64,000 nt of DNA. It comes from Marinitoga piezophila KA3 (GTDB lineage Bacteria; Thermotogota; Thermotogae; Petrotogales; Petrotogaceae). The position numbers and the translations under genes are program-made. How positions within the stretch are numbered: the first letter of the stretch is position 1; each line of letters starts with the position of its first letter. Where the stretch lies: NCBI RefSeq assembly GCF_000255135.1, contig NC_016751.1:868001-932000 (forward strand), read 5' to 3'. Below the pieces are notes generated by a model. It was not told where the DNA came from. It ran no database searches and saw nothing but the letters and a program-made list of their open reading frames with translations. This document shows, piece by piece, positions 1 through 64,000 of the stretch.

Positions 1-507
1 TACCTTTGTTACACTCAAATCTCTGAGTTCTGCATATTCTTTTGGTGATTTTAATTCTTTCAATCCGTTTAATGTAGCTTTTGCTAAATTAATTGATGTT
101 GTTGAACCCAATGCTTTTGAAAGGATATTGTGTACTCCTGCTAATTCAACAACTGCACGAACTGCTGCAGAAGCAATAATACCTGTACCAGGTCCAGCTG
201 GTTTTAAAAGCACTTTTGAAGCATCCTGTCTTCCAAATACTTCATGTGGGATTGTTCCATTTTTTACAGGAACTTCTATCATATTTTTCTTTGCATTTTG
301 AATTGCTTTTCTTATTGCTTGTGGAACTTCTCTTGCATTTCCACTTCCTACTCCAACTTTACCATTTCTGTTACCTACTACAGCTACAACCCTGAATGAT
401 ATATTTTTACCACCAGTTGTAACTTTTGTAACTCTTCTAATTTCTATTATTCTTTCTTCAAATTCTTCAGCAGCTGCTGAAGCCATTAAATTTTTATCTA
501 AGGCCAT
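1..507 (-). CDS. rpsE: 30S ribosomal protein S5 (partial, C-terminus off window)
   Basis: The reverse strand from ATG at 507 stays open to the window edge (169 codons) and begins [20 protein letters not shown]. It carries the S5 double-stranded RNA-binding N-terminal domain followed by the S5 C-terminal domain ([15 protein letters not shown] and the following helix). S5 belongs to the small subunit and helps decoding accuracy. It is the last gene of the ribosomal superoperon visible here, 17 nt after rplR. Only the last residues and stop lie outside the window. Confidence 0.97.
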
Positions 508-524
508 TATCTGTCAACACCTCC

Positions 525-887
525 TTAAAACTCGAGACCTGCTTCACGTGCAGCATCTGCTAATGCTTTTACTTTTCCGTGATATTTGAAGCCGCCTCTG
601 TCAAATGCTACTTTAGCAATACCTTTTTCTTTTGCTCTTTTAGCAACTAATTTTCCTACTTCTTTTGCTGCATCAATGTTCCATGTCTTTTCAAGATTTA
701 ATTCTTTATCTAAAGTAGAAGCAGCTGCCAATGTATGTCCTTTTGTATCATCTATAATTTGAACATAAATATGTTTATTGCTTTTGAAAACTACCATTCT
801 TGGTCTTTCAGGAGTTCCAAAAACTTTTCTTCTAACCCTTAAATGTCTTTTTCTTCTTAATTTTTTTCTTGGTGTGGGTTTAATCAT
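525..887 (-). CDS. rplR: 50S ribosomal protein L18
   Basis: This 120-aa basic protein has the L18 signature ([12 protein letters not shown]-like segment and C-terminal [21 protein letters not shown]). L18 binds 5S rRNA in the central protuberance of the large subunit. It lies between rplF and rpsE in the standard spc order, with short gaps and a purine-rich ribosome site (GGGAGG) before the ATG. Confidence 0.97.
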
Positions 888-901
888 CTGGTCAGCCTCC
901 C

Positions 902-1456
902 TTAAACTTTCTTACCTTGTTTTCTAATGATTACCTCGCCAACATATTTGATACCTTTTCCAGAGTATACATTTGGTTTTCTAAATCTCTTAATTTTTGC
1001 TGCAACTTCACCAACTAAGTATTTGTCAATTCCTTTTACAATTACTTTATTTGGTGCTGGTACTTCAATTGTTATTCCTTCTGGTGGAATATATTCTATT
1101 GGATGTGAGTAACCAAGTTCTAATACTAATGTTGAACCCTGTAATTTTGCTCTGTATCCAATACCAATAATTTCTAATTCTTTTGTGAATCCTTCTGTTA
1201 CACCTTTAATCATATTTTTAACAAGTGATGCATATGTACCCTGGAACATATTGATTTTCTTTGCATCACTTTTTCTTTTCATTGCTGATTCATTACCTTC
1301 TACTTTTATTTTATTATCTTCAATTACGAATTTTACATATGGTAAATATTCCTGTGTTAATTCACCTTTAGGGCCTTTTACTTTAATTTCTTTTTCGTTT
1401 ACTGTCACTTCTACCCCATTTGGTATATCTATTGGATTTTTTGATATACGTGACAT
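902..1456 (-). CDS. rplF: 50S ribosomal protein L6
   Basis: This 184-aa protein has the two repeated L6 domains and the C-terminal signature [24 protein letters not shown]6 sits near the factor-binding site of the large subunit and binds 23S rRNA. It is in the spc order after rpsH, with a GGAGGTGC ribosome site. Length and start match the family. Confidence 0.97.
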
Positions 1457-1470
1457 TTATTCAGCACCTC

Positions 1471-1875
1471 CTACCAAACGTAACAAATTAATTCTCCACC
1501 GACTCCGAGTTCTCTTGCTTCTTTGTCGGTAAGAACACCTTTTGAAGTTGAGATTATTGATATTCCCATTCCACCTTTTACAACTGGAATTTTATCTTTT
1601 GATACATATACTCTTCTACCTGGTTTTGATACTCTTATTATGCTCTGAATTACTCTTTGTCTGTTCTTTCTGTCACCTTTGTATTTTAACTGTATTTTTA
1701 ATATACCCTGTTTTCCATCTTCGATAAATTTATAATCTGCAATATAACCTTCTCTTTTTAATATTTCAGCTATATTTCTCTTTAAGTTTGATGCTGGAAC
1801 TTCTACACTTTCTTTCATAACAAGGTTTGCATTTCTTATTCTTGTAAGCATATCTGCTACGGGATCACTCCACAT
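1471..1875 (-). CDS. rpsH: 30S ribosomal protein S8
   Basis: This 134-aa protein starts [18 protein letters not shown], typical of S8, and ends with the conserved [20 protein letters not shown] segment. S8 binds helix 21 of 16S rRNA and in many bacteria also represses the spc operon. Neighbours are rpsN upstream and rplF downstream, all closely spaced. Confidence 0.97.
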
Positions 1876-1888
1876 TAAGATTCCCTCC

Positions 1889-2074
1889 TTACCAACTTGC
1901 CTTTTTAACGCCTGGTAATTTTCCTTCCAAGGCTAATTTTCTGAAACATACTCTACATAAACCGAATTCTCTATATACAGCTCTTGGTCTTCCACAAACT
2001 ATACATCTTGAATATTCTCTTGTCTTATATTTTTTTGGTTTTTTCCATCTTGCAACCATTGATTTTTTTGCCAT
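1889..2074 (-). CDS. rpsN: 30S ribosomal protein S14, zinc-binding type (type Z)
   Basis: This is the short 61-aa form of S14. Cys24, Cys27, Cys40 and Cys43 form two CxxC pairs (CIVC, CRVC) that bind zinc, so this is the C+ type rather than the longer zinc-free form. It sits between rplE and rpsH as in other spc operons. Confidence 0.97.
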
Positions 2075-2088
2075 TATTTACCTCCTCC

Positions 2089-2643
2089 TTAATCTCTCTT
2101 GAAAGGGAAGCCCATTAATTGAAGGAGTTTTCTTGCTTCCTCATCTGTCTTTGCAGTTGTAACAATAGTAATATCCATACCCTGTACTCTTTTTACCTGG
2201 TCTGGTTTTAATTCTGGGAAAACTAATTGTTCTGTTAACCCAAATGTGTAATTTCCTCTTCCATCAAAGCTATTTGGATTCATACCTCTGAAGTCCCTTA
2301 ATTTTGGGAAAATTATATTAATTAATTTGTAGAGGAAGTTGTACATTTTCATGCTTCTTAATGTTACTTTTGCACCAATAGGCATTCCTTCTCTTAATTT
2401 GAAGTTAGCAACACTCTTTTTTGCTCTTGTAACTACAGCTTTTTGGCCTGTAATTATTGATAATTCCTGAGCGTGTTTTTCAACTACATCAGCGTTTCTT
2501 GAGCCCTCACCAATACCCATATTCACAACAATTTTTACGATTTTTGGTACTTCATGAATGTTTTTGTATCCAAATTCTTTCATGAGGGCTGGAACTACTT
2601 CTTTTTCATATTTATCTTTTAAAGGTATAAATTCGTATCTCAT
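2089..2643 (-). CDS. rplE: 50S ribosomal protein L5
   Basis: This 184-aa protein has the L5 segments [18 protein letters not shown] and [19 protein letters not shown]5 binds 5S rRNA and contacts the P-site tRNA. It follows rplX in the spc order and has normal length. Confidence 0.97.
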
Positions 2644-2660
2644 TATCTATTCCTCCCTCA

Positions 2661-2978
2661 TTAAACCTTATCTATGATTTCGTTACATTTTCTGCAAACT
2701 CTAACCTTTTTGCCTTCTTCGAGAACCCTGTAACCAACTCTTGTTGGTTTTCCGCAGTTTGGACAAACAACCATTACTTTATTTGCATATATTGGTGCTG
2801 GTTGTTCGATAATTCCACCTTCTCTTAACTGCTGTGTTGGTCTCTGATGTTTCTTTACAATATTTACATTTTCTACAATAATTTTATTTAATTTAGGCAT
2901 TACTCTTAAAACTTTACCTTCTTTACCTTTATCTTTACCAGATATTACTCTTACTAAATCGCCTTTTTTTACTTTCAT
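2661..2978 (-). CDS. rplX: 50S ribosomal protein L24 with C-terminal zinc ribbon
   Basis: The first 60 residues are the KOW-type L24 domain ([20 protein letters not shown]). The C-terminus adds two CxxC pairs (CPNC and CRKC), a zinc-ribbon extension seen in many bacterial L24 proteins. L24 starts assembly of the large subunit. The gene lies 9 nt after rplN. Confidence 0.96.
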
Positions 2979-2987
2979 GCTCTCACC

Positions 2988-3356
2988 TCACCATACTTCT
3001 TGTGCAAGAGATGCTATTTTTGTGTAACCTGCTTCTCTTACTTCTCTAGCAATTGGTCCAAACACACGTGTTCCAACAGGCATATTGTTTTTATCTATTA
3101 AAACAGCTGCATTTTCATCGAATCTAATATGTGAACCATCTTTTCTTCTGATTTCTTTTTTTGTTCTAACTATTACAGCTTTTACAACCTGACCTTTTTT
3201 TATGTCTGTGTGAGGAATAGCTTCTCTTACTGAACATACTACAACGTCGCCTACTGTTCCTACTGATTTATGAAATCCACCTAATACTCTTATTACTCTT
3301 AATACTTTTGCTCCAGAATTATCTGCAGCTCTTAAATATGACTCAGTCTGTATCAT
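2988..3356 (-). CDS. rplN: 50S ribosomal protein L14
   Basis: This 122-aa protein starts [19 protein letters not shown] and has the L14 core. L14 binds 23S rRNA and forms an intersubunit bridge. The start codon overlaps the rpsQ stop by one base (TAATG), which points to coupled translation. Confidence 0.97.
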
Positions 3357-3658
3357 TATGCGTCACCCCCAACTTCTTCCACTGTTTCGGGTGTTTCATT
3401 ATTTTTTTCCGCAAAAATGTTCTTTTCAACAATTCTTACAACTTTCCATGTTTTTGTTTTTGAATATGGTCTTGATTCTTCTATTTCTACTATATCTCCA
3501 ATACCACATTCATTGTTTTCATCATGAGCATGGAATTTCTTTGATTTCTTAACGAACTTTTTATATATAGGATGTTTTATTCTTCTTTCAACTTTAACAA
3601 CAACTGTTTTATCCATTTTGTCGCTAACAACTTCGCCTATTAATGTTTTTTTAGGCAT
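3356..3658 (-). CDS. rpsQ: 30S ribosomal protein S17
   Basis: This 100-aa protein begins [20 protein letters not shown], the S17 OB-fold start. The last 20 or so residues (acidic, Asn/Glu rich) extend beyond the usual bacterial S17 length of about 85. S17 binds 16S rRNA early in assembly. The stop overlaps the rplN start. Confidence 0.96.
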
Positions 3659-3664
3659 TACTCA

Positions 3665-3871
3665 TTACCTCCTTATACCCAATTCCCTTTGTCTGAGAAT
3701 TGTTTTTATTCTTGCTATGTCTCTTCTTACCATTTTTATGGAAGCAGTATTTTTTATCTGACCTAATTCGTGTTGGAATCTCATTTCAAATAATTTTTTC
3801 TTTGCTTCTTCTAATTTTGTTTTTAATTCTTCATCTGTTAAGTTGATTAATTCAGCTACTTGTTTCTTCAT
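3665..3871 (-). CDS. rpmC: 50S ribosomal protein L29
   Basis: This 68-aa helical protein has the L29 pattern ([21 protein letters not shown]...[15 protein letters not shown]). L29 lies near the peptide exit tunnel. Its ATG overlaps the rplP stop by four bases (ATGA). Confidence 0.96.
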
Positions 3872-4296
3872 TTTGCTTCCCCCCTTATATGGTACCTGGG
3901 TACTATTTTTGTCTTGATTGGTAATTTTGTTGCTGCGTATTCTAATGCTTCTTTTGCTAATTCTTCAGATGTTCCAGCAATTTCAAATAAAACCTTTCCT
4001 GGTTTTACTACTGCTACCCATCCTTCTACGTCACCTTTACCTTTTCCCATTCTTGTTCCAATTCCTTTTGATGTAATTGGTTTATCAGGGAATATTTTAA
4101 TCCATATTTTACCGTTTCTTTTTAATGTTCTAACCATTGCTAACCTACATGCTTCTATTTGTTGTGAAGTAATCATTGCTGGTTCTAATGCTTTTAAACC
4201 CCATTCGCCAAAGTCAACTAATGTTCCGCCTTTGGCTTTACCTTTCATTGTACCTCTTTGTATTTTTCTATATTTATATCTTTTTGGCATTAACAT
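3868..4296 (-). CDS. rplP: 50S ribosomal protein L16
   Basis: This 142-aa protein begins [15 protein letters not shown] and has the L16 segments [20 protein letters not shown] and [20 protein letters not shown]16 helps shape the A-site region. A second ATG two codons in (MPKRYKY) is the family's usual start, so the first two residues are uncertain. Confidence 0.96.
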
Positions 4297-4318
4297 TTAC
4301 ATCACGCCCTCCTTTAGT

Positions 4319-4951
4319 TCATAACTGAGTGTCGCCTTTATAAACCCAAACTTTTATTCCGATAGTTCCAGATAATGTTTGTGCTTCAGCAGTTCCGTAA
4401 TCAATGTCTGATCTCAATGTTTGTAAAGGTAATCTTCCTTCCATATACCATTCAGTTCTTGCGATTTCAGCACCGTTTAATCTTCCTGAAACCATTATTT
4501 TAATTCCTTTTGCTCCTCTTTTTAATGCTGCTGAAATTGCTCTTTTCATTGCTCTCTTATATGATGCCCTTTTAACAATCTGGCCAGCAATGTTTTCTGC
4601 AATTAATACAGCGTTTGTTTGAGGATTTCTAATTTCGTCTATGTTAATTCTTACGTTTCTATCATTTACCATGCCTTCAATTTCTTTTTTCAATGCCTGA
4701 ATTTCTGCACCTTTTCTTCCAATAATTATTCCAACTCTTACTGCTTTTATTGTTATGTTTATTTGTGTTGAAGAAGGTCTTTCAATTAATATATCTCCAA
4801 TTCCTGCTTCATAATATTTTTGTTTTATGTAATCTCTTATTTTTAAATCTTCTTTTAAATATTCTGCATAATTATCTTCACTAAACCAGTTTGCTTTCCA
4901 TGGTTTTGATATTCCTAACCTGAAACCATATGGATGTACTTTTTGACCCAC
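4319..4951 (-). CDS. rpsC: 30S ribosomal protein S3
   Basis: This 210-aa protein begins [18 protein letters not shown] and has a KH-type RNA-binding domain ([20 protein letters not shown]) and the C-terminal S3 domain ([20 protein letters not shown]). S3 lines the mRNA entry tunnel. It lies between rplV and rplP in S10-operon order. Confidence 0.97.
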
Positions 4952-4963
4952 GGATATTCCACC

Positions 4964-5416
4964 TCACTTCTGAGATTTTAACTCTTTTTCTTTTTGTCTG
5001 TCTCTAACAACAACGGTAATGTGTGACATTCTCTTTAAAAGAATATCAGCTCTTCCTCTTCCTCTTGGCCAAAGTCTTTTCATTCTTGGACCATCATTTA
5101 CATATACTTCTGCAACATATAAATCGTCTGCATTTAAGCCAAAATTGTTTTCTGCATTAGCAATAGCAGATACTAATACTTTATATGTTAATCTTGCAGC
5201 TTTTTTAGGGCTGAACATTAATATCTGTAATGCTTCATCAACATTTTTTCCTCTTATTGCATTTATTACTGATCTTGCTTTTTTAGGAGATATTCTTAAG
5301 TATTTTGCTGTTGCTTTTGCTTCAATTTTTGGCTGTGCTGCTTCAGCTTCTTTTCTTAATCTATGATAAACTGACCTTTTTAACCTTTTACCATCTTGAA
5401 CTCTTGATACAGCCAT
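4964..5416 (-). CDS. rplV: 50S ribosomal protein L22
   Basis: The protein has the L22 core ([21 protein letters not shown] ... [18 protein letters not shown]). An ATG at 5434 gives 156 aa, but I prefer the ATG at 5416 ([10 protein letters not shown], 150 aa): it has a strong GAGGAGGG site 8 nt upstream, whereas the earlier ATG sits too close to its GGTGA. L22 reaches into the exit tunnel; its loop is a site of macrolide resistance in other bacteria. The N-terminus is longer than in the 110-aa forms. Confidence 0.93.
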
Positions 5417-5430
5417 GATTACGTCCCTCC

Positions 5431-5715
5431 TCATTTCACCTTGCCTTTTTTAGCCTTTTTATCAGCGTGACCACCAAATCTTCTTGTTGGTGCAAATTCA
5501 CCTAATCTATGTCCAATCATGTGTTCTGTTATATAAACAGGTATATGTTTCATTCCATTATGTACAGCAATTGTATGTCCTATCATTTCTGGTAATATCA
5601 TTGAAGCTCTGCTCCAAGTCTTTATTACTTTCTTTTCTCCTTTTTCATTCATTTCTCTTATCTTTTTCAACAGACTTGGGTGTACATAAGGCCCTTTCTT
5701 TAAAGATCTACTCAC
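5431..5715 (-). CDS. rpsS: 30S ribosomal protein S19 (GTG start)
   Basis: S19 normally begins [10 protein letters not shown]; this matches a GTG codon at 5715, preceded by GGGGG with an 8-nt gap. An upstream in-frame GTG at 5724 would add three residues and overlaps the ribosome site, so I reject it. The core shows [20 protein letters not shown] and the C-terminal [13 protein letters not shown]19 contacts the A site and the head of the small subunit. Confidence 0.95.
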
Positions 5716-5732
5716 TAACAGCACCCCCTAGG

Positions 5733-6557
5733 TTACTTTTTTCTTCTTCTTACAATAAATTTATCTGATTTTCTCTTTCCACGTCTTGTTTTGTATCCTT
5801 TTGCAGGTGTTCCCCAAGGACTTCTTGGAATATGACCTTTACTTGCACCTTCACCACCACCCATTGGGTGATCAACTGGGTTCATAGCCATACCTCTAAC
5901 GTGTGGTCTTCTTCCTAACCATCTTGTTCTACCTGCTTTACCGAATACTTCGTTTATATGATCTTCATTTCCAACCATACCTATTGTTGCCATACCTTTA
6001 ATGTGAACTTTTCTTAATTCACTTGAAGGCATTCTTAATAATGCGTATTTTCCTTCTTTTGCCATTAATTGTGCATATGTTCCTGCTGATCTTGCAATCT
6101 TTGCACCTTTTCCAGGTTCAAATTCTATATTATGAACTATTGTACCCACAGGAATATTTTCTAATGGCAATGCATTACCTGGCTTAATTTCTGCATCTGG
6201 TCCTGAAACTAATGTTTCTCCAACCTTAACTCCTTTTGGAGCAAGAATATATCTCTTTTCACCATCTGCATATACTAATAATGCAATTCTTGCGCTTCTG
6301 TTTGGATCGTATTCTATAGATACAACTTTTGCAGGTACCCCAAATTTATCTCTTTTGAAGTCAATAACCCTGTATCTTCTTTTGTGTCCGCCACCTCTAT
6401 GTCTCATGGTAACTCTTCCATAAGAGTTTCTACCACCAGTTTTTTTGAGAGGCTTTATCAATGATTTTTCTGGGGTATCCTTTGTAATTTCTGAGAAATC
6501 TGTGATTATCATAAATCTCCTGGAAGGAGTTATTGGCTTAAACTTTTTAAGACCCAT
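5733..6557 (-). CDS. rplB: 50S ribosomal protein L2
   Basis: This 274-aa protein shows the L2 signatures [20 protein letters not shown] and [19 protein letters not shown]2 is close to the peptidyl-transferase centre and is needed for subunit joining. Length and position (after rplW, before rpsS) are standard. Confidence 0.98.
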
Positions 6558-6573
6558 TTCAGCTCACCTCTCC

Positions 6574-6873
6574 TTATAAATTACCTTGAAGCTCTTTTAT
6601 TACATATCCTTCAGCTAACTTAACAATAGCTTTTTTCCATGATCTTGTTTTACCTTCAAATCTTCCCAATCTCTTTGGTTTTGGTTTTACATTCATTGTA
6701 TAAACCTTTTCAACCTTTACATTAAATAATTCCTCAACAGCTTTTTTTATTTCAGGCTTTGTTGCATCTTTAGCTACTTCAAATGTATATTTGCCCTCGC
6801 CCATTAATAAGTATGTTTTTTCTGTGAGGACCGGCCTTATAACAACGTCATAATTAAATTCTTTTTTAACCAT
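6574..6873 (-). CDS. rplW: 50S ribosomal protein L23
   Basis: This 99-aa protein has the L23 pattern (VVIRPVLTEKTYLLMGEGKY ... FNVKVEKVYTMNVKPK). L23 is at the tunnel exit and docks trigger factor and SRP. Its ATG overlaps the rplD stop by one base. Confidence 0.96.
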   Translation of the reverse strand: MVKKEFNYDVVIRPVLTEKTYLLMGEGKYTFEVAKDATKPEIKKAVEELFNVKVEKVYTMNVKPKPKRLGRFEGKTRSWKKAIVKLAEGYVIKELQGNL

Positions 6874-7550
6874 CAGCCGAGCACCTCCTCGATCTTTGCT
6901 ACTGTATCTTTTGTAAGGATTACTTTTTCGTTGTTTATTATGTCGAATACATTTAATCCATCTACATTCACTTTTTTACCATCTTTACCCTGATTTGGAT
7001 TATCAGCAATTATAACCTTTACTGTTGGAATATTTTTTGCTGATAATTTTACATTAATATATCCATCTTTTTTCCAAGGTAATACTACTAATGTTTTTGT
7101 GTTTTCAAATCCGAAGTTCTTTAATACTTCTTTCATAGATTTTGTTCTTGGTTTTTCAAATGTCAAGTCATCTATTACAATAAGATTATTTTCTTTTACC
7201 CTTACACTTAATGCTGATTTTAATGCTAATCTTTTCATTTTCTTTGTTAATTTTTTTGACCAATCTCTTGGTTTTGGTCCAAATGTAACTCCACCGTGTC
7301 TCCATAATGGTGACCTTATTGATCCTGCCCTTGCTCTTCCTGTATGTTTCTGTGACCAAGGTTTTCTTCCGCCACCTCTAACTTCTGCTCTTGTTTTTGT
7401 TGAAGCGGTTCCTCTTCTTCTATTTGCTAACTGCATATCTACATATCTGTATAACAAGTCTGTGTTTGGTTCAATTGCAAATATTGAATCTTTTACATCA
7501 ATTGTACCTATCTTTTCACCTTTAACTGAATAAAGGTCTAACTGAGCCAT
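6873..7550 (-). CDS. rplD: 50S ribosomal protein L4
   Basis: This 225-aa protein has the conserved extended loop ([31 protein letters not shown]) that lines the exit tunnel. In Gammaproteobacteria L4 also represses the S10 operon; I see nothing here that shows this. Confidence 0.97.
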
Positions 7551-7584
7551 TTCTTCTTACCTCCTCGTTCTTCATTTTCGGGGC

Positions 7585-8208
7585 TTACTTTTTGATTGCT
7601 TCTCTGATTATTAACAATCCACCCCTCGCACCTGGAACTCCACCTTTAACTGCTATAAGGTTGTTTTCTTTATCTATTTTTACGACTTCTGAGTTTAATA
7701 CTGTAATTCTTTCATTTCCGTAATGTCCGAACATCTTTTTACCTTTGAATACTTTTGCTGGTTCTGTGTGGTTACCTGTTGAACCTAAAGCTCTATGGAA
7801 TTTAGAACCGTGTGTTTTTCTTCCTCCACCAAAATTCCATCTTTTAATTACACCAGCGTAACCTCTACCTTTTGACCAACCTGTTACATCTACTTTTTCT
7901 CCTTCTTCAAAAATTGATACATCAATTGTCTGACCAATTTCATATGCATCTACGTCATCAACTTTGAATTCTTTAAGAACTCTCATTGGTTTTACGCCTG
8001 CTTTTTTGAAGATTCCAAGCTTTGGTTTGTTTACTTTGTATTCTTTTACTTCTTCAAAACCAACCTGAATAGCTTTATAACCATCTTTTTCTTCTGTTTT
8101 TTTCTGCACTACTACACATGGTCCAGCTTTTATAACTGTGACCGGGATGGCTTTACCATCTTTATAAACTCTTGTCATACCTACTTTTCTTCCTAAAATA
8201 CCTTTCAT
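7585..8208 (-). CDS. rplC: 50S ribosomal protein L3
   Basis: This 207-aa protein begins MKGILGRKVGMTRVYKDGKA and has the L3 signature FHRALGSTGNHTEPAKVFKG. L3 starts 50S assembly and reaches towards the peptidyl-transferase centre. The GAGGTGA ribosome site lies just upstream. Confidence 0.97.
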   Translation of the reverse strand: MKGILGRKVGMTRVYKDGKAIPVTVIKAGPCVVVQKKTEEKDGYKAIQVGFEEVKEYKVNKPKLGIFKKAGVKPMRVLKEFKVDDVDAYEIGQTIDVSIFEEGEKVDVTGWSKGRGYAGVIKRWNFGGGRKTHGSKFHRALGSTGNHTEPAKVFKGKKMFGHYGNERITVLNSEVVKIDKENNLIAVKGGVPGARGGLLIIREAIKK

Positions 8209-8241
8209 GCTAACTTCACCTCCAGAGCCCGATCATTAAAA

Positions 8242-8550
8242 TTAAGCCTTCATATCTACTGATACACCTGATGGTAACTGAATTTTTAATAATTCTGTTA
8301 CTGTTTCCTGTGTTGCATCGTAGATGTAAATAACTCTTTTATGTACTCTTTTTTCAAATTGTTCTCTTGAATAGTTGTATTTATGTGGTGATCTTATAAC
8401 ACTGTAAATTGTTTTTTCTGTTGGTAGTGGAATAGGTCCTGAAACCTTTGCACTGCTATTTTTAACTGCATCTATTATTTTTTGTGCTGATTCATCTAAT
8501 AATCTATGATCATATGATTTTAATCTTATTTTAATCAACTTTTTTGCCAT
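8242..8550 (-). CDS. rpsJ: 30S ribosomal protein S10 (NusE)
   Basis: This 102-aa protein has the S10 core ([20 protein letters not shown] ... [19 protein letters not shown]). S10 belongs to the small subunit and doubles as the antitermination factor NusE. It is the first gene of the S10 block and is separated from tuf by an 88-nt gap holding a stem-loop. Confidence 0.97.
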
Positions 8551-8570
8551 ACTGACCCTCCTTTAAGCAT

Positions 8571-8597
8571 TTAGCAAAGGGAGCGTGGAAGCTCCCC
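8571..8597 (-). terminator. Stem-loop between tuf and rpsJ
   Basis: On the minus strand GGGAGC-TTCCAC-GCTCCC, with flanking A/T, forms a 6-bp GC-rich hairpin between the tuf stop and rpsJ. The following run is only TTTG, so a partial terminator or processing site is more likely than a full stop. A weak promoter-like pair (TTGCAA near 8628, TATAAA near 8606, 16-nt spacing) lies just upstream of it. Confidence 0.4.
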
Positions 8598-8638
8598 GAT
8601 TTTATATTTTATAATAAAAACTTTGCAAAAAGATTTTA

Positions 8639-9838
8639 TTATTCTACTATTTCTGTAACAACACCTGCTCCAACTGTTCTTCCACCTTCACGAACAGCAA
8701 ATCTCATGTTCTTTTCTAATGCTACAGGGTAGATTAATTCTACTGTTGTTACAATGTTATCTCCTGGCATAACCATTTCTGCTCCGCCTTCGAATTCTAA
8801 CAATGTACCTGTAACGTCAGCTGTTCTGATGTAGAATTGTGGTCTGTAACCTTTCTTGAATGGAGTGTGTCTTCCTCCTTCTTCTTTCTTTAATACGTAG
8901 ATTTGTGCTTTGAATTTCTTATGAGGTGTGATTGAACCTGGTTTTGCTAATACCTGACCTCTCCATACTTCGTCTTTGTCAATACCTCTTAACAAACATC
9001 CTACGTTGTCACCAGCGATACCTTCGTCTAATAATTTTCTGAACATTTCAACACCAGTTACAACTGTTTTCTTAATTTCATCTGTCATACCAACGATTTC
9101 TACTTCGTCACCTGGGTGAATAGCTCCTCTTTCGATTCTTCCTGTAACAACTGTACCCCTACCTGTGATTGAGAATACGTCTTCAACAGGCATAAGGAAT
9201 GGCTGATCTACTGGTCTCTGTGGTTCTGGGAAGTAGCTGTCTACTGCATCCATTAATTCGTAGATTTTCTGTACCCATGGATCGTCCTGTGAATCTGCTT
9301 CTAATGCTTTTAAAGCTGAACCTTTGATTACAGGAACTTCGTCTCCTGGGAATTCGTACTGATTTAATAATTCTCTTACTTCCATTTCAACTAATTCGAT
9401 GATTTCTTCGTCATCAACCATATCTGTTTTGTTGATGAATACAACGATAGCTGGAACGTTAACCTGTCTTGATAAGAGAACGTGTTCTCTTGTTTGTGGC
9501 ATAACACCGTCTGTTGCTGCTACAACTAAGATAGCACCATCCATCTGTGCAGCACCTGTGATCATATTTTTGATGTAGTCAGCGTGACCTGGACAGTCGA
9601 TATGTGCATAGTGTCTGTGATCTGTTTCGTATTCAACGTGTGCAATATTGATTGTAATACCTCTCTGTTTTTCTTCTGGAGCTTTATCGATTTGTTCAAA
9701 TGGTGTGAAGTCTGCGTATCCTTTTAAAGCTAATGATTTTGTAATAGCTGCTGTTAATGTTGTTTTACCGTGGTCGATATGTCCGATTGTACCAATATTC
9801 ATATGTGGTTTGCTTCTGACGAACTTTTCTTTTGCCAT
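8639..9838 (-). CDS. tuf: Elongation factor Tu
   Basis: This 399-aa GTPase has G1 ([10 protein letters not shown]), G3 ([12 protein letters not shown]) and G4 (NKTD) motifs and the three EF-Tu domains, ending AGVVTEIVE. It brings aminoacyl-tRNA to the ribosome. It follows fusA by 42 nt and precedes the S10 genes, joining the str and S10 operons. Only one copy is visible in this window. Confidence 0.99.
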
Positions 9839-9880
9839 TTTTTGTCCCTCCTCTATGTTTTGTGATGCTATTTAATAAGA

Positions 9881-11959
9881 TTATTTATTCATTATTTTTT
9901 CAGCTACTGAAGCTGGAACTTCATCATAATGTGAGAATTGAATTGATTGTGTTGCTCTTCCCTGAGACAATGATCTCAATACTGTTGCATAACCGAATAA
10001 TTCTGAAAGTGGAACTAAAGCGTGAATTAATCTTGTGCTTGTATTTCCCACATTTTCAAAACCTTCAATTCTTCCTCTTCTTGAGTTTAAGTCAGCTATA
10101 ATGTCACCCATGTATTCTTCAGGTGTTGTAATATCAACTTTCATGATTGGTTCTAATAATACAGGATTTGCTTTTTTAGCAGCATCTTTTAATGCCATAG
10201 AACCTGCAATCTTAAATGCCATTTCTGAAGAGTCAACTTCGTGGTATGAACCATCGTACAATGTAGCCTTTATACCAACCATTGGGTATCCAGCTAACAC
10301 ACCTGATTGCATAGCTTCTTTTATACCCGCTTCAACTGCTGGAATATATTCTTTTGGAATAATACCTCCAACGATTTTATCTTCAAATTCCAATACTTTT
10401 GTATTTTCAATAGGTTCAATTTTAATTTTAACGTGACCGTATTGACCTCTACCACCAGATTGTCTGATGTATTTAGTTTCAACATCAGCTGTTCCTCTAA
10501 TTGTTTCTCTATATGCAACCTGTGGTTGACCAACTTTAACTCCAACTTTAAATTCTCTCTTTAACCTATCTACTATAATTTCAAGGTGTAATTCACCCAT
10601 ACCTGAAAGTATTGTTTCACCTGTTTCGTGATCAAGTTTAACATTTAAACTTGGATCTTCTTCTGTTAATGCTTGTAATGCTTTAGTTAATTTAGCTTCA
10701 TCATTTTTTGTTTCTGGTTCAATTGCCAATGAGATAACTGGTTCTGGGAATTCCAATTTTTCCAATACAATATCCTGTCCTTCTTCTGTTAATGTATCAC
10801 CTGTAATTGTATTCTTTAAACCTATTATAGCTACAATATCACCAGCTCTGATGTAATCTACTTCTTCTCTTTGATCTGAATGCATGAACATTAATCTTGA
10901 AACTCTTTCTTTCTTACCCTTTGTTGTATTTAAAACATAGCTTCCTTTTTGTAATTTTCCTGAATATACCCTTGCAAATGTGAGCTTACCAACATATGGA
11001 TCCACCATGATTTTAAATGCAAGAGCAACAAATGGTCCATTTTCATCTGGTTCAAGTTCTCTTACAAATTCACCTGTTCTTGCATCATATGCTTTTACAG
11101 GCGGTAAATCAAGCGGTGAAGGTAAGTAATCAACAATTGCATCTAATACAGGTTGAACACCTTTGTTTTTAAATGATGTTCCACATACTACTGGAACAAA
11201 TGCACCTTCAATTGTTCCTTTTCTTATTGCAGCTTTTATTTTATCTTCTGGAATATCTTCTCCTTCAAAGAATAATTCCATTATTTCTTCATCATATTCT
11301 GAAATAGCTGTTATTAAATCTTCTCTGTATTGATCTGCTTTAGCAACTAAATCCTCTGGAATATCTCTGTATTCAAATTTTGATCCATCTTCACTAACCC
11401 AATATATTGCTTTCATTTTTACAAGATCAACAACACCTTCAAAATCAGATTCTGCTCCTATAGGAATCTGTAAAGGTAATGGGTTTGTTCCTAATTTGTC
11501 AATCATTGTTTGAACTGCATTATAAAAATCTGCCCCAAGTTTATCCATTTTGTTCATGTATGCAACCCTTGGAACATTATATCTATCAGCCTGTCTCCAA
11601 ACTGTTTCTGACTGAGGTTCAACACCAACCTGTGCGTCAAATATAACAACAGCACCATCTAATACCCTTAATGCCCTTTCAACTTCAACTGTAAAGTCCA
11701 CGTGTCCGGGTGTATCAATGATGTTAATCCTGTGATCTCTCCAGAAACATGTTGTAGCTGCTGAGGTAATTGTGATACCTCTTTCTTTTTCCTGTTCCAT
11801 CCAGTCCATTGTTGCTGTACCGTCATCAACGGACCCTATTTTATGTTTTTTACCTGTATAAAACAATATTCTTTCTGTTGTTGTTGTTTTACCAGCATCA
11901 ATATGTGCAATAATTCCAATATTTCTTGTTTTATTTAAGGCATATAACCGCTCTTTCAA
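9881..11959 (-). CDS. fusA: Elongation factor G
   Basis: This 692-aa translocase GTPase has [36 protein letters not shown] and NKMDK motifs, then domains II-V. It moves tRNA and mRNA after peptide-bond formation. Length and neighbours (rpsG upstream, tuf downstream) match the str operon. Confidence 0.99.
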
Positions 11960-11979
11960 AACAATCCCTCCTCAATAAA

Positions 11980-12447
11980 TTACCAGCGGTAATGAGCAAA
12001 TGCTTTATTAGCTTCAGCCATTTTGTGTACGTCGTCTCTCTTCTTAACTGCTGCTCCAACACCATTATAAGCATCTATTAATTCTTGAGCTAATTTTTCT
12101 TTCATTGGTCTTCCTGATTTATCTCTTGCAGCTTTAACAATCCATCTTAAAGCTAAAGAGATAGCCCTTTCCTCTGGTACTTCAAATGGAACTTGATATG
12201 TAGCTCCTCCAACCCTTCTTGGTCTTACTTCAATTAATGGTCTTACATTTTGTACTGCTTGATGATATACTTCTAAAGGATCTTTTTCCAATTTTTCTTT
12301 TATTATATCAAATGCACCGTATACTATAGACTGTGCAACTGTTTTTTTACCATCTTTCATTACCCTAACAACCAATTTTGATACCAATACATCATTATAT
12401 ATTGGATCTGGTGTAACCGGTCTCTTTGGTGCTCTTCTTCTTCTCAT
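11980..12447 (-). CDS. rpsG: 30S ribosomal protein S7
   Basis: This 155-aa protein begins [20 protein letters not shown] and has the S7 segments [20 protein letters not shown] and [14 protein letters not shown]7 starts assembly of the 30S head and contacts the E site. It is the second gene of the str block. Confidence 0.98.
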
Positions 12448-12459
12448 TTACTTACCTCC

Positions 12460-12834
12460 TTACTTCTTAGGTCTTTTTGCGCCGTATTTACTTCTGCTCT
12501 GTTTTCTTCCTTCAACACCAGCTGCATCCAATGTACCTCTGATAATCTTATATCTAACACCTGGCAAGTCTTTAACCCTTCCGCCTCTTATTAATACATT
12601 GGAGTGTTCCTGTAAGTTATGACCTTCACCTGGAATATATGCTGTAACTTCAATTCCGTTTGAAAGTCTAACCCTTGCAATTTTTCTCAAAGCTGAGTTA
12701 GGTTTCTTAGGTGTCATTGTTGAAACCCTTACACATACACCTCTTTTTTGAGGATTGCTCTGTAATGCTGGAGATTTTGACTTTTTCTTTAGTTGTTTTC
12801 TTCCATGTCTAACAAGTTGATTTATCGTTGGCAT
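12460..12834 (-). CDS. rpsL: 30S ribosomal protein S12
   Basis: This 124-aa protein has the S12 hallmarks [17 protein letters not shown] and [17 protein letters not shown], including the two lysine regions tied to streptomycin response in other bacteria (both Lys present). It is the promoter-proximal gene of the superoperon, 45 nt downstream of a consensus promoter. Confidence 0.98.
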
Positions 12835-12879
12835 ATAATTTGTATTCCTCCTTTCAGAATTTTTAAAAATACCAAGTGT

Positions 12880-12908
12880 ATTTTACCTCAGGTCTTTTTA
12901 ATTTTCAA
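12880..12908 (-). promoter_or_regulatory. Promoter of the str-S10-spc superoperon
   Basis: On the minus strand TTGAAA (12903-12908) and TAAAAT (12880-12885) are separated by exactly 17 nt, upstream of rpsL and its AAAGGAGG ribosome site. It is the best sigma-A-type promoter in the 169-nt gap and the natural start of the ribosomal transcript. Confidence 0.75.
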
Positions 12909-13003
12909 TTAAAATGTTGTGATTTTTTTGTGAAGTTACAAAAACTAAAAAGTTTTATGTATTTTGTTACAGTACTATCCACGGTTTTGTGTGTACGATA
13001 ACA

Positions 13004-13573
13004 TTATAACTTTTCTTTTATTTTTTCAATAATCTCATTGAGGATAATATTTTTTGCAACTACTGCTATTCTATTATTATAATATTTAAAGTCCTCAGTA
13101 ACATCTTTTATCGTTTCAATATCAAATTTTTTTAGTACTTCTTCAAAATCTTCTTTTTTATATTTTTTTTCTTCTTTCATTTCTATTTCAAGTAAAAATT
13201 TTTCCTCTATATTATACCTTATTTTATTAAAATCAACAAATTCATCAACAACAATTTCTGGATTATCATTTATCATATATCTTATTTTTGCTACCATTTT
13301 ATATTTTATCAGATTTTCCAATTCCTGTGGTTTTTCTACTCTTTCTTTTTCTATTTTTTCATGTGCAATTTTTGTATTTGCTTTATATGCGTATGTCCAT
13401 TTGTAATCATAATCTTTATTATTTTTTATTATTGAAAGCCTATATCTTTCTATTTCATTAATATCATCACGAATATACCATTGAACAATACCTATTTTCT
13501 TTATAGCCTTTTTTATTAATTCTTCACTTTCATCATTAGAAATAATATATTTTCTTTCAATTTCTATTGACAT
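13004..13573 (-). CDS. CYTH-domain protein
   Basis: The 189-aa product begins MSIEIERKYIIS, the ExExK motif that defines CYTH (adenylate cyclase CyaB/thiamine triphosphatase) tunnel enzymes, and continues with alternating acidic/basic strands (EIERYRLSI, EEKFLLEIEMKEEKKYKKED). CYTH enzymes act on triphosphate groups with divalent metals; substrates vary (thiamine triphosphate, inorganic triphosphate, ATP). It lies next to the thiamine operon on the opposite strand, which is suggestive but not proof of a thiamine role. The overlapping-frame region upstream of rpsL has its own promoter. Confidence 0.8.
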   Translation of the reverse strand: MSIEIERKYIISNDESEELIKKAIKKIGIVQWYIRDDINEIERYRLSIIKNNKDYDYKWTYAYKANTKIAHEKIEKERVEKPQELENLIKYKMVAKIRYMINDNPEIVVDEFVDFNKIRYNIEEKFLLEIEMKEEKKYKKEDFEEVLKKFDIETIKDVTEDFKYYNNRIAVVAKNIILNEIIEKIKEKL

Positions 13574-13659
13574 ATAATCACCTCAAAATTGGTTTTATTT
13601 ATTATATCATATTCATATTGCTCTCATTAAACATAATTATGATTATACTGAATAAATTC

Positions 13660-13688
13660 TTGAAAATTAAAAAAATTAATGATATAAT
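13660..13688 (+). promoter_or_regulatory. Promoter of the thiamine operon
   Basis: TTGAAA (13660-13665) and TATAAT (13683-13688) are 17 nt apart, ending about 25 nt before the TPP aptamer. This fits a single promoter for the riboswitch leader and thiS-thiDN. Confidence 0.75.
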
Positions 13689-13713
13689 CAAAATGAAAAG
13701 TGAATATTTATGA

Positions 13714-13807
13714 TCCGCAGGGGAGCTGCTGATACCGCAGCTGAGAGTGAGGTGGAAACCTCTGACCCTCATAACTTGATCCGGATAATACCGGCGAAAG
13801 GAGCGGA
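13714..13807 (+). ncRNA. TPP (THI-element) riboswitch
   Basis: The leader has the TPP aptamer landmarks in order: P1 arm TCCGC, AGGGG, the conserved CTGAGAGTGAG, ACCCT, AACTTGATCCGGATAATACC, GGCGAAAGGA and the closing P1 arm GCGGA. The aptamer binds thiamine pyrophosphate. It is followed 20 nt later by an intrinsic terminator, so thiamine pyrophosphate should switch off transcription of the thi genes. Confidence 0.95.
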
Positions 13808-13827
13808 GCAGAGAGTATAAAAAATCA

Positions 13828-13856
13828 ATCTCCTGCTTCGTGCAGGAGATTTTTTT
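13828..13856 (+). terminator. Riboswitch expression-platform terminator
   Basis: ATCTCCTGC - TTCGT - GCAGGAGAT is a perfect 9-bp stem followed by a T run. It lies between the TPP aptamer and thiS, in the place of a transcription-attenuating hairpin. Confidence 0.85.
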
Positions 13857-13874
13857 ATATCAGGAGGTGATTTT

Positions 13875-14072
13875 TTGAAGGTATTTATAAATGGAAAAGA
13901 AAAGGTCTGTAAAAGCACCAATATAAAAGATTTAGTTGAAGAATTATCCCTTCATAACAAACCAATTGTCGTAATTAAAAACGGAGCCATTGTTTCAAAA
14001 AAAAGTTATCCTGATTCTCAAATTTCGGAAAAGGATAAAATTGAAATTATTACTGTTGTAGGAGGTGGTTGA
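13875..14072 (+). CDS. thiS: Sulfur carrier protein ThiS (TTG start)
   Basis: This 65-aa ubiquitin-like protein begins at TTG 13875 after AGGAGGTGA; no ATG fits. It ends in GGG, giving the C-terminal Gly needed for thiocarboxylate formation. ThiS carries the sulfur used in making the thiazole ring. Its 3' end overlaps thiG by 8 nt. Confidence 0.93.
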   Translation: MKVFINGKEKVCKSTNIKDLVEELSLHNKPIVVIKNGAIVSKKSYPDSQISEKDKIEIITVVGGG

Positions 14073-14832
14073 TATTAAATTTTATAATGAGGAAATAAAT
14101 AATCTATTTTTTATGGGCACAGGAAAATTTAAGGATTATTCTATTATGAAAAAAGCTATTGAAGAAGCAAAAATTGAGGTTGTCACTGTTGCAATGAGAA
14201 GAGCATCATACGGAAGTTTAAATGAAAGTATTCTGGATTATATTAGTGCAAAAAAAATTATGGTAAACACTTCAGGTGCAAGGAACGCTGAAGAAGCTCT
14301 TTTAATTGCACAGGCTGGTAAAGAATTAATGAATACAGACTGGATAAAGATTGAAATTATAAATGATTCAAAGTATTTAATGCCTGATAATCAGGAAACT
14401 ATAAAAGCCTGTAAATTATTAACAGAAAAAGGTTTTAAGGTTTTCCCTTATATGTGTCCTGATTTATATGATGCAAGAAAAATGATTGAAAATGGCGCTG
14501 AGGTTTTAATGCCTCTTGGTTCTCCTATAGGAACAAATAAAGGCTTTACTACAAAAGAACTTGTAAAAATTCTTCTAAATGAATTTGATGCGAAAATTAT
14601 TATTGACGCTGGAATTGGAAAACCATCTCATGTTTCTGAAGCAATGGAAATTGGATGTCATGCTGTACTTGCAAATACTGCTGTTTCAATTGCGGAAGAT
14701 CCTGTAAAAATGGTAAAAGCCTTTTCTTTAGCAGCTCAGGCTGGAAGACTGGCTTATCTGGCCGGAATTCCAGAAGAAAAAGAAGTGGCAGAAGCATCTT
14801 CGCCATTGTTCGATTATATAGGAAGAGATTAA
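14065..14832 (+). CDS. thiG: Thiazole synthase ThiG (GTG start)
   Basis: The 255-aa TIM-barrel protein shows VTVAMRRASYG, DWIKIEI (Lys95 is the likely Schiff-base lysine), MPLGSPIGTNKGF and DAGIGKPSHVSEAMEIG. It joins deoxyxylulose phosphate, dehydroglycine and ThiS-thiocarboxylate into thiazole phosphate. The GTG start lies inside the end of thiS, with GTAGGAGG just upstream. Confidence 0.95.
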   Translation: MVDIKFYNEEINNLFFMGTGKFKDYSIMKKAIEEAKIEVVTVAMRRASYGSLNESILDYISAKKIMVNTSGARNAEEALLIAQAGKELMNTDWIKIEIINDSKYLMPDNQETIKACKLLTEKGFKVFPYMCPDLYDARKMIENGAEVLMPLGSPIGTNKGFTTKELVKILLNEFDAKIIIDAGIGKPSHVSEAMEIGCHAVLANTAVSIAEDPVKMVKAFSLAAQAGRLAYLAGIPEEKEVAEASSPLFDYIGRD

Positions 14833-14834
14833 CT

Positions 14835-15902
14835 ATGTTTTCAGAAAACATAGAAAAAATCATTGCTTATGTTAATTCAGCCAGAAAGAACAAATATAAT
14901 ATTAATCTAAATAAAGAATTTTTTTCTGTAAATGACATATATGGATTGCTTCAAAATAATGATCTTCGAACAATGGCGAAGAAAGTAATAAAAAATAATA
15001 GAAAATTCTTTGGTGATGTTATATTTTTATATGCTCCACTTTACATTTCAAATTATTGTATAAATGGTTGCACATATTGTGGATTTAAGGCTTCTAATAA
15101 AATACATCGATTGAAATTATCATATAAAGAAATAGAACAGGAAGCCTTATACTTAAACCACGAGGGAATTGACCACGTTCTAATATTAACTGGAGAAGAT
15201 CCTGTAAATTCTAATTTTGAGTATTTATATAATACCATAAAAATATTGAAAAACTTTTTCAAAGAAATTTCTATAGAAACATATTCTTTAACCCGGGAAA
15301 AATACGAGAAATTAGTCACAGCAGGTCTTGTAGGGGTTACATTGTATCAGGAAACCTATTCTCCGGAAAAATATAGAGAAGTTCATTTATTTGGTCCAAA
15401 AAAAGATTTCAAAAAAAGGCTTAATACTGTTGAAGAAGCCATAAAAGCTGGGGTAAGAGAAATAAATATAGGAGCTTTATTAGGGCTTTATGAACCGGAG
15501 TTTGAAATTATAATGATGGCATACCATATGGATTATCTTTTAAAGAATTATCCTAATGTAGAATATTCGATATCTTTTCCAAGAATTAGAACAGCTTTTA
15601 ATGTAAAAGATAAATTTTATAGTATTTCTGATAAAAAACTTATCCATTATATTCTTGCTTTAAAATTAATTTTCCCTCGAGTACATATAAATATCTCCAC
15701 TCGAGAAAGCATAAAATTTAGAAATGCAATACTGGGCATTGCCACAAAAATGTCAGCAGGATCAACAACAAATGTTGGAGGATATACATTATACAAAGAT
15801 TCAACAAAACAATTTGAAATTGAAGATACCAGAACAGTAAAAGAATTTATGAATTATATCAAAACAAGAAATTATAATCCAACAACGGTAAATTGGTTTT
15901 AA
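14835..15902 (+). CDS. thiH: 2-iminoacetate synthase ThiH (radical SAM tyrosine lyase)
   Basis: From the ATG at 14835 (MFSENIEKIIAYVNSARKNK) the product is 355 aa; an earlier in-frame start would lie inside thiG. The radical SAM motif CINGCTYC (CxxxCxxC) sits near residue 75, followed by LTGEDP and the ThiH C-terminal SAGSTTNVGGY. It cleaves tyrosine to dehydroglycine, the nitrogen source for the thiazole, and is oxygen sensitive, in keeping with an anaerobe. The start is only 2 nt after the thiG stop. Confidence 0.93.
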   Translation: MFSENIEKIIAYVNSARKNKYNINLNKEFFSVNDIYGLLQNNDLRTMAKKVIKNNRKFFGDVIFLYAPLYISNYCINGCTYCGFKASNKIHRLKLSYKEIEQEALYLNHEGIDHVLILTGEDPVNSNFEYLYNTIKILKNFFKEISIETYSLTREKYEKLVTAGLVGVTLYQETYSPEKYREVHLFGPKKDFKKRLNTVEEAIKAGVREINIGALLGLYEPEFEIIMMAYHMDYLLKNYPNVEYSISFPRIRTAFNVKDKFYSISDKKLIHYILALKLIFPRVHINISTRESIKFRNAILGIATKMSAGSTTNVGGYTLYKDSTKQFEIEDTRTVKEFMNYIKTRNYNPTTVNWF

Positions 15903-15914
15903 GGAGGAATTTAA

Positions 15915-17216
15915 ATGACACAATTGGAATTTGCAAAAGCTGGAATTATTACAGAAGAAATGGTTATCGCGGCAGAATATGAAGGAATTTCACCAGAAGA
16001 ATTACGAAATAAAATTGAAAAAGGATATGCGGTTTTACCGGTTAATAAGAATCATAAATTTGATAATATTAGAGCTATAGGAGAAGGTTTAAAAACCAAG
16101 GTTAATATTAACCTCGGAACTTCTCAGGGATATTCAAGCGTCAAAGAAGAAATTGAAAAATTGAAAATTGCTGAGAAATTTGGCGCAGATTCTATAATGG
16201 ATCTGTCTACATGGGGTAATCTTTCATATATTCGTGATGAAATAATACGTAATTCAAATATTATGGTTGGAACTGTTCCTGTTTATGACGCAGCAACAAA
16301 AGCTGTCCAGAATAAAAAACGTGTAATAGATTTTGATGCAGATGATTTTATACAGATGGTTCGAGATCACGCAAAAGCCGGTGTTGATTTTATGACTATT
16401 CATGCCGGTATTACAAGAACTACCATAGAAAAGTTGAGAAACTCCAGAAGAATAACAAAAATAGTATCGCGTGGCGGTTCAATAATAGTTGGCTGGATGA
16501 TTAAAAATCACAAAGAAAATCCATTTTATGAGTATTTTGATGAAGTACTTGAGATATGTAGGGAATATGATGTTACTATTAGTCTCGGCGATGGAATGAG
16601 GCCGGGTTCTCTTCATGATGCTACTGATGATTTGCAATTTGAAGAATTATTAAGACTTGGAGAACTGGTAAAAAGAGCTCGAAATGCCGGGGTACAGGTA
16701 ATGGTTGAAGGACCGGGGCATATGCCTATTGATGAAATTGAAGCAAATGTTATTCTTCAAAAAAAGATTTGTGATAGAGCACCTTTTTATGTTCTTGGCC
16801 CAATTACTACAGATATTGCACCTGGATATGATCATATAACCTCTGCAATTGGCGGCGCTATTGCTGCAGCTAAAGGCGCAGATTTTCTCTGCGCTGTAAC
16901 TCCAGCTGAACATTTAAGACTCCCCACTCTTGAAGATATAAAAGAAGGTGTTATTGCAACAAAAATCGCTGCACATTCCGCTGATATAGCAAAAAATAGA
17001 AAACATATGAACATAGATAATCAAATGAGTCATGCAAGAAAAGAATTTAACTGGGAAAAGCAATTTGAAATAGCAATTGATAAGGAAAAAGCTTTGAATT
17101 TCTATAGTTCAAGAAAGGGAATGGAAAATAATATGTGTTCAATGTGTGGTCCGCTATGTGCAATGAGAATTACAGAAGAGTTTTTAGAAAAAGAAGAAAG
17201 TATTTTTATAGAATAG
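15915..17216 (+). CDS. thiC: Phosphomethylpyrimidine synthase ThiC
   Basis: The 433-aa enzyme rearranges aminoimidazole ribotide to HMP phosphate using a 4Fe-4S cluster and SAM. Landmarks are GVDFMTIHAG, SLGDGMRPG, VEGPGHMPIDEI and LGPITTDIAPGYDHITSAIG. The C-terminal cluster motif reads CSMCGPLC, i.e. CX2CX3C, one residue shorter than the CX2CX4C I know from longer ThiC; the protein is also the short form lacking the long N-terminal domain. AAGGAGG precedes the ATG. Confidence 0.95.
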   Translation: MTQLEFAKAGIITEEMVIAAEYEGISPEELRNKIEKGYAVLPVNKNHKFDNIRAIGEGLKTKVNINLGTSQGYSSVKEEIEKLKIAEKFGADSIMDLSTWGNLSYIRDEIIRNSNIMVGTVPVYDAATKAVQNKKRVIDFDADDFIQMVRDHAKAGVDFMTIHAGITRTTIEKLRNSRRITKIVSRGGSIIVGWMIKNHKENPFYEYFDEVLEICREYDVTISLGDGMRPGSLHDATDDLQFEELLRLGELVKRARNAGVQVMVEGPGHMPIDEIEANVILQKKICDRAPFYVLGPITTDIAPGYDHITSAIGGAIAAAKGADFLCAVTPAEHLRLPTLEDIKEGVIATKIAAHSADIAKNRKHMNIDNQMSHARKEFNWEKQFEIAIDKEKALNFYSSRKGMENNMCSMCGPLCAMRITEEFLEKEESIFIE

Positions 17217-17227
17217 GAGGCGTTATA

Positions 17228-18409
17228 ATGCTTATTTTCTCAGCTTTCGATCCATCAGGTGGTGCCGGAATAACTCAAGATATATCTATAATGAAATTAT
17301 TTAAGATAAATCCTATTTCTGTTATATCCGCTTATACAATCCAAAACACAGAGATATTTAAAAAAATCGAATTTAGAAGTTCTTTTGAAGAATTTGAATT
17401 ATTCAAAAATATTTCTATAATTAAAGCAGGAATGGCAAATGCAGAACAAATAAAATTACTAAGAGAAAAATATCCAGAAGCTAAAATTATATGGAATCCC
17501 ATAATCAAAACCTCTACAAACTTCAACATCATTTCTCCAGAAGAAGTAAATGAAGGTTCAAAATATGTGGATTTAATAATTATGAATTCAGAAGAATTTC
17601 AATTAACAAATCCATTATGCGAAACAATTATAACAGGCGGACATAAAAATTCTGAGAAAATCGAGGTTATTTATAAAAATAAAACTTTCTTTTCAAAAAG
17701 ATATGAAAAATCCTTACATGGAACAGGCTGTGTTTTCTCATCATTAATTTCCGCTCATATATATATGAAATATAGTGTTGAAGAAGCCATTATTGCTTCT
17801 TTAAATTATATGGATAAACTTGTTTTAAATTCAATCAAATTTGTTCAAACGGAAAATTTATTATACGAAGCACATAAAGGATATATAATAGAGGAATTAT
17901 GGAAGATAAAACCACAAATAATAGAACTTGGAAAGTATACTATTCCAGAAGTAGGTCAAAATATTGTTTATGCACTTCCATTTGCTTCAAATGAAAATGA
18001 AGTTGGGAAATTTCCTGGAAGAATACACAAACTGGAAAATGAGATTAATTTCATTCATGAACCTGCTTTTTTTGGAAAAAGCCATATGGCAAGGGCAGTA
18101 ATTGCAACAATGAAATACTTCCCATGGATAAGATCTGCCATGAATATACGCTATGAAAAAATATATATAGAAAAAGCAAAAGAACTTGGATATAAAACTT
18201 ATTACCTTGATAGAAATAATGAACCTGTTGAAATACAGTCAAAAGAAGGACATTCTATACCTTATGGTTTATCAAATATATATAATGAAACTAATTCTCC
18301 TATAGATTTTGTATGGGATGATGGATTTTTCGGAAAAGAAGCTATGATAAGGGTTTTTGGTAGAACGCCAACAGAGGTTATAAAAAAAGTAAAAGATATT
18401 GTTTTGTGA
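17228..18409 (+). CDS. thiD: HMP-phosphate kinase / thiamine-phosphate synthase fusion (ThiD-ThiN)
   Basis: The start at ATG 17228 (MLIFSAFDPSGGAGITQDIS) has TAGGAGG upstream and gives 393 aa; reading from further upstream would run inside thiC. Residues 1 to about 225 are the ThiD ribokinase-fold kinase (GGAGITQD, HGTGCVFSS). From about 235 the ThiN domain follows (IPEVGQNIVYAL, FPGRIH, HMARAVIATMKYFPWIRSAMNI, FVWDDGFFGKEAMIRVFG). ThiN couples the pyrimidine and thiazole phosphates and replaces ThiE, which is absent from this operon. It is the last gene of the unit. Confidence 0.93.
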   Translation: MLIFSAFDPSGGAGITQDISIMKLFKINPISVISAYTIQNTEIFKKIEFRSSFEEFELFKNISIIKAGMANAEQIKLLREKYPEAKIIWNPIIKTSTNFNIISPEEVNEGSKYVDLIIMNSEEFQLTNPLCETIITGGHKNSEKIEVIYKNKTFFSKRYEKSLHGTGCVFSSLISAHIYMKYSVEEAIIASLNYMDKLVLNSIKFVQTENLLYEAHKGYIIEELWKIKPQIIELGKYTIPEVGQNIVYALPFASNENEVGKFPGRIHKLENEINFIHEPAFFGKSHMARAVIATMKYFPWIRSAMNIRYEKIYIEKAKELGYKTYYLDRNNEPVEIQSKEGHSIPYGLSNIYNETNSPIDFVWDDGFFGKEAMIRVFGRTPTEVIKKVKDIVL

Positions 18410-18417
18410 TATGTATT

Positions 18418-18452
18418 ATAAGCCTCCTAATAAGTCATATTAGGAGGCTTAT
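18418..18452 (+). terminator. Terminator of the thiamine operon
   Basis: A perfect 15-bp inverted repeat (ATAAGCCTCCTAATA and its complement, 5-nt loop) begins 9 nt after the thiDN stop, with an AT-rich tail. It should end the thi transcript. Confidence 0.8.
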
Positions 18453-18471
18453 ATTAATAAAAATTTTATTT

Positions 18472-18498
18472 TTGAAAAAAATAAAATAATGATATAAT
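18472..18498 (+). promoter_or_regulatory. Probable promoter of the 18.5-kb gene pair
   Basis: TTGAAA (18472-18477) and TATAAT (18493-18498) with 15-nt spacing lie 40 nt before the ATG at 18538, after the thi terminator. The spacing is shorter than ideal, so confidence is moderate. Confidence 0.5.
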
Positions 18499-18537
18499 TA
18501 ATCTGAACATAAACTTTTTGTTTGGAGGAGTTTTTAT

Positions 18538-20166
18538 ATGAAAAAATTTTTGTATTCATTATTTATTGTATTTTTTATTACTTTGCTATATATTGTGTAT
18601 ATTTTCACACCTTTGAAATATCCAATAAAAAATATAACTACTGCAGAGTATAAAACAGAAAAAATTGGAAATTTGAAAATTTTATATTTATCAGGAGAAC
18701 CTCAAGATATTGGTTACCAACATGGTTTAGCTCTACGAAATGAAATTAATAATATGGAAAAGCTTCTTGAAAATGAATTGAAAAATAAAACGATATTTGA
18801 AAAACTTATTATACGATATACAATGAAAAATTATTTTAGAAAGATACCAAAAGAATATAAAACAGAAATGGCTGCAATTGCAAAAGGAAGTAATACTTCA
18901 CTGGATTCAATATTCTTAATGAATATATATGATGAACTTTTTAATCTATATGGATGCACAAATATTGCTGTTTTTGGCAAAAAAACAAAAAATGGGGAAA
19001 TATTGCATGGAAGAAACCTGGATTATTTTTTATCAGATAAACTATGGGATAAAAATGTTTTATTTGTATATCAGCCACAAAACGGATATAATTTTATTTC
19101 TCTCACGTGGCCAGGACTAATTGGTGTATTATCCGGAATGAACGAAAGAGGGATTTCACTTGGTTCAATGACATCAGAATCAAAATATCAAAGTTCCTCC
19201 GGAATACCTACTGGTATATTATATAGAATGATTATGGAAAATGCAAAAGATATCAAAGATGTTGAAGTCATATTAAAAAACAATAAACGAACTATTGGAA
19301 ACAATTTGATGATAGGAAGTAAACATGACAAAGAAGCTGTAGTTTTTGAATTTGATAGCAATAACTTAAAAGTAAGAAAAAATGATAATTATATTGTTTC
19401 TACAAATCATTTTGTTTTACTAAAAAACAAAAATGGAATTTACAAAGGATCAATTTCAAGAAAAAATAAAGCAGAAAATTACATAAAATCTTATAATTAT
19501 CTCACAGTAAAAAATATTATTGAAATATTAAGAGACCTTATAGCAAATAATGAAAATGATGAACCTATATGTAAATATGAAACTGTTCATAGTATAGTAT
19601 TTCTTCCAATTAGTTCTGAATTTTACGTTGCAGCCAATGACGGAATATATGCTTCCGCCGGAAGATTTTTTCACTTTAAATATGATAAGAAAATCATACA
19701 ATATATTGATTATATTGATTATTCTCCAGACTATTTATGGATAACAAAAAATTTATTTATTGACAAATACAAAAACAAAGAATGGTCAAACCAAAAAGCC
19801 ATTTCATATATAAAATCATTTATTAAAAATAGAAAATTATCAGGTTGGGATATAATAGATCTTATAAAATTCTATAAAGAACTTGACCTTAAAAATGAAA
19901 CATCTTCACTTATTGAAAAATTAAAATCAATTTTTGAAAAAGACAAAAATGCTTTATTTAATCTTCCAGCTGAAAAAATAAATTCACCGGAAACTTTTCT
20001 TTTAAGGGACCATTATAATAATTCATTATTAAATTTAATATTGGCATATGAAATCATTGATAATAAACAGAAAATGAAAGAATATAGCAAACTTGGTTTA
20101 AATGATAATGTAATTGAAGATGACAAATGGTATAGCATGAAGTTTAAAGAATATTATAATAAGTAA
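18538..20166 (+). CDS. C45-like Ntn-hydrolase (acyltransferase/amidohydrolase family), membrane anchored
   Basis: The 542-aa product has an N-terminal hydrophobic segment (about residues 5-25) and then a domain like the acyl-CoA:6-aminopenicillanate acyltransferase/C45 peptidases: GEPQDIGYQHG, then YGCTNIAVFGKKTKNGEILHGRNLDYF. Cys140 is the likely N-terminal nucleophile exposed by self-cleavage in this superfamily. Substrates range over amides and acylated amino acids, so no exact reaction can be given. The C-terminal third is helical and unassigned. It is probably exported or outward facing and is followed by another membrane-anchored protein 23 nt downstream. Confidence 0.75.
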   Translation: MKKFLYSLFIVFFITLLYIVYIFTPLKYPIKNITTAEYKTEKIGNLKILYLSGEPQDIGYQHGLALRNEINNMEKLLENELKNKTIFEKLIIRYTMKNYFRKIPKEYKTEMAAIAKGSNTSLDSIFLMNIYDELFNLYGCTNIAVFGKKTKNGEILHGRNLDYFLSDKLWDKNVLFVYQPQNGYNFISLTWPGLIGVLSGMNERGISLGSMTSESKYQSSSGIPTGILYRMIMENAKDIKDVEVILKNNKRTIGNNLMIGSKHDKEAVVFEFDSNNLKVRKNDNYIVSTNHFVLLKNKNGIYKGSISRKNKAENYIKSYNYLTVKNIIEILRDLIANNENDEPICKYETVHSIVFLPISSEFYVAANDGIYASAGRFFHFKYDKKIIQYIDYIDYSPDYLWITKNLFIDKYKNKEWSNQKAISYIKSFIKNRKLSGWDIIDLIKFYKELDLKNETSSLIEKLKSIFEKDKNALFNLPAEKINSPETFLLRDHYNNSLLNLILAYEIIDNKQKMKEYSKLGLNDNVIEDDKWYSMKFKEYYNK

Positions 20167-20189
20167 TTCAAATATAAGGGGGTATAAAT

Positions 20190-21224
20190 ATGAAAAAAAC
20201 TTTTCTTTTTTTAGTAGGATTGGTTTTAGTTGGAATATTATTTTTTTACTTTATATTCAAAACACCATTAAATAATACCTATAAAAAAATTGATGTTCAA
20301 TTCCCTATTTACCCTGAAAATAAAAATATTGTTTACTTAAACAAAGGCAATTTTACCGCTGATGAAAATGGTTATTTATATTATGTCACACCAATCTTTA
20401 ATTCAGAAAAAAATAAGGAACAATTGCTAGTCTCAAAATTAAATATTCTATCAAAAAATATTGATTATATATATTTAGATACTAAAACTTTTGAAACTAC
20501 AGAAAACCATGGAATTATCCTTGGATCACTAACTTTTGATAATAATATTTTATACTATAAAGGTAGCAAAGGAATTTGGAAAATAGAAAATAATAAAGTT
20601 GAATTTTTACCTTTCTTAAACAAAATTGAATTTGACTATGCAAATGGTGGTTTTGTATATTTCAAAAATTCTTTCTGGATAATTAGCAAACCAATTTATC
20701 GTATAGGTAAAAAATATGGTATCTATAAATATACCAAAAAAAATGATGTTCTTATATCTGAAAAAACAATAAAAATCGAAGATGTACCTTTAAACATAAT
20801 TAAAAATAATGATGAAGTTTATATTTTTTGCCATGATATATATTCAGAAAAATATAATTTATACCAAATAAAAAACGATTCTTTAAAAAAGATTTATTCA
20901 ATTGATGGAAAAAGATTTAATTCTAGTGGTTGGTTCAAATCCAACGATTCTGATAAAAAATATCATTGGTTTAGTTTAAAATTCATTTCTGTTTTAGACA
21001 ATAAAATGTATATTCTTGGAATTTTAAAAGATTCAAATGAATATAAACTTTTTGAAATTAATTTAAATACAAAAAAAGAAAAATCATATAACATTCTTCC
21101 ACCTTTAAATTCAACATTTCCAACTACACAATATCTCTTAAAAAGATATAATAACAAATCATACTTATTTATAAAAAATCAAGATGATCCTCCTAACTCT
21201 ATAAAAATTTATATAAAAAAATAA
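20190..21224 (+). CDS. Membrane-anchored protein of unknown function, possible beta-propeller
   Basis: I do not recognise this 344-aa protein. It has one N-terminal hydrophobic helix (residues 4-24, FLFLVGLVLVGILFFYFIF) and then a long aromatic, strand-rich region with repeated short segments such as NILYYKGSKGIWKIENNK and KMYILGILKDSNEYKLFEIN, which suggests propeller-like blades outside the membrane. GGGGGTA precedes the start. It is likely co-transcribed with the Ntn-hydrolase-like gene 23 nt upstream and may work with it. Confidence 0.65.
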   Translation: MKKTFLFLVGLVLVGILFFYFIFKTPLNNTYKKIDVQFPIYPENKNIVYLNKGNFTADENGYLYYVTPIFNSEKNKEQLLVSKLNILSKNIDYIYLDTKTFETTENHGIILGSLTFDNNILYYKGSKGIWKIENNKVEFLPFLNKIEFDYANGGFVYFKNSFWIISKPIYRIGKKYGIYKYTKKNDVLISEKTIKIEDVPLNIIKNNDEVYIFCHDIYSEKYNLYQIKNDSLKKIYSIDGKRFNSSGWFKSNDSDKKYHWFSLKFISVLDNKMYILGILKDSNEYKLFEINLNTKKEKSYNILPPLNSTFPTTQYLLKRYNNKSYLFIKNQDDPPNSIKIYIKK

Positions 21225-21250
21225 CCTTTTCTGGTAATATAAAATCTTTT

Positions 21251-21285
21251 TAAATCTCCCGATTAAATTCGGGAGATTTTCTTAT
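21251..21285 (+). terminator. Terminator after the 18.5-21.2 kb pair
   Basis: AAATCTCCCGA - TTAAAT - TCGGGAGATTT is a perfect 11-bp stem starting 27 nt after the stop codon, followed by an AT-rich tail. Confidence 0.75.
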
Positions 21286-21319
21286 AATAAAAATATATTT
21301 TTCTCGTTTTCATTTTGCA

Positions 21320-21337
21320 AAGAAATACATATTTCTT
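21320..21337 (+). promoter_or_regulatory. Palindromic candidate operator before the MFS gene
   Basis: AAGAAATA-CA-TATTTCTT is an exact 8+2+8 palindrome, followed at once by a third half-site TAAGAAATA. It lies about 15-30 nt upstream of a TATAAT (21352-21357), so a bound repressor would cover the promoter. No regulator gene is adjacent. Confidence 0.45.
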
Positions 21338-21376
21338 TAAGAAATATCATGTTATAATCAAGATAAGAAATAATAC

Positions 21377-22726
21377 ATGGTGGTGATGGGGATGAAAAAA
21401 CTTTCTACAACCTTGAAATTATCCGTATTAGAGGCTATGGCATTTAATGCCTTCTTTGTAGCAACACAAACGTTCATTATAATCTCCATAGCTCTTTATT
21501 TTAACGCTTCACCTTTTCAAATTTCGATAATATCTTCTTTCCCTGTATTTGCACAAATGTTTCAGGTTTTTACACCTTTAATCTATAAATTATTTGGAAC
21601 TCGAAAAAAGAGTTTAATTATAGTTTCCATAATAGGAAGAGGATCTCTTGTATTGCTGCCTATAATAGTTTTATTAAATATAAGAAATTCTCATATATTT
21701 GTAATGATCATGATATTATATGCTTTTTTTGGAACGTTTATCAGTAATATATGGACAGCAGCTATGCGGGAGTTAGTACCTTTCGAAGATAGAGGAAAAT
21801 ATTTTGGAATGCGAAATGTTTTTGCCTCAGCAATAGGTATCTTAGCCACTTACCTTTATTCCCAATTTCTTGATTTTCCAAATGAAAAAATGGGAATTTT
21901 GCTGGTAACCTCTATTATGGCCTTATTTGCTGTAATAACAATAATCCTCCTTGCCTTTCATAAGATTCCAGAAATCTGCGAAACTTCACAAAATGAATTA
22001 AAAATAAAAAAAGCCTTTCAGGATAAAAAATTTCAAACGTTTCTTGTATTTGTTGGAATATGGACATTTGCAATAGAATTAACAAGACCATATTTTTCAT
22101 ATTTCCAGGTTGCTATATTACACATTAATACAACATTTCTCGGTAAAATGAGTGTTATAACCGGAATAATTTCATTAGTATTATATCCATTTTATGGAAA
22201 ATTAAGCGATAGATATGGGAATAAGAGCATACTTATGATTGGAATTTCTCTTGCAACTATTGCACCATTATTATATTTTGTTATGACAGATTATAATTAT
22301 AGAAGTTTATTATTGCTTGATAGTGTGTTTTCAGCATTTGCGTGGGCTGCTATAAACCTTACATTTTTCAATCTATTACTTGAAACCATTTCAGAACCTG
22401 CTGAAAATTATGTTGCTGCATATGCTTTAACTTCAGGAGTTACAGCAATTATAGCTTCAAATATAGGTGGTTTTTTTGGAAATATTTTAAAGGATAAAAC
22501 ATTTTATATACTTGGCGACAAATATCATGGAATACAATTATTAATATTTGCCGGATTTTTATTGAGAATCTATGCTTTACTGCATTTGACAAATGTTGAA
22601 GCATATGAAAAACCTATACGTTATAAAAGCTGGTTGCTATCTAACCCATCTTTATTTAAACGTAGAGAAATCTCATTACCTATATACTTAAAGATTTTTA
22701 GAGGAAAAAAGTTAAAAAAGAAATAA
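21377..22726 (+). CDS. MFS transporter
   Basis: The 449-aa protein has about 12 hydrophobic segments and the MFS loop motif GKLSDRYGNKSILMIG in the middle loop (the DRxG motif). Substrate unknown. Three in-frame ATGs cluster at the start (21377, 21386, 21392); the last (MKKLSTTLKL), after GGTGGTGATGGGG, is the likeliest, which would shorten the protein by five residues. It is a single-gene unit with its own palindromic control site and terminator. Confidence 0.85.
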   Translation: MVVMGMKKLSTTLKLSVLEAMAFNAFFVATQTFIIISIALYFNASPFQISIISSFPVFAQMFQVFTPLIYKLFGTRKKSLIIVSIIGRGSLVLLPIIVLLNIRNSHIFVMIMILYAFFGTFISNIWTAAMRELVPFEDRGKYFGMRNVFASAIGILATYLYSQFLDFPNEKMGILLVTSIMALFAVITIILLAFHKIPEICETSQNELKIKKAFQDKKFQTFLVFVGIWTFAIELTRPYFSYFQVAILHINTTFLGKMSVITGIISLVLYPFYGKLSDRYGNKSILMIGISLATIAPLLYFVMTDYNYRSLLLLDSVFSAFAWAAINLTFFNLLLETISEPAENYVAAYALTSGVTAIIASNIGGFFGNILKDKTFYILGDKYHGIQLLIFAGFLLRIYALLHLTNVEAYEKPIRYKSWLLSNPSLFKRREISLPIYLKIFRGKKLKKK

Positions 22727-22777
22727 TAAATAAAAAGTAGGCTGTAAAAATTTTTACAGCCTACTTTTTATTTATTA
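22724..22777. terminator. 54-bp perfect palindrome: bidirectional terminator
   Basis: The sequence is exactly self-complementary with 27-bp arms centred between 22750 and 22751 (core GTAGGCTGTAAAAA). It includes the stop codons of both the MFS gene (+) and the KAS III-like gene (-). On either strand it gives a GC-containing stem followed by T runs, so it can stop transcription from both sides. Confidence 0.85.
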
Positions 22778-23781
22778 GCTTCTCCCCATTTCACAACAGC
22801 AGCAGCCCAGACAAATCCAAGCCCAGCTCCTACCATTACTATATTATCCCCTTCCTTTATCTTTCCTGTTTTCAATCCCAATTCTATTGATAATATCTGA
22901 TCATTTTGCCCCATATGTCCATACTCTTCTAAATATGTACTCTGTTCTTCTTTTAATCCTAATTCTTCCAATACTCCTAAATGTGCTGATCTTTTAAAAT
23001 GTAGTATTGCAAGGTAATTTATATCTTTTCTTGTTAATTCTGCCTTTTCAAGCGATCTGTCTATTACATAATAAAAATTTGGCATTGTTTTTTCTTTTAG
23101 TTTTTCCTTAAAATTCTCTATATCTCTCACTACAAAATGCATTCTTTTTACATCTTCTTTTTCCATTGGCCATTTTTTGCTTCCCCCGACTTCTATTACA
23201 CAATCCTCTGCAAATGAACCATCACCTTTAAATGCTGTACTGAGTATTATATTGCGATTATAATCTTTCCTTAATACCATTGCTGCTCCGCCGGCTCCAA
23301 GGTCAAACATGAATGATGTCTCTTTTACTCTATAATCTATTAAATCTCCATTTCTATATCCGCTCACCAAAAGTACTGTATTTATATCCTCATTTGCTAT
23401 CATCATTGATTTCGCAACTTCCATTCCTGCCATCATCGAACCACACATTGCTTCCATATCAAATGACCATGCATTAACTGCCCCTATATCATTTGCTACT
23501 TTTAGTCCTGCTAACCAATTTGGATAATCCTTATGTTGTCCTCCATTCCAGATTACCAGGTCTATTTCTTCTGGAGAAATCTCAGCATCTTTAATTGCTT
23601 TTAATGCTGCCTGTATTCCCATATAACTTGTTGTATCTTCTGGACCTGGTATTGGTTTCTTTATCACTCCAAATTTTTCTTTTATTACATCAACCGGTAT
23701 TCCACTTTTTTCTGCTATTTCTTCTGCTGTCATATAATTTTCAGGAATATACGTCCCTATTCCCATTATCCCTACTTTCAT
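22768..23781 (-). CDS. 3-oxoacyl-ACP synthase III-like (thiolase-fold) enzyme
   Basis: The 337-aa product has the FabH/HMG-CoA-synthase thiolase fold: MKVGIMGIGTYIPENYMTAE, IDLVIWNGG, the likely catalytic Cys113 in MEAMCGSMMAGM, and a C-terminal half with LAILHFKRSAH (likely His) and EYGHMGQND. The usual CHN triad Asn is probably within this last motif, but the spacing differs from E. coli FabH, so substrate and reaction may differ (initiation of fatty acid synthesis, or another acyl condensation). It stands alone rather than in a fab cluster. Confidence 0.75.
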   Translation of the reverse strand: MKVGIMGIGTYIPENYMTAEEIAEKSGIPVDVIKEKFGVIKKPIPGPEDTTSYMGIQAALKAIKDAEISPEEIDLVIWNGGQHKDYPNWLAGLKVANDIGAVNAWSFDMEAMCGSMMAGMEVAKSMMIANEDINTVLLVSGYRNGDLIDYRVKETSFMFDLGAGGAAMVLRKDYNRNIILSTAFKGDGSFAEDCVIEVGGSKKWPMEKEDVKRMHFVVRDIENFKEKLKEKTMPNFYYVIDRSLEKAELTRKDINYLAILHFKRSAHLGVLEELGLKEEQSTYLEEYGHMGQNDQILSIELGLKTGKIKEGDNIVMVGAGLGFVWAAAVVKWGEANK

Positions 23782-23821
23782 ATTTTCACCCCATATAACT
23801 TTAAATCACATACACTTCAAT

Positions 23822-23870
23822 TATAACAAATAAAGGGGCTTTTGAATGAACAGCCCCTTTATTTGTTATA
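23822..23870 (-). terminator. Terminator after the hydrogenase-chemoreceptor gene
   Basis: A perfect 19-bp inverted repeat (arms 23822-23840 and 23852-23870, core AAAGGGGCT) lies just past the stop of the minus-strand gene ending at 23874. The stem's distal arm ends in an AT-rich tract. Confidence 0.75.
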
Positions 23871-23873
23871 TAT

Positions 23874-25886
23874 TTATTCTTCCACAGAAGATTTTAAGAT
23901 TTTCTTTATAGTCGTTTCCATTTCATTTACACTTGCATTCATTTCCTCGGCAGAAGCTGATACCTTTTGTATATCTTCAGATAATATATTGATTTTTTCA
24001 TTTATTTTTTCAAATTGGTCTGTTGTATTTTGAACCATAGAACTTTCATCTTTTATTTGTTCAATCATATTTCCAATTCCTTGATTTACCATTTCTACAA
24101 CTTCTTTCATTTCATTAATTGTTTCATTAATATTATTGGAATATTCTTTTGTAGTATTTGCAAGCTCACTTATTTCAACAGCGATAACCGAAAATCCTTT
24201 TCCAGCCTCACCTACTCTTGCAGCCTCTATTGATGCATTTAATGCCAACAAACCTGTTTGATTTGCTATTTTATTTATCATATCAAGGATTGGTACAAGC
24301 TGTTTTGTTTTATCAGTTAGTCTATTAAGTTTTTCGGTTATATCTCCTATATTATTTTCTATAATATTATTTTTCCCTTCTAATTCTGAAACAACGTCTT
24401 TTCCTTTAATACTAATTTCTGTAATTTCTTCAGCTTTTGTATTTAAGGAAACAGCTTGTTCAGTCACTTCATCAACAACTACACTTACTTCACTTAAAAT
24501 AGAAGATACACTTTCCAGCATTTCATTGCTTTTTGCTCTTTGTTTTCTAATTTTATCTAATAACTCTTCGGCTTCTTCCATTATGTATATAATACATAAA
24601 TCTTCTGGCATTAATCCATTATAAACTGCCTTTGCTCTTTCACGACATGTTTCATATCCACAAGCCGTACAATTTCTCTCATCATTAAGTCTATTTGTTT
24701 TTTCTAATATTTTCACAATAAATGATTCTGGCGGTTCTTTATAATTCACAGGTTTTGCTTTGAAATATCTTTTTAAATTCATTTCTTCATATATTTTCTT
24801 TGTATCTTTTAAAGAAATTGTTTTCTGAGCTACTTGCTTTCCATCTTTGGTTAAAAACTTATTTTTCACCAATCTGTCTTTTGTATATTTTATAATCTTC
24901 GCTCTTTTTTCAAATAAAGGTATATCTTTTCTTGTTGCTGGACCGTCTATACATCCTTCGCAAAAAAGTATATCGATAAATTTTGGCGTTACATCTTTTT
25001 TACCGGCTTTTATATTCTTTTCAAAATCCTTAAAAAACGGAATCGAACGTTCTTTTCCTTCAATTACAAGAACATCTTCTTCAAGCATTATATCATCAAT
25101 TTTTTTGTTTTTTAAATAACTTGCAGCTGTTTTTGTCAAACCACCACTTACAGGGAATAAAGTTGCATAATTTGGTTGATATCCATCAAATAATTCTTCT
25201 TCTAACACTGAAGGTTTTATATTGTTTTTTTCAAATAATTCATTTATTTCTTCAAAAGTTAATACAATATCAACTAATCCCTTTATGCTTTCATGTTCAA
25301 TTTCACTTTTTTTAGCTGTACATGGACTAATAAATACAACCTTAGCATTTGGTTTTTCTTTTTTCACAAATGCTGCGGTACTCAACATTGGACTATATGA
25401 TTCTGAAAAATATTGTAATAAATCTGGTTGCCATTTCTCAAGATAATTTATTAAAGATGGACATGGGCTCATAATAACATATTCTGGTTTCTTTTCTTCC
25501 ATTTCTTTTAACACTTCCAATGTTGTTAATTCTGCACCAAACGCTACTTCATGAACTTCATTAAAACCCAATTTTTTTAATGCTGCTGCATATTGATTAG
25601 GTGTGGTATTTTCCAAATCACCAACATATGCAGGTGCAATTATCGCAACAAGATATTCGTTTTTATTCTTAAAATCTTCAAATATATCAATATCCTTTCT
25701 ATATCTACGTGCTTGTGATTCACAAGATAATATACATTGTCCACATTTTATACATAAATCGGAATCTGGTTCTACATAGTCATCATATACTTTATTTGCA
25801 TGAACTGGACACACTCTAATGCAGTTATAACATAACGTACATTTTTCTGGTTCAGTATAGATTATATTTCCATTCATGAATTTCAC
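23874..25886 (-). CDS. Soluble chemoreceptor with [FeFe]-hydrogenase-like sensor domain
   Basis: The 670-aa protein combines four parts. Residues 10-60: two 4Fe-4S ferredoxin motifs ([24 protein letters not shown]). Residues 70-370: an [FeFe]-hydrogenase large-subunit-like domain with altered H-cluster loops: [13 protein letters not shown] in place of [20 protein letters not shown] matching the second loop, and [11 protein letters not shown] in place of CPGGCIGGGG. Residues 395-440: a further Fe-S domain ([19 protein letters not shown]). Residues 460-670: a methyl-accepting chemotaxis signalling hairpin with tip [20 protein letters not shown]. No membrane helix is seen, so it should be cytoplasmic. 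It probably senses H2 or redox state and signals to CheA. The altered loops argue for sensing rather than fast H2 turnover. Confidence 0.85.
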
Positions 25887-26107
25887 CTCTCAAAAATTAA
25901 CTCTAAAATTTTATTATGAACTCATTCTCATATTCGCAGATTATTATATTACATTTATATATCCATATTTATTGATAAATAATTACATCTTTGTAAAAAA
26001 CACACTTTTTATTTTTAAAGTTTTAATAATTATGATATTTTATGTCTAATATATGTACAATATTAATTATTATGTTTTTTATAATTTTGTTTTTTCACAA
26101 ATCACCA

Positions 26108-26141
26108 AATTTGTTGCAAATTTGCACAAATAGCGAATTTT
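26108..26141 (+). promoter_or_regulatory. Candidate operator upstream of oleate hydratase
   Basis: A near-palindrome around GCAAATTTGC with TTTGT/ACAAAT flanks lies just upstream of the -35 box. It is followed by AAATAGCGAATTTT (26128-26141), which recurs exactly at 48884-48897 upstream of a RiPP-cassette promoter and with one mismatch at 59705-59718. The rest of the 328-nt gap 25887-26214 is very AT rich with no gene that I can see. Confidence 0.45.
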
Positions 26142-26146
26142 GATAA

Positions 26147-26175
26147 TTTACAAATCAAATAAAAAGTTATATACT
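26147..26175 (+). promoter_or_regulatory. Promoter of the oleate hydratase gene
   Basis: TTTACA (26147-26152) and TATACT (26170-26175) are 17 nt apart, about 40 nt before the ATG at 26215. Confidence 0.6.
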
Positions 26176-26214
26176 TTTATTGCATCGAATTTTTAGATAA
26201 AGGGAGTGAGTAAA

Positions 26215-27918
26215 ATGGGCAGTTATCATTTAAAGTATCATCCTAAAAAACCAGAAGGTATTGAAAACAAAAAAGCATATTTAGTTGGTTCAGGAATTGC
26301 AACTTTAGCAGCAGCATTTTATTTAATAAGAGATGGACATATGGATGGAAAGAATATTACTATTTTTGAAAGAAAAAATGTAAATGGTGGTGCATTAGAC
26401 GGAGCTGGAAACTTCGAAGACGGTTATATTATTCGTGGCGGTAGAGAAATGGAAGAACATTACGAATGTACATGGGATTTATTTGGAGATATTCCAACAC
26501 TTGAAGATCCTGAAAGAACAGTACTTGATGATATGAAAGAAATCAACGATTGGGATCCTAACGTAGCAGCTAAAAGAGTTATTCAAAATCGCGGTGAAAA
26601 AGTTGATACTTCCACACTTGGATTAAAGGAACATCATATAAAACAATTAACAAAATTATTTTTAGCAAAAGAAGAAGATTTAGGAGATTTAACTGTTGAA
26701 CAATTCTTTACACCAGATTATCTTGAAACAAATATGTGGTTATTATGGCGTTCAATGTTCGCATTCCAACCATGGCACAGCGTTGTTGAAATGAAAAGAT
26801 ACATGGAAAGATTTATTCATTTATTACCTGGAATGACAGAATTAAGAAATATCTTATTCTCAAGATACAATCAATATGATTCATTCGTTTTACCATTGGT
26901 AAAATGGTTAAAGGATCATGGTGTAAAATTTGAAAACAATACTTTAGTTACAGACCTCGATATTGAAATCAATGAAAAGGAAAAGGTTGTTACAGGTATT
27001 CATATTGTAAAAGATGGAAAAGAACAGGTTATAAAAACAACAAGAGATGATCTTGTATTTGTAATTAACGGTTCCATGACAGAAAATTCCACTTTGGGTA
27101 GCATGGATAAAGCACCTGAACTAAACAGAGAATTAGGACCTGTTTGGAGTTTATGGAAAAATATCGCAGCAAAGGATCCTGCATTTGGAAGACCAGAAGT
27201 GTTCTATGAAAATATAGATAAAACAAAATGGGAATCATTTACAGTTACTTTCAAAGACTCAAAAATGGCTGATGTAATTAAAGAAATTACAAATAGAGAT
27301 CCTTATTCAGGAAGGGTTGTAACCGGAGGAATTATTACTATAAAAGATTCAAACTGGGGTATGAGTTTCACATTTAGTAGACAACCTCATTTTGCAAATC
27401 AGCCAGACGATGTATTGGTAATGTGGGCATATGGTTTATTTGCAGATAATGAAGGAGATTATATAAAGAAAAAGATGAGTGAATGTACAGGTGAAGAATT
27501 ATTAAGAGAATTGTTGTATCACATTGGTGTAGAAGGAGAATTAATGGAAGAAATTGTTGACAGCGCTATTGTTATTCCTGCAATGATGCCACATATTACA
27601 AGTCAGTTCATGCCAAGGGTAAAAGGTGACAGACCAGAAGTTGTTCCAGAAGGTAGTGTTAACCTTGCATTCCTCGGACAATTTGTTGAAATCAAAGACG
27701 ACTGTGTATTTACCGTGGAATATTCAGTTCGTTCAGCTGTTATTGCAGTATATAAATTATTAAATCTTGATAAGGAAGTTCCAGAAATTTATCCAAGTAA
27801 ATACGATATTAGACATGTAATAAACGCAACAAAAACTCTCTATGGAAATAAACCATTACCTGGAGAATTTTTTGTAAAGAAACTTCTTAAAGATACCTCT
27901 TTAGAAGGATTGATATAA
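26215..27918 (+). CDS. ohyA: Oleate hydratase (fatty acid hydratase, FAD-dependent fold)
   Basis: The protein (567 aa from ATG 26215, chosen because AGGGAG lies 8 nt upstream; an upstream GTG at 26206 would add three residues inside the ribosome site) has a dinucleotide-binding start AYLVGSGIATLAAAFYLIRD, then RGGREMEEHYECTWDLF, WRSMFAFQPWHSVVEMKRYM and QFVEIKDDCVFTVEYSVRSA. This is the oleate hydratase/MCRA family, which adds water to cis-9 double bonds of unsaturated fatty acids, often as a detoxifying step. A TetR regulator gene lies tail to tail downstream. Confidence 0.93.
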   Translation: MGSYHLKYHPKKPEGIENKKAYLVGSGIATLAAAFYLIRDGHMDGKNITIFERKNVNGGALDGAGNFEDGYIIRGGREMEEHYECTWDLFGDIPTLEDPERTVLDDMKEINDWDPNVAAKRVIQNRGEKVDTSTLGLKEHHIKQLTKLFLAKEEDLGDLTVEQFFTPDYLETNMWLLWRSMFAFQPWHSVVEMKRYMERFIHLLPGMTELRNILFSRYNQYDSFVLPLVKWLKDHGVKFENNTLVTDLDIEINEKEKVVTGIHIVKDGKEQVIKTTRDDLVFVINGSMTENSTLGSMDKAPELNRELGPVWSLWKNIAAKDPAFGRPEVFYENIDKTKWESFTVTFKDSKMADVIKEITNRDPYSGRVVTGGIITIKDSNWGMSFTFSRQPHFANQPDDVLVMWAYGLFADNEGDYIKKKMSECTGEELLRELLYHIGVEGELMEEIVDSAIVIPAMMPHITSQFMPRVKGDRPEVVPEGSVNLAFLGQFVEIKDDCVFTVEYSVRSAVIAVYKLLNLDKEVPEIYPSKYDIRHVINATKTLYGNKPLPGEFFVKKLLKDTSLEGLI

Positions 27919-27925
27919 AATAATG

Positions 27926-27949
27926 GCCCCTTTTAAGGGGCTTTTTTTT
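27926..27949 (+). terminator. Terminator between oleate hydratase and the TetR gene
   Basis: GCCCCTTTTAAGGGGC followed by eight T lies 8 nt after the oleate hydratase stop. The hairpin overlaps the end of the convergent TetR gene. Confidence 0.8.
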
Positions 27950-28496
27950 CAAATTTTCTTAGCGATCTTGATATATCTCCTTCAATTATCTTGCTTACTT
28001 TATCTGTTAGAATTTGTGGATCTTCTTCCATTTTGTTTTTTATCCAGTCTATAATAATACCTGTTAATGCTATTTCATAGAATTTTACTATGTCTTTTTT
28101 TAGATTTTCAGGAACATTTATATCCTTTGAAAGCTCTTCTACCACATCATATATTAATTTCGCCACATAATCATAAAGATGGTCTTCAAGGCGATTTCTA
28201 TCTATAGAATTATATGCATTTAATACTATTTTCTTATTTTCCTTTAAATAGTTTAAAATACTTAAATATCCTTTTTGCCATGTTTCATAAGTTTTATTTT
28301 CTCCTATTGCTTCGCCTACTTCTGTAATAAACATCCATTCAAGTAATTCATAAATATCATGGAAATAATAATATAAAGTTCTTCTGTTTACTCCACAATC
28401 TTTTACAATATCATTGACTGTAATTTTAGATAATGGTTTTTCTTTCATTAATTTCTTTAATGATGCGGCTAATGCTCGTTTTGTTATTTCTGACAT
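27933..28496 (-). CDS. TetR/AcrR family transcriptional regulator
   Basis: From the ATG at 28496 (MSEITKRALAASLKKLMKEK; AGGAGAAGG lies upstream) the product is 187 aa; reading from 28529 would add a poor N-terminus. Residues 10-55 are a TetR helix-turn-helix (SKITVNDIVKDCGVNRRTLYYYFHD). The helical C-terminal domain (about 60-185) binds an unknown ligand. The pattern resembles the DhaS-like subgroup. Being convergent with oleate hydratase it may control that gene or itself; no operator can be assigned. Confidence 0.85.
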   Translation of the reverse strand: MSEITKRALAASLKKLMKEKPLSKITVNDIVKDCGVNRRTLYYYFHDIYELLEWMFITEVGEAIGENKTYETWQKGYLSILNYLKENKKIVLNAYNSIDRNRLEDHLYDYVAKLIYDVVEELSKDINVPENLKKDIVKFYEIALTGIIIDWIKNKMEEDPQILTDKVSKIIEGDISRSLRKFEKKAP

Positions 28497-28580
28497 AAAA
28501 CCTTCTCCTATCTTCGTTATTATTCTCAAAGAATTATATCATACTTAAGTTAAAAAACTCTTTGTTAATTGAAAAAAATC

Positions 28581-28700
28581 AAAGTTGTCCTGTTTTTATT
28601 TTTTTGATCAAACAGGACAACTTTCTTTTTTCATTATAATATTGAAAAAAAGCAGATTATAGTGTATAATAAAAATAACTCCCTTTTTAAAACAGGACAA
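28581..28700 (+). promoter_or_regulatory. Fic gene promoter flanked by three copies of an operator half-site
   Basis: A perfect 15-bp inverted repeat, AAAGTTGTCCTGTTT (28581-28595) and its complement (28610-28624), stands upstream of a consensus promoter TTGAAA (28642-28647) - 17 nt - TATAAT (28665-28670). A third copy of the half-site, AAACAGGACAA, lies at 28690-28700, past the expected start of transcription. This fits repressor looping or overlap by a dimer, most simply the Fic protein's own DNA-binding domain. Confidence 0.65.
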
Positions 28701-28714
28701 AACAGAGGTGTAAC

Positions 28715-29665
28715 ATGGCAAAAGATAACTTAATTGAATTTAGAAAAAAACTTTTTTCACTTCAAGTAATTAAAATCCCAAACAATGAATGGTTATATAT
28801 GCTTGGTTCTGAAACCAGAAATTCAATAATGATTGAAGGAATATTTGTAGACGAAGATGAACTTGATTCAGCAATTTCAGGAAAATACAAATCTGGTAGT
28901 GAAGTTTCAAATTATTTTAGAACAGCAAGATATTATTACAACATGGCTATTGAATTGTCTCGAACAAATGAAGAAATTCCATGTTTAACCTTCGTAAAAA
29001 ACACACATAGAATGTTATTTGAAAATATTATTAAAAATTATGATAAACTGGGAAATTTTAGAAATGGTCCTATAAAAATTACCGGCGCAAAAATCAATCC
29101 TCCTATGTATGATATAGCCGATTGGATAAGGTTATGGTGTAATTACTCAAAATATGCATTTTCTAATCATCCTATTGCAGAAGCCTCTGCAAGAGTACAT
29201 GTTTTTTTTGAATCTATACATCCTTTTGAAGATGGTAATGGTCGTATTGGCAGAATCCTTTTAAATTTTTTACTTATAGCAAATGGATATTTAAATATTG
29301 TTTTAAAAGGTGAAAAGGAAAAGGACAGAAATAATTATATTTTAGCTCTTGAATCTGCAGAAAAAGGAATAAGAGAAATTTTTAAAAGTTCACCCACATC
29401 TTTTACTCCTGAACAAATTGATAATCATTTTAAAAAGGAGGACACCAAAAAACTTTCAAAAATTATAAGAGATGCTATAATAGAAACATATGATAAGTTA
29501 ATATGTTCTGAAAATAAAGAAAAATTGGTTACTGTTGAAGAATATTCAAATTTATCAGGAAAAACACAGGAAAATATTCGAAAAATGATTTCAAGAAAAA
29601 AACTAATTGCTTGGAAACCCCGAGGAAGATGGTTAATTTACCCATTTCAGATTAAAAATAATTAA
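28715..29665 (+). CDS. Fic family protein with C-terminal DNA-binding domain
   Basis: The 316-aa protein has the FIC motif HPFEDGNGRIGR (residues 169-180), including the catalytic His, and an N-terminal inhibitory motif SIMIEG (37-42, the S/TxxxEG form), so it is a self-inhibited class II Fic. These transfer AMP from ATP to target hydroxyls. The last 60 residues (VTVEEYSNLSGKTQENIRKMISRKKLIAWKPRG, split by family as a winged or excisionase-like HTH) look DNA binding, consistent with self-regulation at the repeated AAACAGGACAA sites upstream. The gene stands alone with no antitoxin partner. Confidence 0.9.
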   Translation: MAKDNLIEFRKKLFSLQVIKIPNNEWLYMLGSETRNSIMIEGIFVDEDELDSAISGKYKSGSEVSNYFRTARYYYNMAIELSRTNEEIPCLTFVKNTHRMLFENIIKNYDKLGNFRNGPIKITGAKINPPMYDIADWIRLWCNYSKYAFSNHPIAEASARVHVFFESIHPFEDGNGRIGRILLNFLLIANGYLNIVLKGEKEKDRNNYILALESAEKGIREIFKSSPTSFTPEQIDNHFKKEDTKKLSKIIRDAIIETYDKLICSENKEKLVTVEEYSNLSGKTQENIRKMISRKKLIAWKPRGRWLIYPFQIKNN

Positions 29666-29667
29666 TC

Positions 29668-29706
29668 AAAATCCCGGAATCCTACTTTGTAAGATTCCGG
29701 GATTTT
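29668..29706. terminator. Bidirectional terminator between fic and the ABC exporter genes
   Basis: AAAATCCCGGAATC (29668-29681) and its exact complement (29693-29706) form a 14-bp stem with T runs on both strands, between the fic stop and the stop of the convergent ABC gene. Confidence 0.85.
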
Positions 29707-29716
29707 CTAGATTTTA

Positions 29717-31555
29717 TTAATTTTCCACAACTTCAAACTGAGAGTTATAAAGATTTGCATAAAATCCATTTTTCTTTAGTAATTCTTCATGTGTTCCCTG
29801 TTCTACAACGTCACCTTCATTCATTACTATTATAAGATCTGCATTTTTTATTGTTGATAATCTATGCGCAATAACAAAACTCGTTCTTCCTTTCATTAAT
29901 TTTTCCATTGCCTGCTGAACCTTTAATTCCGTTCTTGTATCAACAGAACTTGTCGCTTCATCAAGTATAAGTATTTTAGGATTTGCTAAAAAGGCTCTTG
30001 CTATGGTAATTAATTGTTTTTCACCTTGAGATATATTATTTATTTCTTCGTTTATAACCATGTTATATCCACCAGGCAATGCATGAACAAACGAATCCAC
30101 ATGTGCCATTTTTGCGGCTTCTATTACTTCTTCATCTGTTGCGTCAAGTCTTCCGTATCTTATATTTTCCATTATAGTTGTATTTGAAAGCCATGTGTCC
30201 TGTAATACCATTCCAAATAATGATCTTAAATCATTTCTTTTAAATTTTCTTATATCTATATCGTCTATTAATATTGCACCGTCATTTACATCATAAAATC
30301 TCATTAACAATTTTACAAGCGTTGTTTTACCTGCACCAGTTGGACCAACAATGGCTATTGTTTGTCCAGGTTGAATTATTTCGGAGAAGTTTTTAATAAT
30401 TATTTTATCTGGATTATATCCAAAACGCACATTTCTAAATTCAACCTTACCTTTTATTTGTGAAACATCAACTGGATTTTCAACATCTTCTATTTCCTCT
30501 TCTTCATCTAAAAATTCAAATACACGTTCTGCAGCTGCTGCAGTTTGCTGGAAAATGTTTGATATATTTGCCAATTGTGCAATAGGTTGTGTAAATGATC
30601 TCATATATTGTATAAATGCCTGTATATCCCCAACTTCTATTAATCTTTTTGCAGCAAACCATCCACCAACCACTGCAACTACAACATATCCAAGATTTCC
30701 TATAAAATTCATTATTGGCATCATCATACTGGAGAGGAATTGGGATTTCCAATCAGAATCGTATAATTGATCGCTTAAATTTTCAAACTTTTTTATGCTT
30801 TTTTCTTCTCCATTAAACACCCTTACTATTGTATGACCGCCATACATTTCTTCAACATGTCCATTAACATGTCCAAGATATTCCTGTCTTTTTTTGAAAA
30901 ATTTCTGAGAATGTTTTATTACTGTCATCATTAAAAATCCTGATAATGGAAGTATAAATAAAGCAATTAAAGTCATCATCCAGCTTATTGAAAGCATCAT
31001 TACAATAACACCAATTATCATGGTGGAAGATATAATTAATTGTGAAATACTTTGATTTAATGTTCTACTTACTGTATCAACGTCATTGGTTATTCTTGAA
31101 AGCACTTCACCGTGATTTGTCCCGTCAAAGTATTTTAATGGCATTCTGTGTATTTTTTCCATTATTTCTTTTCTTAAATTGTAGCTAACCTTCATTGAAA
31201 TACCGGACATTATCCAACCCTGAATATATCCAAAAATTGCACTTAAAATATACAATCCACTTAAAATTAATATTATATTTGATATATATGCAAAGTCTAT
31301 TCCTTCGGTTTTTCCCATTATTTTTCCAATTATACCTTCAAATATCTTTGTTGTAGCTTTACCAAGAATTTTAGGACCAACTATTGAAAACGTTGCACTT
31401 GCCATTGCAAATACAATAACTGTTATAAATGACCATTTATATACTTTTAAATATTGCATTAATCTCTTCATTGTACCTTTAAAGTCCTTGGCTTTTTCAA
31501 CAGGTCCTTTCATTCCAGGACCACCGCCCATTGGGCCTCCTCTTCGTGCGCTCAT
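29717..31555 (-). CDS. ABC exporter half-transporter with the consensus catalytic site
   Basis: The 612-aa protein has six membrane helices (residues 35-340) and a nucleotide-binding domain with Walker A GPTGAGKTTL and Walker B KILILDEATSSVD holding the catalytic Glu. Its signature is degenerate (ISQGEKQ instead of LSGGQ). Together with its partner at 31552-33759 this gives the asymmetric pair known from heterodimeric exporters such as TM287/288. The N-terminal Gly/Arg-rich segment (SARRGGPMGGGPGMKG) is unusual. The ATG overlaps the partner's stop (ATGA). Likely a multidrug exporter. Confidence 0.9.
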   Translation of the reverse strand: MSARRGGPMGGGPGMKGPVEKAKDFKGTMKRLMQYLKVYKWSFITVIVFAMASATFSIVGPKILGKATTKIFEGIIGKIMGKTEGIDFAYISNIILILSGLYILSAIFGYIQGWIMSGISMKVSYNLRKEIMEKIHRMPLKYFDGTNHGEVLSRITNDVDTVSRTLNQSISQLIISSTMIIGVIVMMLSISWMMTLIALFILPLSGFLMMTVIKHSQKFFKKRQEYLGHVNGHVEEMYGGHTIVRVFNGEEKSIKKFENLSDQLYDSDWKSQFLSSMMMPIMNFIGNLGYVVVAVVGGWFAAKRLIEVGDIQAFIQYMRSFTQPIAQLANISNIFQQTAAAAERVFEFLDEEEEIEDVENPVDVSQIKGKVEFRNVRFGYNPDKIIIKNFSEIIQPGQTIAIVGPTGAGKTTLVKLLMRFYDVNDGAILIDDIDIRKFKRNDLRSLFGMVLQDTWLSNTTIMENIRYGRLDATDEEVIEAAKMAHVDSFVHALPGGYNMVINEEINNISQGEKQLITIARAFLANPKILILDEATSSVDTRTELKVQQAMEKLMKGRTSFVIAHRLSTIKNADLIIVMNEGDVVEQGTHEELLKKNGFYANLYNSQFEVVEN

Positions 31556-33759
31556 GCCAATTCCTCCTCTGATAGCTGTGAATAGGCTATTTCTCTATAT
31601 GTTTCACAGCTCTTCATTAATTCATTATGAGTTCCTATTCCAACAATCTTTCCTTCATCTATAACTATAATTTGATCAGCATTTATTATTGTGGAAATTC
31701 TCTGGGCAACTATGATTATTGTACTATCCTTGGTGTATTCTCTTAATTTTCTCCTTATTGATAAATCTGTTTTAAAGTCAAGCGCTGAAAAACTATCGTC
31801 AAATATAAATATTTCAGGCTTTTTTGCAAGTGCCCTTGCAATGGATAAACGTTGTTTCTGACCGCCAGAAAAGTTTTTACCTGCCTGTGACACATCTGTT
31901 TTAAAACCTTCTGGAAGTTTTTCTATAAACTCCAATGCTTCTGCTATATCGGCAACCTTTTTCATTTCTTCATCAGTAAGGTTTTCATTTCCATATTTTA
32001 TATTGGATTCTATGGTGCCGCTAAATAACGTTGTTTTTTGTGGAACATATCCTATGTGTTCTCGTAATTCTTTTTGTGTAACTTCTTTTACGTTTATTCC
32101 ATCTATTAATACTTCACCCTTTGTTACATCATATATTCGTGGAATTAAATTTACCAGCGTAGATTTACCGGAACCTGTTGAACCAATTATAGCAGTTGTC
32201 TTTCCAGGTTCTGCTTTAAAAGATATATCCTTTAAAGCATAATCTTCACCACCAGGATATTTAAAGAATACATTTTTAAATTCAACAATTCCTTTAAATG
32301 GCTTTTTAAAGTGTTTTGGTTTTTCTGGATCTGTTATTGATGGTTCCATTGCAAGTACTTCTGCTATTCTATTTGCGGATACAGAAGCTCTTGGGAATAA
32401 TATGAATATCATAGACATCATTATGAATGAAAAGATTATCTGCATTGAATACTGCATAAATGCCATCATATCTCCAACTTGAAGATTGAAATTGTCTATT
32501 TGATGTGCTCCTACCCAAACTATAAGTATCATTGTAATATTCATAACAAGCATCATTGCTGGCATCATTACAGCCATTAATCTATTTACAAATAATGAAG
32601 TCTTTGTAAGTTCAACATTTGCTTTATCAAATCTCTTTTTCTCATGTTCCTGTGTGTTAAATGCTCTTATAACCATAATACCTGAAAGGTTTTCTCTGGC
32701 AATTAAATTTATTTTATCAACTAATTTCTGTATTAATTTGAATTTTGGAAATGCTACGCTGAATATTGATATAATCAATGTAAGTATTCCGGCTACTGCT
32801 ACACCAATTATCCATGACATGGAAGGACTTTTATCAAGTGCTCTAAATACTCCACCAATACCAAGTATAGGCGCGTAAAACACTATTCTTATTAAAATAA
32901 CCATTAAATTTTGTATTTGTGTTATATCATTTGTTGTCCTTGTTATTAATGATGCAGTGGAAAACTTGTCAAATTCCTCTCCTGCAAAGTTTTCTACCTT
33001 TGAAAATATGGCTTTTCTTAAATCCCTTGCCATTCCTGCTGCCGTTTTAGATGCAAAAAAACCAACTATTACTGCACTTGTTACACTTATCAAAGCTATT
33101 AAAAGCATTATGCTTCCTGTTGTTAAAATATAGCTTTTTTGTCTCTGATATAAATCTATTCCAACTTTTTCATATTCATTTTTTATGGCCATTGCCAATG
33201 ACTGACTTATCATTGAATCCCCTAATTTACTGAATTTTTCATATATATTATCAGCAAAATCTATTCTTTGTTTTTCTGGTAAAAATATAAGTAATTTAAA
33301 TATATCTACTTTGCTATTTTTATTTATTTTAAGGCCTTCTGTTTCACCTTTTTCTATTGCCTGAACTGCAAAAAAAGCCCTTGAAAATATTTTTTCAAAT
33401 CCTTCTGTATTTTCATTCTCCTTTAAAATATAAACTGATTCTTTTTCAAGTATTGGATATTCATCTATATAATTTTTTGCCTCTTCACTGCCTGTTTTTA
33501 TATATTCATAACCATTTAATATGCTTTTTTTCTCATCTTTATTCATAAACAAAAATAATCTTTTCATTTCAGTAGCTCTTATAACTTCCGGTATAGTTTC
33601 TGTAATGCCGCTTTTTTGAATACCAACATTAACTATATTTGACATATAATCAGGCAATGAAAGATCGCTTGTAGCTTGAATAAAGAGCAAGCCTATAGAT
33701 AATATTAATAACACAGTATATGGTTTCATAAATTTCATTAGTTTAATTATTTTCATCAT
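31552..33759 (-). CDS. ABC exporter half-transporter with degenerate site and long extracellular insert
   Basis: This 735-aa partner has a Walker A GSTGSGKSTL, a good signature FSGGQKQRLSIARAL and a Walker B ending FDDSFSALD, in which Asp replaces the catalytic Glu, the hallmark of the degenerate subunit of heterodimeric exporters. Between membrane helices 1 and 2 there is an insert of about 160 residues (roughly 45-205), charged and probably extracytoplasmic. The gene overlaps the marR-like gene upstream by 17 nt. Confidence 0.9.
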   Translation of the reverse strand: MMKIIKLMKFMKPYTVLLILSIGLLFIQATSDLSLPDYMSNIVNVGIQKSGITETIPEVIRATEMKRLFLFMNKDEKKSILNGYEYIKTGSEEAKNYIDEYPILEKESVYILKENENTEGFEKIFSRAFFAVQAIEKGETEGLKINKNSKVDIFKLLIFLPEKQRIDFADNIYEKFSKLGDSMISQSLAMAIKNEYEKVGIDLYQRQKSYILTTGSIMLLIALISVTSAVIVGFFASKTAAGMARDLRKAIFSKVENFAGEEFDKFSTASLITRTTNDITQIQNLMVILIRIVFYAPILGIGGVFRALDKSPSMSWIIGVAVAGILTLIISIFSVAFPKFKLIQKLVDKINLIARENLSGIMVIRAFNTQEHEKKRFDKANVELTKTSLFVNRLMAVMMPAMMLVMNITMILIVWVGAHQIDNFNLQVGDMMAFMQYSMQIIFSFIMMSMIFILFPRASVSANRIAEVLAMEPSITDPEKPKHFKKPFKGIVEFKNVFFKYPGGEDYALKDISFKAEPGKTTAIIGSTGSGKSTLVNLIPRIYDVTKGEVLIDGINVKEVTQKELREHIGYVPQKTTLFSGTIESNIKYGNENLTDEEMKKVADIAEALEFIEKLPEGFKTDVSQAGKNFSGGQKQRLSIARALAKKPEIFIFDDSFSALDFKTDLSIRRKLREYTKDSTIIIVAQRISTIINADQIIVIDEGKIVGIGTHNELMKSCETYREIAYSQLSEEELA

Positions 33760-34201
33760 CTCCTTTCAAATTTTTTGTTAAAACATCTTTTAATATTCCA
33801 AGCCCGTCTATAACCTTTTTTAATTCAGTTTCTGATACATTTTCCAAAAATTCATTGAGTTTATTATCCATACTTAGATTTAATCCTTTTTTATTTTTTT
33901 CAAATTCTTCCGTTAATTCAATATATATAACCCGCCGATCCTTTGAATCCCTCACTCTTTTGACAAAATTTCGTTTTTCCAACCTGTCTATAATACCGGT
34001 TACCGTACTATTTGATAATCCAACTTCTTTGCTCAAATCACCTATTTTCATTCTCCCGTTCTTCATTAGTATCCCTAATATCATCCATTGGGAAGATGTT
34101 ATTTCCATGTTTTCAAATTGTGTAGTCATAGCTTTTCTCAGCAACTCCTTTATTTCTTTGATAAGCTTTATTACCTCTATAGCAGAGCTTCTTTCATCCA
34201 T
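33743..34201 (-). CDS. MarR family transcriptional regulator
   Basis: The 152-aa protein has the MarR winged helix (SQWMILGILMKNGRMKIGDL, then GLSNSTVTGIIDRLEKRNFVKR and the wing DSKDRRVIYIELTEE). It leads the operon with the heterodimeric exporter and so probably represses it and itself until a drug-like ligand binds. AGGTGATGAA precedes the ATG. Confidence 0.92.
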   Translation of the reverse strand: MDERSSAIEVIKLIKEIKELLRKAMTTQFENMEITSSQWMILGILMKNGRMKIGDLSKEVGLSNSTVTGIIDRLEKRNFVKRVRDSKDRRVIYIELTEEFEKNKKGLNLSMDNKLNEFLENVSETELKKVIDGLGILKDVLTKNLKGDDENN

Positions 34202-34232
34202 TTCATCACCTCACTATTTATAAAAAACAATT

Positions 34233-34287
34233 TATTTCGTACGCGAAATATTTTTGTACGAAATAATATTAACATTTATATGTTAAA
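34233..34287 (-). promoter_or_regulatory. Candidate MarR operator region
   Basis: Two interlocked inverted repeats lie upstream of the marR-like gene: TATTTCG-TACG-CGAAATA (34233-34250), and ATTTCGTAC (34234-34242) facing GTACGAAAT (34256-34264). A further palindrome TTAACAT-TTAT-ATGTTAA occurs at 34270-34287. Placement 30-90 nt before the start fits autorepression. Confidence 0.55.
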
Positions 34288-34370
34288 TAAAAAGGTTCGA
34301 TATGTTAACTAAAAATTATAGATAATTTTTGGTATAATAAAATCACAAAGATTATGAAAGGGGAATTAAA

Positions 34371-36023
34371 TTGAAAGCTGTAATTATTGACGGTTATGTT
34401 GATGAACCAGCAATTTTAGGTGTTCCGCCATATGTTTCTCCATATGTTAGATATGCAGCTGGAGCATTATATTATCACGAAATTGATGTTGATTATTACA
34501 CAATTGATCAGGTAAGAGATAAAGATTTATGGCAATCTTTTAATCACTATGAATACTTAATAATAATAGGCGGTGTTACTGTTCCTGGACATTATATGGG
34601 CGGAACCCCCATTTCATTAACTGAAATAGACAAACTTTTTTCGAAAAATAGAGAACCTTTAAAGGTTTTAGGTGGCTCTATTGTAAAAGGCTATACATTA
34701 AAAGGCGGAAAAGCAGCTATCCCGGTTAATCCTGATAATGTTGACTTTATTGTAAATGGTGATATAGAAAAGTTTTTATATGTTTATCCTGTTTCCGATG
34801 ATTATAATTTAAACGATAAATCAGATTATGATTTAATCTCGAAAATAGCTCCTTTAGGGGCACAAATTTTAAAACAACATCCAAGATATCCTGACATTAT
34901 TGCAGAAATGGATCTTTCACGTGGTTGCGAAAGAACTAATGGTTTTTGTTCTTTTTGTACAGAACCTTTAATTAGTGGTAAATATAGGGAAAGGCCTCTT
35001 GAAGATTTATTAATTGAAATGAAGGCTATTGCAGATGTTGGTGTTAAAAACTTCAGGTTTGGAAGGGCTGCAAACTTTCTTGCATATGGTTCAAAACTTA
35101 ATAATGGAAAACCAAATATACCATTATTCCAGGAATTATATAGCGAAGCTGTTAAGTTTGCTGAGATATTGCATACAGATAATGCAAATCCCGCTTATAT
35201 AATAAAACACAAAAACGATATTAAAAAATTGTTGGAGATTATAGTTAAATACAATACTGCTGGTGATATTCTTTCTTTTGGCGTTGAATCTTTTGATGAA
35301 AATGTGGTAAGAAAAAATAGAGTGGATATTTTTCCAGAGGAATCTATTGAAGCCATAAGAATTGTTAACGAAGTGGGCGGAATTAGAGATGAAAACGGTA
35401 TTCCTAAACTTCTCCCGGGCATTAATCTGTTATTTGGTTTAATTGGTGAGACAAAAGAAACCTTTGAAATAAATAAAAGATATCTTGAACGCATAATGAA
35501 AGAAGATTTGCTTGTACGAAGAATCAACGTTCGCCAGGCAATGGCTTTTCCAGGCACTTTACTATTTAAAGAAAAACCGAAACAACATAAAAAGGAATTT
35601 AGAAAATTCAAGGAATATATGGAATCATATAATCATGAGATGTTGAAAAAGGTTTTCCCTATGGGTAGTATTTTAAAAAATGTAATTATAGAGGAAATAA
35701 GAGGAAAGATTTCATTTGGAAGGCAAATTGGAACTTATCCTATTAAAACAGGTATTATTGGGAACTTCAATATTTTCGAAAAAACTGATGCCATTGTAAT
35801 AGACCATGGTGCGCGTTCTATTACAGCATTAAAGTATCCTTTTGATATTAATAATGCAAATATAAATGAATTATCTGCAATTCCTGGAATAGGGAAAAAA
35901 ACTGCAGAAAAAATCGTTCTTTCTAAACCTATTACAGATATTTCAAAATTGGAAATAGATGATACTGCAAAAAGAAAAATTTCATTCTTAATAAAAAACG
36001 GTAGTATAATAAAAAGTGTGTAA
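34371..36023 (+). CDS. Radical SAM protein with helix-hairpin-helix C-terminus (TTG start)
   Basis: The 550-aa protein starts at TTG (KAVIIDGYVDEPAILGVPP follows), with AAAGGGGA upstream. The N-terminal third resembles a B12-binding-like fold without the B12 His motif. The Fe-S motif is CERTNGFCSFC near residue 186, a CX6CX2C spacing rather than the usual CX3CX2C. The end (about residues 500-535, ELSAIPGIGKKTAEKIVL) is a helix-hairpin-helix, suggesting contact with nucleic acid. I know of such proteins only as uncharacterised radical SAM enzymes, so the reaction is unknown. It precedes the IS256 insertion. Confidence 0.75.
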   Translation: MKAVIIDGYVDEPAILGVPPYVSPYVRYAAGALYYHEIDVDYYTIDQVRDKDLWQSFNHYEYLIIIGGVTVPGHYMGGTPISLTEIDKLFSKNREPLKVLGGSIVKGYTLKGGKAAIPVNPDNVDFIVNGDIEKFLYVYPVSDDYNLNDKSDYDLISKIAPLGAQILKQHPRYPDIIAEMDLSRGCERTNGFCSFCTEPLISGKYRERPLEDLLIEMKAIADVGVKNFRFGRAANFLAYGSKLNNGKPNIPLFQELYSEAVKFAEILHTDNANPAYIIKHKNDIKKLLEIIVKYNTAGDILSFGVESFDENVVRKNRVDIFPEESIEAIRIVNEVGGIRDENGIPKLLPGINLLFGLIGETKETFEINKRYLERIMKEDLLVRRINVRQAMAFPGTLLFKEKPKQHKKEFRKFKEYMESYNHEMLKKVFPMGSILKNVIIEEIRGKISFGRQIGTYPIKTGIIGNFNIFEKTDAIVIDHGARSITALKYPFDINNANINELSAIPGIGKKTAEKIVLSKPITDISKLEIDDTAKRKISFLIKNGSIIKSV

Positions 36024-37700
36024 ATAAAAAAATAGAAAAATAAAAAGAATGAATATGTGAAAAAAGGAAGCCCAGTAGTGTGGTGAAAGAGAAAGGGGAT
36101 TTTGAAAAAAAGGTTACATGGGGGGATAGTAATGCCGAGAAAAAGAAAAGAGGAAAATGAACAGATTCTTGGCAATGTGGATAGGAATTTCATAAAACAA
36201 TATATAAAAGAAAATGGAATTAAGGATTGGAATGATGTTGAGGATATAAGCAAAAAGCTTGTAAAAATAATGCTTGAAGAAATGTTGAAAGCAGAAATGG
36301 ATTATGAACTTGGATATGAAAAGTATTCCAGAAAACCTGAGGATAACGATAATTATCGAAATGGTTATTCTAAAAAAACTGTAATAACTAAAAATGGTGA
36401 GATGGAATTAACAGTTCCAAGGGATAGGAATGGAGAATTTGAACCACAAATTGTTAAAAAGAGACAAAGACATATTTCTGTTATTGAGGATTTGGTATTA
36501 TCGCTATATTCAAAAGGATTAAGTGTCAGGGATATTAGAGACCATATTAAAGAAATATATGATGTGGAAGTTTCTCCAGAGAAAATCAGTATGATTACTA
36601 ATTCTGTAATGCCTTTAATAAATGATTGGAGAAATAGACCTTTGGAAGAGATATATGCTATTGTATATCTGGACGCTTCATTTTATTCAGTAAAAGAAGA
36701 TGGTGTTGTTAAAAGAAAGGCTATATATAACGTCATAGGTATTAATCTTGATGGATATAAGGATATCCTTGGTATATACATAGAAAAAACTGAATCCTCA
36801 AGATTCTGGATGAATGTCTTGAATGATTTAAAAGCCAGAGGTGTTAAAGATATTTTAATCGCTTCTGTTGATGGGTTAAATGGTTTTGTTGATGCAATCC
36901 ATACCGCTTTCCCTAATGCTGAAGTTCAAATGTGTATTGTCCATCAATTGAGAAATACATTTAAATATGTCCCTCATAAGCATAGAAAAGCTGTTGTTAA
37001 GGATTTAAAACCTATATATCAAGCTCCAAGTCTTGAAGCTGCTGAAGCTGCACTTGAAGATTTCGAAAAAAAATGGGGCGAAACTCACCCCTTGGCAGTA
37101 CAAATATGGAAAAATAATTGGGATAAATTATCAGCCTATTTTAAATATTCAGAACCAATAAGAAGGCTGATATACACAACCAATCCAATAGAAAATGTTC
37201 ATAGACAATTTAGAAAAATAACCAAAAACAAAAGCGTATTTCCAACAGATGACTCATTGATAAAAGCAATATATTTTGCAGCAATGAGAATAACGGAAAA
37301 ATGGACTACAAGAATTAGGGATTGGGGACAAATATTAAATGAGTTAAGAATATATTTTGGAGATGATAGAGTGCCTATTTACAGAACAAACGATTAAAAA
37401 GAAAATTCAAAATTCTGTATATATTAAACTTTGAAAAGTGAATATTTCTTAAAAGATTGCACTAAATTGTGCAAAAGGAGTGAAAACTCAAAAATTAGCT
37501 TCTTAAAAAACAAAAAGATTATTAAAAAAATTATTCAAACAATTTTTAATATCTCATTAAAAATTATAACTCTAATATTTTGATTTCACAAAGTATTGAA
37601 TTTTCTTGAATTATTAAGAATAAACATCATATTTATTCCTAAACACAAATAATCTCTTATAACCAACTATAATTAATTTACACAGTATTTTGGATAGTCC
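36024..37700 (+). mobile_element. IS256-family insertion sequence (ends approximate)
   Basis: The element holds one complete transposase gene with about 110 nt of leader and about 300 nt after the stop. The right end probably lies near TTTTGGATAGTCCCT (37689-37703), which looks like an IS256-type terminal repeat. I could not find a full matching left repeat; only TGTGTAAAT near 36018 agrees with the complement of the right end, so the left boundary and target duplication are unknown. A decayed copy of its 3' part lies at 62890-63000. Confidence 0.5.
36132..37397 (+). CDS. IS256-family transposase
   Basis: From the ATG at 36132 (MPRKRKEENEQILGNVDRNF; GGGGGGAT upstream) the product is 421 aa. 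It has the mutator/IS256 DDE core: YLDASFYSVKEDG, IASVDGLNGFVDAI (second Asp), CIVHQLRNTFKYV and the late TTNPIENVHRQFRKITKNKS with the catalytic Glu. Full length with no frameshift, so it may be active. Confidence 0.93.
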   Translation: MPRKRKEENEQILGNVDRNFIKQYIKENGIKDWNDVEDISKKLVKIMLEEMLKAEMDYELGYEKYSRKPEDNDNYRNGYSKKTVITKNGEMELTVPRDRNGEFEPQIVKKRQRHISVIEDLVLSLYSKGLSVRDIRDHIKEIYDVEVSPEKISMITNSVMPLINDWRNRPLEEIYAIVYLDASFYSVKEDGVVKRKAIYNVIGINLDGYKDILGIYIEKTESSRFWMNVLNDLKARGVKDILIASVDGLNGFVDAIHTAFPNAEVQMCIVHQLRNTFKYVPHKHRKAVVKDLKPIYQAPSLEAAEAALEDFEKKWGETHPLAVQIWKNNWDKLSAYFKYSEPIRRLIYTTNPIENVHRQFRKITKNKSVFPTDDSLIKAIYFAAMRITEKWTTRIRDWGQILNELRIYFGDDRVPIYRTND

Positions 37701-37702
37701 CT
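37398..37702 (+). other. Gene-free right flank of the IS256 element
   Basis: This stretch is AT rich and holds no ORF that I can support. It includes the segment CTTATAACCAACTATAATT near 37652-37671, which is also found joined directly to transposase remnants at 62886-62905, showing that it belongs to the element. Confidence 0.5.
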
Positions 37703-37740
37703 AAAAAACAAATCTGCCATTTGAGGCAGATTTGTTTTTT
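37703..37740. terminator. Bidirectional terminator beside mutL
   Basis: AAAAAACAAATCTGCC (37703-37718) and its complement (37725-37740) form a 16-bp stem ending in T runs on both strands, 3 nt from the mutL stop. Confidence 0.85.
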
Positions 37741-37742
37741 TA

Positions 37743-39626
37743 TTATGTTCTTTCAAAAAAATCGTCTATTTTTTTTATTTTCAATTCCATTGCAATTGGT
37801 CTTCCGTGAGGACAGGTTAAAATGTTGTATTCTATTATTTTAGAAATTAATGTTTCCAAACCCACAGGATCATCACCCGTTTTTACTGCTGCTCTACATG
37901 ACATAGTTGCTATAACATTATCAAAAATCTTTTTTTCATTTTCTATACCTTCAAGTCTTAACTCATCAAGAATTTCTATAACTGTTTTTTCTGGCTCGTT
38001 TATTTTAATGTTAGAAGGCATTCCTTTTATATAGTAATCTTCATTAATTTTTGAAATTTCAAAACCAAGCTTTCTAACCCTTTCAATATTATTTTCCAAT
38101 ATGTCCTTTCTCACAGCATCTAAATTCAATTTTATAGGTATCATCATAAATTGCGTTGTTATATTTCCATTTTCAATAAACTCTTTTTTTAAATCCTCAT
38201 AAATAACCCTTTCATGTGCTGCATGAAAATCTATAAAATATAAGGCATCCTTAACCTCCAAAAGAATATATCTATTAGCAAGCAATCCTAATATCCTATA
38301 CTGAGAAAAATCCTTTGTTTCTTCTACATAATTCCTATTTTCTGAAATATTATTTTTTGAGCTATGCTCAATTATGCTTTCTTTTTTTATCCTTTCAGGT
38401 GATATTAAATTTTTAATTGGATTAGTTCTTTCATAATTCATATTTAATCCTGGTTTTTCGGTATTTTCCCGTTTTATATTAAATGTCTTATATTCAATTG
38501 TTTCTTCTTTTAAAGCGTATTCATTTTTGTTTTCCTTCTCATAATTAATTATATTCTGATTTAAATTTATTTGATTATTTTCAATATCTGAATTTAGGTT
38601 ATTTTCTTCATGCTTTTCAATAGAAATCTGCATTTTAAATTTTGTTTCATTAAGAAGTGTTTGCCTTACAAGCCGCTTAAATGCATTATATAATATCTTT
38701 GATTCTGAAATCTTTACTTCTAATTTTTGAGGATGAACATTGACATCAACTTCAGATGGATCAATCTCAAAAAACACAATTCCATATGGATGTCTTCTTG
38801 ATTCGAGCATTTCGCCATATCCTGCTTCAAAAACTGCGAACAACTCTCCTGAACGTATATATCTATTATTGACAAAGAATATTTGTGCGCTTCTGTTGTT
38901 CCTTGTAACCCTTGGATGTGATATATATCCTTTTATTTTATACCAGTTTTCTTCAAAATTTAATTCAAAAAAATCTTCCTCTTTTGTTTCCGGAAAAACA
39001 GTATTTATTTTTTGTATAAGCGGTGTATCTTTCTGTATATTATAAATGTTCTTTTTGTCTTTTATAAACTTAATTCCTACATTTGTGGCAAATATAAATT
39101 TTTCTATTATTTCAGTTACCATTCTTCCTTCAACAGCAGAAGATTTTAAAAATTTTCTTCGTGCTGGAAGATTAAAAAAGAGATCTTTTACTTCTATTGT
39201 TGTACCATACGGTGCCATTACTTTTTTTACATTAATAGGCTCAGAACCAACAAATTCTACTGCTGTAGCTATTTCATCACTTTTTCTTCTTGAAGTTATT
39301 TTCATTCTGGAAACCCTTGATATTGCTGCCAGAGCTTCTCCTCTAAACCCATATGTATGTATTGAATATAAATCTTCAACATCCTTTATTTTGCTTGTGG
39401 TATGTGGTTGAACTGCCAATAATATCTCATCTTCCGACATTCCTATTCCATTATCTGAAATTTTTATATATGTTTTTCCTCCATCCTGTATTTCAACAGT
39501 AATTTCATCTGCATGTGCATCAATTGAATTTTCAAATAATTCCTTTACAACTGCAAAGGTACCTGTTACTACTTCTCCAGCAGCTATTTTCATTATTACC
39601 GATTGTGGCAATTTAATTATTGCCAT
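37743..39626 (-). CDS. mutL: DNA mismatch repair protein MutL
   Basis: From the ATG at 39626 (MAIIKLPQSVIMKIAAGEVV; GAGGGGCGA upstream) the product is 627 aa; an upstream in-frame ATG would overlap rlmB. The N-terminal GHKL ATPase has ELFENSIDAHADEITVEIQD, ISDNGIGM and YGFRGEALAAISRVS. An Asn/Glu-rich linker of low complexity (about 335-430) joins a C-terminal dimerisation domain with CPHGRPIAME near the end. I did not find a clear DQHAxxERxxYE endonuclease motif; the nearest is DFHAAHERVIYED, which matches it well with F in place of Q. It ends the mrnC-rlmB-mutL unit. Confidence 0.95.
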   Translation of the reverse strand: MAIIKLPQSVIMKIAAGEVVTGTFAVVKELFENSIDAHADEITVEIQDGGKTYIKISDNGIGMSEDEILLAVQPHTTSKIKDVEDLYSIHTYGFRGEALAAISRVSRMKITSRRKSDEIATAVEFVGSEPINVKKVMAPYGTTIEVKDLFFNLPARRKFLKSSAVEGRMVTEIIEKFIFATNVGIKFIKDKKNIYNIQKDTPLIQKINTVFPETKEEDFFELNFEENWYKIKGYISHPRVTRNNRSAQIFFVNNRYIRSGELFAVFEAGYGEMLESRRHPYGIVFFEIDPSEVDVNVHPQKLEVKISESKILYNAFKRLVRQTLLNETKFKMQISIEKHEENNLNSDIENNQINLNQNIINYEKENKNEYALKEETIEYKTFNIKRENTEKPGLNMNYERTNPIKNLISPERIKKESIIEHSSKNNISENRNYVEETKDFSQYRILGLLANRYILLEVKDALYFIDFHAAHERVIYEDLKKEFIENGNITTQFMMIPIKLNLDAVRKDILENNIERVRKLGFEISKINEDYYIKGMPSNIKINEPEKTVIEILDELRLEGIENEKKIFDNVIATMSCRAAVKTGDDPVGLETLISKIIEYNILTCPHGRPIAMELKIKKIDDFFERT

Positions 39627-39627
39627 A

Positions 39628-40350
39628 TTACTCGCCCCTCTTTTGTTTATATATTTCAAACAATAATATTCCAGCACTTACTGAAACATTTAGGGAATCT
39701 ACATCATTTGCCATTGGAATTGAAATTAATGCATCACATTTTGATTTTACCTTTTCCCTTATTCCACTTCCTTCATTTCCCATAACAAGAGCAACCTTTC
39801 CTGTTAAATCGGTTTTATAATATACATTATTACTCATATCTGCACCATAAACCCAATATCCCTGCTTTTTTATTTCCTCAATAAACCTTGATAAATTGGT
39901 TACTTTCAATATTGGAATCCTAAAAGCCAATCCCACAGATACTTTTATAACTGTCGGAGTAACTTCAACGGAATTATCCTTTGGAATTACTATTAAATCA
40001 GCATCTGCCGCTATTGAAGATCTAATTATTGCTCCAAAATTGTGTGGATCCTGTAATTGATCAAGTATAACTATTGTGGCATCTTCTCTTAATGTTTCAA
40101 GTATCTCCTCATCCGCATATCTAAATTCTTTTCCAATATCTATAACAACGCCCTGATGTTTTGATATTCCTGACATTTTCTGCAATACCTTATCAGGCGC
40201 AAAAGAATAAGGATACTTGTTTTTTTCTGCAAGATTAATTAAATCGTTTAGTGTTTTATCCACTTTTTTGCTATCAGTAAAAAATATATTCTTAACGGGA
40301 TACTTTGCTTTTATTATTTCCTTCAATACATTTCTTCCATAAACATACAT
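39628..40350 (-). CDS. rlmB: 23S rRNA (guanosine-2'-O)-methyltransferase, TrmH/SPOUT family
   Basis: The 240-aa product has the SpoU/TrmH motifs: LDQLQDPHNFGAIIRS, ALVMGNEGSGIREKV and MANDVDSLNVSVSAGILLFE (knot-forming SAM site). The N-terminal 75 residues are a ribosome-binding substrate domain (YGRNVLKEIIKAKYPVKNIF). RlmB methylates G2251 in the 23S P loop in E. coli. It starts one nt after the mrnC stop and ends one nt before mutL. Confidence 0.9.
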   Translation of the reverse strand: MYVYGRNVLKEIIKAKYPVKNIFFTDSKKVDKTLNDLINLAEKNKYPYSFAPDKVLQKMSGISKHQGVVIDIGKEFRYADEEILETLREDATIVILDQLQDPHNFGAIIRSSIAADADLIVIPKDNSVEVTPTVIKVSVGLAFRIPILKVTNLSRFIEEIKKQGYWVYGADMSNNVYYKTDLTGKVALVMGNEGSGIREKVKSKCDALISIPMANDVDSLNVSVSAGILLFEIYKQKRGE

Positions 40351-40351
40351 T

Positions 40352-40774
40352 TTATTCTCTCTCCTTTAATAATTTTTTTGATTTTTCAAGTATATCGTTT
40401 AATCTAATATAATCCTTTTTCAAGAACAGATAGCCTATTACGGTTTCAAAAGCCGTTGCTTTTCTGTATTCAGGATCATTTCCTCTCTTTTTTGCACCCT
40501 TTGAATTTAATCCTCTTTTATATATATCAAATTCTTCTTCAGTAAAAACGTCTTTTAATTGATCTACAATTTTTGATTGAGCAGAAGCGCTTATATAATT
40601 TTTAGTTTCATTATGCAAACGCCCTGCTTTTTTTCTTCCATTATCTATTATATAATTAATAAAATATAGATTTAAAACAGCATCTCCAATATATGCAAAT
40701 GTATCAACAGGTACTTCTTTTAAATCTCTAATATTATTTTGAAATAAACTTTCAAGCCCTTCAAACTCTTGCAT
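40352..40774 (-). CDS. mrnC: Mini-ribonuclease III
   Basis: The 140-aa protein is an RNase III catalytic domain without the dsRNA-binding domain: DTFAYIGDAVLNLYFINYII and RKATAFETVIGYLFL carry the acidic metal ligands. Mini-III matures the ends of 23S rRNA in Bacillus. Its pairing with the 23S methylase gene rlmB is seen in many Firmicutes and Thermotogota. Confidence 0.92.
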   Translation of the reverse strand: MQEFEGLESLFQNNIRDLKEVPVDTFAYIGDAVLNLYFINYIIDNGRKKAGRLHNETKNYISASAQSKIVDQLKDVFTEEEFDIYKRGLNSKGAKKRGNDPEYRKATAFETVIGYLFLKKDYIRLNDILEKSKKLLKERE

Positions 40775-40889
40775 TATCAGTCTCCTCTCATAATTTTATG
40801 CATCTTCATTATATCATAATTTATAATTATATTATTCTATTTAAAAACAGAAATTATGTAAATTTAATATATAATTTATAGAAAATAAA

Positions 40890-40930
40890 TTAAAATAGTT
40901 CTTCCAGAAATTCTGGAAGAACTATTTTAA
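40890..40930. terminator. 20-bp-arm hairpin ending regulator gene A
   Basis: TTAAAATAGTTCTTCCAGAA and its complement are separated by one A. The same perfect hairpin recurs at 58021-58061 and in a damaged form at 48331-48371, each time just past the 3' end of the same regulator gene family. It works as a terminator and is also a repeated stretch that could serve recombination. Confidence 0.8.
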
Positions 40931-42516
40931 AAATCCCTCAATAATATCATCAATCAAAACTCTTTCATCATCTTCAAAAGAGTAATATCCTAAAGCAACA
41001 CGCTTATAGCCTAAACCATATTTAAGAGCAAAATCCCTAACCTTTCCTTTTGGATAAGGAGTAATGGGCCATTTAATATCGTATCGAACACAATTTCTTA
41101 AAAAACCATCAAATATTCTCATTTCCTCATCACTGAGCTTAAAATAATTAAAAACAAACTCCTTAAAGTTCTTTGTTTTCTTAAAAAGCTCAGTGATGAG
41201 TTTTTTTCTTGCTAAATAAAATGGTGAAATATTATATTCCGCATCTTCAACATCTTCAGAATTCAATAATCTTCTTTCAGCTTTCTTCAAATCAAAATCA
41301 CTCATCATAACATTAAAAAAATACATCTTCTTATAATCTCTTGAAAAAAAAGTTATAATTTTATCTCTGTCTTTGCTAAATATCAGCTTTAATAAATAAT
41401 TTTTTGAAAAAAACAGTTTTTCAATTAACGATGTATATGTGGAAAAAAATAATATAGGAATATTATTTTTTGCAATATTTTTGAATTTTTCAATATTACT
41501 ATTGAAAGTATTTTTAATATGAATCTTATAAATTTCATTATTTATGGCAAAAGGATAATCAGAATTAAATGAAAGATTATAATCATTAATAATTTTTTTT
41601 AATTCGGAAGATTTTTTTGATGGATGATAATTTTCTTTTTGGATTTTTTTGCTATAAAATTATTTAATTTTTTTGTTAATTCGTAATTTTTTATATTATC
41701 ATTAAAAAGAAAATTGTTAAATTTATTATCAATATTAAAATCAAGATATTTATTATGTAGTTTAGAAACGATCTCAGAAATTTCAAAAATTCTGGAATCA
41801 TTATTCATAAAATAAACCTCAAAAATAGTATCAAATTGATTGTACATTTTTGGTAAATCTTCAAAATAATAACCAAGATAATATTCAAGTAAATTAGCGG
41901 CATATACACTTTTATTTTTATCCTTTTTTCTCATCCACCATGCAGCATTATTTAAACCTGCACAGATCATAGTTGGATGAGGAAATTTTTTTGCTAAAAT
42001 ATATCCTTCAATAGTTTTCTTATATGTTTCATTATATTTCTTTTCATTTAAAAACTTTCTTGCTTTGAAATATTTTAGTAAAGACATTTGAACATAACTT
42101 TCATTATATTTATTACTGGAGATATTGATATCTTCTAAATTGTCATTATAAATAGAACTCAAATGTTTTAAGCTAGGAAGGATAATCTTTCTGGCATAAT
42201 CCGAAATAAGAGAAAAAATTTTTTTCAAATGAAAATACTCTTTTTTTGCACAATCCTTTTTGTCCAGAATAATAAGAATTTTTATCTTTTCAAATCTTGC
42301 AAGCTCCTTTAGAGTTGTTGTTGTTGTTGAAATAATAATATTTGCATATTCAAGAGCAAGATTGTATTTCTTTTTCCATTTAGCTTTTAACAAATTAATA
42401 TACAAGTTTAAAATACTATTTTTATCTATATTTTTTTTAACATAATTAAGAATAGGAATAGAATAGCTACCAAATTCAACAACATTAATAATTTTTTTTA
42501 AAGAAATTCCATTCAT
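40922..42516 (-). pseudogene. Cassette A regulator-like gene (helical repeat, frameshifted)
   Basis: This is a paralogue of the intact gene at 58053-59480. The start is ATG 42516 (MNGISLKKIINVVEFGSYSI; GGTGATT upstream). Frame one runs to a stop near 41599; the homologous reading continues in another frame (FYSKKIQKENYHPSKKSSEL ...) to 40924. The shift sits at a run of four A at 41656-41659, where one more base would restore one ORF of about 530 codons. The N-terminal part has helical repeats with a run of five Thr (STTTTTLKELARFEK); the C-terminus has the conserved RDFALKYGLGYKRVALGYYS. Inactivation, sequencing error or slippage are all possible. Confidence 0.75.
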
Positions 42517-42727
42517 TTTAATCACCACGTATAAAAATTTTAATATAAATGTTTCATAAAAATTCAAAATAAGTAGGAACTAAAAATCAAAGAAAAATAG
42601 AAAGTAAAAAATTCAAAATAAAATTACTTAAATTATTAATATAAGCCCAATACAAGAAATATTACACATTTGTAAATAAAAACAAATTAATTAAAAATAA
42701 GATTTTTGCAGTATCTCAAATATTGAT

Positions 42728-42788
42728 AAACAACGGATTTTGGTTTCAGGATTTACTTAATAAAATCACAAAATTTTATTGCTAAAAT
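42728..42788 (+). promoter_or_regulatory. Cassette A divergent control region
   Basis: AAACAACGGATTTT (42728-42741) corresponds to the AAATAGCG(A/G)ATTTT boxes of cassettes B and C. A -10-like TAAAAT lies at 42783-42788, but no good -35 is found at 16-18 nt, unlike the two other cassettes, which suggests dependence on an activator. The rest of the 294-nt gap between the divergent genes is AT rich without other features. Confidence 0.45.
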
Positions 42789-42810
42789 GAAAATTGTGGA
42801 GGTGAAACAG

Positions 42811-42942
42811 ATGAAAAAAATTATATTATTAATATTAATAATATTTTTGTTTTCTATAAGTATTTTTAGTGATGAAAATAATGATGATGTTTACTCTACT
42901 GATTCAATCAATCCTCAAATTCAAACTGAATTTTCTGAGTAA
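42811..42942 (+). CDS. Cassette A signal-peptide mini-gene (candidate signalling peptide)
   Basis: A 43-aa product starts at ATG 42811 after GTGGAGGTGA. Residues 1-19 are a Lys-Lys plus hydrophobic export signal (KKIILLILIIFLFSISIF); the rest is a short acidic tail ending in SINPQIQTEFSE. The tail matches that of the cassette C mini-gene at 59784 (SLNPQIEFFK), and both diverge from the same kind of helical-repeat regulator gene. That pairing, not any family match, is why I suggest a secreted signalling peptide. An immunity or leader role is possible. Confidence 0.7.
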   Translation: MKKIILLILIIFLFSISIFSDENNDDVYSTDSINPQIQTEFSE

Positions 42943-42966
42943 TCAACTAAAATCTATTTTATATTT

Positions 42967-43016
42967 TATATCTACGTAGATATTATATCAAAAATTTAAA
43001 TTTTTTCAGCCGGCTG
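42967..43016 (+). promoter_or_regulatory. Conserved RiPP-cassette intergenic element, copy A
   Basis: This 50-nt block between the signal-peptide mini-gene and the precursor gene has a small hairpin (ATATCT-ACGT... AGATAT), then TATTATATCAAAA, TTTAAAT and the palindrome CAGCCGGCTG at 43007-43016. It matches copy C (59933-59982) at nearly every base. The hairpin arms are kept while the loop differs. Confidence 0.7.
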
Positions 43017-43045
43017 ATAAAAAATGAAAAAAAGAGGTGAATTTA

Positions 43046-43159
43046 ATGTATTTTGATGAAAACAAAAATGAAGCAAAGGAAGTTGTCATTATAACTCCAG
43101 ATGCATGTTATATAATGATAGAAGAACATGGAACATTCACTGCACAATGTAACAGATAA
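43046..43159 (+). CDS. Cassette A RiPP precursor peptide
   Basis: A 37-aa ORF starts at ATG 43046 after AGAGGTGA. The leader-like part (MYFDENKNEAKEVVIITP) is acidic and the rest is DACYIMIEEHGTFTAQCNR with Cys21 and Cys35. It lies directly before a radical SAM/SPASM enzyme gene, separated by a stem-loop, and after the conserved element. I recognise no known RiPP class from the sequence alone; a thioether- or C-C-crosslinked peptide is the simplest guess. Confidence 0.7.
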   Translation: MYFDENKNEAKEVVIITPDACYIMIEEHGTFTAQCNR

Positions 43160-43161
43160 AA

Positions 43162-43188
43162 AAATGGGGAATGAAATATTCCCCATTT
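43162..43188 (+). terminator. Stem-loop between precursor A and its radical SAM gene
   Basis: AAATGGGGAAT - GAAAT - ATTCCCCATTT is a perfect 11-bp stem right after the precursor stop. It has no long T run, so it probably acts as a partial terminator or mRNA stabiliser, giving more precursor than enzyme. Confidence 0.7.
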
Positions 43189-43206
43189 CATTTAGGAGGA
43201 CATAGT

Positions 43207-44340
43207 ATGAAGATTTTTTGGATATCTATTACTGAAAATTGTAATTTAAATTGTAGATATTGTTATCAGTCTTTTAATAAAACACGTATAAATTTAAATA
43301 AATATACTGCACAAAGGGTTATTGAAATGATAAATTTGAGTAAACCTGATGTAGTACAATTTTTTGGGGGAGAACCTTTAATAAATTTTGATAATATTAA
43401 AAAGATAGTTTCTAATACTAAAGATAGTGTTAAGAAGTATTCATTAACAACTAATTTAACAATATTAAATAGTGAAATGATAAATTTTTTGAACAAATAT
43501 GAATTTAGCCTTTTGATAAGCTTAGATGGGATTAAAGAATCCCATGATATTAATAGAAAGGATAAATTTGATAATCCAACTTTTGAGATTGTAGAAAAAA
43601 ATTTAAAAAATTTATTAAATAAAGTTAATAAAAATAATCTTAAAATAGCAAAAACTCTTGATATCAATAATTACATATATTTATCAAGAGATTATTTTTA
43701 CTTTAAAAAATTAGGATTAGATGTTGAAGTGAATGTTGATATGAATATTGATTTCTCTATAATTAATCTTGATATATTAAAAAAAGAAATAGAGATAATA
43801 GTTGAAGATATAATTAGTGAAAAAGAAAATAATATAAATTTTTGGATTATAAAGAGTGAATATGAATTTTTAAAACATTTGAAATCAGGAAAAAAAATTG
43901 TATATGCTTCAAGAGATTCATGCTATGATAAAGAGAATATGGCTATAGCAATTTCTTCGGAAGGTAACATTACACCATGTCATTTTTTTTCAGAAACCGA
44001 TGATAAACAGGATTTTAAAAAGATTAATATCTATAATTTTAATCAAATTGAAGAAATAGAGTCATTTACAAGAGATTATTTTTCAAAAAATAATGATTTT
44101 GACTATTTTTCTGAAAAAGAAATATTGAATATTAGTATGAATGAATTAGTAAAAAAAGGTTGTGATAAATGTAAGTATTATTATCTTTGTGCCAATAGGA
44201 TATACTACCATAATAAAAATCAGTGTTTTTATGCTAGATATAAATATAGAAAAGGACAAAAAAATAATAAAAATAATATTTGTATAAAAAAAATTATCTA
44301 TGAATCATTTGAGAAAGTAGGGATAAAAAATGAATTATAA
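43207..44340 (+). CDS. Cassette A radical SAM/SPASM peptide-modifying enzyme
   Basis: From ATG 43207 (MKIFWISITENCNLNCRYCY; TAGGAGG upstream) the product is 377 aa. Cys12, Cys16 and Cys19 form the CxxxCxxC motif, followed by FFGGEPL. The C-terminal part carries further Cys for auxiliary clusters (CYDKENM, ITPCHFF, GCDKCKYYYLC, NQCFY), as in SPASM maturases of sactipeptides and ranthipeptides. The 3' end overlaps the next gene by 11 nt. Confidence 0.88.
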   Translation: MKIFWISITENCNLNCRYCYQSFNKTRINLNKYTAQRVIEMINLSKPDVVQFFGGEPLINFDNIKKIVSNTKDSVKKYSLTTNLTILNSEMINFLNKYEFSLLISLDGIKESHDINRKDKFDNPTFEIVEKNLKNLLNKVNKNNLKIAKTLDINNYIYLSRDYFYFKKLGLDVEVNVDMNIDFSIINLDILKKEIEIIVEDIISEKENNINFWIIKSEYEFLKHLKSGKKIVYASRDSCYDKENMAIAISSEGNITPCHFFSETDDKQDFKKINIYNFNQIEEIESFTRDYFSKNNDFDYFSEKEILNISMNELVKKGCDKCKYYYLCANRIYYHNKNQCFYARYKYRKGQKNNKNNICIKKIIYESFEKVGIKNEL

Positions 44341-45124
44341 ATTACTATATAGCGGTAATCAATCTCTGGATTTAGCTATTATTAATTATTTAGCTAAAAA
44401 AAATATCGAGTTTATATATAAAAATAATTCTATATATATTTCAGAAAATATATATAGAGAAATTTCACACATGGAATGTTTTTATAAAATACCTCTTGAA
44501 ATAAAGAGAATGTTTGACAATGATGTGCCAGATGAAATAAAAAATATGTATTTAATGAAAAGAGAAAGGATTATTTCCAATTTTCCATTTGAAAATTTTA
44601 TTGTAAAATATTATGCAATAAAAAACAATATAAAACTAGCTTATTATTATAAAGATAATGTTTTTGATCAATACCAGGAATTAAAGAATTTATTTACAAT
44701 AAATAAGTTTGAAATCAAAGAACAAAATTACTATTCTGAAAAATTTATTAGTGTGTTATTTTTTCAAGGAGATATATATAATGGAATATATAATCTTTTG
44801 GCTAATATATATAATTTAAATGAATTTAAAGAGAATTTTTCTGGAATATTTTTTGATTATAATATAGCAAATGATAAAATAATATATGAGTTTGTATTTG
44901 AATACAATGAAGAAAATAAAAAGCGTTGTCTGGAAGAAATTAATCGATTTAAAAATCGTATTATTAAATTAAAAGGTGAGAAATTAAATAATTATATAAA
45001 TCAAGGAATTTATACAAATTTTGAAGAGGATTTTTTATACAAATATAAAACTATGAATAAAGCTCCATTTTTAGAATTCATTTCAGAAAAAGTATATTTA
45101 CCTCCAATGGAAAAGGTGATATAA
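44330..45124 (+). CDS. Cassette A unknown protein
   Basis: I do not recognise this 264-aa protein. It is Tyr/Asn/Lys rich with no membrane helix and no Cys cluster. The segment ISVLFFQGDIYNGIYNLLAN, followed by a strand-turn-helix stretch (IIYEFVFEYNEENKKRCLEE), is faintly like the inactive lobe of M16 peptidases, a family found in subtilosin-type clusters (AlbE/AlbF), but I see no HxxEH zinc motif. It is translationally coupled to the radical SAM gene and to the exporter (TAATG overlap), so a role in precursor processing or delivery is likely. Confidence 0.6.
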   Translation: MNYKLLYSGNQSLDLAIINYLAKKNIEFIYKNNSIYISENIYREISHMECFYKIPLEIKRMFDNDVPDEIKNMYLMKRERIISNFPFENFIVKYYAIKNNIKLAYYYKDNVFDQYQELKNLFTINKFEIKEQNYYSEKFISVLFFQGDIYNGIYNLLANIYNLNEFKENFSGIFFDYNIANDKIIYEFVFEYNEENKKRCLEEINRFKNRIIKLKGEKLNNYINQGIYTNFEEDFLYKYKTMNKAPFLEFISEKVYLPPMEKVI

Positions 45125-46701
45125 TGAAAGGATTTAAAATTTTTGTAAAAAACAACAAGTGGAATATAATTATTCTAACAGTAATTACAATGTTGATGGT
45201 TTTTGTATCACTGTATGTTTCAAAATACACAAAAATCTTCTTTGATGAAGGATTTGTGAATAACAATATTTCAATAATAAAAGAAAGTATTTTTCTCCTT
45301 ATGGGATTATATATAGGATTATTTTTCCTGAATTTGATACAGAACTATGAATCAGTCAAATTTCTATATAACGGAATGCTTGCAATAAGAAAGGAAATAT
45401 TTAAGAAAGTTTTGAAAACCGATTATAATTATTTTGTAAATAATCCAACAGGAAAAATATGGGGAGAAATTTATACACCGCCTAATAGAGTTGGTATATT
45501 TTATACATCATTAATTTTTTTACCAGCTGACATTGTAGAAGCATTTGTATATACATATATAATCTATAAAGCAAGTATTGTCGGTGGTATAATACTTTCA
45601 TTATTTATTCCTTTTTTAATTTTGATAAGTTATTATACAGGAAAGAAAATAAGAAAATACGAACAGAAGATGCTTGATTCATATAGAGCGATGATGGGAA
45701 ATGCAATGGATATATTATCAATGGCTAAAATAATAAAGACCAATAATAACGACGATTATTTTTTAAATATATTTAAAAAGAATCATGAAGATATGAATAA
45801 CGCAGCAATAAGCACCAATGTTTTGACTACATTATGGGAAAATATAATATTAATAGTAACCGCATTATCACCATTAATTATAATATATTATGGAAATACA
45901 CATATGTCTTCGTTTAAGCTTACTCAGGGTGAATTAATTGTAATATATATTTTCTCTCCATTATTCTTTAATTCATACAAGAAAATATACAAAAAATTTC
46001 TCGATTTCTATGGCGTAAAGCCATATATAAAAACAATTGAAGAACATTTGAGTTTGGAAGATGAAAAACTCGGTGAAAATAAGTTAAATAAGGGAAATTT
46101 AGAAATTCATAACTTTGAATATAATTATGGAAATAAAAAGGTAAAAATCCCTGATATAAAAGTAAATAAAGGAGAAAAGATTTTAATTCTTGGTGAAAGT
46201 GGAAGAGGGAAAAGCACAATGTTTAATGCAATAATTGGAATATTAAAAGATTATAATGGAACGATAAAAATAGGAAATAAAGATATTAAAAACATTGATA
46301 TAGAGGATTTGAGAAAAAAGGTAAAACTTGTTCATCAAGAAGGATATGTATTTAATGGAACGTTAAAAGAAAATATTTTAATGGAATTGAATAATATTTC
46401 TGAAGATGAATATAAGAAGATTTTGAAAATATTGAAATTAGAAAAATTGGAAAAAGAAAAAAATGGAATAATAAATAAGGATAAGATATCAGGTGGGGAA
46501 AAAACAAGGATAAATCTTGCCCAGGTTTTGTTAAGAAAACCAGAAATATTACTTTTAGACGAAACTCTCTCTTCCGTTGATGAAGAAATGGAAAAAGAAA
46601 TACTTCAGGAAATAATAAAAGCATATCCTGATATGACAATATTAATGATAACGCACAGAAAAAGTATAGCGAATTTTTTTGATAAAATAATAGAGTTGTA
46701 A
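45124..46701 (+). CDS. Cassette A ABC exporter (half-transporter)
   Basis: The 525-aa protein has six membrane helices (residues 15-295) and a nucleotide-binding domain with Walker A GESGRGKST, signature ISGGEKTRINLAQ and Walker B EILLLDETLSSVD. There is no C39 peptidase domain, so leader removal must be done by another protein. It presumably exports the matured peptide of cassette A, and it may also protect the producer. Confidence 0.88.
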   Translation: MKGFKIFVKNNKWNIIILTVITMLMVFVSLYVSKYTKIFFDEGFVNNNISIIKESIFLLMGLYIGLFFLNLIQNYESVKFLYNGMLAIRKEIFKKVLKTDYNYFVNNPTGKIWGEIYTPPNRVGIFYTSLIFLPADIVEAFVYTYIIYKASIVGGIILSLFIPFLILISYYTGKKIRKYEQKMLDSYRAMMGNAMDILSMAKIIKTNNNDDYFLNIFKKNHEDMNNAAISTNVLTTLWENIILIVTALSPLIIIYYGNTHMSSFKLTQGELIVIYIFSPLFFNSYKKIYKKFLDFYGVKPYIKTIEEHLSLEDEKLGENKLNKGNLEIHNFEYNYGNKKVKIPDIKVNKGEKILILGESGRGKSTMFNAIIGILKDYNGTIKIGNKDIKNIDIEDLRKKVKLVHQEGYVFNGTLKENILMELNNISEDEYKKILKILKLEKLEKEKNGIINKDKISGGEKTRINLAQVLLRKPEILLLDETLSSVDEEMEKEILQEIIKAYPDMTILMITHRKSIANFFDKIIEL

Positions 46702-46734
46702 AATTTTATAGAATAATAATTTCATAAAATAATC

Positions 46735-46760
46735 AAATGAGGCGAAAGCCTCATTTTTTT
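46735..46760 (+). terminator. Terminator after cassette A
   Basis: AAATGAGGC-GAAA-GCCTCATTT followed by T residues is a strong hairpin with a GNRA tetraloop. The same hairpin stands at 56424-56445, each time right before a copy of the ATPase/nuclease-like gene. Confidence 0.85.
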
Positions 46761-46796
46761 TGATATGGTATAATTGAAGGGTAGGAGGTGGAAGTG

Positions 46797-48320
46797 ATGA
46801 GGATGTTTTGTACATCAGGACCAGTTGATAAGAAAACATGCTATTATGTGGAAAGACCGGATATAATGGAAGAAGCGCTTAATCATATAGAAAACTGGAG
46901 ATACTTTACAGTATCTGCACCAAGACAGAGTGGGAAAACCACGTTGTTGAGGGATATTGTAGAAAAGATAAAAGATAAATACCTAACGATATTTATTTCA
47001 TTTGAAAGTTATGGAGAAAAAGATAAAGAAGATTTTCTTGAAACATTAGTGATGGATATAGTTGATGATATTGAATATAGATATAATGAAAAAATAGAAT
47101 TACAAATCCCCAAAAATATAGATAATATAAGAATATTACTAAAAGAATTATATAAAAAATTTGGAAGAGAGATAATTTTAATGATAGATGAATTTGAAAG
47201 ATTAAATGAGGAGATAATAAATGAATTTTTACATGTAATAAGAAGTGTATATCATAAAAAGGAAATATATAAACTCCGAAGTGTAGTATTAATCAGTGTA
47301 AGCTATTTAAGCGGGATATTAGAAGACAACGCAAGTCCATTTAATATAGCAGAACATATGGAAGTACCATACTTTACAAAAGAACAGGTATATGACTTAC
47401 TCTCACAACACGAAAAAGAAACAGGACAATTATTCGATGAAAAAGTAAAAGAATTAATATGGCATAACGCAGCAGGGCAACCTGGACTAACCAATGGTCT
47501 TGCATATGATTTAGTAGCAAAAAAAGCAAAAGGAAAAAAGATAATAACAGAAAAGCATTTTGAAAAAACATTATATGACTATATAAAAAAATACATAGAC
47601 AAAAATATGGAAAATATAATATCAAAAGCACACGAAGAAAAAGAAATAGTAATGCAGATACTATTTGAACCAGAAAGCGTTGAATTTGATATAAGTGATG
47701 AAAGAATAAAATTTCTGTATTTACATGGAGTAATAGATGATTGTGAAGGGAAATGTTGTGTAAAAGTACCGTTATACTACAAAAAATTATATAATCATTT
47801 TAAGCCAAAAATAAACGGAGAAAAAGATTACATAATAAACATATATGAAAATCTATCAAAATACTTTACAAAAGAAGGAAAATTAAAAATAAACGAATTA
47901 ATGAAAAAATACATAGAATACATAAACAAAAGAGGAGCGGTAATGTTCAAAGGAAAGAAACTATATGAAGGAGTATATCAATATAATCTTGATATATTCT
48001 TGAGCACATATATGGAAGAATTGGGAGGAGAAGTATTAACGGAGGTAGAAGTAGGAGGAGGAAGAATAGACTTATTGGTAAGATATAAAGAAGAAAAATA
48101 TTTAATAGAAATAAAAAGGAATCCTGGTCCGAGAAAATTTCAACTGGCAAAAAAACAATTAGTAGAATATTTAAAAAGAAGTGGCTTAAAAGAAGGCTGG
48201 CTTGTGATATATTCAGAAGCAATAGAGGATTTCAAACATGAAATAGAAGAAATAGATGGAGTAAAAATCAATGTATGGTTTATAAAAACGAACTTTGAAA
48301 GTCCATCGAAAGTGAATTAA
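46797..48320 (+). CDS. AAA-type ATPase with C-terminal PD-(D/E)XK nuclease-like domain, copy 1
   Basis: From ATG 46797 (MRMFCTSGPVDKKTCYYVER; GGAGGTG upstream) the product is 507 aa. Walker A is SAPRQSGKTTLL (40-51) and Walker B REIILMIDEFERL. The C-terminus (about 400-480) has GGGRIDLLVRYKEEKYLIEIKR, i.e. the D...ExK core of PD-(D/E)XK nucleases. Such fused proteins are common, multi-copy and of unknown role in thermophiles and Bacteroidetes; mobility or defence have been suggested. It has its own -10 TATAAT at 46769-46774, just behind the cassette A terminator. Confidence 0.8.
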   Translation: MRMFCTSGPVDKKTCYYVERPDIMEEALNHIENWRYFTVSAPRQSGKTTLLRDIVEKIKDKYLTIFISFESYGEKDKEDFLETLVMDIVDDIEYRYNEKIELQIPKNIDNIRILLKELYKKFGREIILMIDEFERLNEEIINEFLHVIRSVYHKKEIYKLRSVVLISVSYLSGILEDNASPFNIAEHMEVPYFTKEQVYDLLSQHEKETGQLFDEKVKELIWHNAAGQPGLTNGLAYDLVAKKAKGKKIITEKHFEKTLYDYIKKYIDKNMENIISKAHEEKEIVMQILFEPESVEFDISDERIKFLYLHGVIDDCEGKCCVKVPLYYKKLYNHFKPKINGEKDYIINIYENLSKYFTKEGKLKINELMKKYIEYINKRGAVMFKGKKLYEGVYQYNLDIFLSTYMEELGGEVLTEVEVGGGRIDLLVRYKEEKYLIEIKRNPGPRKFQLAKKQLVEYLKRSGLKEGWLVIYSEAIEDFKHEIEEIDGVKINVWFIKTNFESPSKVN

Positions 48321-48361
48321 GATAATTCTATTAAAATAGTTCTTCCAGATTTCTGAAAGGG

Positions 48362-48867
48362 TTATTTTAAAAACCTTTCAATAATATCATCAATCAAAAC
48401 TCTTTCATCATCTTCAAAAGAGTAATAACCAAGAGCAACACATTTTTGACCGAGACCATATTTAATTGCAAAATCACGAACCTTACCTTTTGGATAAGGA
48501 GTAATGGGCCATTTAATATCGTATCGAACGCAATTTCTTAAAAACACATCAAATATTCTCATTTCCTCATCACTGAGCTTAAAATAATTAAAAACAAACT
48601 CCTTAAAGTTCTTTGTTTTCTTAAAAAGCTCAGTGATGAGTTTTTTCTTGCTAAATAAAATGGTGAAATATTATATTCCGAATCTTCAACATCTTCAGAA
48701 TTCAATAATCTTCTTTCAGCTTTCTTCAAATCAAAATCACTTATCATAACATTAAAAAAAATACATCTTCTCATAATTAGCAGAGAAGAATTTAATAATC
48801 TTATCCTCCCTTGCTAATTCTCTTAACATTGTTGTTGTCGAAATAACTTTATTTGCATAAAATAAAC
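48362..48867 (-). pseudogene. Cassette B regulator-like gene remnant
   Basis: This is a damaged third copy of the regulator at 58053-59480. The last 130 codons are present but broken by loss of one T in a run (six T at 48641-48646, seven in copies A and C). Upstream, near 48815, a large internal deletion joins the segment to the Thr-repeat region (CTTAACATTGTTGTTGTCG). The start is lost. Cassette B therefore lacks a working local regulator and might be run by the copy at 58053. Confidence 0.85.
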
Positions 48868-48883
48868 CTTCTAAAATATTGAT

Positions 48884-48941
48884 AAATAGCGAATTTTATT
48901 TTTAAAAAAACACTTGCAAGTCGTGTTAGAAAGGATAAAAT
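48884..48941 (+). promoter_or_regulatory. Cassette B upstream box and promoter
   Basis: AAATAGCGAATTTT (48884-48897) lies 16 nt before a promoter TTGCAA (48914-48919) - 16 nt - TAAAAT (48936-48941). The same arrangement (box, 17 nt, TTGAAA-16-TATAAT) stands before the cassette C mini-gene. Downstream here there is only a 13-codon ORF (48961-49002) after AAGGTGA, so the original signal-peptide gene seems to have been lost or replaced. Confidence 0.6.
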
Positions 48942-49002
48942 AAAAAAATAAGGTGAAAGAATGGAATTTGAAATGAACCCCGGAAAAAAATTTATTTTCT
49001 AA

Positions 49003-49455
49003 TAATCAGGTCATTTTTTATAAAAATCATAAAATAAATTAATGATTATTGTCCTTTGAATTAAACAAAAAAATAACAATAAAAATATATCAGATGATAT
49101 AATAATTATGTAAATTTATCGAATTTATCAAAATAAAAATTAATTGTAATTTTACTCGAATTTTACATTTTATATTGACATCTTTTTTTTTTTTTGCTAA
49201 AATTATTGTGAATTAAATAAGTGAAAATAATATCTTTTAATTATACAATAATATAATATAAAAATTATCCATTTATTGGGTTTTATCTTGAATTATTAAG
49301 TTATAAAATTCACAATATTATCTCTAGTATTATTAAATAAATCACATAATACCTAAATAAATTTCAAAAATAATTTTGAATTACACTTGTGGATAGTTAG
49401 AAATATTATTTAAATATAACTGAGCAAGTTCTATAATCAAAAAATTTTCATTTCT
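49003..49455 (+). other. Gene-free AT-rich stretch with an orphan consensus promoter
   Basis: No ORF above 20 codons is credible here. The main feature is TTGACA (49175-49180) - 17 nt - TAAAAT (49198-49203), the closest match to a sigma-A consensus in the window, with a T-rich spacer. Nothing obvious is read from it until the decayed ORF near 49690 or the precursors at 49955. A long leader or a small RNA is possible. Confidence 0.5.
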
Positions 49456-49483
49456 CAGCCGGCTGAATTTTTCTCGTGCCAGA
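49456..49483 (+). promoter_or_regulatory. Conserved RiPP-cassette element, copy B
   Basis: CAGCCGGCTG (49456-49465) is followed by AATTTTTCTCGTGCCAGA, which matches copy C at 59973-60000 with three differences. The upstream ATATCT hairpin of copies A and C is not found here. Confidence 0.65.
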
Positions 49484-49693
49484 TTTTATAAAAATTATAA
49501 AATCAATAAACATTGAAAAATACTTATAAGATGTTGTGAAAATCCTGTAAACAAAACATTTATATAATTGACACTATAATTTTTATTAATCTCTTCAAAA
49601 ATAGAGAGAAAATAAAGTAAAGATTAAATAAAAATATTACAGGAAGTAAAACCGAAAAAAGAAGAAGAAAATAGAAAAAATGGAAAGAAAAAT

Positions 49694-49800
49694 AAGAAAA
49701 AATCATGTAAGGAAACAAAAAAATAATAACCTTATTTGTTATTTTACTACTAATGTCAGCTAACATTGTTTTTGCTGGAAATATGATGAATATAAAATAG
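49694..49800 (+). pseudogene. Decayed signal-peptide mini-gene in cassette B
   Basis: After AAGGA an open frame reads NKKIITLFVILLLMSANIVF then AGNMMNIK and a stop at 49798-49800. This is a textbook export signal with AxA-like cleavage region, but no start codon fits (AAC stands where ATG is expected, right after a stop). An internal ATG at 49753 would leave out most of the signal. I read it as a broken relative of the mini-genes in cassettes A and C. Confidence 0.5.
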
Positions 49801-49954
49801 ATTTAACCAATCTTCGTATCCAAATTGAGATTTTTAAGTGAAAAGGTTTGAGGTTAATAGTAAATCGAATGAATTGATATTACATATCTAATAAATTATG
49901 TATATCTTTTTATTTATCCCCCGGGCTAAATAATAATTTATTGGAGGAGATATA

Positions 49955-50110
49955 ATGAAAATAGTTAATGATGAAAAAAATGAAAGTTTAAAATGTTTCG
50001 TTGTTTGTTCTGGTACATGTATTGTTATTTGCACTTTGGATACTCTTACACCGCTTTTAGATGCGATGGGTGTAGCAACATATGCTAAAGCAGAACAAAC
50101 ATCATTATAA
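49955..50110 (+). CDS. Cassette B sactipeptide-like precursor 1
   Basis: A 51-aa ORF starts at ATG 49955 after TTGGAGGAGA. The leader is short (MKIVNDEKNESLK). The core CFVVCSGTCIVIC has Cys14, 18, 22 and 26, spaced C-x3-C-x3-C-x3-C, followed by TLDTLTPLLDAMGVATYAKA. Four evenly spaced Cys ahead of a hydrophobic, Gly/Ala/Thr-rich C-terminal half is the layout of sactibiotics such as thuricin CD, where Cys sulfurs bond to alpha-carbons in the C-terminal half. It pairs with precursor 2, 17 nt downstream. Confidence 0.85.
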   Translation: MKIVNDEKNESLKCFVVCSGTCIVICTLDTLTPLLDAMGVATYAKAEQTSL

Positions 50111-50127
50111 AAGAGGAGTTGATTTCT

Positions 50128-50283
50128 ATGAAAATAATTAATGATAATAACAAAGATGAAGGGTTATTATGTATTATAGGATGTGGAGTAATTTGCAGCA
50201 TAGGATGCCAAACTGATTCCCCAATAATTCCTGTAATGGATGCAGCTGCGGGAATTTCTGGGAATATTGCTGCTATGGATTAA
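50128..50283 (+). CDS. Cassette B sactipeptide-like precursor 2
   Basis: A 51-aa ORF starts at ATG 50128 after AAGAGGAG. The leader MKIINDNNKDEG matches that of precursor 1. The core LLCIIGCGVICSIGCQTD has Cys15, 19, 23 and 27 with the same C-x3-C spacing; CIIGC is close to the CVIGC of thuricin CD alpha as I remember it. The C-terminal half (SPIIPVMDAAAGISGNIAAM) offers acceptor residues. Two precursors with two radical SAM genes directly downstream suggest a two-peptide product. Confidence 0.85.
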   Translation: MKIINDNNKDEGLLCIIGCGVICSIGCQTDSPIIPVMDAAAGISGNIAAMD

Positions 50284-50311
50284 GATACTAAATTTTAATA
50301 ATATTTTATAT

Positions 50312-50330
50312 TGCCTGGGGGCTTTTTAAA
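50312..50330 (+). terminator. Weak stem-loop after the cassette B precursors
   Basis: GCC-TGGG-GGC followed by TTTTT lies 30 nt after precursor 2 and before the radical SAM genes. It is short and could only be a leaky attenuator, in the same place as the stem-loops of cassettes A and C. Confidence 0.35.
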
Positions 50331-50384
50331 AAACAATTTGATTATTCATATAATATGAAAACAATATACACGAGAGGTGAAATA

Positions 50385-51776
50385 ATGAAAGGATTTTTTT
50401 TTAAAACAAAAAAAGGAAATGAATATTTTTATGATGATATTACAGGAAATGTTATATTTGTAAAGTCAAAAAATGATATTAAAAAATTACAAAGTAATTA
50501 TCGAAAAAAGTATTTTTATGATAATAAAAAAATTAATGTTAAAAACATTAAAAATTATATCAAAAACAAAGGAAGTAAAGAATTATTTTTTATTGTTACT
50601 GAAGATTGTAATCTTAGATGTAAATATTGTGCATATTCTGGAGAATATTCTAACATGAGGACACATAATAATGTATATATGGATTATAATATTGCTAAAA
50701 AAGCTATTGATAAATATTTTTCTGATATTTCGAATACACAAAAAATAAACCCATATTTTATTCCAGCTATTGGTTTTTATGGTGGAGAACCTTTAATTAA
50801 TTTTGATTTGATAAAAAAAACAATAATGTATATAAAAAATAAAAAATACAAATGTCATTTTACTATCACAACAAATGGAACTATATTAAACGATGAAATA
50901 ATAAAGTTTCTTGCTGAAAATGAAGTTTCTCTTGCTTTTAGTCTTAATGGTTTTAAAGAAGAACATGATAGATTACGAGTATTTTCAAATCAAAATGGAA
51001 CATTTGAAATTGTGTATAATAATTTATTAAAAATAAAAGAAAAGTATCCTTTCTATTATAAAAAATATTGTTCTATAATTGCCTGTTATGATTATGGAAC
51101 AGATTTATTTAAAATGAAGGATTTTTTTGACAATAGTAATTTATCAGAAAGACTTATCAGACTTAATATGATAGGAAGTTCTTATACTAATTGGTATAAC
51201 CAATACTCAAAAGAAAAAAAAGAAAAATTCTTTTCTCAAATGAGAAAACTCAAAAATTTATACTTCCATAAAATTAAAAAAAATGAAAATGATAAATTTT
51301 TATCTTTATTATTTGGGTTATCGTATTTTGCGATACTCAATAGAAATATAAATGTAAATTTATATGAAATTAGACCTTCTTTTCTTCCGTTTACAGGAAC
51401 ATGTGTTCCAGGAGAAAAAATAGCAATTTCACCTTCTGGAGATTTACATTGCTGTGAAAAAATTAATTATGATTTCCCTATTGGCAATGTTGAAAACTGG
51501 TTGGATTATTCAAAAATAGAAGAAATCGTGAAAAAATACAATAAAAAGTTAAAATCAGAATGTTTAATATGTCCTGTGTCAAGATTATGTCCTCTTTGTT
51601 TTGCACTATTAGCTGGAAATGGAGAATTTAAAAAAGATCCACCGGATATTTGTGAAAATGTCAAAGAAGGAATAAAAAAATCTTTCGAAGAGATTTGGAA
51701 TTTACTGGAGGAAGGAGTTAATATATTTGATTTAATAAAGTTTTCAAAATATAAACAATGTGGGGTGTATATATGA
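50385..51776 (+). CDS. Cassette B radical SAM/SPASM maturase 1
   Basis: From ATG 50385 (MKGFFFKTKKGNEYFYDDIT; GAGAGGTGA upstream, preferred to an ATG at 50355 with no ribosome site) the product is 463 aa. The first 65 residues could be a precursor-binding domain. Cys75, 79 and 82 form CNLRCKYC, followed by GFYGGEPLINFD. C-terminal auxiliary-cluster Cys are CVPGEK, LHCCEK, CLICPVSRLCPLC and DICEN. This is the sactionine-forming type of maturase by layout. It overlaps the second maturase by 4 nt (ATGA). Confidence 0.9.
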   Translation: MKGFFFKTKKGNEYFYDDITGNVIFVKSKNDIKKLQSNYRKKYFYDNKKINVKNIKNYIKNKGSKELFFIVTEDCNLRCKYCAYSGEYSNMRTHNNVYMDYNIAKKAIDKYFSDISNTQKINPYFIPAIGFYGGEPLINFDLIKKTIMYIKNKKYKCHFTITTNGTILNDEIIKFLAENEVSLAFSLNGFKEEHDRLRVFSNQNGTFEIVYNNLLKIKEKYPFYYKKYCSIIACYDYGTDLFKMKDFFDNSNLSERLIRLNMIGSSYTNWYNQYSKEKKEKFFSQMRKLKNLYFHKIKKNENDKFLSLLFGLSYFAILNRNINVNLYEIRPSFLPFTGTCVPGEKIAISPSGDLHCCEKINYDFPIGNVENWLDYSKIEEIVKKYNKKLKSECLICPVSRLCPLCFALLAGNGEFKKDPPDICENVKEGIKKSFEEIWNLLEEGVNIFDLIKFSKYKQCGVYI

Positions 51777-52999
51777 AGAATAAATATTTTAAATTAAACA
51801 AAGATTATATTTTAGTTGTCGGAAAAGAAAATAAAGGTTTAATTTACGACTTAAAAGATGGAAATATGATAGAATTAGAGAAAACTTGGACTGACGTTTT
51901 AGTACAGCTAGAAAATGGCACTAAAGTTGAAAATGTAAAATCATCCTATACATATGAAGTCATAGAAAAAATCAAAGAAGAAACAATGGGAGAATTTTAT
52001 GATAATTTTATATATGAAGAGAAAAATCGTAAAGGTACGATTTTACCTCCACAAGGTATGCAGAAATTACCACCTATAATTCAAAAATGCTATATCCAAA
52101 TACCATCAGATTGTGATTTAAATTGCAAATTTTGTTTTTCCTTGAAAAGTTATCCGTGTTTTGTATGTACCAAAAGTTCAAATATAAATTCTATTGATTC
52201 AAAAATATATAAAACATTTCTAAATAAATTGTTAAATTTAAATGTTCATAACATAATATTTTATGGAGGGAATCCTCTTCCTTATATAAATACAGAAGAC
52301 TTATTAGATATATGTTTAAATAATGAAAAAAGACCAGAAATCTGGATTTTACTTCATTGGATGCATATTAGAGATAATAAAATATTAGAATTAGAAAAAG
52401 AAATATACAAAAAAATAAATTTCTATATCATATTTTCTACAAGTGATATCTTTGATAAAGAAAACGAAAAAAATATTTCTTCATTTATGGAAACGTTAAA
52501 TTATATAAAAAAATATACGAAAAATTTTGAATTAACTTTTGTACAGGATAGTGATGAAATACCCGAATTTGAAATTAAAGATACGCTGGAAATTATAATA
52601 AATAAGTATAAAACAAAAATATATATTTCAGAACTTTTAGATGAAAATAATAAGAGTTTTATGAATCATTCATTTATGAGAATAACTCCCGAAATTTTCT
52701 GGAATAATTATTATTATCATCCGTGTTTGAATGGAACCATAACCTTGAATGCAGAAGGAAAAATATTGCCCTGCCCATCAATGGAAAATGAAATAATTGG
52801 AGATATTACAGAAAATGAAAATATTCTTAAAGAAATATTTTTAGAAAACAAAATAGATAAATATTGGGAATTACATCTTGGAAAAATAGATAAATGTAAA
52901 GAATGTATATATAGATTTGGTTGTTTTGAATGTAGAGCAATAGAAACAAAAATAACTAAAAAATTAAATGGAAAAATATTATGTAAAGAAGGTGATTAA
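51773..52999 (+). CDS. Cassette B radical SAM/SPASM maturase 2
   Basis: From ATG 51773 (MKNKYFKLNKDYILVVGKEN; GGGGTG upstream) the product is 408 aa. Residues 1-90 look like a PqqD-like precursor-recognition domain (YDLKDGNMIELEKTWTDVLV). Cys114, 118 and 121 form CDLNCKFC, followed by FYGGNPLPY, where Asn replaces the usual Glu of GGEP. The C-terminus has CLNG, LPCPS and CKECIYRFGCFEC. It is only distantly similar to maturase 1, so each may serve one precursor, as TrnC and TrnD do for thuricin CD. Confidence 0.88.
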   Translation: MKNKYFKLNKDYILVVGKENKGLIYDLKDGNMIELEKTWTDVLVQLENGTKVENVKSSYTYEVIEKIKEETMGEFYDNFIYEEKNRKGTILPPQGMQKLPPIIQKCYIQIPSDCDLNCKFCFSLKSYPCFVCTKSSNINSIDSKIYKTFLNKLLNLNVHNIIFYGGNPLPYINTEDLLDICLNNEKRPEIWILLHWMHIRDNKILELEKEIYKKINFYIIFSTSDIFDKENEKNISSFMETLNYIKKYTKNFELTFVQDSDEIPEFEIKDTLEIIINKYKTKIYISELLDENNKSFMNHSFMRITPEIFWNNYYYHPCLNGTITLNAEGKILPCPSMENEIIGDITENENILKEIFLENKIDKYWELHLGKIDKCKECIYRFGCFECRAIETKITKKLNGKILCKEGD

Positions 53000-53170
53000 A
53001 TGGAGTTAAGTGTATTTCTTATCATTATTACTGCTGTGATAATATATTATATTTTCAGAATAAAAATGGAATATGAAGAAGGGACACTGAAATATTATTT
53101 AAAAAGTCAGTTGAAACATTTTATAGTTATTATAATTATATTAACATTATTCTGGATAATACTAAAATAA
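53000..53170 (+). CDS. Small two-helix membrane protein, candidate immunity peptide
   Basis: A 56-aa ORF begins at the base after the maturase 2 stop (TAAATG). It has two hydrophobic helices (residues 4-19, FLIIITAVIIYYIF, and 41-55, FIVIIIILTLFWIIL) joined by a charged loop (RIKMEYEEGTLKYYLKSQLK). Small membrane proteins in this position often protect the producer from its own bacteriocin. No homologue is recognised. Confidence 0.65.
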   Translation: MELSVFLIIITAVIIYYIFRIKMEYEEGTLKYYLKSQLKHFIVIIIILTLFWIILK

Positions 53171-53185
53171 GAGGAGAGGATATAT

Positions 53186-54097
53186 ATGGAAATAATAAAA
53201 TTCAAAGGAGTAAAGAAGAGATATTATAGCGGGACAGAGGCATTAAAAGACATACATTTTTCAGTAAAAAGAGGAGAAATAATAGGTATAATAGGTCCCA
53301 ATGGCGCCGGGAAAACCACATTAATAAAATTAATACTTGGATTATTAAAACCGACAGAAGGCGAAATAGAAATCTTTGGAAAAAACATAAAAAACATAAA
53401 AAAATTAGAAAGGAATAAAATAGGTATGGTGCTTGATACACCGGGATTATATGATGATTTAACAATAGAAGAGAACATAAAATTCTGGCAAAAAGTATAT
53501 AAGAAGAACAATAATGAAATTTGGAATTTAATTGATAGATGGAAATTAACAGAAAAGAAAAAAACATTGATAAAAAATCTTTCGGCAGGAATGAGGCAAA
53601 AGGTTGCAATATTAAATTCATTATCGCATGATCCTGAATTAGTAATAATGGATGAACCCACATCAAACCTTGATCCTGAAGCCAGGAGAGATATAGTGGA
53701 TTTTTTGAAAGGTTTTAAAGGAACTGATAAATCATTGATAATAACATCACATGATTTATTTGATATAGAAAGGATCTGTACGAGAATAATATTTCTCAGG
53801 AAAGGGAAAGTAATAGTTGATGGAACATTAAAAGAAATGAAAAAAGCATTAAAAATAGAAGATAAAGTAAAAATTATAGTTAGTCAAAAAATACCTGAAA
53901 GAATAATAAGAGAAAACAACATAAATCTATCTGATGAAAAAACAACAATTATACCAGAAGAAAAGCTTGATAAAATATTGGAAATATTCAGAAAAGAAGG
54001 AATTGATGTAAAAAGAATAGAAGACGAAAAAACAACACTTGAAGACATGTATATCTCAATTGTCAGGGAGGATGAAGAAAATGTGGGCTATAATTGA
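53186..54097 (+). CDS. Cassette B ABC transporter ATP-binding protein
   Basis: The 303-aa protein has Walker A GPNGAGKTTL, signature LSAGMRQKVAIL and Walker B LVIMDEPTSNLDP, followed by an 80-aa C-terminal extension as in bacteriocin-immunity ABC ATPases (BcrA/CcmA type). The permease gene starts inside its 3' end. By layout it matches the TrnF/TrnG pair of thuricin CD. Confidence 0.92.
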   Translation: MEIIKFKGVKKRYYSGTEALKDIHFSVKRGEIIGIIGPNGAGKTTLIKLILGLLKPTEGEIEIFGKNIKNIKKLERNKIGMVLDTPGLYDDLTIEENIKFWQKVYKKNNNEIWNLIDRWKLTEKKKTLIKNLSAGMRQKVAILNSLSHDPELVIMDEPTSNLDPEARRDIVDFLKGFKGTDKSLIITSHDLFDIERICTRIIFLRKGKVIVDGTLKEMKKALKIEDKVKIIVSQKIPERIIRENNINLSDEKTTIIPEEKLDKILEIFRKEGIDVKRIEDEKTTLEDMYISIVREDEENVGYN

Positions 54098-54713
54098 AAA
54101 AGAATTAAAAACATTTTTTCGTAAAAAGAAAGAAAGAAATTTATTTTTTATAGCAATGATAATATGGGCAGTAACAATACATTCAGGAAAAAAACATATA
54201 TACAATCCATATTTTACTGTATGTGTATTAGTTTCTTTTTTTATTCCATATATATTTGGATGGATAGCTTTTAATGAGGAAAAAAAGAATAAGAATCTTT
54301 TATATTTATTATCTTCCCCACTTGATATAAAAGAGGTGTTTGCAGGTAAAATCATAGCTTTATTTATATTTACAATAGGTATAGAAATTTTACTTATAGC
54401 AATAGGGATGATAATAAATCCATTTGCTGCAGGGATATATCCAACAGTTTCTGATTTAATTACATTAATTCTTACAATACCTGTAGGAATGACAGTAATA
54501 AGTGCCATTATGGGAATTAGTCTTATGATTCTGGATAATCCATTTATAATAAGAATAGTACTATTTTTATTAATTTATTTTTTTGCTTTTAAAGGCGAAA
54601 AAATAAAAGAAGTACTTATAATGTCTGAATGGTATTACATACTATTGGGAATATTACTAATAATAGGAATAATATACTTAACACCACTTATTCTTAACAA
54701 AGAAAAAATTTAG
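54081..54713 (+). CDS. Cassette B ABC transporter permease
   Basis: From ATG 54081 (MWAIIEKELKTFFRKKKERN; AGGGAGG 9 nt upstream) the product is 210 aa with six predicted helices, typical of ABC-2-type permeases that pair with the ATPase just upstream (17-nt overlap). Function: export of, or protection from, the peptide. Confidence 0.85.
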   Translation: MWAIIEKELKTFFRKKKERNLFFIAMIIWAVTIHSGKKHIYNPYFTVCVLVSFFIPYIFGWIAFNEEKKNKNLLYLLSSPLDIKEVFAGKIIALFIFTIGIEILLIAIGMIINPFAAGIYPTVSDLITLILTIPVGMTVISAIMGISLMILDNPFIIRIVLFLLIYFFAFKGEKIKEVLIMSEWYYILLGILLIIGIIYLTPLILNKEKI

Positions 54714-54742
54714 AAATGAATTTGATAATCAGGAGGAAAGAA

Positions 54743-56398
54743 ATGGAAAACATAAAATTTCTCTATAAATACACAAAAGGACATAGAGGAAGATTGACGA
54801 TATCGATGATAATGATGATAATATTATCGTATGTATCAATAATGCCAGCAAAATACTACAAAGAAGCGATGGATAATGGGATACTGACAGGTGATTATGA
54901 ATATTTAAAAAAGGTTTGTATGACATTAATAGTGATATACGTATTAAAAAGTATATTGAATTATATAACCTCAAAAATATTTATAATCAGCAGTCAGAGT
55001 ATAATATTTGAAATAAAAAAGGATCTATTAAAAAGGGTATTAAAATTACCAATGACTTTTTTTGAAGGAAAAGAAACGGGATATATAATGGCAAGAGTTG
55101 GAGAAACTGATAAATTACAGATATTATTTTCACAACAAACATTTAAAATATTGATAAGTATAATAGAATTTATAATAGTGTTATATATATTGATGAAATA
55201 TAATATAAAACTGACATTAATCGCGCTGGCAATAATGCCGTTATATTATATAGTAACAAGTAAATTTATGGGAAATATATCAAAAATTTCAATGGAATTG
55301 ATGGAAAAAGGCGCAAAAATGAGTGGGAAATTAGAGGAAAGTATAAGTGGAATAGAAGAAGTTAAAAATTTAAATATAGAAGAGAAAGAAACCAAAAAGA
55401 ATATAGATTATAACAAAGAATTTGTAAAAACAGCGATAAAACAGGGAATATTATACTCAATAGGAATGGAATTGTTAACATTAATAAGTGCAATAGCAGG
55501 TGTAATAGTACTATTATATGCTGGAAAAGACATAATTTTTTCAGGATTTACAATAGGAGGATATATAGCCTTTGCAAACTATATAGGAAAATTATATGCA
55601 CCTGTAATACAGCTAGGAACAACAACATTAACAATACAGCCAGCAGTGAATTCATTAAAAAGAGTAAAGGAAATAATGGAGGAATTAACAGAAGAAGAAA
55701 AAAATATAAATGGTGAAGAATTGACAGAAGAGATAAAAAAAATAAAGATGGAAGATATAGAATTTTCATATGATGGAAAAACAAAAGTATTGAAAGGTAT
55801 AAATCTGGAAGTAAAAAAAGGGGAAAAAATAATAATAAAAGGACCAAATGGGTCAGGAAAAACAACATTGATGAAATTGCTATTGGGGATATATGATGGA
55901 TATAAAGGAAGAATAATAATAAATGAAAAAAATCAAAAAGAAATAGATATAAAATCATTGAGAGAAAGGTTTGGAATAGTATCGCAGAAAATATTCCTAT
56001 TTAACGATACAATAAAGAATAACATAATGTATTCATCAAAAGAGATAAAAGAAGAAAAATACAAAGAAATATTGAAGAAAAGCAATTTGGAAAAATTAAT
56101 AGAAAAATTTCCATTGAAGGATAATCATATGATAACAAATAATGGGCAAAATTTATCAGGAGGACAGAAACAATTAATTGCAATAGCTCGAGCACTGGCA
56201 AAAGGAGCAGATATATTCATATTCGATGAAGCAACAGTGCATATAGATAAAGAAACAAAAGAAACAATAAAAAGGATAATAAAAGAGGAATTAAAAGATA
56301 AAATATGTTTTATAATAACTCACGAAGATAGTTTTGATGAGATAGGAGATAAAATAATAAAATTAAAAAACATTGAAGAAGTTTCTATGTTTGAATAA
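54743..56398 (+). CDS. Cassette B ABC exporter (half-transporter)
   Basis: From ATG 54743 (MENIKFLYKYTKGHRGRLTI; AGGAGG upstream) the product is 551 aa: six membrane helices (about 20-295) then a nucleotide-binding domain with GPNGSGKTTL, LSGGQKQLIAIARAL and IFIFDEATVHID. There is no C39 peptidase domain. With the ATPase/permease pair this gives cassette B two transport systems, one probably for export and one for immunity. Confidence 0.88.
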   Translation: MENIKFLYKYTKGHRGRLTISMIMMIILSYVSIMPAKYYKEAMDNGILTGDYEYLKKVCMTLIVIYVLKSILNYITSKIFIISSQSIIFEIKKDLLKRVLKLPMTFFEGKETGYIMARVGETDKLQILFSQQTFKILISIIEFIIVLYILMKYNIKLTLIALAIMPLYYIVTSKFMGNISKISMELMEKGAKMSGKLEESISGIEEVKNLNIEEKETKKNIDYNKEFVKTAIKQGILYSIGMELLTLISAIAGVIVLLYAGKDIIFSGFTIGGYIAFANYIGKLYAPVIQLGTTTLTIQPAVNSLKRVKEIMEELTEEEKNINGEELTEEIKKIKMEDIEFSYDGKTKVLKGINLEVKKGEKIIIKGPNGSGKTTLMKLLLGIYDGYKGRIIINEKNQKEIDIKSLRERFGIVSQKIFLFNDTIKNNIMYSSKEIKEEKYKEILKKSNLEKLIEKFPLKDNHMITNNGQNLSGGQKQLIAIARALAKGADIFIFDEATVHIDKETKETIKRIIKEELKDKICFIITHEDSFDEIGDKIIKLKNIEEVSMFE

Positions 56399-56419
56399 GT
56401 AAAGAAAATTGCTGGAATT

Positions 56420-58040
56420 AATCAAATGAGGCGAAAGCCTCATTTTATTTTGATATGGTATAATTGAAGAATAGGAGGTGGAAGTGATGAGAATGTTTTG
56501 TACATCAGGACCTGTTGATAAGAAAACATGTTATTATGTGGAAAGACCGGATATAATGGAAGAAGCGCTTGATCATATAGAAAACTGGAGATATTTTACA
56601 GTGTCTGCACCGAGACAGAGCGGGAAAACCACATTATTAAGAGATATTGTAGAAAAAATAAAAGATAAGTATTTAACAATATTTATCTCATTTGAAAGTT
56701 ATGGAGAAAAAGATAAAGAAGATTTTATTGAAACATTAGTGATGGATATAATTGATGATATTGAATATAGATATAATGAAAAAATAGAATTACAAATCCC
56801 CAAAAATATAGATAATATAAGAATATTACTAAAAGAATTATATAAAAAATTTGGAAGAGAGATAATTTTAATGATAGATGAATTTGAAAGATTAAATGAG
56901 GAGATAATAAATGAATTTTTACATGTAATAAGAAGTGTATATCATAAAAAGGAAATATATAAACTCCGAAGTGTAGTATTAATCAGTGTAAGCTATTTAA
57001 GCGGGATATTAGAAGACAACGCAAGTCCATTTAATATAGCAGAACATATGGAAGTACCATACTTTACAAAAGAACAGGTATATGACTTACTCTCACAACA
57101 CGAAAAAGAAACAGGACAATTATTCGATGAAAAAGTAAAAGAATTAATATGGCATAACGCAGCAGGGCAACCTGGACTAACCAATGGTCTTGCATATGAT
57201 TTAGTAGCAAAAAAAGCAAAAGGAAAAAAGATAATAACAGAAAAGCATTTTGAAAAAACATTATATGACTATATAAAAAAATACATAGACAAAAATATGG
57301 AAAATATAATATCAAAAGCACACGAAGAAAAAGAAATAGTAATGCAGATACTATTTGAACCAGAAAGCGTTGAATTTGATATAAGTGATGAAAGAATAAA
57401 ATTTCTGTATTTACATGGAGTAATAGATGATTGTGAAGGGAAATGTTGTGTAAAAGTACCGTTATACTACAAAAAATTATATAATCATTTTAAGCCAAAA
57501 ATAAACGGAGAAAAAGATTACATAATAAACATATATGAAAATCTATCAAAATACTTTACAAAAGAAGGAAAATTAAAAATAAACGAATTAATGAAAAAAT
57601 ACATAGAATACATAAACAAAAGAGGAGCGGTAATGTTCAAAGGAAAGAAACTATATGAAGGAGTATATCAATATAATCTTGATATATTCTTGAGCACATA
57701 TATGGAAGAATTGGGAGGAGAAGTATTAACGGAGGTAGAAGTAGGAGGAGGAAGAATAGACTTATTGGTAAGATATAAAGAAGAAAAATATTTAATAGAA
57801 ATAAAAAGGAATCCTGGTCCGAGAAAATTTCAACTGGCAAAAAAACAATTAGTAGAATATTTAAAAAGAAGTGGCTTAAAAGAAGGCTGGCTTGTGATAT
57901 ATTCAGAAGCAATAGAGGATTTCAAACATGAAATAGAAGAAATAGATGGAGTAAAAATCAATGTATGGTTTATAAAAACGAATTTTGAAAGTCCATCGAA
58001 AGTGAATTAAGATAATTCTATTAAAATAGTTCTTCCAGAA
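56420..58040 (+). repeat. 1.6-kb direct repeat, copy 2 (terminator + ATPase gene)
   Basis: Second copy of the 46731-48350 segment, including the GAAA-loop terminator (56424-56445), the TATAAT promoter and the whole gene. Differences are almost confined to the first 330 nt. Confidence 0.9.
56487..58010 (+). CDS. AAA-type ATPase with C-terminal PD-(D/E)XK nuclease-like domain, copy 2
   Basis: This 507-aa protein differs from copy 1 at only three positions that I can see (Asp for Asn in EALDHIENW, Ile for Leu in DFIETLV, Ile for Val in MDIIDD), all within the first 100 residues. Walker A, Walker B and the D...EIK core are unchanged. It again follows a peptide-export ABC gene and faces a regulator gene tail to tail. 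Confidence 0.8.
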   Translation: MRMFCTSGPVDKKTCYYVERPDIMEEALDHIENWRYFTVSAPRQSGKTTLLRDIVEKIKDKYLTIFISFESYGEKDKEDFIETLVMDIIDDIEYRYNEKIELQIPKNIDNIRILLKELYKKFGREIILMIDEFERLNEEIINEFLHVIRSVYHKKEIYKLRSVVLISVSYLSGILEDNASPFNIAEHMEVPYFTKEQVYDLLSQHEKETGQLFDEKVKELIWHNAAGQPGLTNGLAYDLVAKKAKGKKIITEKHFEKTLYDYIKKYIDKNMENIISKAHEEKEIVMQILFEPESVEFDISDERIKFLYLHGVIDDCEGKCCVKVPLYYKKLYNHFKPKINGEKDYIINIYENLSKYFTKEGKLKINELMKKYIEYINKRGAVMFKGKKLYEGVYQYNLDIFLSTYMEELGGEVLTEVEVGGGRIDLLVRYKEEKYLIEIKRNPGPRKFQLAKKQLVEYLKRSGLKEGWLVIYSEAIEDFKHEIEEIDGVKINVWFIKTNFESPSKVN

Positions 58041-58061
58041 ATTCTGGAAGAACTATTTTAA
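58021..58061. terminator. 20-bp-arm hairpin between ATPase copy 2 and regulator C
   Basis: Identical in its 41 bases to the hairpin at 40890-40930. It lies between two convergent genes and can stop both. Confidence 0.8.
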
Positions 58062-59480
58062 AAATCCCTCAATAATATCATCAATCAAAACTCTTTCATC
58101 ATCTTCAAAAGAGTAATAACCAAGAGCAACACGCTTATAACCTAAACCATATTTAAGAGCAAAATCACGAACTTTACCTTTTGGATAAGGAGTAACGGGC
58201 CATTTAATATCGTATCGAACGCAATTTCTTAAAAACACATCAAAAACTTTCATTTCCTCATCTCTGAGCTTAAAATAATTAAAAACAAATTCCTTAAAGT
58301 TCTTTGGTTTCTTAAAAAGCTCAGTGATGAGTTTTTTTCTTGCTAAATAAAATGGTGAAATATTATATTCCGAATCTTCAACATCTTCAGAATTCAATAA
58401 TCTTCTTTCAGCTTTCTTCAAATCAAAATCACTCATCATGACGTTAAAGAAATACATCTTTTCATAATTAGCAGAGAAGAATTTAATGATTTTATCTTTA
58501 TTACCTTCAAAAATCAATTTTAAAATATGACTCTTTGTAAAAAATGGTTTTTCTATTAATGCTGTATATGTTGAAAAGAATAATATTGGAATATTTACTT
58601 CTTTTTGTTTTCTAAATTTAATAGTATTTTCTTTAAAATTCTTCTTTATTTCTTTTTCAAATTCTTTTGAATAAAAGCTTCTATTAAATTTCTTATCGAG
58701 ATTTACTTCAGGAAAAATCTTTTTTAGTTCATTTACTATATTACATATTTCAGAAATACGCATATCATTATTAATCTTTTTTACTTCAAAAATAGTATCA
58801 AACCAGTTATAGGTATAATTTAAATCTTCGAAATAATAGCCAATATAATATTCAAGTAAATTAGCTGCAATCAAATCTTTCTCTTTACCTTCATTCATTA
58901 TCCACCATGCAGCATTATTTAAACCAGAACATATCATAGTTGGATGTGGAAATTTCTTTGCAAGATTATATCCTTCTATAAATAATTTATATGCTTTATT
59001 ATAATTTTCTTTTTTTATTTCTTTTCGCGCTTTTGAATATTTTATTATTGATTTTTCAACGTAACTTTCTTCGTAATTTTTACTCCATAATCGTATACAA
59101 TCATAATTTTCTTCATATATTGAAACAAGATATTTTAATCCTGGAAAAATTATATTTCTTGCATTTTCAGAAAGATTTTTAATACCTTTTTTTAATTTCA
59201 TATATTCTTTTTTTGATTCCTCAAATTTATTTTGTTTTAATAATATATCTATTTTTTCAAATCTTGCTAATTCTTTTAACATTGTTGTTGTTGTTGTTGA
59301 AATAACTTTATTTGCATAAAATAAAGCTTTGTCTAAATCTTCATTCCATATTGATTTTAATAATAGCAGATAGAATTTCAAAGATTCATCAATAATATAT
59401 GGATAAATGTAATTAATAACCGTTCTTGAAAAATAACCATATTCAACTATATTCAGAATATCTTTTATAGAAAAATCCAT
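58053..59480 (-). CDS. Cassette C helical-repeat regulator-like protein (intact copy)
   Basis: From ATG 59480 (MDFSIKDILNIVEYGYFSRT; GGAGGTTAAAA upstream) the product is 475 aa. Residues 30-260 are TPR-like paired helices with a Thr run (62-66, STTTTTMLKELARFEK) and NKAYKLFIEGYNLAKKFPHP. The last 100 residues end in KVRDFALKYGLGYKRVALGY, which could be a helix-turn-helix. TPR plus DNA-binding proteins encoded beside a secreted mini-peptide recall RRNPP-type peptide-sensing regulators, though there the DNA-binding part is N-terminal. No family match is known to me; regulator is an inference from context. Two damaged copies and one scrap of this gene lie in the window. Confidence 0.7.
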   Translation of the reverse strand: MDFSIKDILNIVEYGYFSRTVINYIYPYIIDESLKFYLLLLKSIWNEDLDKALFYANKVISTTTTTMLKELARFEKIDILLKQNKFEESKKEYMKLKKGIKNLSENARNIIFPGLKYLVSIYEENYDCIRLWSKNYEESYVEKSIIKYSKARKEIKKENYNKAYKLFIEGYNLAKKFPHPTMICSGLNNAAWWIMNEGKEKDLIAANLLEYYIGYYFEDLNYTYNWFDTIFEVKKINNDMRISEICNIVNELKKIFPEVNLDKKFNRSFYSKEFEKEIKKNFKENTIKFRKQKEVNIPILFFSTYTALIEKPFFTKSHILKLIFEGNKDKIIKFFSANYEKMYFFNVMMSDFDLKKAERRLLNSEDVEDSEYNISPFYLARKKLITELFKKPKNFKEFVFNYFKLRDEEMKVFDVFLRNCVRYDIKWPVTPYPKGKVRDFALKYGLGYKRVALGYYSFEDDERVLIDDIIEGFLK

Positions 59481-59704
59481 TTTTAACCTCCAGGACACTG
59501 TGTTTTAATTATGTTGTTACTATCGAATTTTTAAAACCCGGGGACTTTGTTCTTAACATTTGTTTGTAACATAAACACATAAATAAAAAATCGCCAGAAT
59601 CCTGAATATAAAAAATTTTAAAAAAATTTGGTAAGTTTGTGAGAAAATCGTGTGTTACATGAATTAATTAAACTGTAACGAAAATCAACTTCTGAAACAC
59701 TGAT

Positions 59705-59763
59705 AAATAGCGGATTTTTATTTTAAAAAAAACACTTGAAAGTCAAATGGAAACTGGTATAAT
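59705..59763 (+). promoter_or_regulatory. Cassette C upstream box and promoter
   Basis: AAATAGCGGATTTT (59705-59718) lies 17 nt before TTGAAA (59736-59741) - 16 nt - TATAAT (59758-59763), which is 20 nt before the GTG of the mini-gene. The rest of the 303-nt divergent gap has no other clear feature except an ACCCGGGGA segment near 59536. Confidence 0.6.
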
Positions 59764-59783
59764 TTTTCACCGGAGGTGAAATA

Positions 59784-59909
59784 GTGAAAAAAATCATTTT
59801 AATAATAGGCATAATGATAATTTTAAATTCAATAATCTTTTCTGGAGATGAGGTGGATAAAAAATATTCAACTCGTTCTTTAAATCCTCAAATTGAATTT
59901 TTTAAATAA
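59784..59909 (+). CDS. Cassette C signal-peptide mini-gene (candidate signalling peptide, GTG start)
   Basis: A 41-aa product starts at GTG 59784 after CGGAGGTGA. Residues 1-19 form an export signal (KKIILIIGIMIILNSIIFS); the mature part GDEVDKKYSTRSLNPQIEFF ends nearly like that of cassette A (NPQI shared, acidic/aromatic end). Divergent from the helical-repeat regulator gene, it is the best candidate for an intact signal/receptor pair. Confidence 0.7.
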   Translation: MKKIILIIGIMIILNSIIFSGDEVDKKYSTRSLNPQIEFFK

Positions 59910-59932
59910 TAAACAATCTATTTTTCTCTTTT

Positions 59933-60000
59933 TATATCTGCATAGATATTATATCAAAACTTTAAATCTTTTCAGCCGGCTGGATTATTCTGGTGCCAGA
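59933..60000 (+). promoter_or_regulatory. Conserved RiPP-cassette intergenic element, copy C
   Basis: The block has the ATATCT-GCAT-AGATAT hairpin, TATTATATCAAAA, TTTAAAT, the CAGCCGGCTG palindrome (59973-59982) and GATTATTCTGGTGCCAGA. Its first 50 nt match copy A and its last 28 nt match copy B, so it joins the features of both. It lies between the mini-gene and precursor C1. Confidence 0.7.
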
Positions 60001-60053
60001 AACTTAATTACTATTATAACTTATTAAATATAAAAGAGCAAGGAGGTTATAAA

Positions 60054-60176
60054 ATGAAAACCATTAAAAAATTTAAAATTTTAGAAATAGGAACATACAA
60101 TGTTGAAGAACCTAATTTTTGTGGATTTTGTTCATTTTGTAGTCCAATATGGGGTAAAAAAGTATTAACTAAATAA
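60054..60176 (+). CDS. Cassette C precursor peptide C1
   Basis: A 40-aa ORF starts at ATG 60054 after AAGGAGG. The leader is KIKFKILEIGTYNVEEP-like (MKTIKKFKILEIGTYNVEEP) and the core NFCGFCSFCSPIWGKKVLTK has Cys23, 26 and 29, each preceded by Phe, i.e. three F-C-x units. The paralogue C2 at 62674 keeps the leader and the F-C-x pattern. I know no described RiPP class with this core. Confidence 0.8.
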   Translation: MKTIKKFKILEIGTYNVEEPNFCGFCSFCSPIWGKKVLTK

Positions 60177-60184
60177 TTTCTTTT

Positions 60185-60198
60185 ACCTGGATCCAGGT
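60185..60198 (+). terminator. Palindrome after precursor C1
   Basis: ACCTGGATCCAGGT is a 14-bp perfect palindrome able to form a small hairpin, 8 nt after the precursor stop. Its place matches the stem-loop of cassette A. Confidence 0.4.
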
Positions 60199-60259
60199 TT
60201 AAAAGATATCCCCAAAATATATAGATTTTAATTGTTTAAAAAAGATAAAAATATTAGGA

Positions 60260-61042
60260 GGTGATTATAATAAAATATTACACATCATTTTATAATATAT
60301 ATACTCCAATAAATGATAATATAGTCATTTTTAATACATTAACAAGAAATTTGATTTCTATGGCAACAAAAAATCTCATGATAAGTTGAGATTATTAAAT
60401 GATACGGGAAGTTTTGATATTGTTTTTAATAATTTTGTATTATTAACTAAATACTTTGAAGGTGAAATAACTCTTAGAATGAATATAAATGAAAATAATA
60501 TAAATAATGCAAAAGAATTTTTAAAATATTTAAAAAAAGAAAAAATCAATAAAAAAATATCAAGTTTATCATTTTCACCTATATTTTCATCCCAAAAAGA
60601 AATAAGAAGGTATGGACATGAAAGAAAAATAAATTTAGAATTAGAAAGCAAAATTGCGAATTTATATCTTCAAGCGGCAAAATTCGGCTTTAAAATAGAT
60701 AAAGAATTTGTTGGAGGCCCATGTTCTGTGTCTCTTGATTTATCTTTCGCTGTTGATGAAAATTTAAATATATATTCATGTCCTGGAACTTTTTACGAAG
60801 TTAAAGAAGGATATATAGATGAAAATAGTAATTTAAAAATTAATAATTCTAAGTGGTATGAAAATATAAGTTATGAACCTGAATGCATAGAAAATTGCAA
60901 TTATGCACCAATTTGTTATGGAGGATGTAGATGGATGGGTGGAAATAATAAAAAAGGTGTTTGTAAAAAAGCCTATCTAGATAAAAATATTCAAACGCTG
61001 ATAAAAGCTTATGTTATAAGCAATTATCCTCTGGAGGTATAA
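60260..61042 (+). pseudogene. Cassette C radical SAM/SPASM enzyme, core deleted
   Basis: After TTAGGAGG an N-terminal frame (KYYTSFYNIYTPINDNIVIF) runs to a stop near 60388; the start is GTG 60260 or ATA 60269. In another frame KSHDKLRLLNDTGSFDIVFN begins at about 60369 and runs to 61042 (SPASM half, with CSVSLD, SCPGTF, CIENCNYAPICYGGC and CKKAY). The join removes the stretch that should hold CxxxCxxC and GGEP, roughly 100 or more residues, so no radical SAM cluster can form. The remaining 218-aa ORF from ATG 60386 could still be made and might bind the peptide. Confidence 0.85.
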
Positions 61043-61045
61043 CAA

Positions 61046-61933
61046 ATGGAAGAATTATTAAAAGTAGAAAAAATAAGCAAAACATATCCAAATGGAGTAA
61101 GAGCAAATAATAATATAAATTTTAGTTTAAAAACAAATGAAATTATTGGATTAATTGGTCCAAATGGAGCAGGAAAAACAACATTAATAAGACAGATTTT
61201 AAAATTATTGAAACCAACTTCAGGAAACATTATTATAAATGATAGAGTGAAAAAAATTGCATATGTACCGCAATTACCGATTTTCTTTCCATCACTTACA
61301 GTTGAAGAAAGTATAAAAATACCTTTAAAATTAGAAGGGTTAAATTCGCATGAAGTAAGTTATAAAGTAGAAAAAATACTTTATGAAACAGGATTAGATA
61401 AAATAAAAAAAGAATACAATTATACACTTTCAGGTGGTCAAAAAAAACTAATTATGATTGCATTAGCTTTTTCACAGGAACCTGATGTGGTAATATTGGA
61501 TGAACCCACTTCAATGGTTGATATAATAAACAAAGAAAAAATATGGGATTTAATAAAAAAATACAGAAAGGGAAAAGGAATATTACTAGCAAGTCATGAT
61601 ATGAATGAAATAAAAAATTTGGCTGATAAAGTAATTATAATCACAAATGGTGAAATTATATATAAAGGTAAGATTGAAGAAATAAATACAAAAGTAAAAA
61701 CACCTGTTGAATTAAATATATCAGTTAAAAATATAGAAAAAATAGAAAATCTTATTAGAAGAGAAAATATTGTATATAATTCAAATGAACATAATTATTC
61801 TTTATTCTTTTCTGAGTTATCAGAAGCTTTGAGTTTTCTTGAAAAAATAAAAAAAGATAATTATATAAAATATTTAAAAATTGAATACCCATCCTTTGAA
61901 AAAGGAGTGTATGAACTTGTTAAAAATATTTAA
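61046..61933 (+). CDS. Cassette C ABC transporter ATP-binding protein
   Basis: The 295-aa protein has Walker A GPNGAGKTTL, signature LSGGQKKLIMIAL and Walker B VVILDEPTSMVD, with a C-terminal extension of about 75 residues. It starts 3 nt after the broken radical SAM gene and overlaps the permease by 23 nt. It is the partner of the next gene. Confidence 0.92.
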   Translation: MEELLKVEKISKTYPNGVRANNNINFSLKTNEIIGLIGPNGAGKTTLIRQILKLLKPTSGNIIINDRVKKIAYVPQLPIFFPSLTVEESIKIPLKLEGLNSHEVSYKVEKILYETGLDKIKKEYNYTLSGGQKKLIMIALAFSQEPDVVILDEPTSMVDIINKEKIWDLIKKYRKGKGILLASHDMNEIKNLADKVIIITNGEIIYKGKIEEINTKVKTPVELNISVKNIEKIENLIRRENIVYNSNEHNYSLFFSELSEALSFLEKIKKDNYIKYLKIEYPSFEKGVYELVKNI

Positions 61934-62657
61934 TCAAATAAAAACAGGAATAGAATTAGAATTTAAAGGAATGAGAATGTTTAAATTTCAAATATTTGTA
62001 AGTATGATATTAATACCTTTTTCTTATTTAATAATTGTTTTATTAAATAAGAATTCAAATATAGATTATTTAATTAGCGGATTTATGGTTTCAATGATGA
62101 TAGGAACATATTTTGGAATACTTTCTTTGAGAGTTTCAAACTTAATGCAAACTGAAGTTATTGAATTATATACAATTTTTTCTGTTTCAAAGACTGTAAT
62201 AGTAATATCGATGGGGATAACATATTTTTTGTTAACGCTACCAATTTTTGGAATATCTTATATTTTCATGATATCAAATAATACAGAAAAATTTTTAAGT
62301 ACCTTGGTACCGTTATTAATAGGAAATATCTTTTTAATTCTAATCTCCATAACAATTGGATTAAAAGTGAGAAATTATTATACATTAATGGGGATAATGC
62401 CTCTTGTGAGTTATATTTTAATAATAATTTCCCCTATTTATTACCAAATAAAAACTCAAAATATAATAGTAAAAAGTTTACTATTTTTGAATCCAATTAC
62501 TCATATATTGAATATATTAAGAGTGGGATTAAATGAAAGCTATATAATTTTCTCCTCAAAGTATTCTTATGGAATAATAATTATTATTTCATTATGGCTA
62601 ATATTTTATATAAATAAAAAATTAAAAGATATATATATTTTAGAAAAAATATTTTGA
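61911..62657 (+). CDS. Cassette C ABC transporter permease
   Basis: From ATG 61911 (MNLLKIFNQIKTGIELEFKG; AAGGAG upstream) the product is 248 aa with six hydrophobic segments, an ABC-2-type permease. It pairs with the ATPase upstream for export of, or immunity to, the cassette C peptides. Confidence 0.82.
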   Translation: MNLLKIFNQIKTGIELEFKGMRMFKFQIFVSMILIPFSYLIIVLLNKNSNIDYLISGFMVSMMIGTYFGILSLRVSNLMQTEVIELYTIFSVSKTVIVISMGITYFLLTLPIFGISYIFMISNNTEKFLSTLVPLLIGNIFLILISITIGLKVRNYYTLMGIMPLVSYILIIISPIYYQIKTQNIIVKSLLFLNPITHILNILRVGLNESYIIFSSKYSYGIIIIISLWLIFYINKKLKDIYILEKIF

Positions 62658-62673
62658 TAAGGAGGTGAAATTG

Positions 62674-62799
62674 ATGAAAAATAAGAATAAAAAAATTAAA
62701 ATATTAGAAATCGGTAGTTATAATATTGAAGAACCAAACTTCTGTAAGTTTTGTAAATTTTGTAGTCCAATTGGTGGAAAAATAGTTTTAGTCCCCTAA
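62674..62799 (+). CDS. Cassette C precursor peptide C2
   Basis: A 41-aa ORF starts at ATG 62674 after AAGGAGGTGA. The leader KIKILEIGSYNIEEP is nearly that of C1, and the core NFCKFCKFCSPIGGKIVLVP keeps three F-C-x units (Cys24, 27, 30) and SPI. Between the two cores the residue after each Cys changes (G,S,S to K,K,S), as expected of a variable part on a fixed frame. It lies at the far end of the cassette, after the transporter genes. Confidence 0.8.
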   Translation: MKNKNKKIKILEIGSYNIEEPNFCKFCKFCSPIGGKIVLVP

Positions 62800-62815
62800 A
62801 GAAAATATATTAATT

Positions 62816-62891
62816 AATATCGATTGAACGCAATTTCTTAAAAACACATCAAAAAGTCTCGTTTCCTCATCACTGAGCTTAAAATAATTAT
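62816..62891 (-). pseudogene. Scrap of the helical-repeat regulator gene
   Basis: About 76 nt match the 3' part of the regulator genes (compare 58207-58283), with a 4-nt change near CGATTGAACG. It is cut at both ends and joined directly to IS256 sequence. It marks the position where a fourth cassette might once have begun. Confidence 0.8.
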
Positions 62892-63000
62892 AGTTGGTTA
62901 TAAGCTATTAGTAGTTCATTTTTCTGTTATTCTCATTGCTGCAAAATATATTGCTTTTATTATCAATGATTCATTTGTTGGGAATACGTTTTTATTTTTT
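62892..63000 (-). pseudogene. IS256 transposase remnant
   Basis: Read on the minus strand this matches the end of the transposase gene at 37231-37310 (AAAGCAATATATTTTGCAGC and neighbours) with several changes, an inserted trinucleotide and a stop, then jumps to the element's right-flank sequence CTTATAACCAACTATAATT. The middle is deleted. Confidence 0.88.
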
Positions 63001-63044
63001 TGTTATTTTTTTATAAAAATGTGATATAATTAAGAAAAGTTAAT

Positions 63045-63154
63045 ACTCTCCGGGGCAGGGTGAAATTCCCGACCGGCGGTTAAAGCCCGCGAGTCTTCGG
63101 ACTGATCCGGTGAAATTCCGGAGCCGACAGTGAAAGTCTGGATGGGAGGAGAGA
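63045..63154 (+). ncRNA. FMN riboswitch (RFN element)
   Basis: The leader carries the RFN landmarks in order: CTCTCCGGGGCAGGGTGAAA, TTCCCGACCGGCGGT, AGCCCGCGAG, ACTGATCCGGTGAAATTCCG, GAGCCGACAGT, AAAGTCTGGATGGGAGGAGAG. It binds FMN. TATAAT stands at 63025-63030, about 15 nt before it. It controls the riboflavin gene downstream. Confidence 0.96.
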
Positions 63155-63227
63155 ACAATATAATTTATATAGACATAAATGCATAAATTTGCGTTTGTGT
63201 TTATATATGTAATATATATTAAATCAG

Positions 63228-63255
63228 GCCCTGGAGATATCCAGGGCTTTTATTT
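63228..63255 (+). terminator. Terminator of the FMN riboswitch
   Basis: GCCCTGG-AGATAT-CCAGGGC followed by a T-rich tail lies between the aptamer and the ribBA start, so FMN binding should stop transcription here. Confidence 0.85.
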
Positions 63256-63277
63256 TTATTTATAAGGAGGTTTTCAC

Positions 63278-64000
63278 ATGGATAAGGAAATTCTTACAAA
63301 AACATTTTTTTCAAACAAACCTATAATCCTATGGGATAAAAAAAAGGAAAATGAAGCTGATTTTGTGTTTCCAGCAGAAATGGCAAACAAGGATATTATT
63401 AATTTTTTAATATCCAATGGTAAAGGATTATTATGTTTAGCATCTGAAGAAAAAAATCTTTTACAAAGAGGGTTTTTTAAACTTCCTTCTAATAATGCTG
63501 ATATACTTAATACCAATTATTTTATTAGTATTGATCATAAAAAAACAATAACCGGTATTTCTTCAAAAGAACGTGCAAAAACTATAAAATCTATCTCTGA
63601 AAATACCACAATAAACGATTATAAATATCCGGGCCATATTCAATTATTAGGAAGTATCGGATTAAATAAGAGAAAAGGACATACAGAAAGTTCTATTGAA
63701 TTAATGAAATTATTGGGTTTTAAACCTTTTTCTATATTAATTGAAATTTTAGATGAAAATGGAAATTCCCATAATTTTAATTATATAAAATCATTATCTC
63801 AAAAGTTTAAAATCCCCATAATTTCTGTAGAAGATATAGCTGTTGAAGTATTTAAAAGCAATCTATATGTAACTCCAATTTCTGAAGCAAATCTTCCTAC
63901 ACAATTTGGTTCTTTTAAAATTATAGGTTTTAAAAATAATTTTGATGAAAAAGAACATTTTGCAATATATACAGGTAATTTAAAAAACACACCTTTATTA
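63278..64000 (+). CDS. ribBA: 3,4-dihydroxy-2-butanone-4-phosphate synthase / GTP cyclohydrolase II (partial)
   Basis: From ATG 63278 (MDKEILTKTFFSNKPIILWD; AAGGAGG upstream) the frame is open to the window edge (241 codons). Residues 20-200 are RibB: WDKKKENEADFVFPAE, TITGISSKERAKTI, PGHIQLL and GHTESSIELMKLLGF. The usual REDEGD acid loop reads KENEAD, with Ala for Gly. From about 205 a RibA-like domain starts (VTPISEANLPTQFGSFKIIG). The protein makes two early riboflavin precursors, under the FMN riboswitch. Whether the RibA half is complete cannot be seen here. Confidence 0.9.
   Translation, partial: MDKEILTKTFFSNKPIILWDKKKENEADFVFPAEMANKDIINFLISNGKGLLCLASEEKNLLQRGFFKLPSNNADILNTNYFISIDHKKTITGISSKERAKTIKSISENTTINDYKYPGHIQLLGSIGLNKRKGHTESSIELMKLLGFKPFSILIEILDENGNSHNFNYIKSLSQKFKIPIISVEDIAVEVFKSNLYVTPISEANLPTQFGSFKIIGFKNNFDEKEHFAIYTGNLKNTPLL

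Follow-up and report, generated by a model that had tools for sequence, protein, structure and literature searches.

An intact operon for a probable huazacin (thuricin Z)-type sactipeptide in Marinitoga piezophila, with a decayed TPR/peptide gene module beside it

In a window of 64,000 nucleotides from Marinitoga piezophila KA3 (NC_016751.1, positions 868,001 to 932,000), the stretch 49955–56398 is best explained, with high confidence, as an intact operon for a huazacin (thuricin Z)-type sactipeptide. Judged from the sequences, huazacin/thuricin Z of Bacillus thuringiensis serovar huazhongensis, and not thuricin CD, is the nearest known system. The operon is unusual in its host phylum and in having two four-Cys precursors that differ from each other. 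The features of the region are listed in Table 1.

Table 1. Features of the sactipeptide operon and its surroundings (window positions).
Feature	Position	Strand	Evidence or remarks
Direct repeat, left copy, 2.08 kb	46727..48805		AAA/PD-(D/E)XK gene 46788-48320 and TPR 3' end
Decayed TPR gene, 3' and 5' pieces	48330..48931	-	blastn to own-genome L145 and to 58053-59498 paralogue
Promoter remnant TTGCAAGTCGTGTTAGAA	48914	+	pattern match
Broken exported-peptide gene copy	49717..49835	+	89% nt identity to intact own-genome copy in L145
Precursor 1 (huaA-like)	49955..50110	+	51 aa, ATG start; NF037972 match
Precursor 2	50128..50283	+	51 aa, ATG start; distinct four-Cys peptide, similar leader
Radical SAM/SPASM maturase C	50388..51776 (alternative start 50355)	+	PF04055, 66 bits; CNLRCKYC
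Partner radical SAM/SPASM enzyme D	51773..52999 (alternative start 51758)	+	CDLNCKFC; alignment, AlphaFold, Foldseek
56-aa two-helix membrane protein	53000..53170	+	conserved in genus, dN/dS 0.31-0.33
ABC transporter ATPase	53186..54097	+	PF00005
ABC-2 type permease	about 54081..54713	+	weak sub-cutoff ABC2_membrane matches; position after ATPase
ABC exporter, fused TM and ATPase	54716..56398 (alternative start 54743)	+	PF00664 and PF00005
Direct repeat, right copy	56416..58496		AAA/PD-(D/E)XK gene 56478-58010 and TPR 3' end

Operon integrity and the decayed surroundings

The operon comprises, in this order, the genes for precursor 1, precursor 2, radical SAM enzymes C and D, the 56-aa membrane protein, the ABC ATPase, the permease and the exporter. 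All of these parts, claimed in an earlier note on this DNA, were found where it had placed them; the Pfam and NCBIfam profile searches by which gene families were assigned backed its radical SAM and ABC calls, and its two 51-codon frames with four Cys at x3 spacing were borne out, their leaders being similar. All eight genes are open reading frames, and the dN/dS of both precursors and both enzymes (0.12–0.30 versus near orthologues) indicates purifying selection. With the start of D taken as 51773, the C and D genes overlap by 4 nt (ATGA). An Rfam search of the conserved intergenic stretch revealed only an FMN riboswitch, further on.

The TPR and exported-peptide genes beside the operon are decayed in this strain and kept in sister genomes. 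The direct repeat copies to the left and right are 97.2% identical. In the genomes G039 and G042, the sister clusters themselves are broken by a frameshift or insertion sequences; because of this damage and the decay of the local regulator, expression of the operon in M. piezophila is not assured. It could be a silent relic, unexpressed in this strain with its regulatory module decayed, as the broken genes adjoining it and the state of the sister clusters would suggest. Against this stand the eight open genes, the low dN/dS values of those tested, and other intact modules in the genome, which have the promoter element in common and might work in trans. We consider a relic rather unlikely.

Precursors, maturation enzymes and family assignment

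Precursor 1 (MKIVNDEKNESLK / CFVVCSGTCIVIC...) matched the NCBIfam model NF037972 with 69.6 bits (cutoff 35), and precursor 2 scored 18.1 bits, under the cutoff. The two peptides are 33% identical to each other and share the C-x3-C-x3-C-x3-C pattern. No other ORF of 25 aa or more in the window has this spacing, and it was absent from the ORFs of 30 first-order Markov-shuffled versions of the window. An Asp is located at +10 from the last Cys in precursor 1, the exact huazacin spacing, and at +11 in precursor 2, which has one residue more between the two. The invariant four Cys and Asp at +10 speak for the huazacin type. The dN/dS values versus near orthologues were 0.19–0.30 for precursor 1 and 0.12–0.14 for precursor 2, which is kept in G039 and G040; for precursor 2, the listed ORF begins at a TTG at 50119 and has 3 additional residues. 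The earlier note had named absence of the precursors from all related genomes as a refutation; its reading passed this check, the precursor family being found in 8 of the 103 Thermotogota genomes. The sub-cutoff score of precursor 2, its extra residue before the Asp and the lack of a leader protease gene within the operon (49955–56398) count against the huazacin-type reading.

In huazacin/thuricin Z, two precursor genes encode peptides with four x3-spaced Cys, and there are two radical SAM enzymes (PMC8172795); the system also shares with the present operon the Asp at +10 and the ABC genes; the Cys16–Asp26 bridge of thuricin Z spans +10, as does the Asp of precursor 1. The thz precursor copies are identical, whereas the precursors here differ from each other; moreover, the host here belongs to the Thermotogota, and sister genomes add a TPR/exported-peptide module. 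The order A, A, C, D, ABC ATPase, permease is also found on the Ruminococcus albus 7 plasmid pRUMAL03, the precursors of which are named huazacin family by NCBI. Unlike those of M. piezophila, they are identical copies with uneven Cys spacing, and the plasmid stretch shown has no separate ABC exporter beside the permease and no visible TPR module.

The earlier note had described the cluster as thuricin CD-like, with four evenly spaced Cys as the novelty. The cluster of two precursors and two radical SAM enzymes held, but the closest relative is huazacin/thuricin Z (NF037972), and since the huazacin plan already has four x3-spaced Cys, four versus three Cys is not new. Thuricin CD as closest relative was rejected because of the Cys number and the NF037972 score. 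Thuricin CD (Trn-alpha/Trn-beta) does resemble the present system in its two different Cys-rich precursors, where the thz copies are identical, and in its two radical SAM enzymes, TrnC and TrnD, a precedent for a two-enzyme complex (PMC12093266). Its peptides carry three Cys each (CX3CX3C) and the precursors here four; together with the NF037972 match and the gene order of the huazacin-family plasmid cluster, this makes it improbable that the peptides act only together and that the enzymes derive from TrnC/TrnD and not from ThzC/ThzD.

Enzyme D scored 26.8 against the Pfam radical SAM model, just below the cutoff of 29.5; the assignment is in line with its radical SAM motif, its SPASM cysteines and the fold predicted for it. 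The alignment revealed an RRE-like N-terminus and an additional invariant CxxC in D, and its AlphaFold model (pLDDT 63) gave the RiPP maturases SuiB/TigE as top Foldseek matches. C enzymes with a D partner formed one group (SH-aLRT 95) in a tree that contains no authentic ThzC/D or TrnC/D and in which grouping with the pRUMAL03 enzymes served as proxy; sequences of TrnC/D and ThzC/D were not found in plasmids, genome contigs and 397 Bacillales genomes. The maturase clustered with RiPP enzymes, in agreement with the earlier note. A ranthipeptide or other thioether peptide, in which the Cys would be bonded to a beta or gamma carbon, is very improbable: the best NCBIfam match of C is TIGR04068 (Cys-rich peptide maturase CcpM, 240 bits) and its nearest solved structure is the ranthipeptide enzyme CteB, neither above a defining cutoff, but the huazacin-family precursor has its Asp acceptor at +10, and a Cys block before an acceptor block is the sactipeptide hairpin layout.

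Proposed maturation, export and immunity

For the huazacin-type product, the short leaders of precursors 1 and 2 would be bound by the C–D radical SAM pair, and C, aided by D, would join each of the four N-terminal Cys to an alpha-carbon in the C-terminal half. The alpha-carbon linkage of these putative thioethers is a prediction, since a sequence cannot reveal the linkage carbon. The two products would be hairpins, each held by four nested thioether bridges and 8 Da lighter, and in precursor 1 the bridges predicted by analogy to thuricin Z (+10, +18, +26, +34) are C26–D36, C22–V40, C18–A44 and C14–Q48. The peptides would be released by the ABC exporter, in which no C39 peptidase domain was found, and the leader would be cut off by a protease encoded elsewhere. 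Self-protection may be provided by the ABC pair and the 56-aa membrane protein, a possible immunity or export helper; a similar small membrane ORF occupies the equivalent place in L016. The peptides likely inhibit close relatives.

A TPR/exported-peptide module in Thermotogota

The TPR protein family was found in 59 of the 103 Thermotogota genomes and in none of the 495 Bacillota genomes sampled. Since the cluster and the TPR family also occur elsewhere in the phylum group, the probable Thermotogota host proposed earlier is consistent with the data; a mined sactipeptide cluster is known from Thermosipho (PMC4289311). Under a strict filter, a divergent gene for a Sec-type peptide of 40–50 aa adjoined 36 of 61 testable TPR genes (shuffled rate 0.0008), and the promoters of these peptide genes share the element TTGA[AC]A[AG][CT]CATAT[GA]. 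In half of the cases (n = 56), a radical SAM gene lay within 7 kb of the TPR gene. At four loci (L012, L014, L015 and L016), the TPR and peptide genes are located upstream of the sactipeptide operon, and in these sister genomes the receptor-like gene and its divergent peptide gene would probably form a cell-density switch for the operon.

In pairing a TPR protein with a neighbouring gene for a Sec-type propeptide, and in its link to peptide clusters as in streptococcal Rgg/SHP, the module recalls the RRNPPA systems (Rap, Rgg, NprR, PlcR, PrgX, AimR). By sequence, the pair looks like RRNPPA quorum sensing but misses the N-terminal HTH and receptor homology. The family does not show the N-terminal HTH followed by TPR of Rgg, NprR, PlcR, PrgX and AimR; Rap has no HTH. 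An HTH was found in 10 of 52 members, internal (about 309–360) where located. A family profile search of the PDB gave nothing below E 0.03 and no solved RRNPPA receptor, and structure prediction, made from window sequences only, was poor (pLDDT 46). A literature search of partial coverage found no account of RRNPP-type signalling in Thermotogota, and the TPR gene with its tiny exported peptide is seemingly an undescribed gene pair. On balance, we lean towards a phylum-specific quorum-sensing system, in which TPR (often TPR-HTH) receptors and divergent peptides, with the promoter element also in front of target operons, would control radical SAM/ABC clusters including two-component huazacin-type sactipeptides.

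This operon adds a deep-branching phylum of thermophiles to the range of huazacin-type sactipeptides; the variant found here, with its two differing four-Cys precursors, may be stable to heat and lend itself to co-expression. More weight falls on the regulatory context than on the natural product itself. If the TPR/peptide pairs are receptors and pheromones, Thermotogota would have their own peptide quorum-sensing family, which is linked to peptide clusters and of which a single genome carries many paralogues. Synthetic peptides would then offer a direct test of density-dependent behaviour in these thermophiles, and the family would correspond, outside Bacillota, to RRNPPA and to the radical SAM RiPPs that are under Rgg/SHP control in streptococci.

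Huazacin-type precursors

Re-inspection of the open reading frames bore out those that the earlier note had drawn at 49955-56398. The two adjacent precursor genes have 51 codons each, and their peptides start with MKI[VI]ND and carry four cysteines at exact x3 spacing. This pattern occurred in no further ORF of ≥25 aa in the window and in no ORF of 30 Markov-shuffled windows. Precursor 1 matched NF037972 (NCBIfam, huazacin family RiPP) with 69.6 bits (cutoff 35), and precursor 2 scored 18.1 bits, under the cutoff. From the last cysteine, most aligned members read C-x2-D-x3-P-x2-D, so that an Asp falls at +10, just as in the Cys16-Asp26 bridge of huazacin; precursor 2 has one residue more between the last Cys and the Asp.

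Huazacin (= thuricin Z) carries bridges from Cys4/8/12/16 to His38/Tyr34/Thr30/Asp26, and its genes comprise two identical precursors, two radical SAM enzymes, and ABC genes (PMC8172795). As four cysteines and two radical SAM enzymes are thus already present there, the supposedly new plan is the huazacin plan: the earlier note's gene-level observation stood, and its thuricin-CD-like family call had to be corrected. Judged from its sequence, the cluster is of the huazacin/thuricin Z type, and its two precursors differ from each other. The nearest annotated parallel found, on R. albus plasmid pRUMAL03, has the identical order of two 'huazacin family RiPP peptide' genes, maturases C and D, ATPase, and permease.

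Maturases, distribution and proposed route

With a start at 51773, the partner enzyme D overlaps the stop of the first maturase C (ATGA). C contains the radical SAM and SPASM cysteines, with 5WGG as nearest solved relative. In the alignment of D, CxxxCxxC and the SPASM cysteines are kept, together with an additional invariant CxxC eight residues past the radical SAM motif. The predicted model of D (pLDDT 63) has an RRE-like strand-helix arrangement at the N-terminus, and Foldseek ranked SuiB and TigE first. In a tree of 44 C-type enzymes, built with a short tree search, all 11 with a D-like neighbour formed one group (SH-aLRT 95) that covers Thermotogota, Bacillota, one TA06 bacterium, and one archaeon (Methanothrix). 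By analogy to TrnC/TrnD of thuricin CD, a precedent for a two-enzyme complex (PMC12093266), we infer a similar division of work between C and D. The Methanothrix locus (L049:7457-12084) comprises a two-radical-SAM cluster, an ABC exporter, a 1337-aa subtilase-like protein, and a candidate precursor (...DACWCDWCNCSGG..., 7457-7636).

The huazacin-type family was found in eight of 103 Thermotogota genomes (four genera) and in 1/397 sampled Bacillales genomes, the single positive being the Aeribacillus around which that sample was centred. Related loci within the genus occur in three genomes (G039, G040 and G042); in G039, C is frameshifted and a transposase region is inserted in the exporter, and in G042 most of C is gone. 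Every gene of the M. piezophila KA3 cluster is open, and dN/dS values of 0.12-0.30 versus near orthologues indicate that both precursors and both enzymes are maintained as proteins.

Beyond gene content, we infer a route in which the C/D pair would bind the precursor leader, alpha-carbon thioethers would then be formed one after another, and the peptides would leave through the ABC exporter. A domain search found no C39 peptidase domain in this exporter, so leader removal would need a protease encoded elsewhere. The ABC pair may confer self-protection together with the 56-aa membrane protein; a small membrane protein of similar form occupies the equivalent position in the more distant L016 locus.

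TPR genes, exported peptides and a shared promoter element

Four related loci include the upstream region (L012, L014, L015, L016). In each, a divergently transcribed TPR-family gene precedes the cluster, and a 43-48 aa ORF carrying a Sec-type signal sequence sits between the two. The TPR family occurs in 59/103 Thermotogota genomes, with 17 matches, fragments included, in KA3; its absence from two Bacillota orders (0/246 and 0/249 genomes, E≤1e-8) is a weak negative, as the search had no positive control. Among the 61 TPR genes with sufficient upstream sequence, 36 have an exported-peptide ORF beside them under a strict filter (range 1.3 kb, actual distances 170-370 nt) versus 0.08% in Markov-shuffled sequence. 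A relaxed filter added about eight ORFs, including that at 59784 in the window and those from several distant genomes, which were judged by eye because the shuffled rate was 15%. The peptides end in ...NPQIQxEFSE in this genus and in ...ESW, ...EVW or ...VVEEVE in other genera of the host family. A radical SAM gene lies within 7 kb on the divergent strand for 28/56 TPR genes, versus about 5% expected from the density in KA3 (34 in 2.24 Mb). These module counts are not independent, since the loci are related.

TPR models matched 12/52 family members and Cro/C1 HTH models 10/52 (best 4e-8), the HTH being internal where located (about 309-360). The module resembles the receptor-propeptide pairs of RRNPPA quorum sensing; its architecture differs from that of RRNPPA, and a profile search found no sequence link between the families.

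Most of the peptide promoters examined share TTGA[AC]A, directly followed by [AG][CT]CAT[AG]T and then a -10 box. The pattern CTTGMMARYCATRTNRGAAN{3,5}GTA occurs six times in KA3 (reversed control zero), five sites adjoining TPR genes or remnants and one preceding a radical SAM gene. A related pattern gave 33 occurrences in 21 genomes of the host's family (control zero), 23 of them immediately in front of a TPR gene or fragment, as we counted against the TPR match list. On inspection of the other ten, four precede an exported-peptide gene that has a decayed TPR partner or none, some precede ABC transporter operons, and one, at a coding start, may be due to chance. ABC transporter operons behind the same element and without a TPR gene (L190, L191, L194) are possible further regulon members.

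Repeats and neighbouring modules

The cluster is flanked on both sides by copies of a direct repeat (2.08 kb, 97.2%) with an AAA/PD-(D/E)XK gene and a TPR 3' end, and the AAA/PD-(D/E)XK gene has five copies in KA3; this arrangement suggests that recombination has shuffled modules.

Features in the window
Feature	Position	Remark
Transposase-like gene	36102-37397	adjoins one inverted copy
Inverted copies	37211-37309; 62911-63013	about 100 bp, 87% identical
Second module	41599-46701	truncated TPR gene (-); 264-aa protein; ABC exporter
Its exported peptide	42811-42942	
Its 37-aa two-Cys peptide	43046-43159	
Its radical SAM/SPASM gene	43171-44340	
Conserved stretch	42798-43016; 59772-59982	72% over 224 nt; exported-peptide gene into Cys-peptide leader; CAGCCGGCTG palindrome; no Rfam match
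Decayed TPR gene pieces	48330-48931	recognisable promoter remnant; directly upstream of operon
Broken exported-peptide gene copy	49717-49835	89% nt identity to intact KA3 copy (L145)
Precursor 2 start	50128	ATG
C	50388-51776	
D	51773-52999	
Third module	58053-62799	ABC pair
Its TPR gene	58053-59498	(-); without HTH segment
Its exported peptide	59784-59909	
Its short Cys peptides	60054-60176; 62665-62799	
Its truncated radical SAM gene	60386-61042	without CxxxCxxC
FMN riboswitch	63042-63157	120 bits (Rfam)

Elsewhere in KA3 (L153:5995-13428), five or more repeated Cys-rich peptides (MKWIE...) and a radical SAM gene come after a TPR module. In L159 and L160, TPR genes and an exported peptide occur with two radical SAM genes and a number of Cys-rich peptides (MEFLN...); these loci may correspond to the T. 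maritima TM1316-type locus.

By itself, the sactipeptide extends a known kind modestly; the modules that pair a receptor-like gene with a peptide gene add interest, and the TPR gene with its exported peptide is the less expected result.
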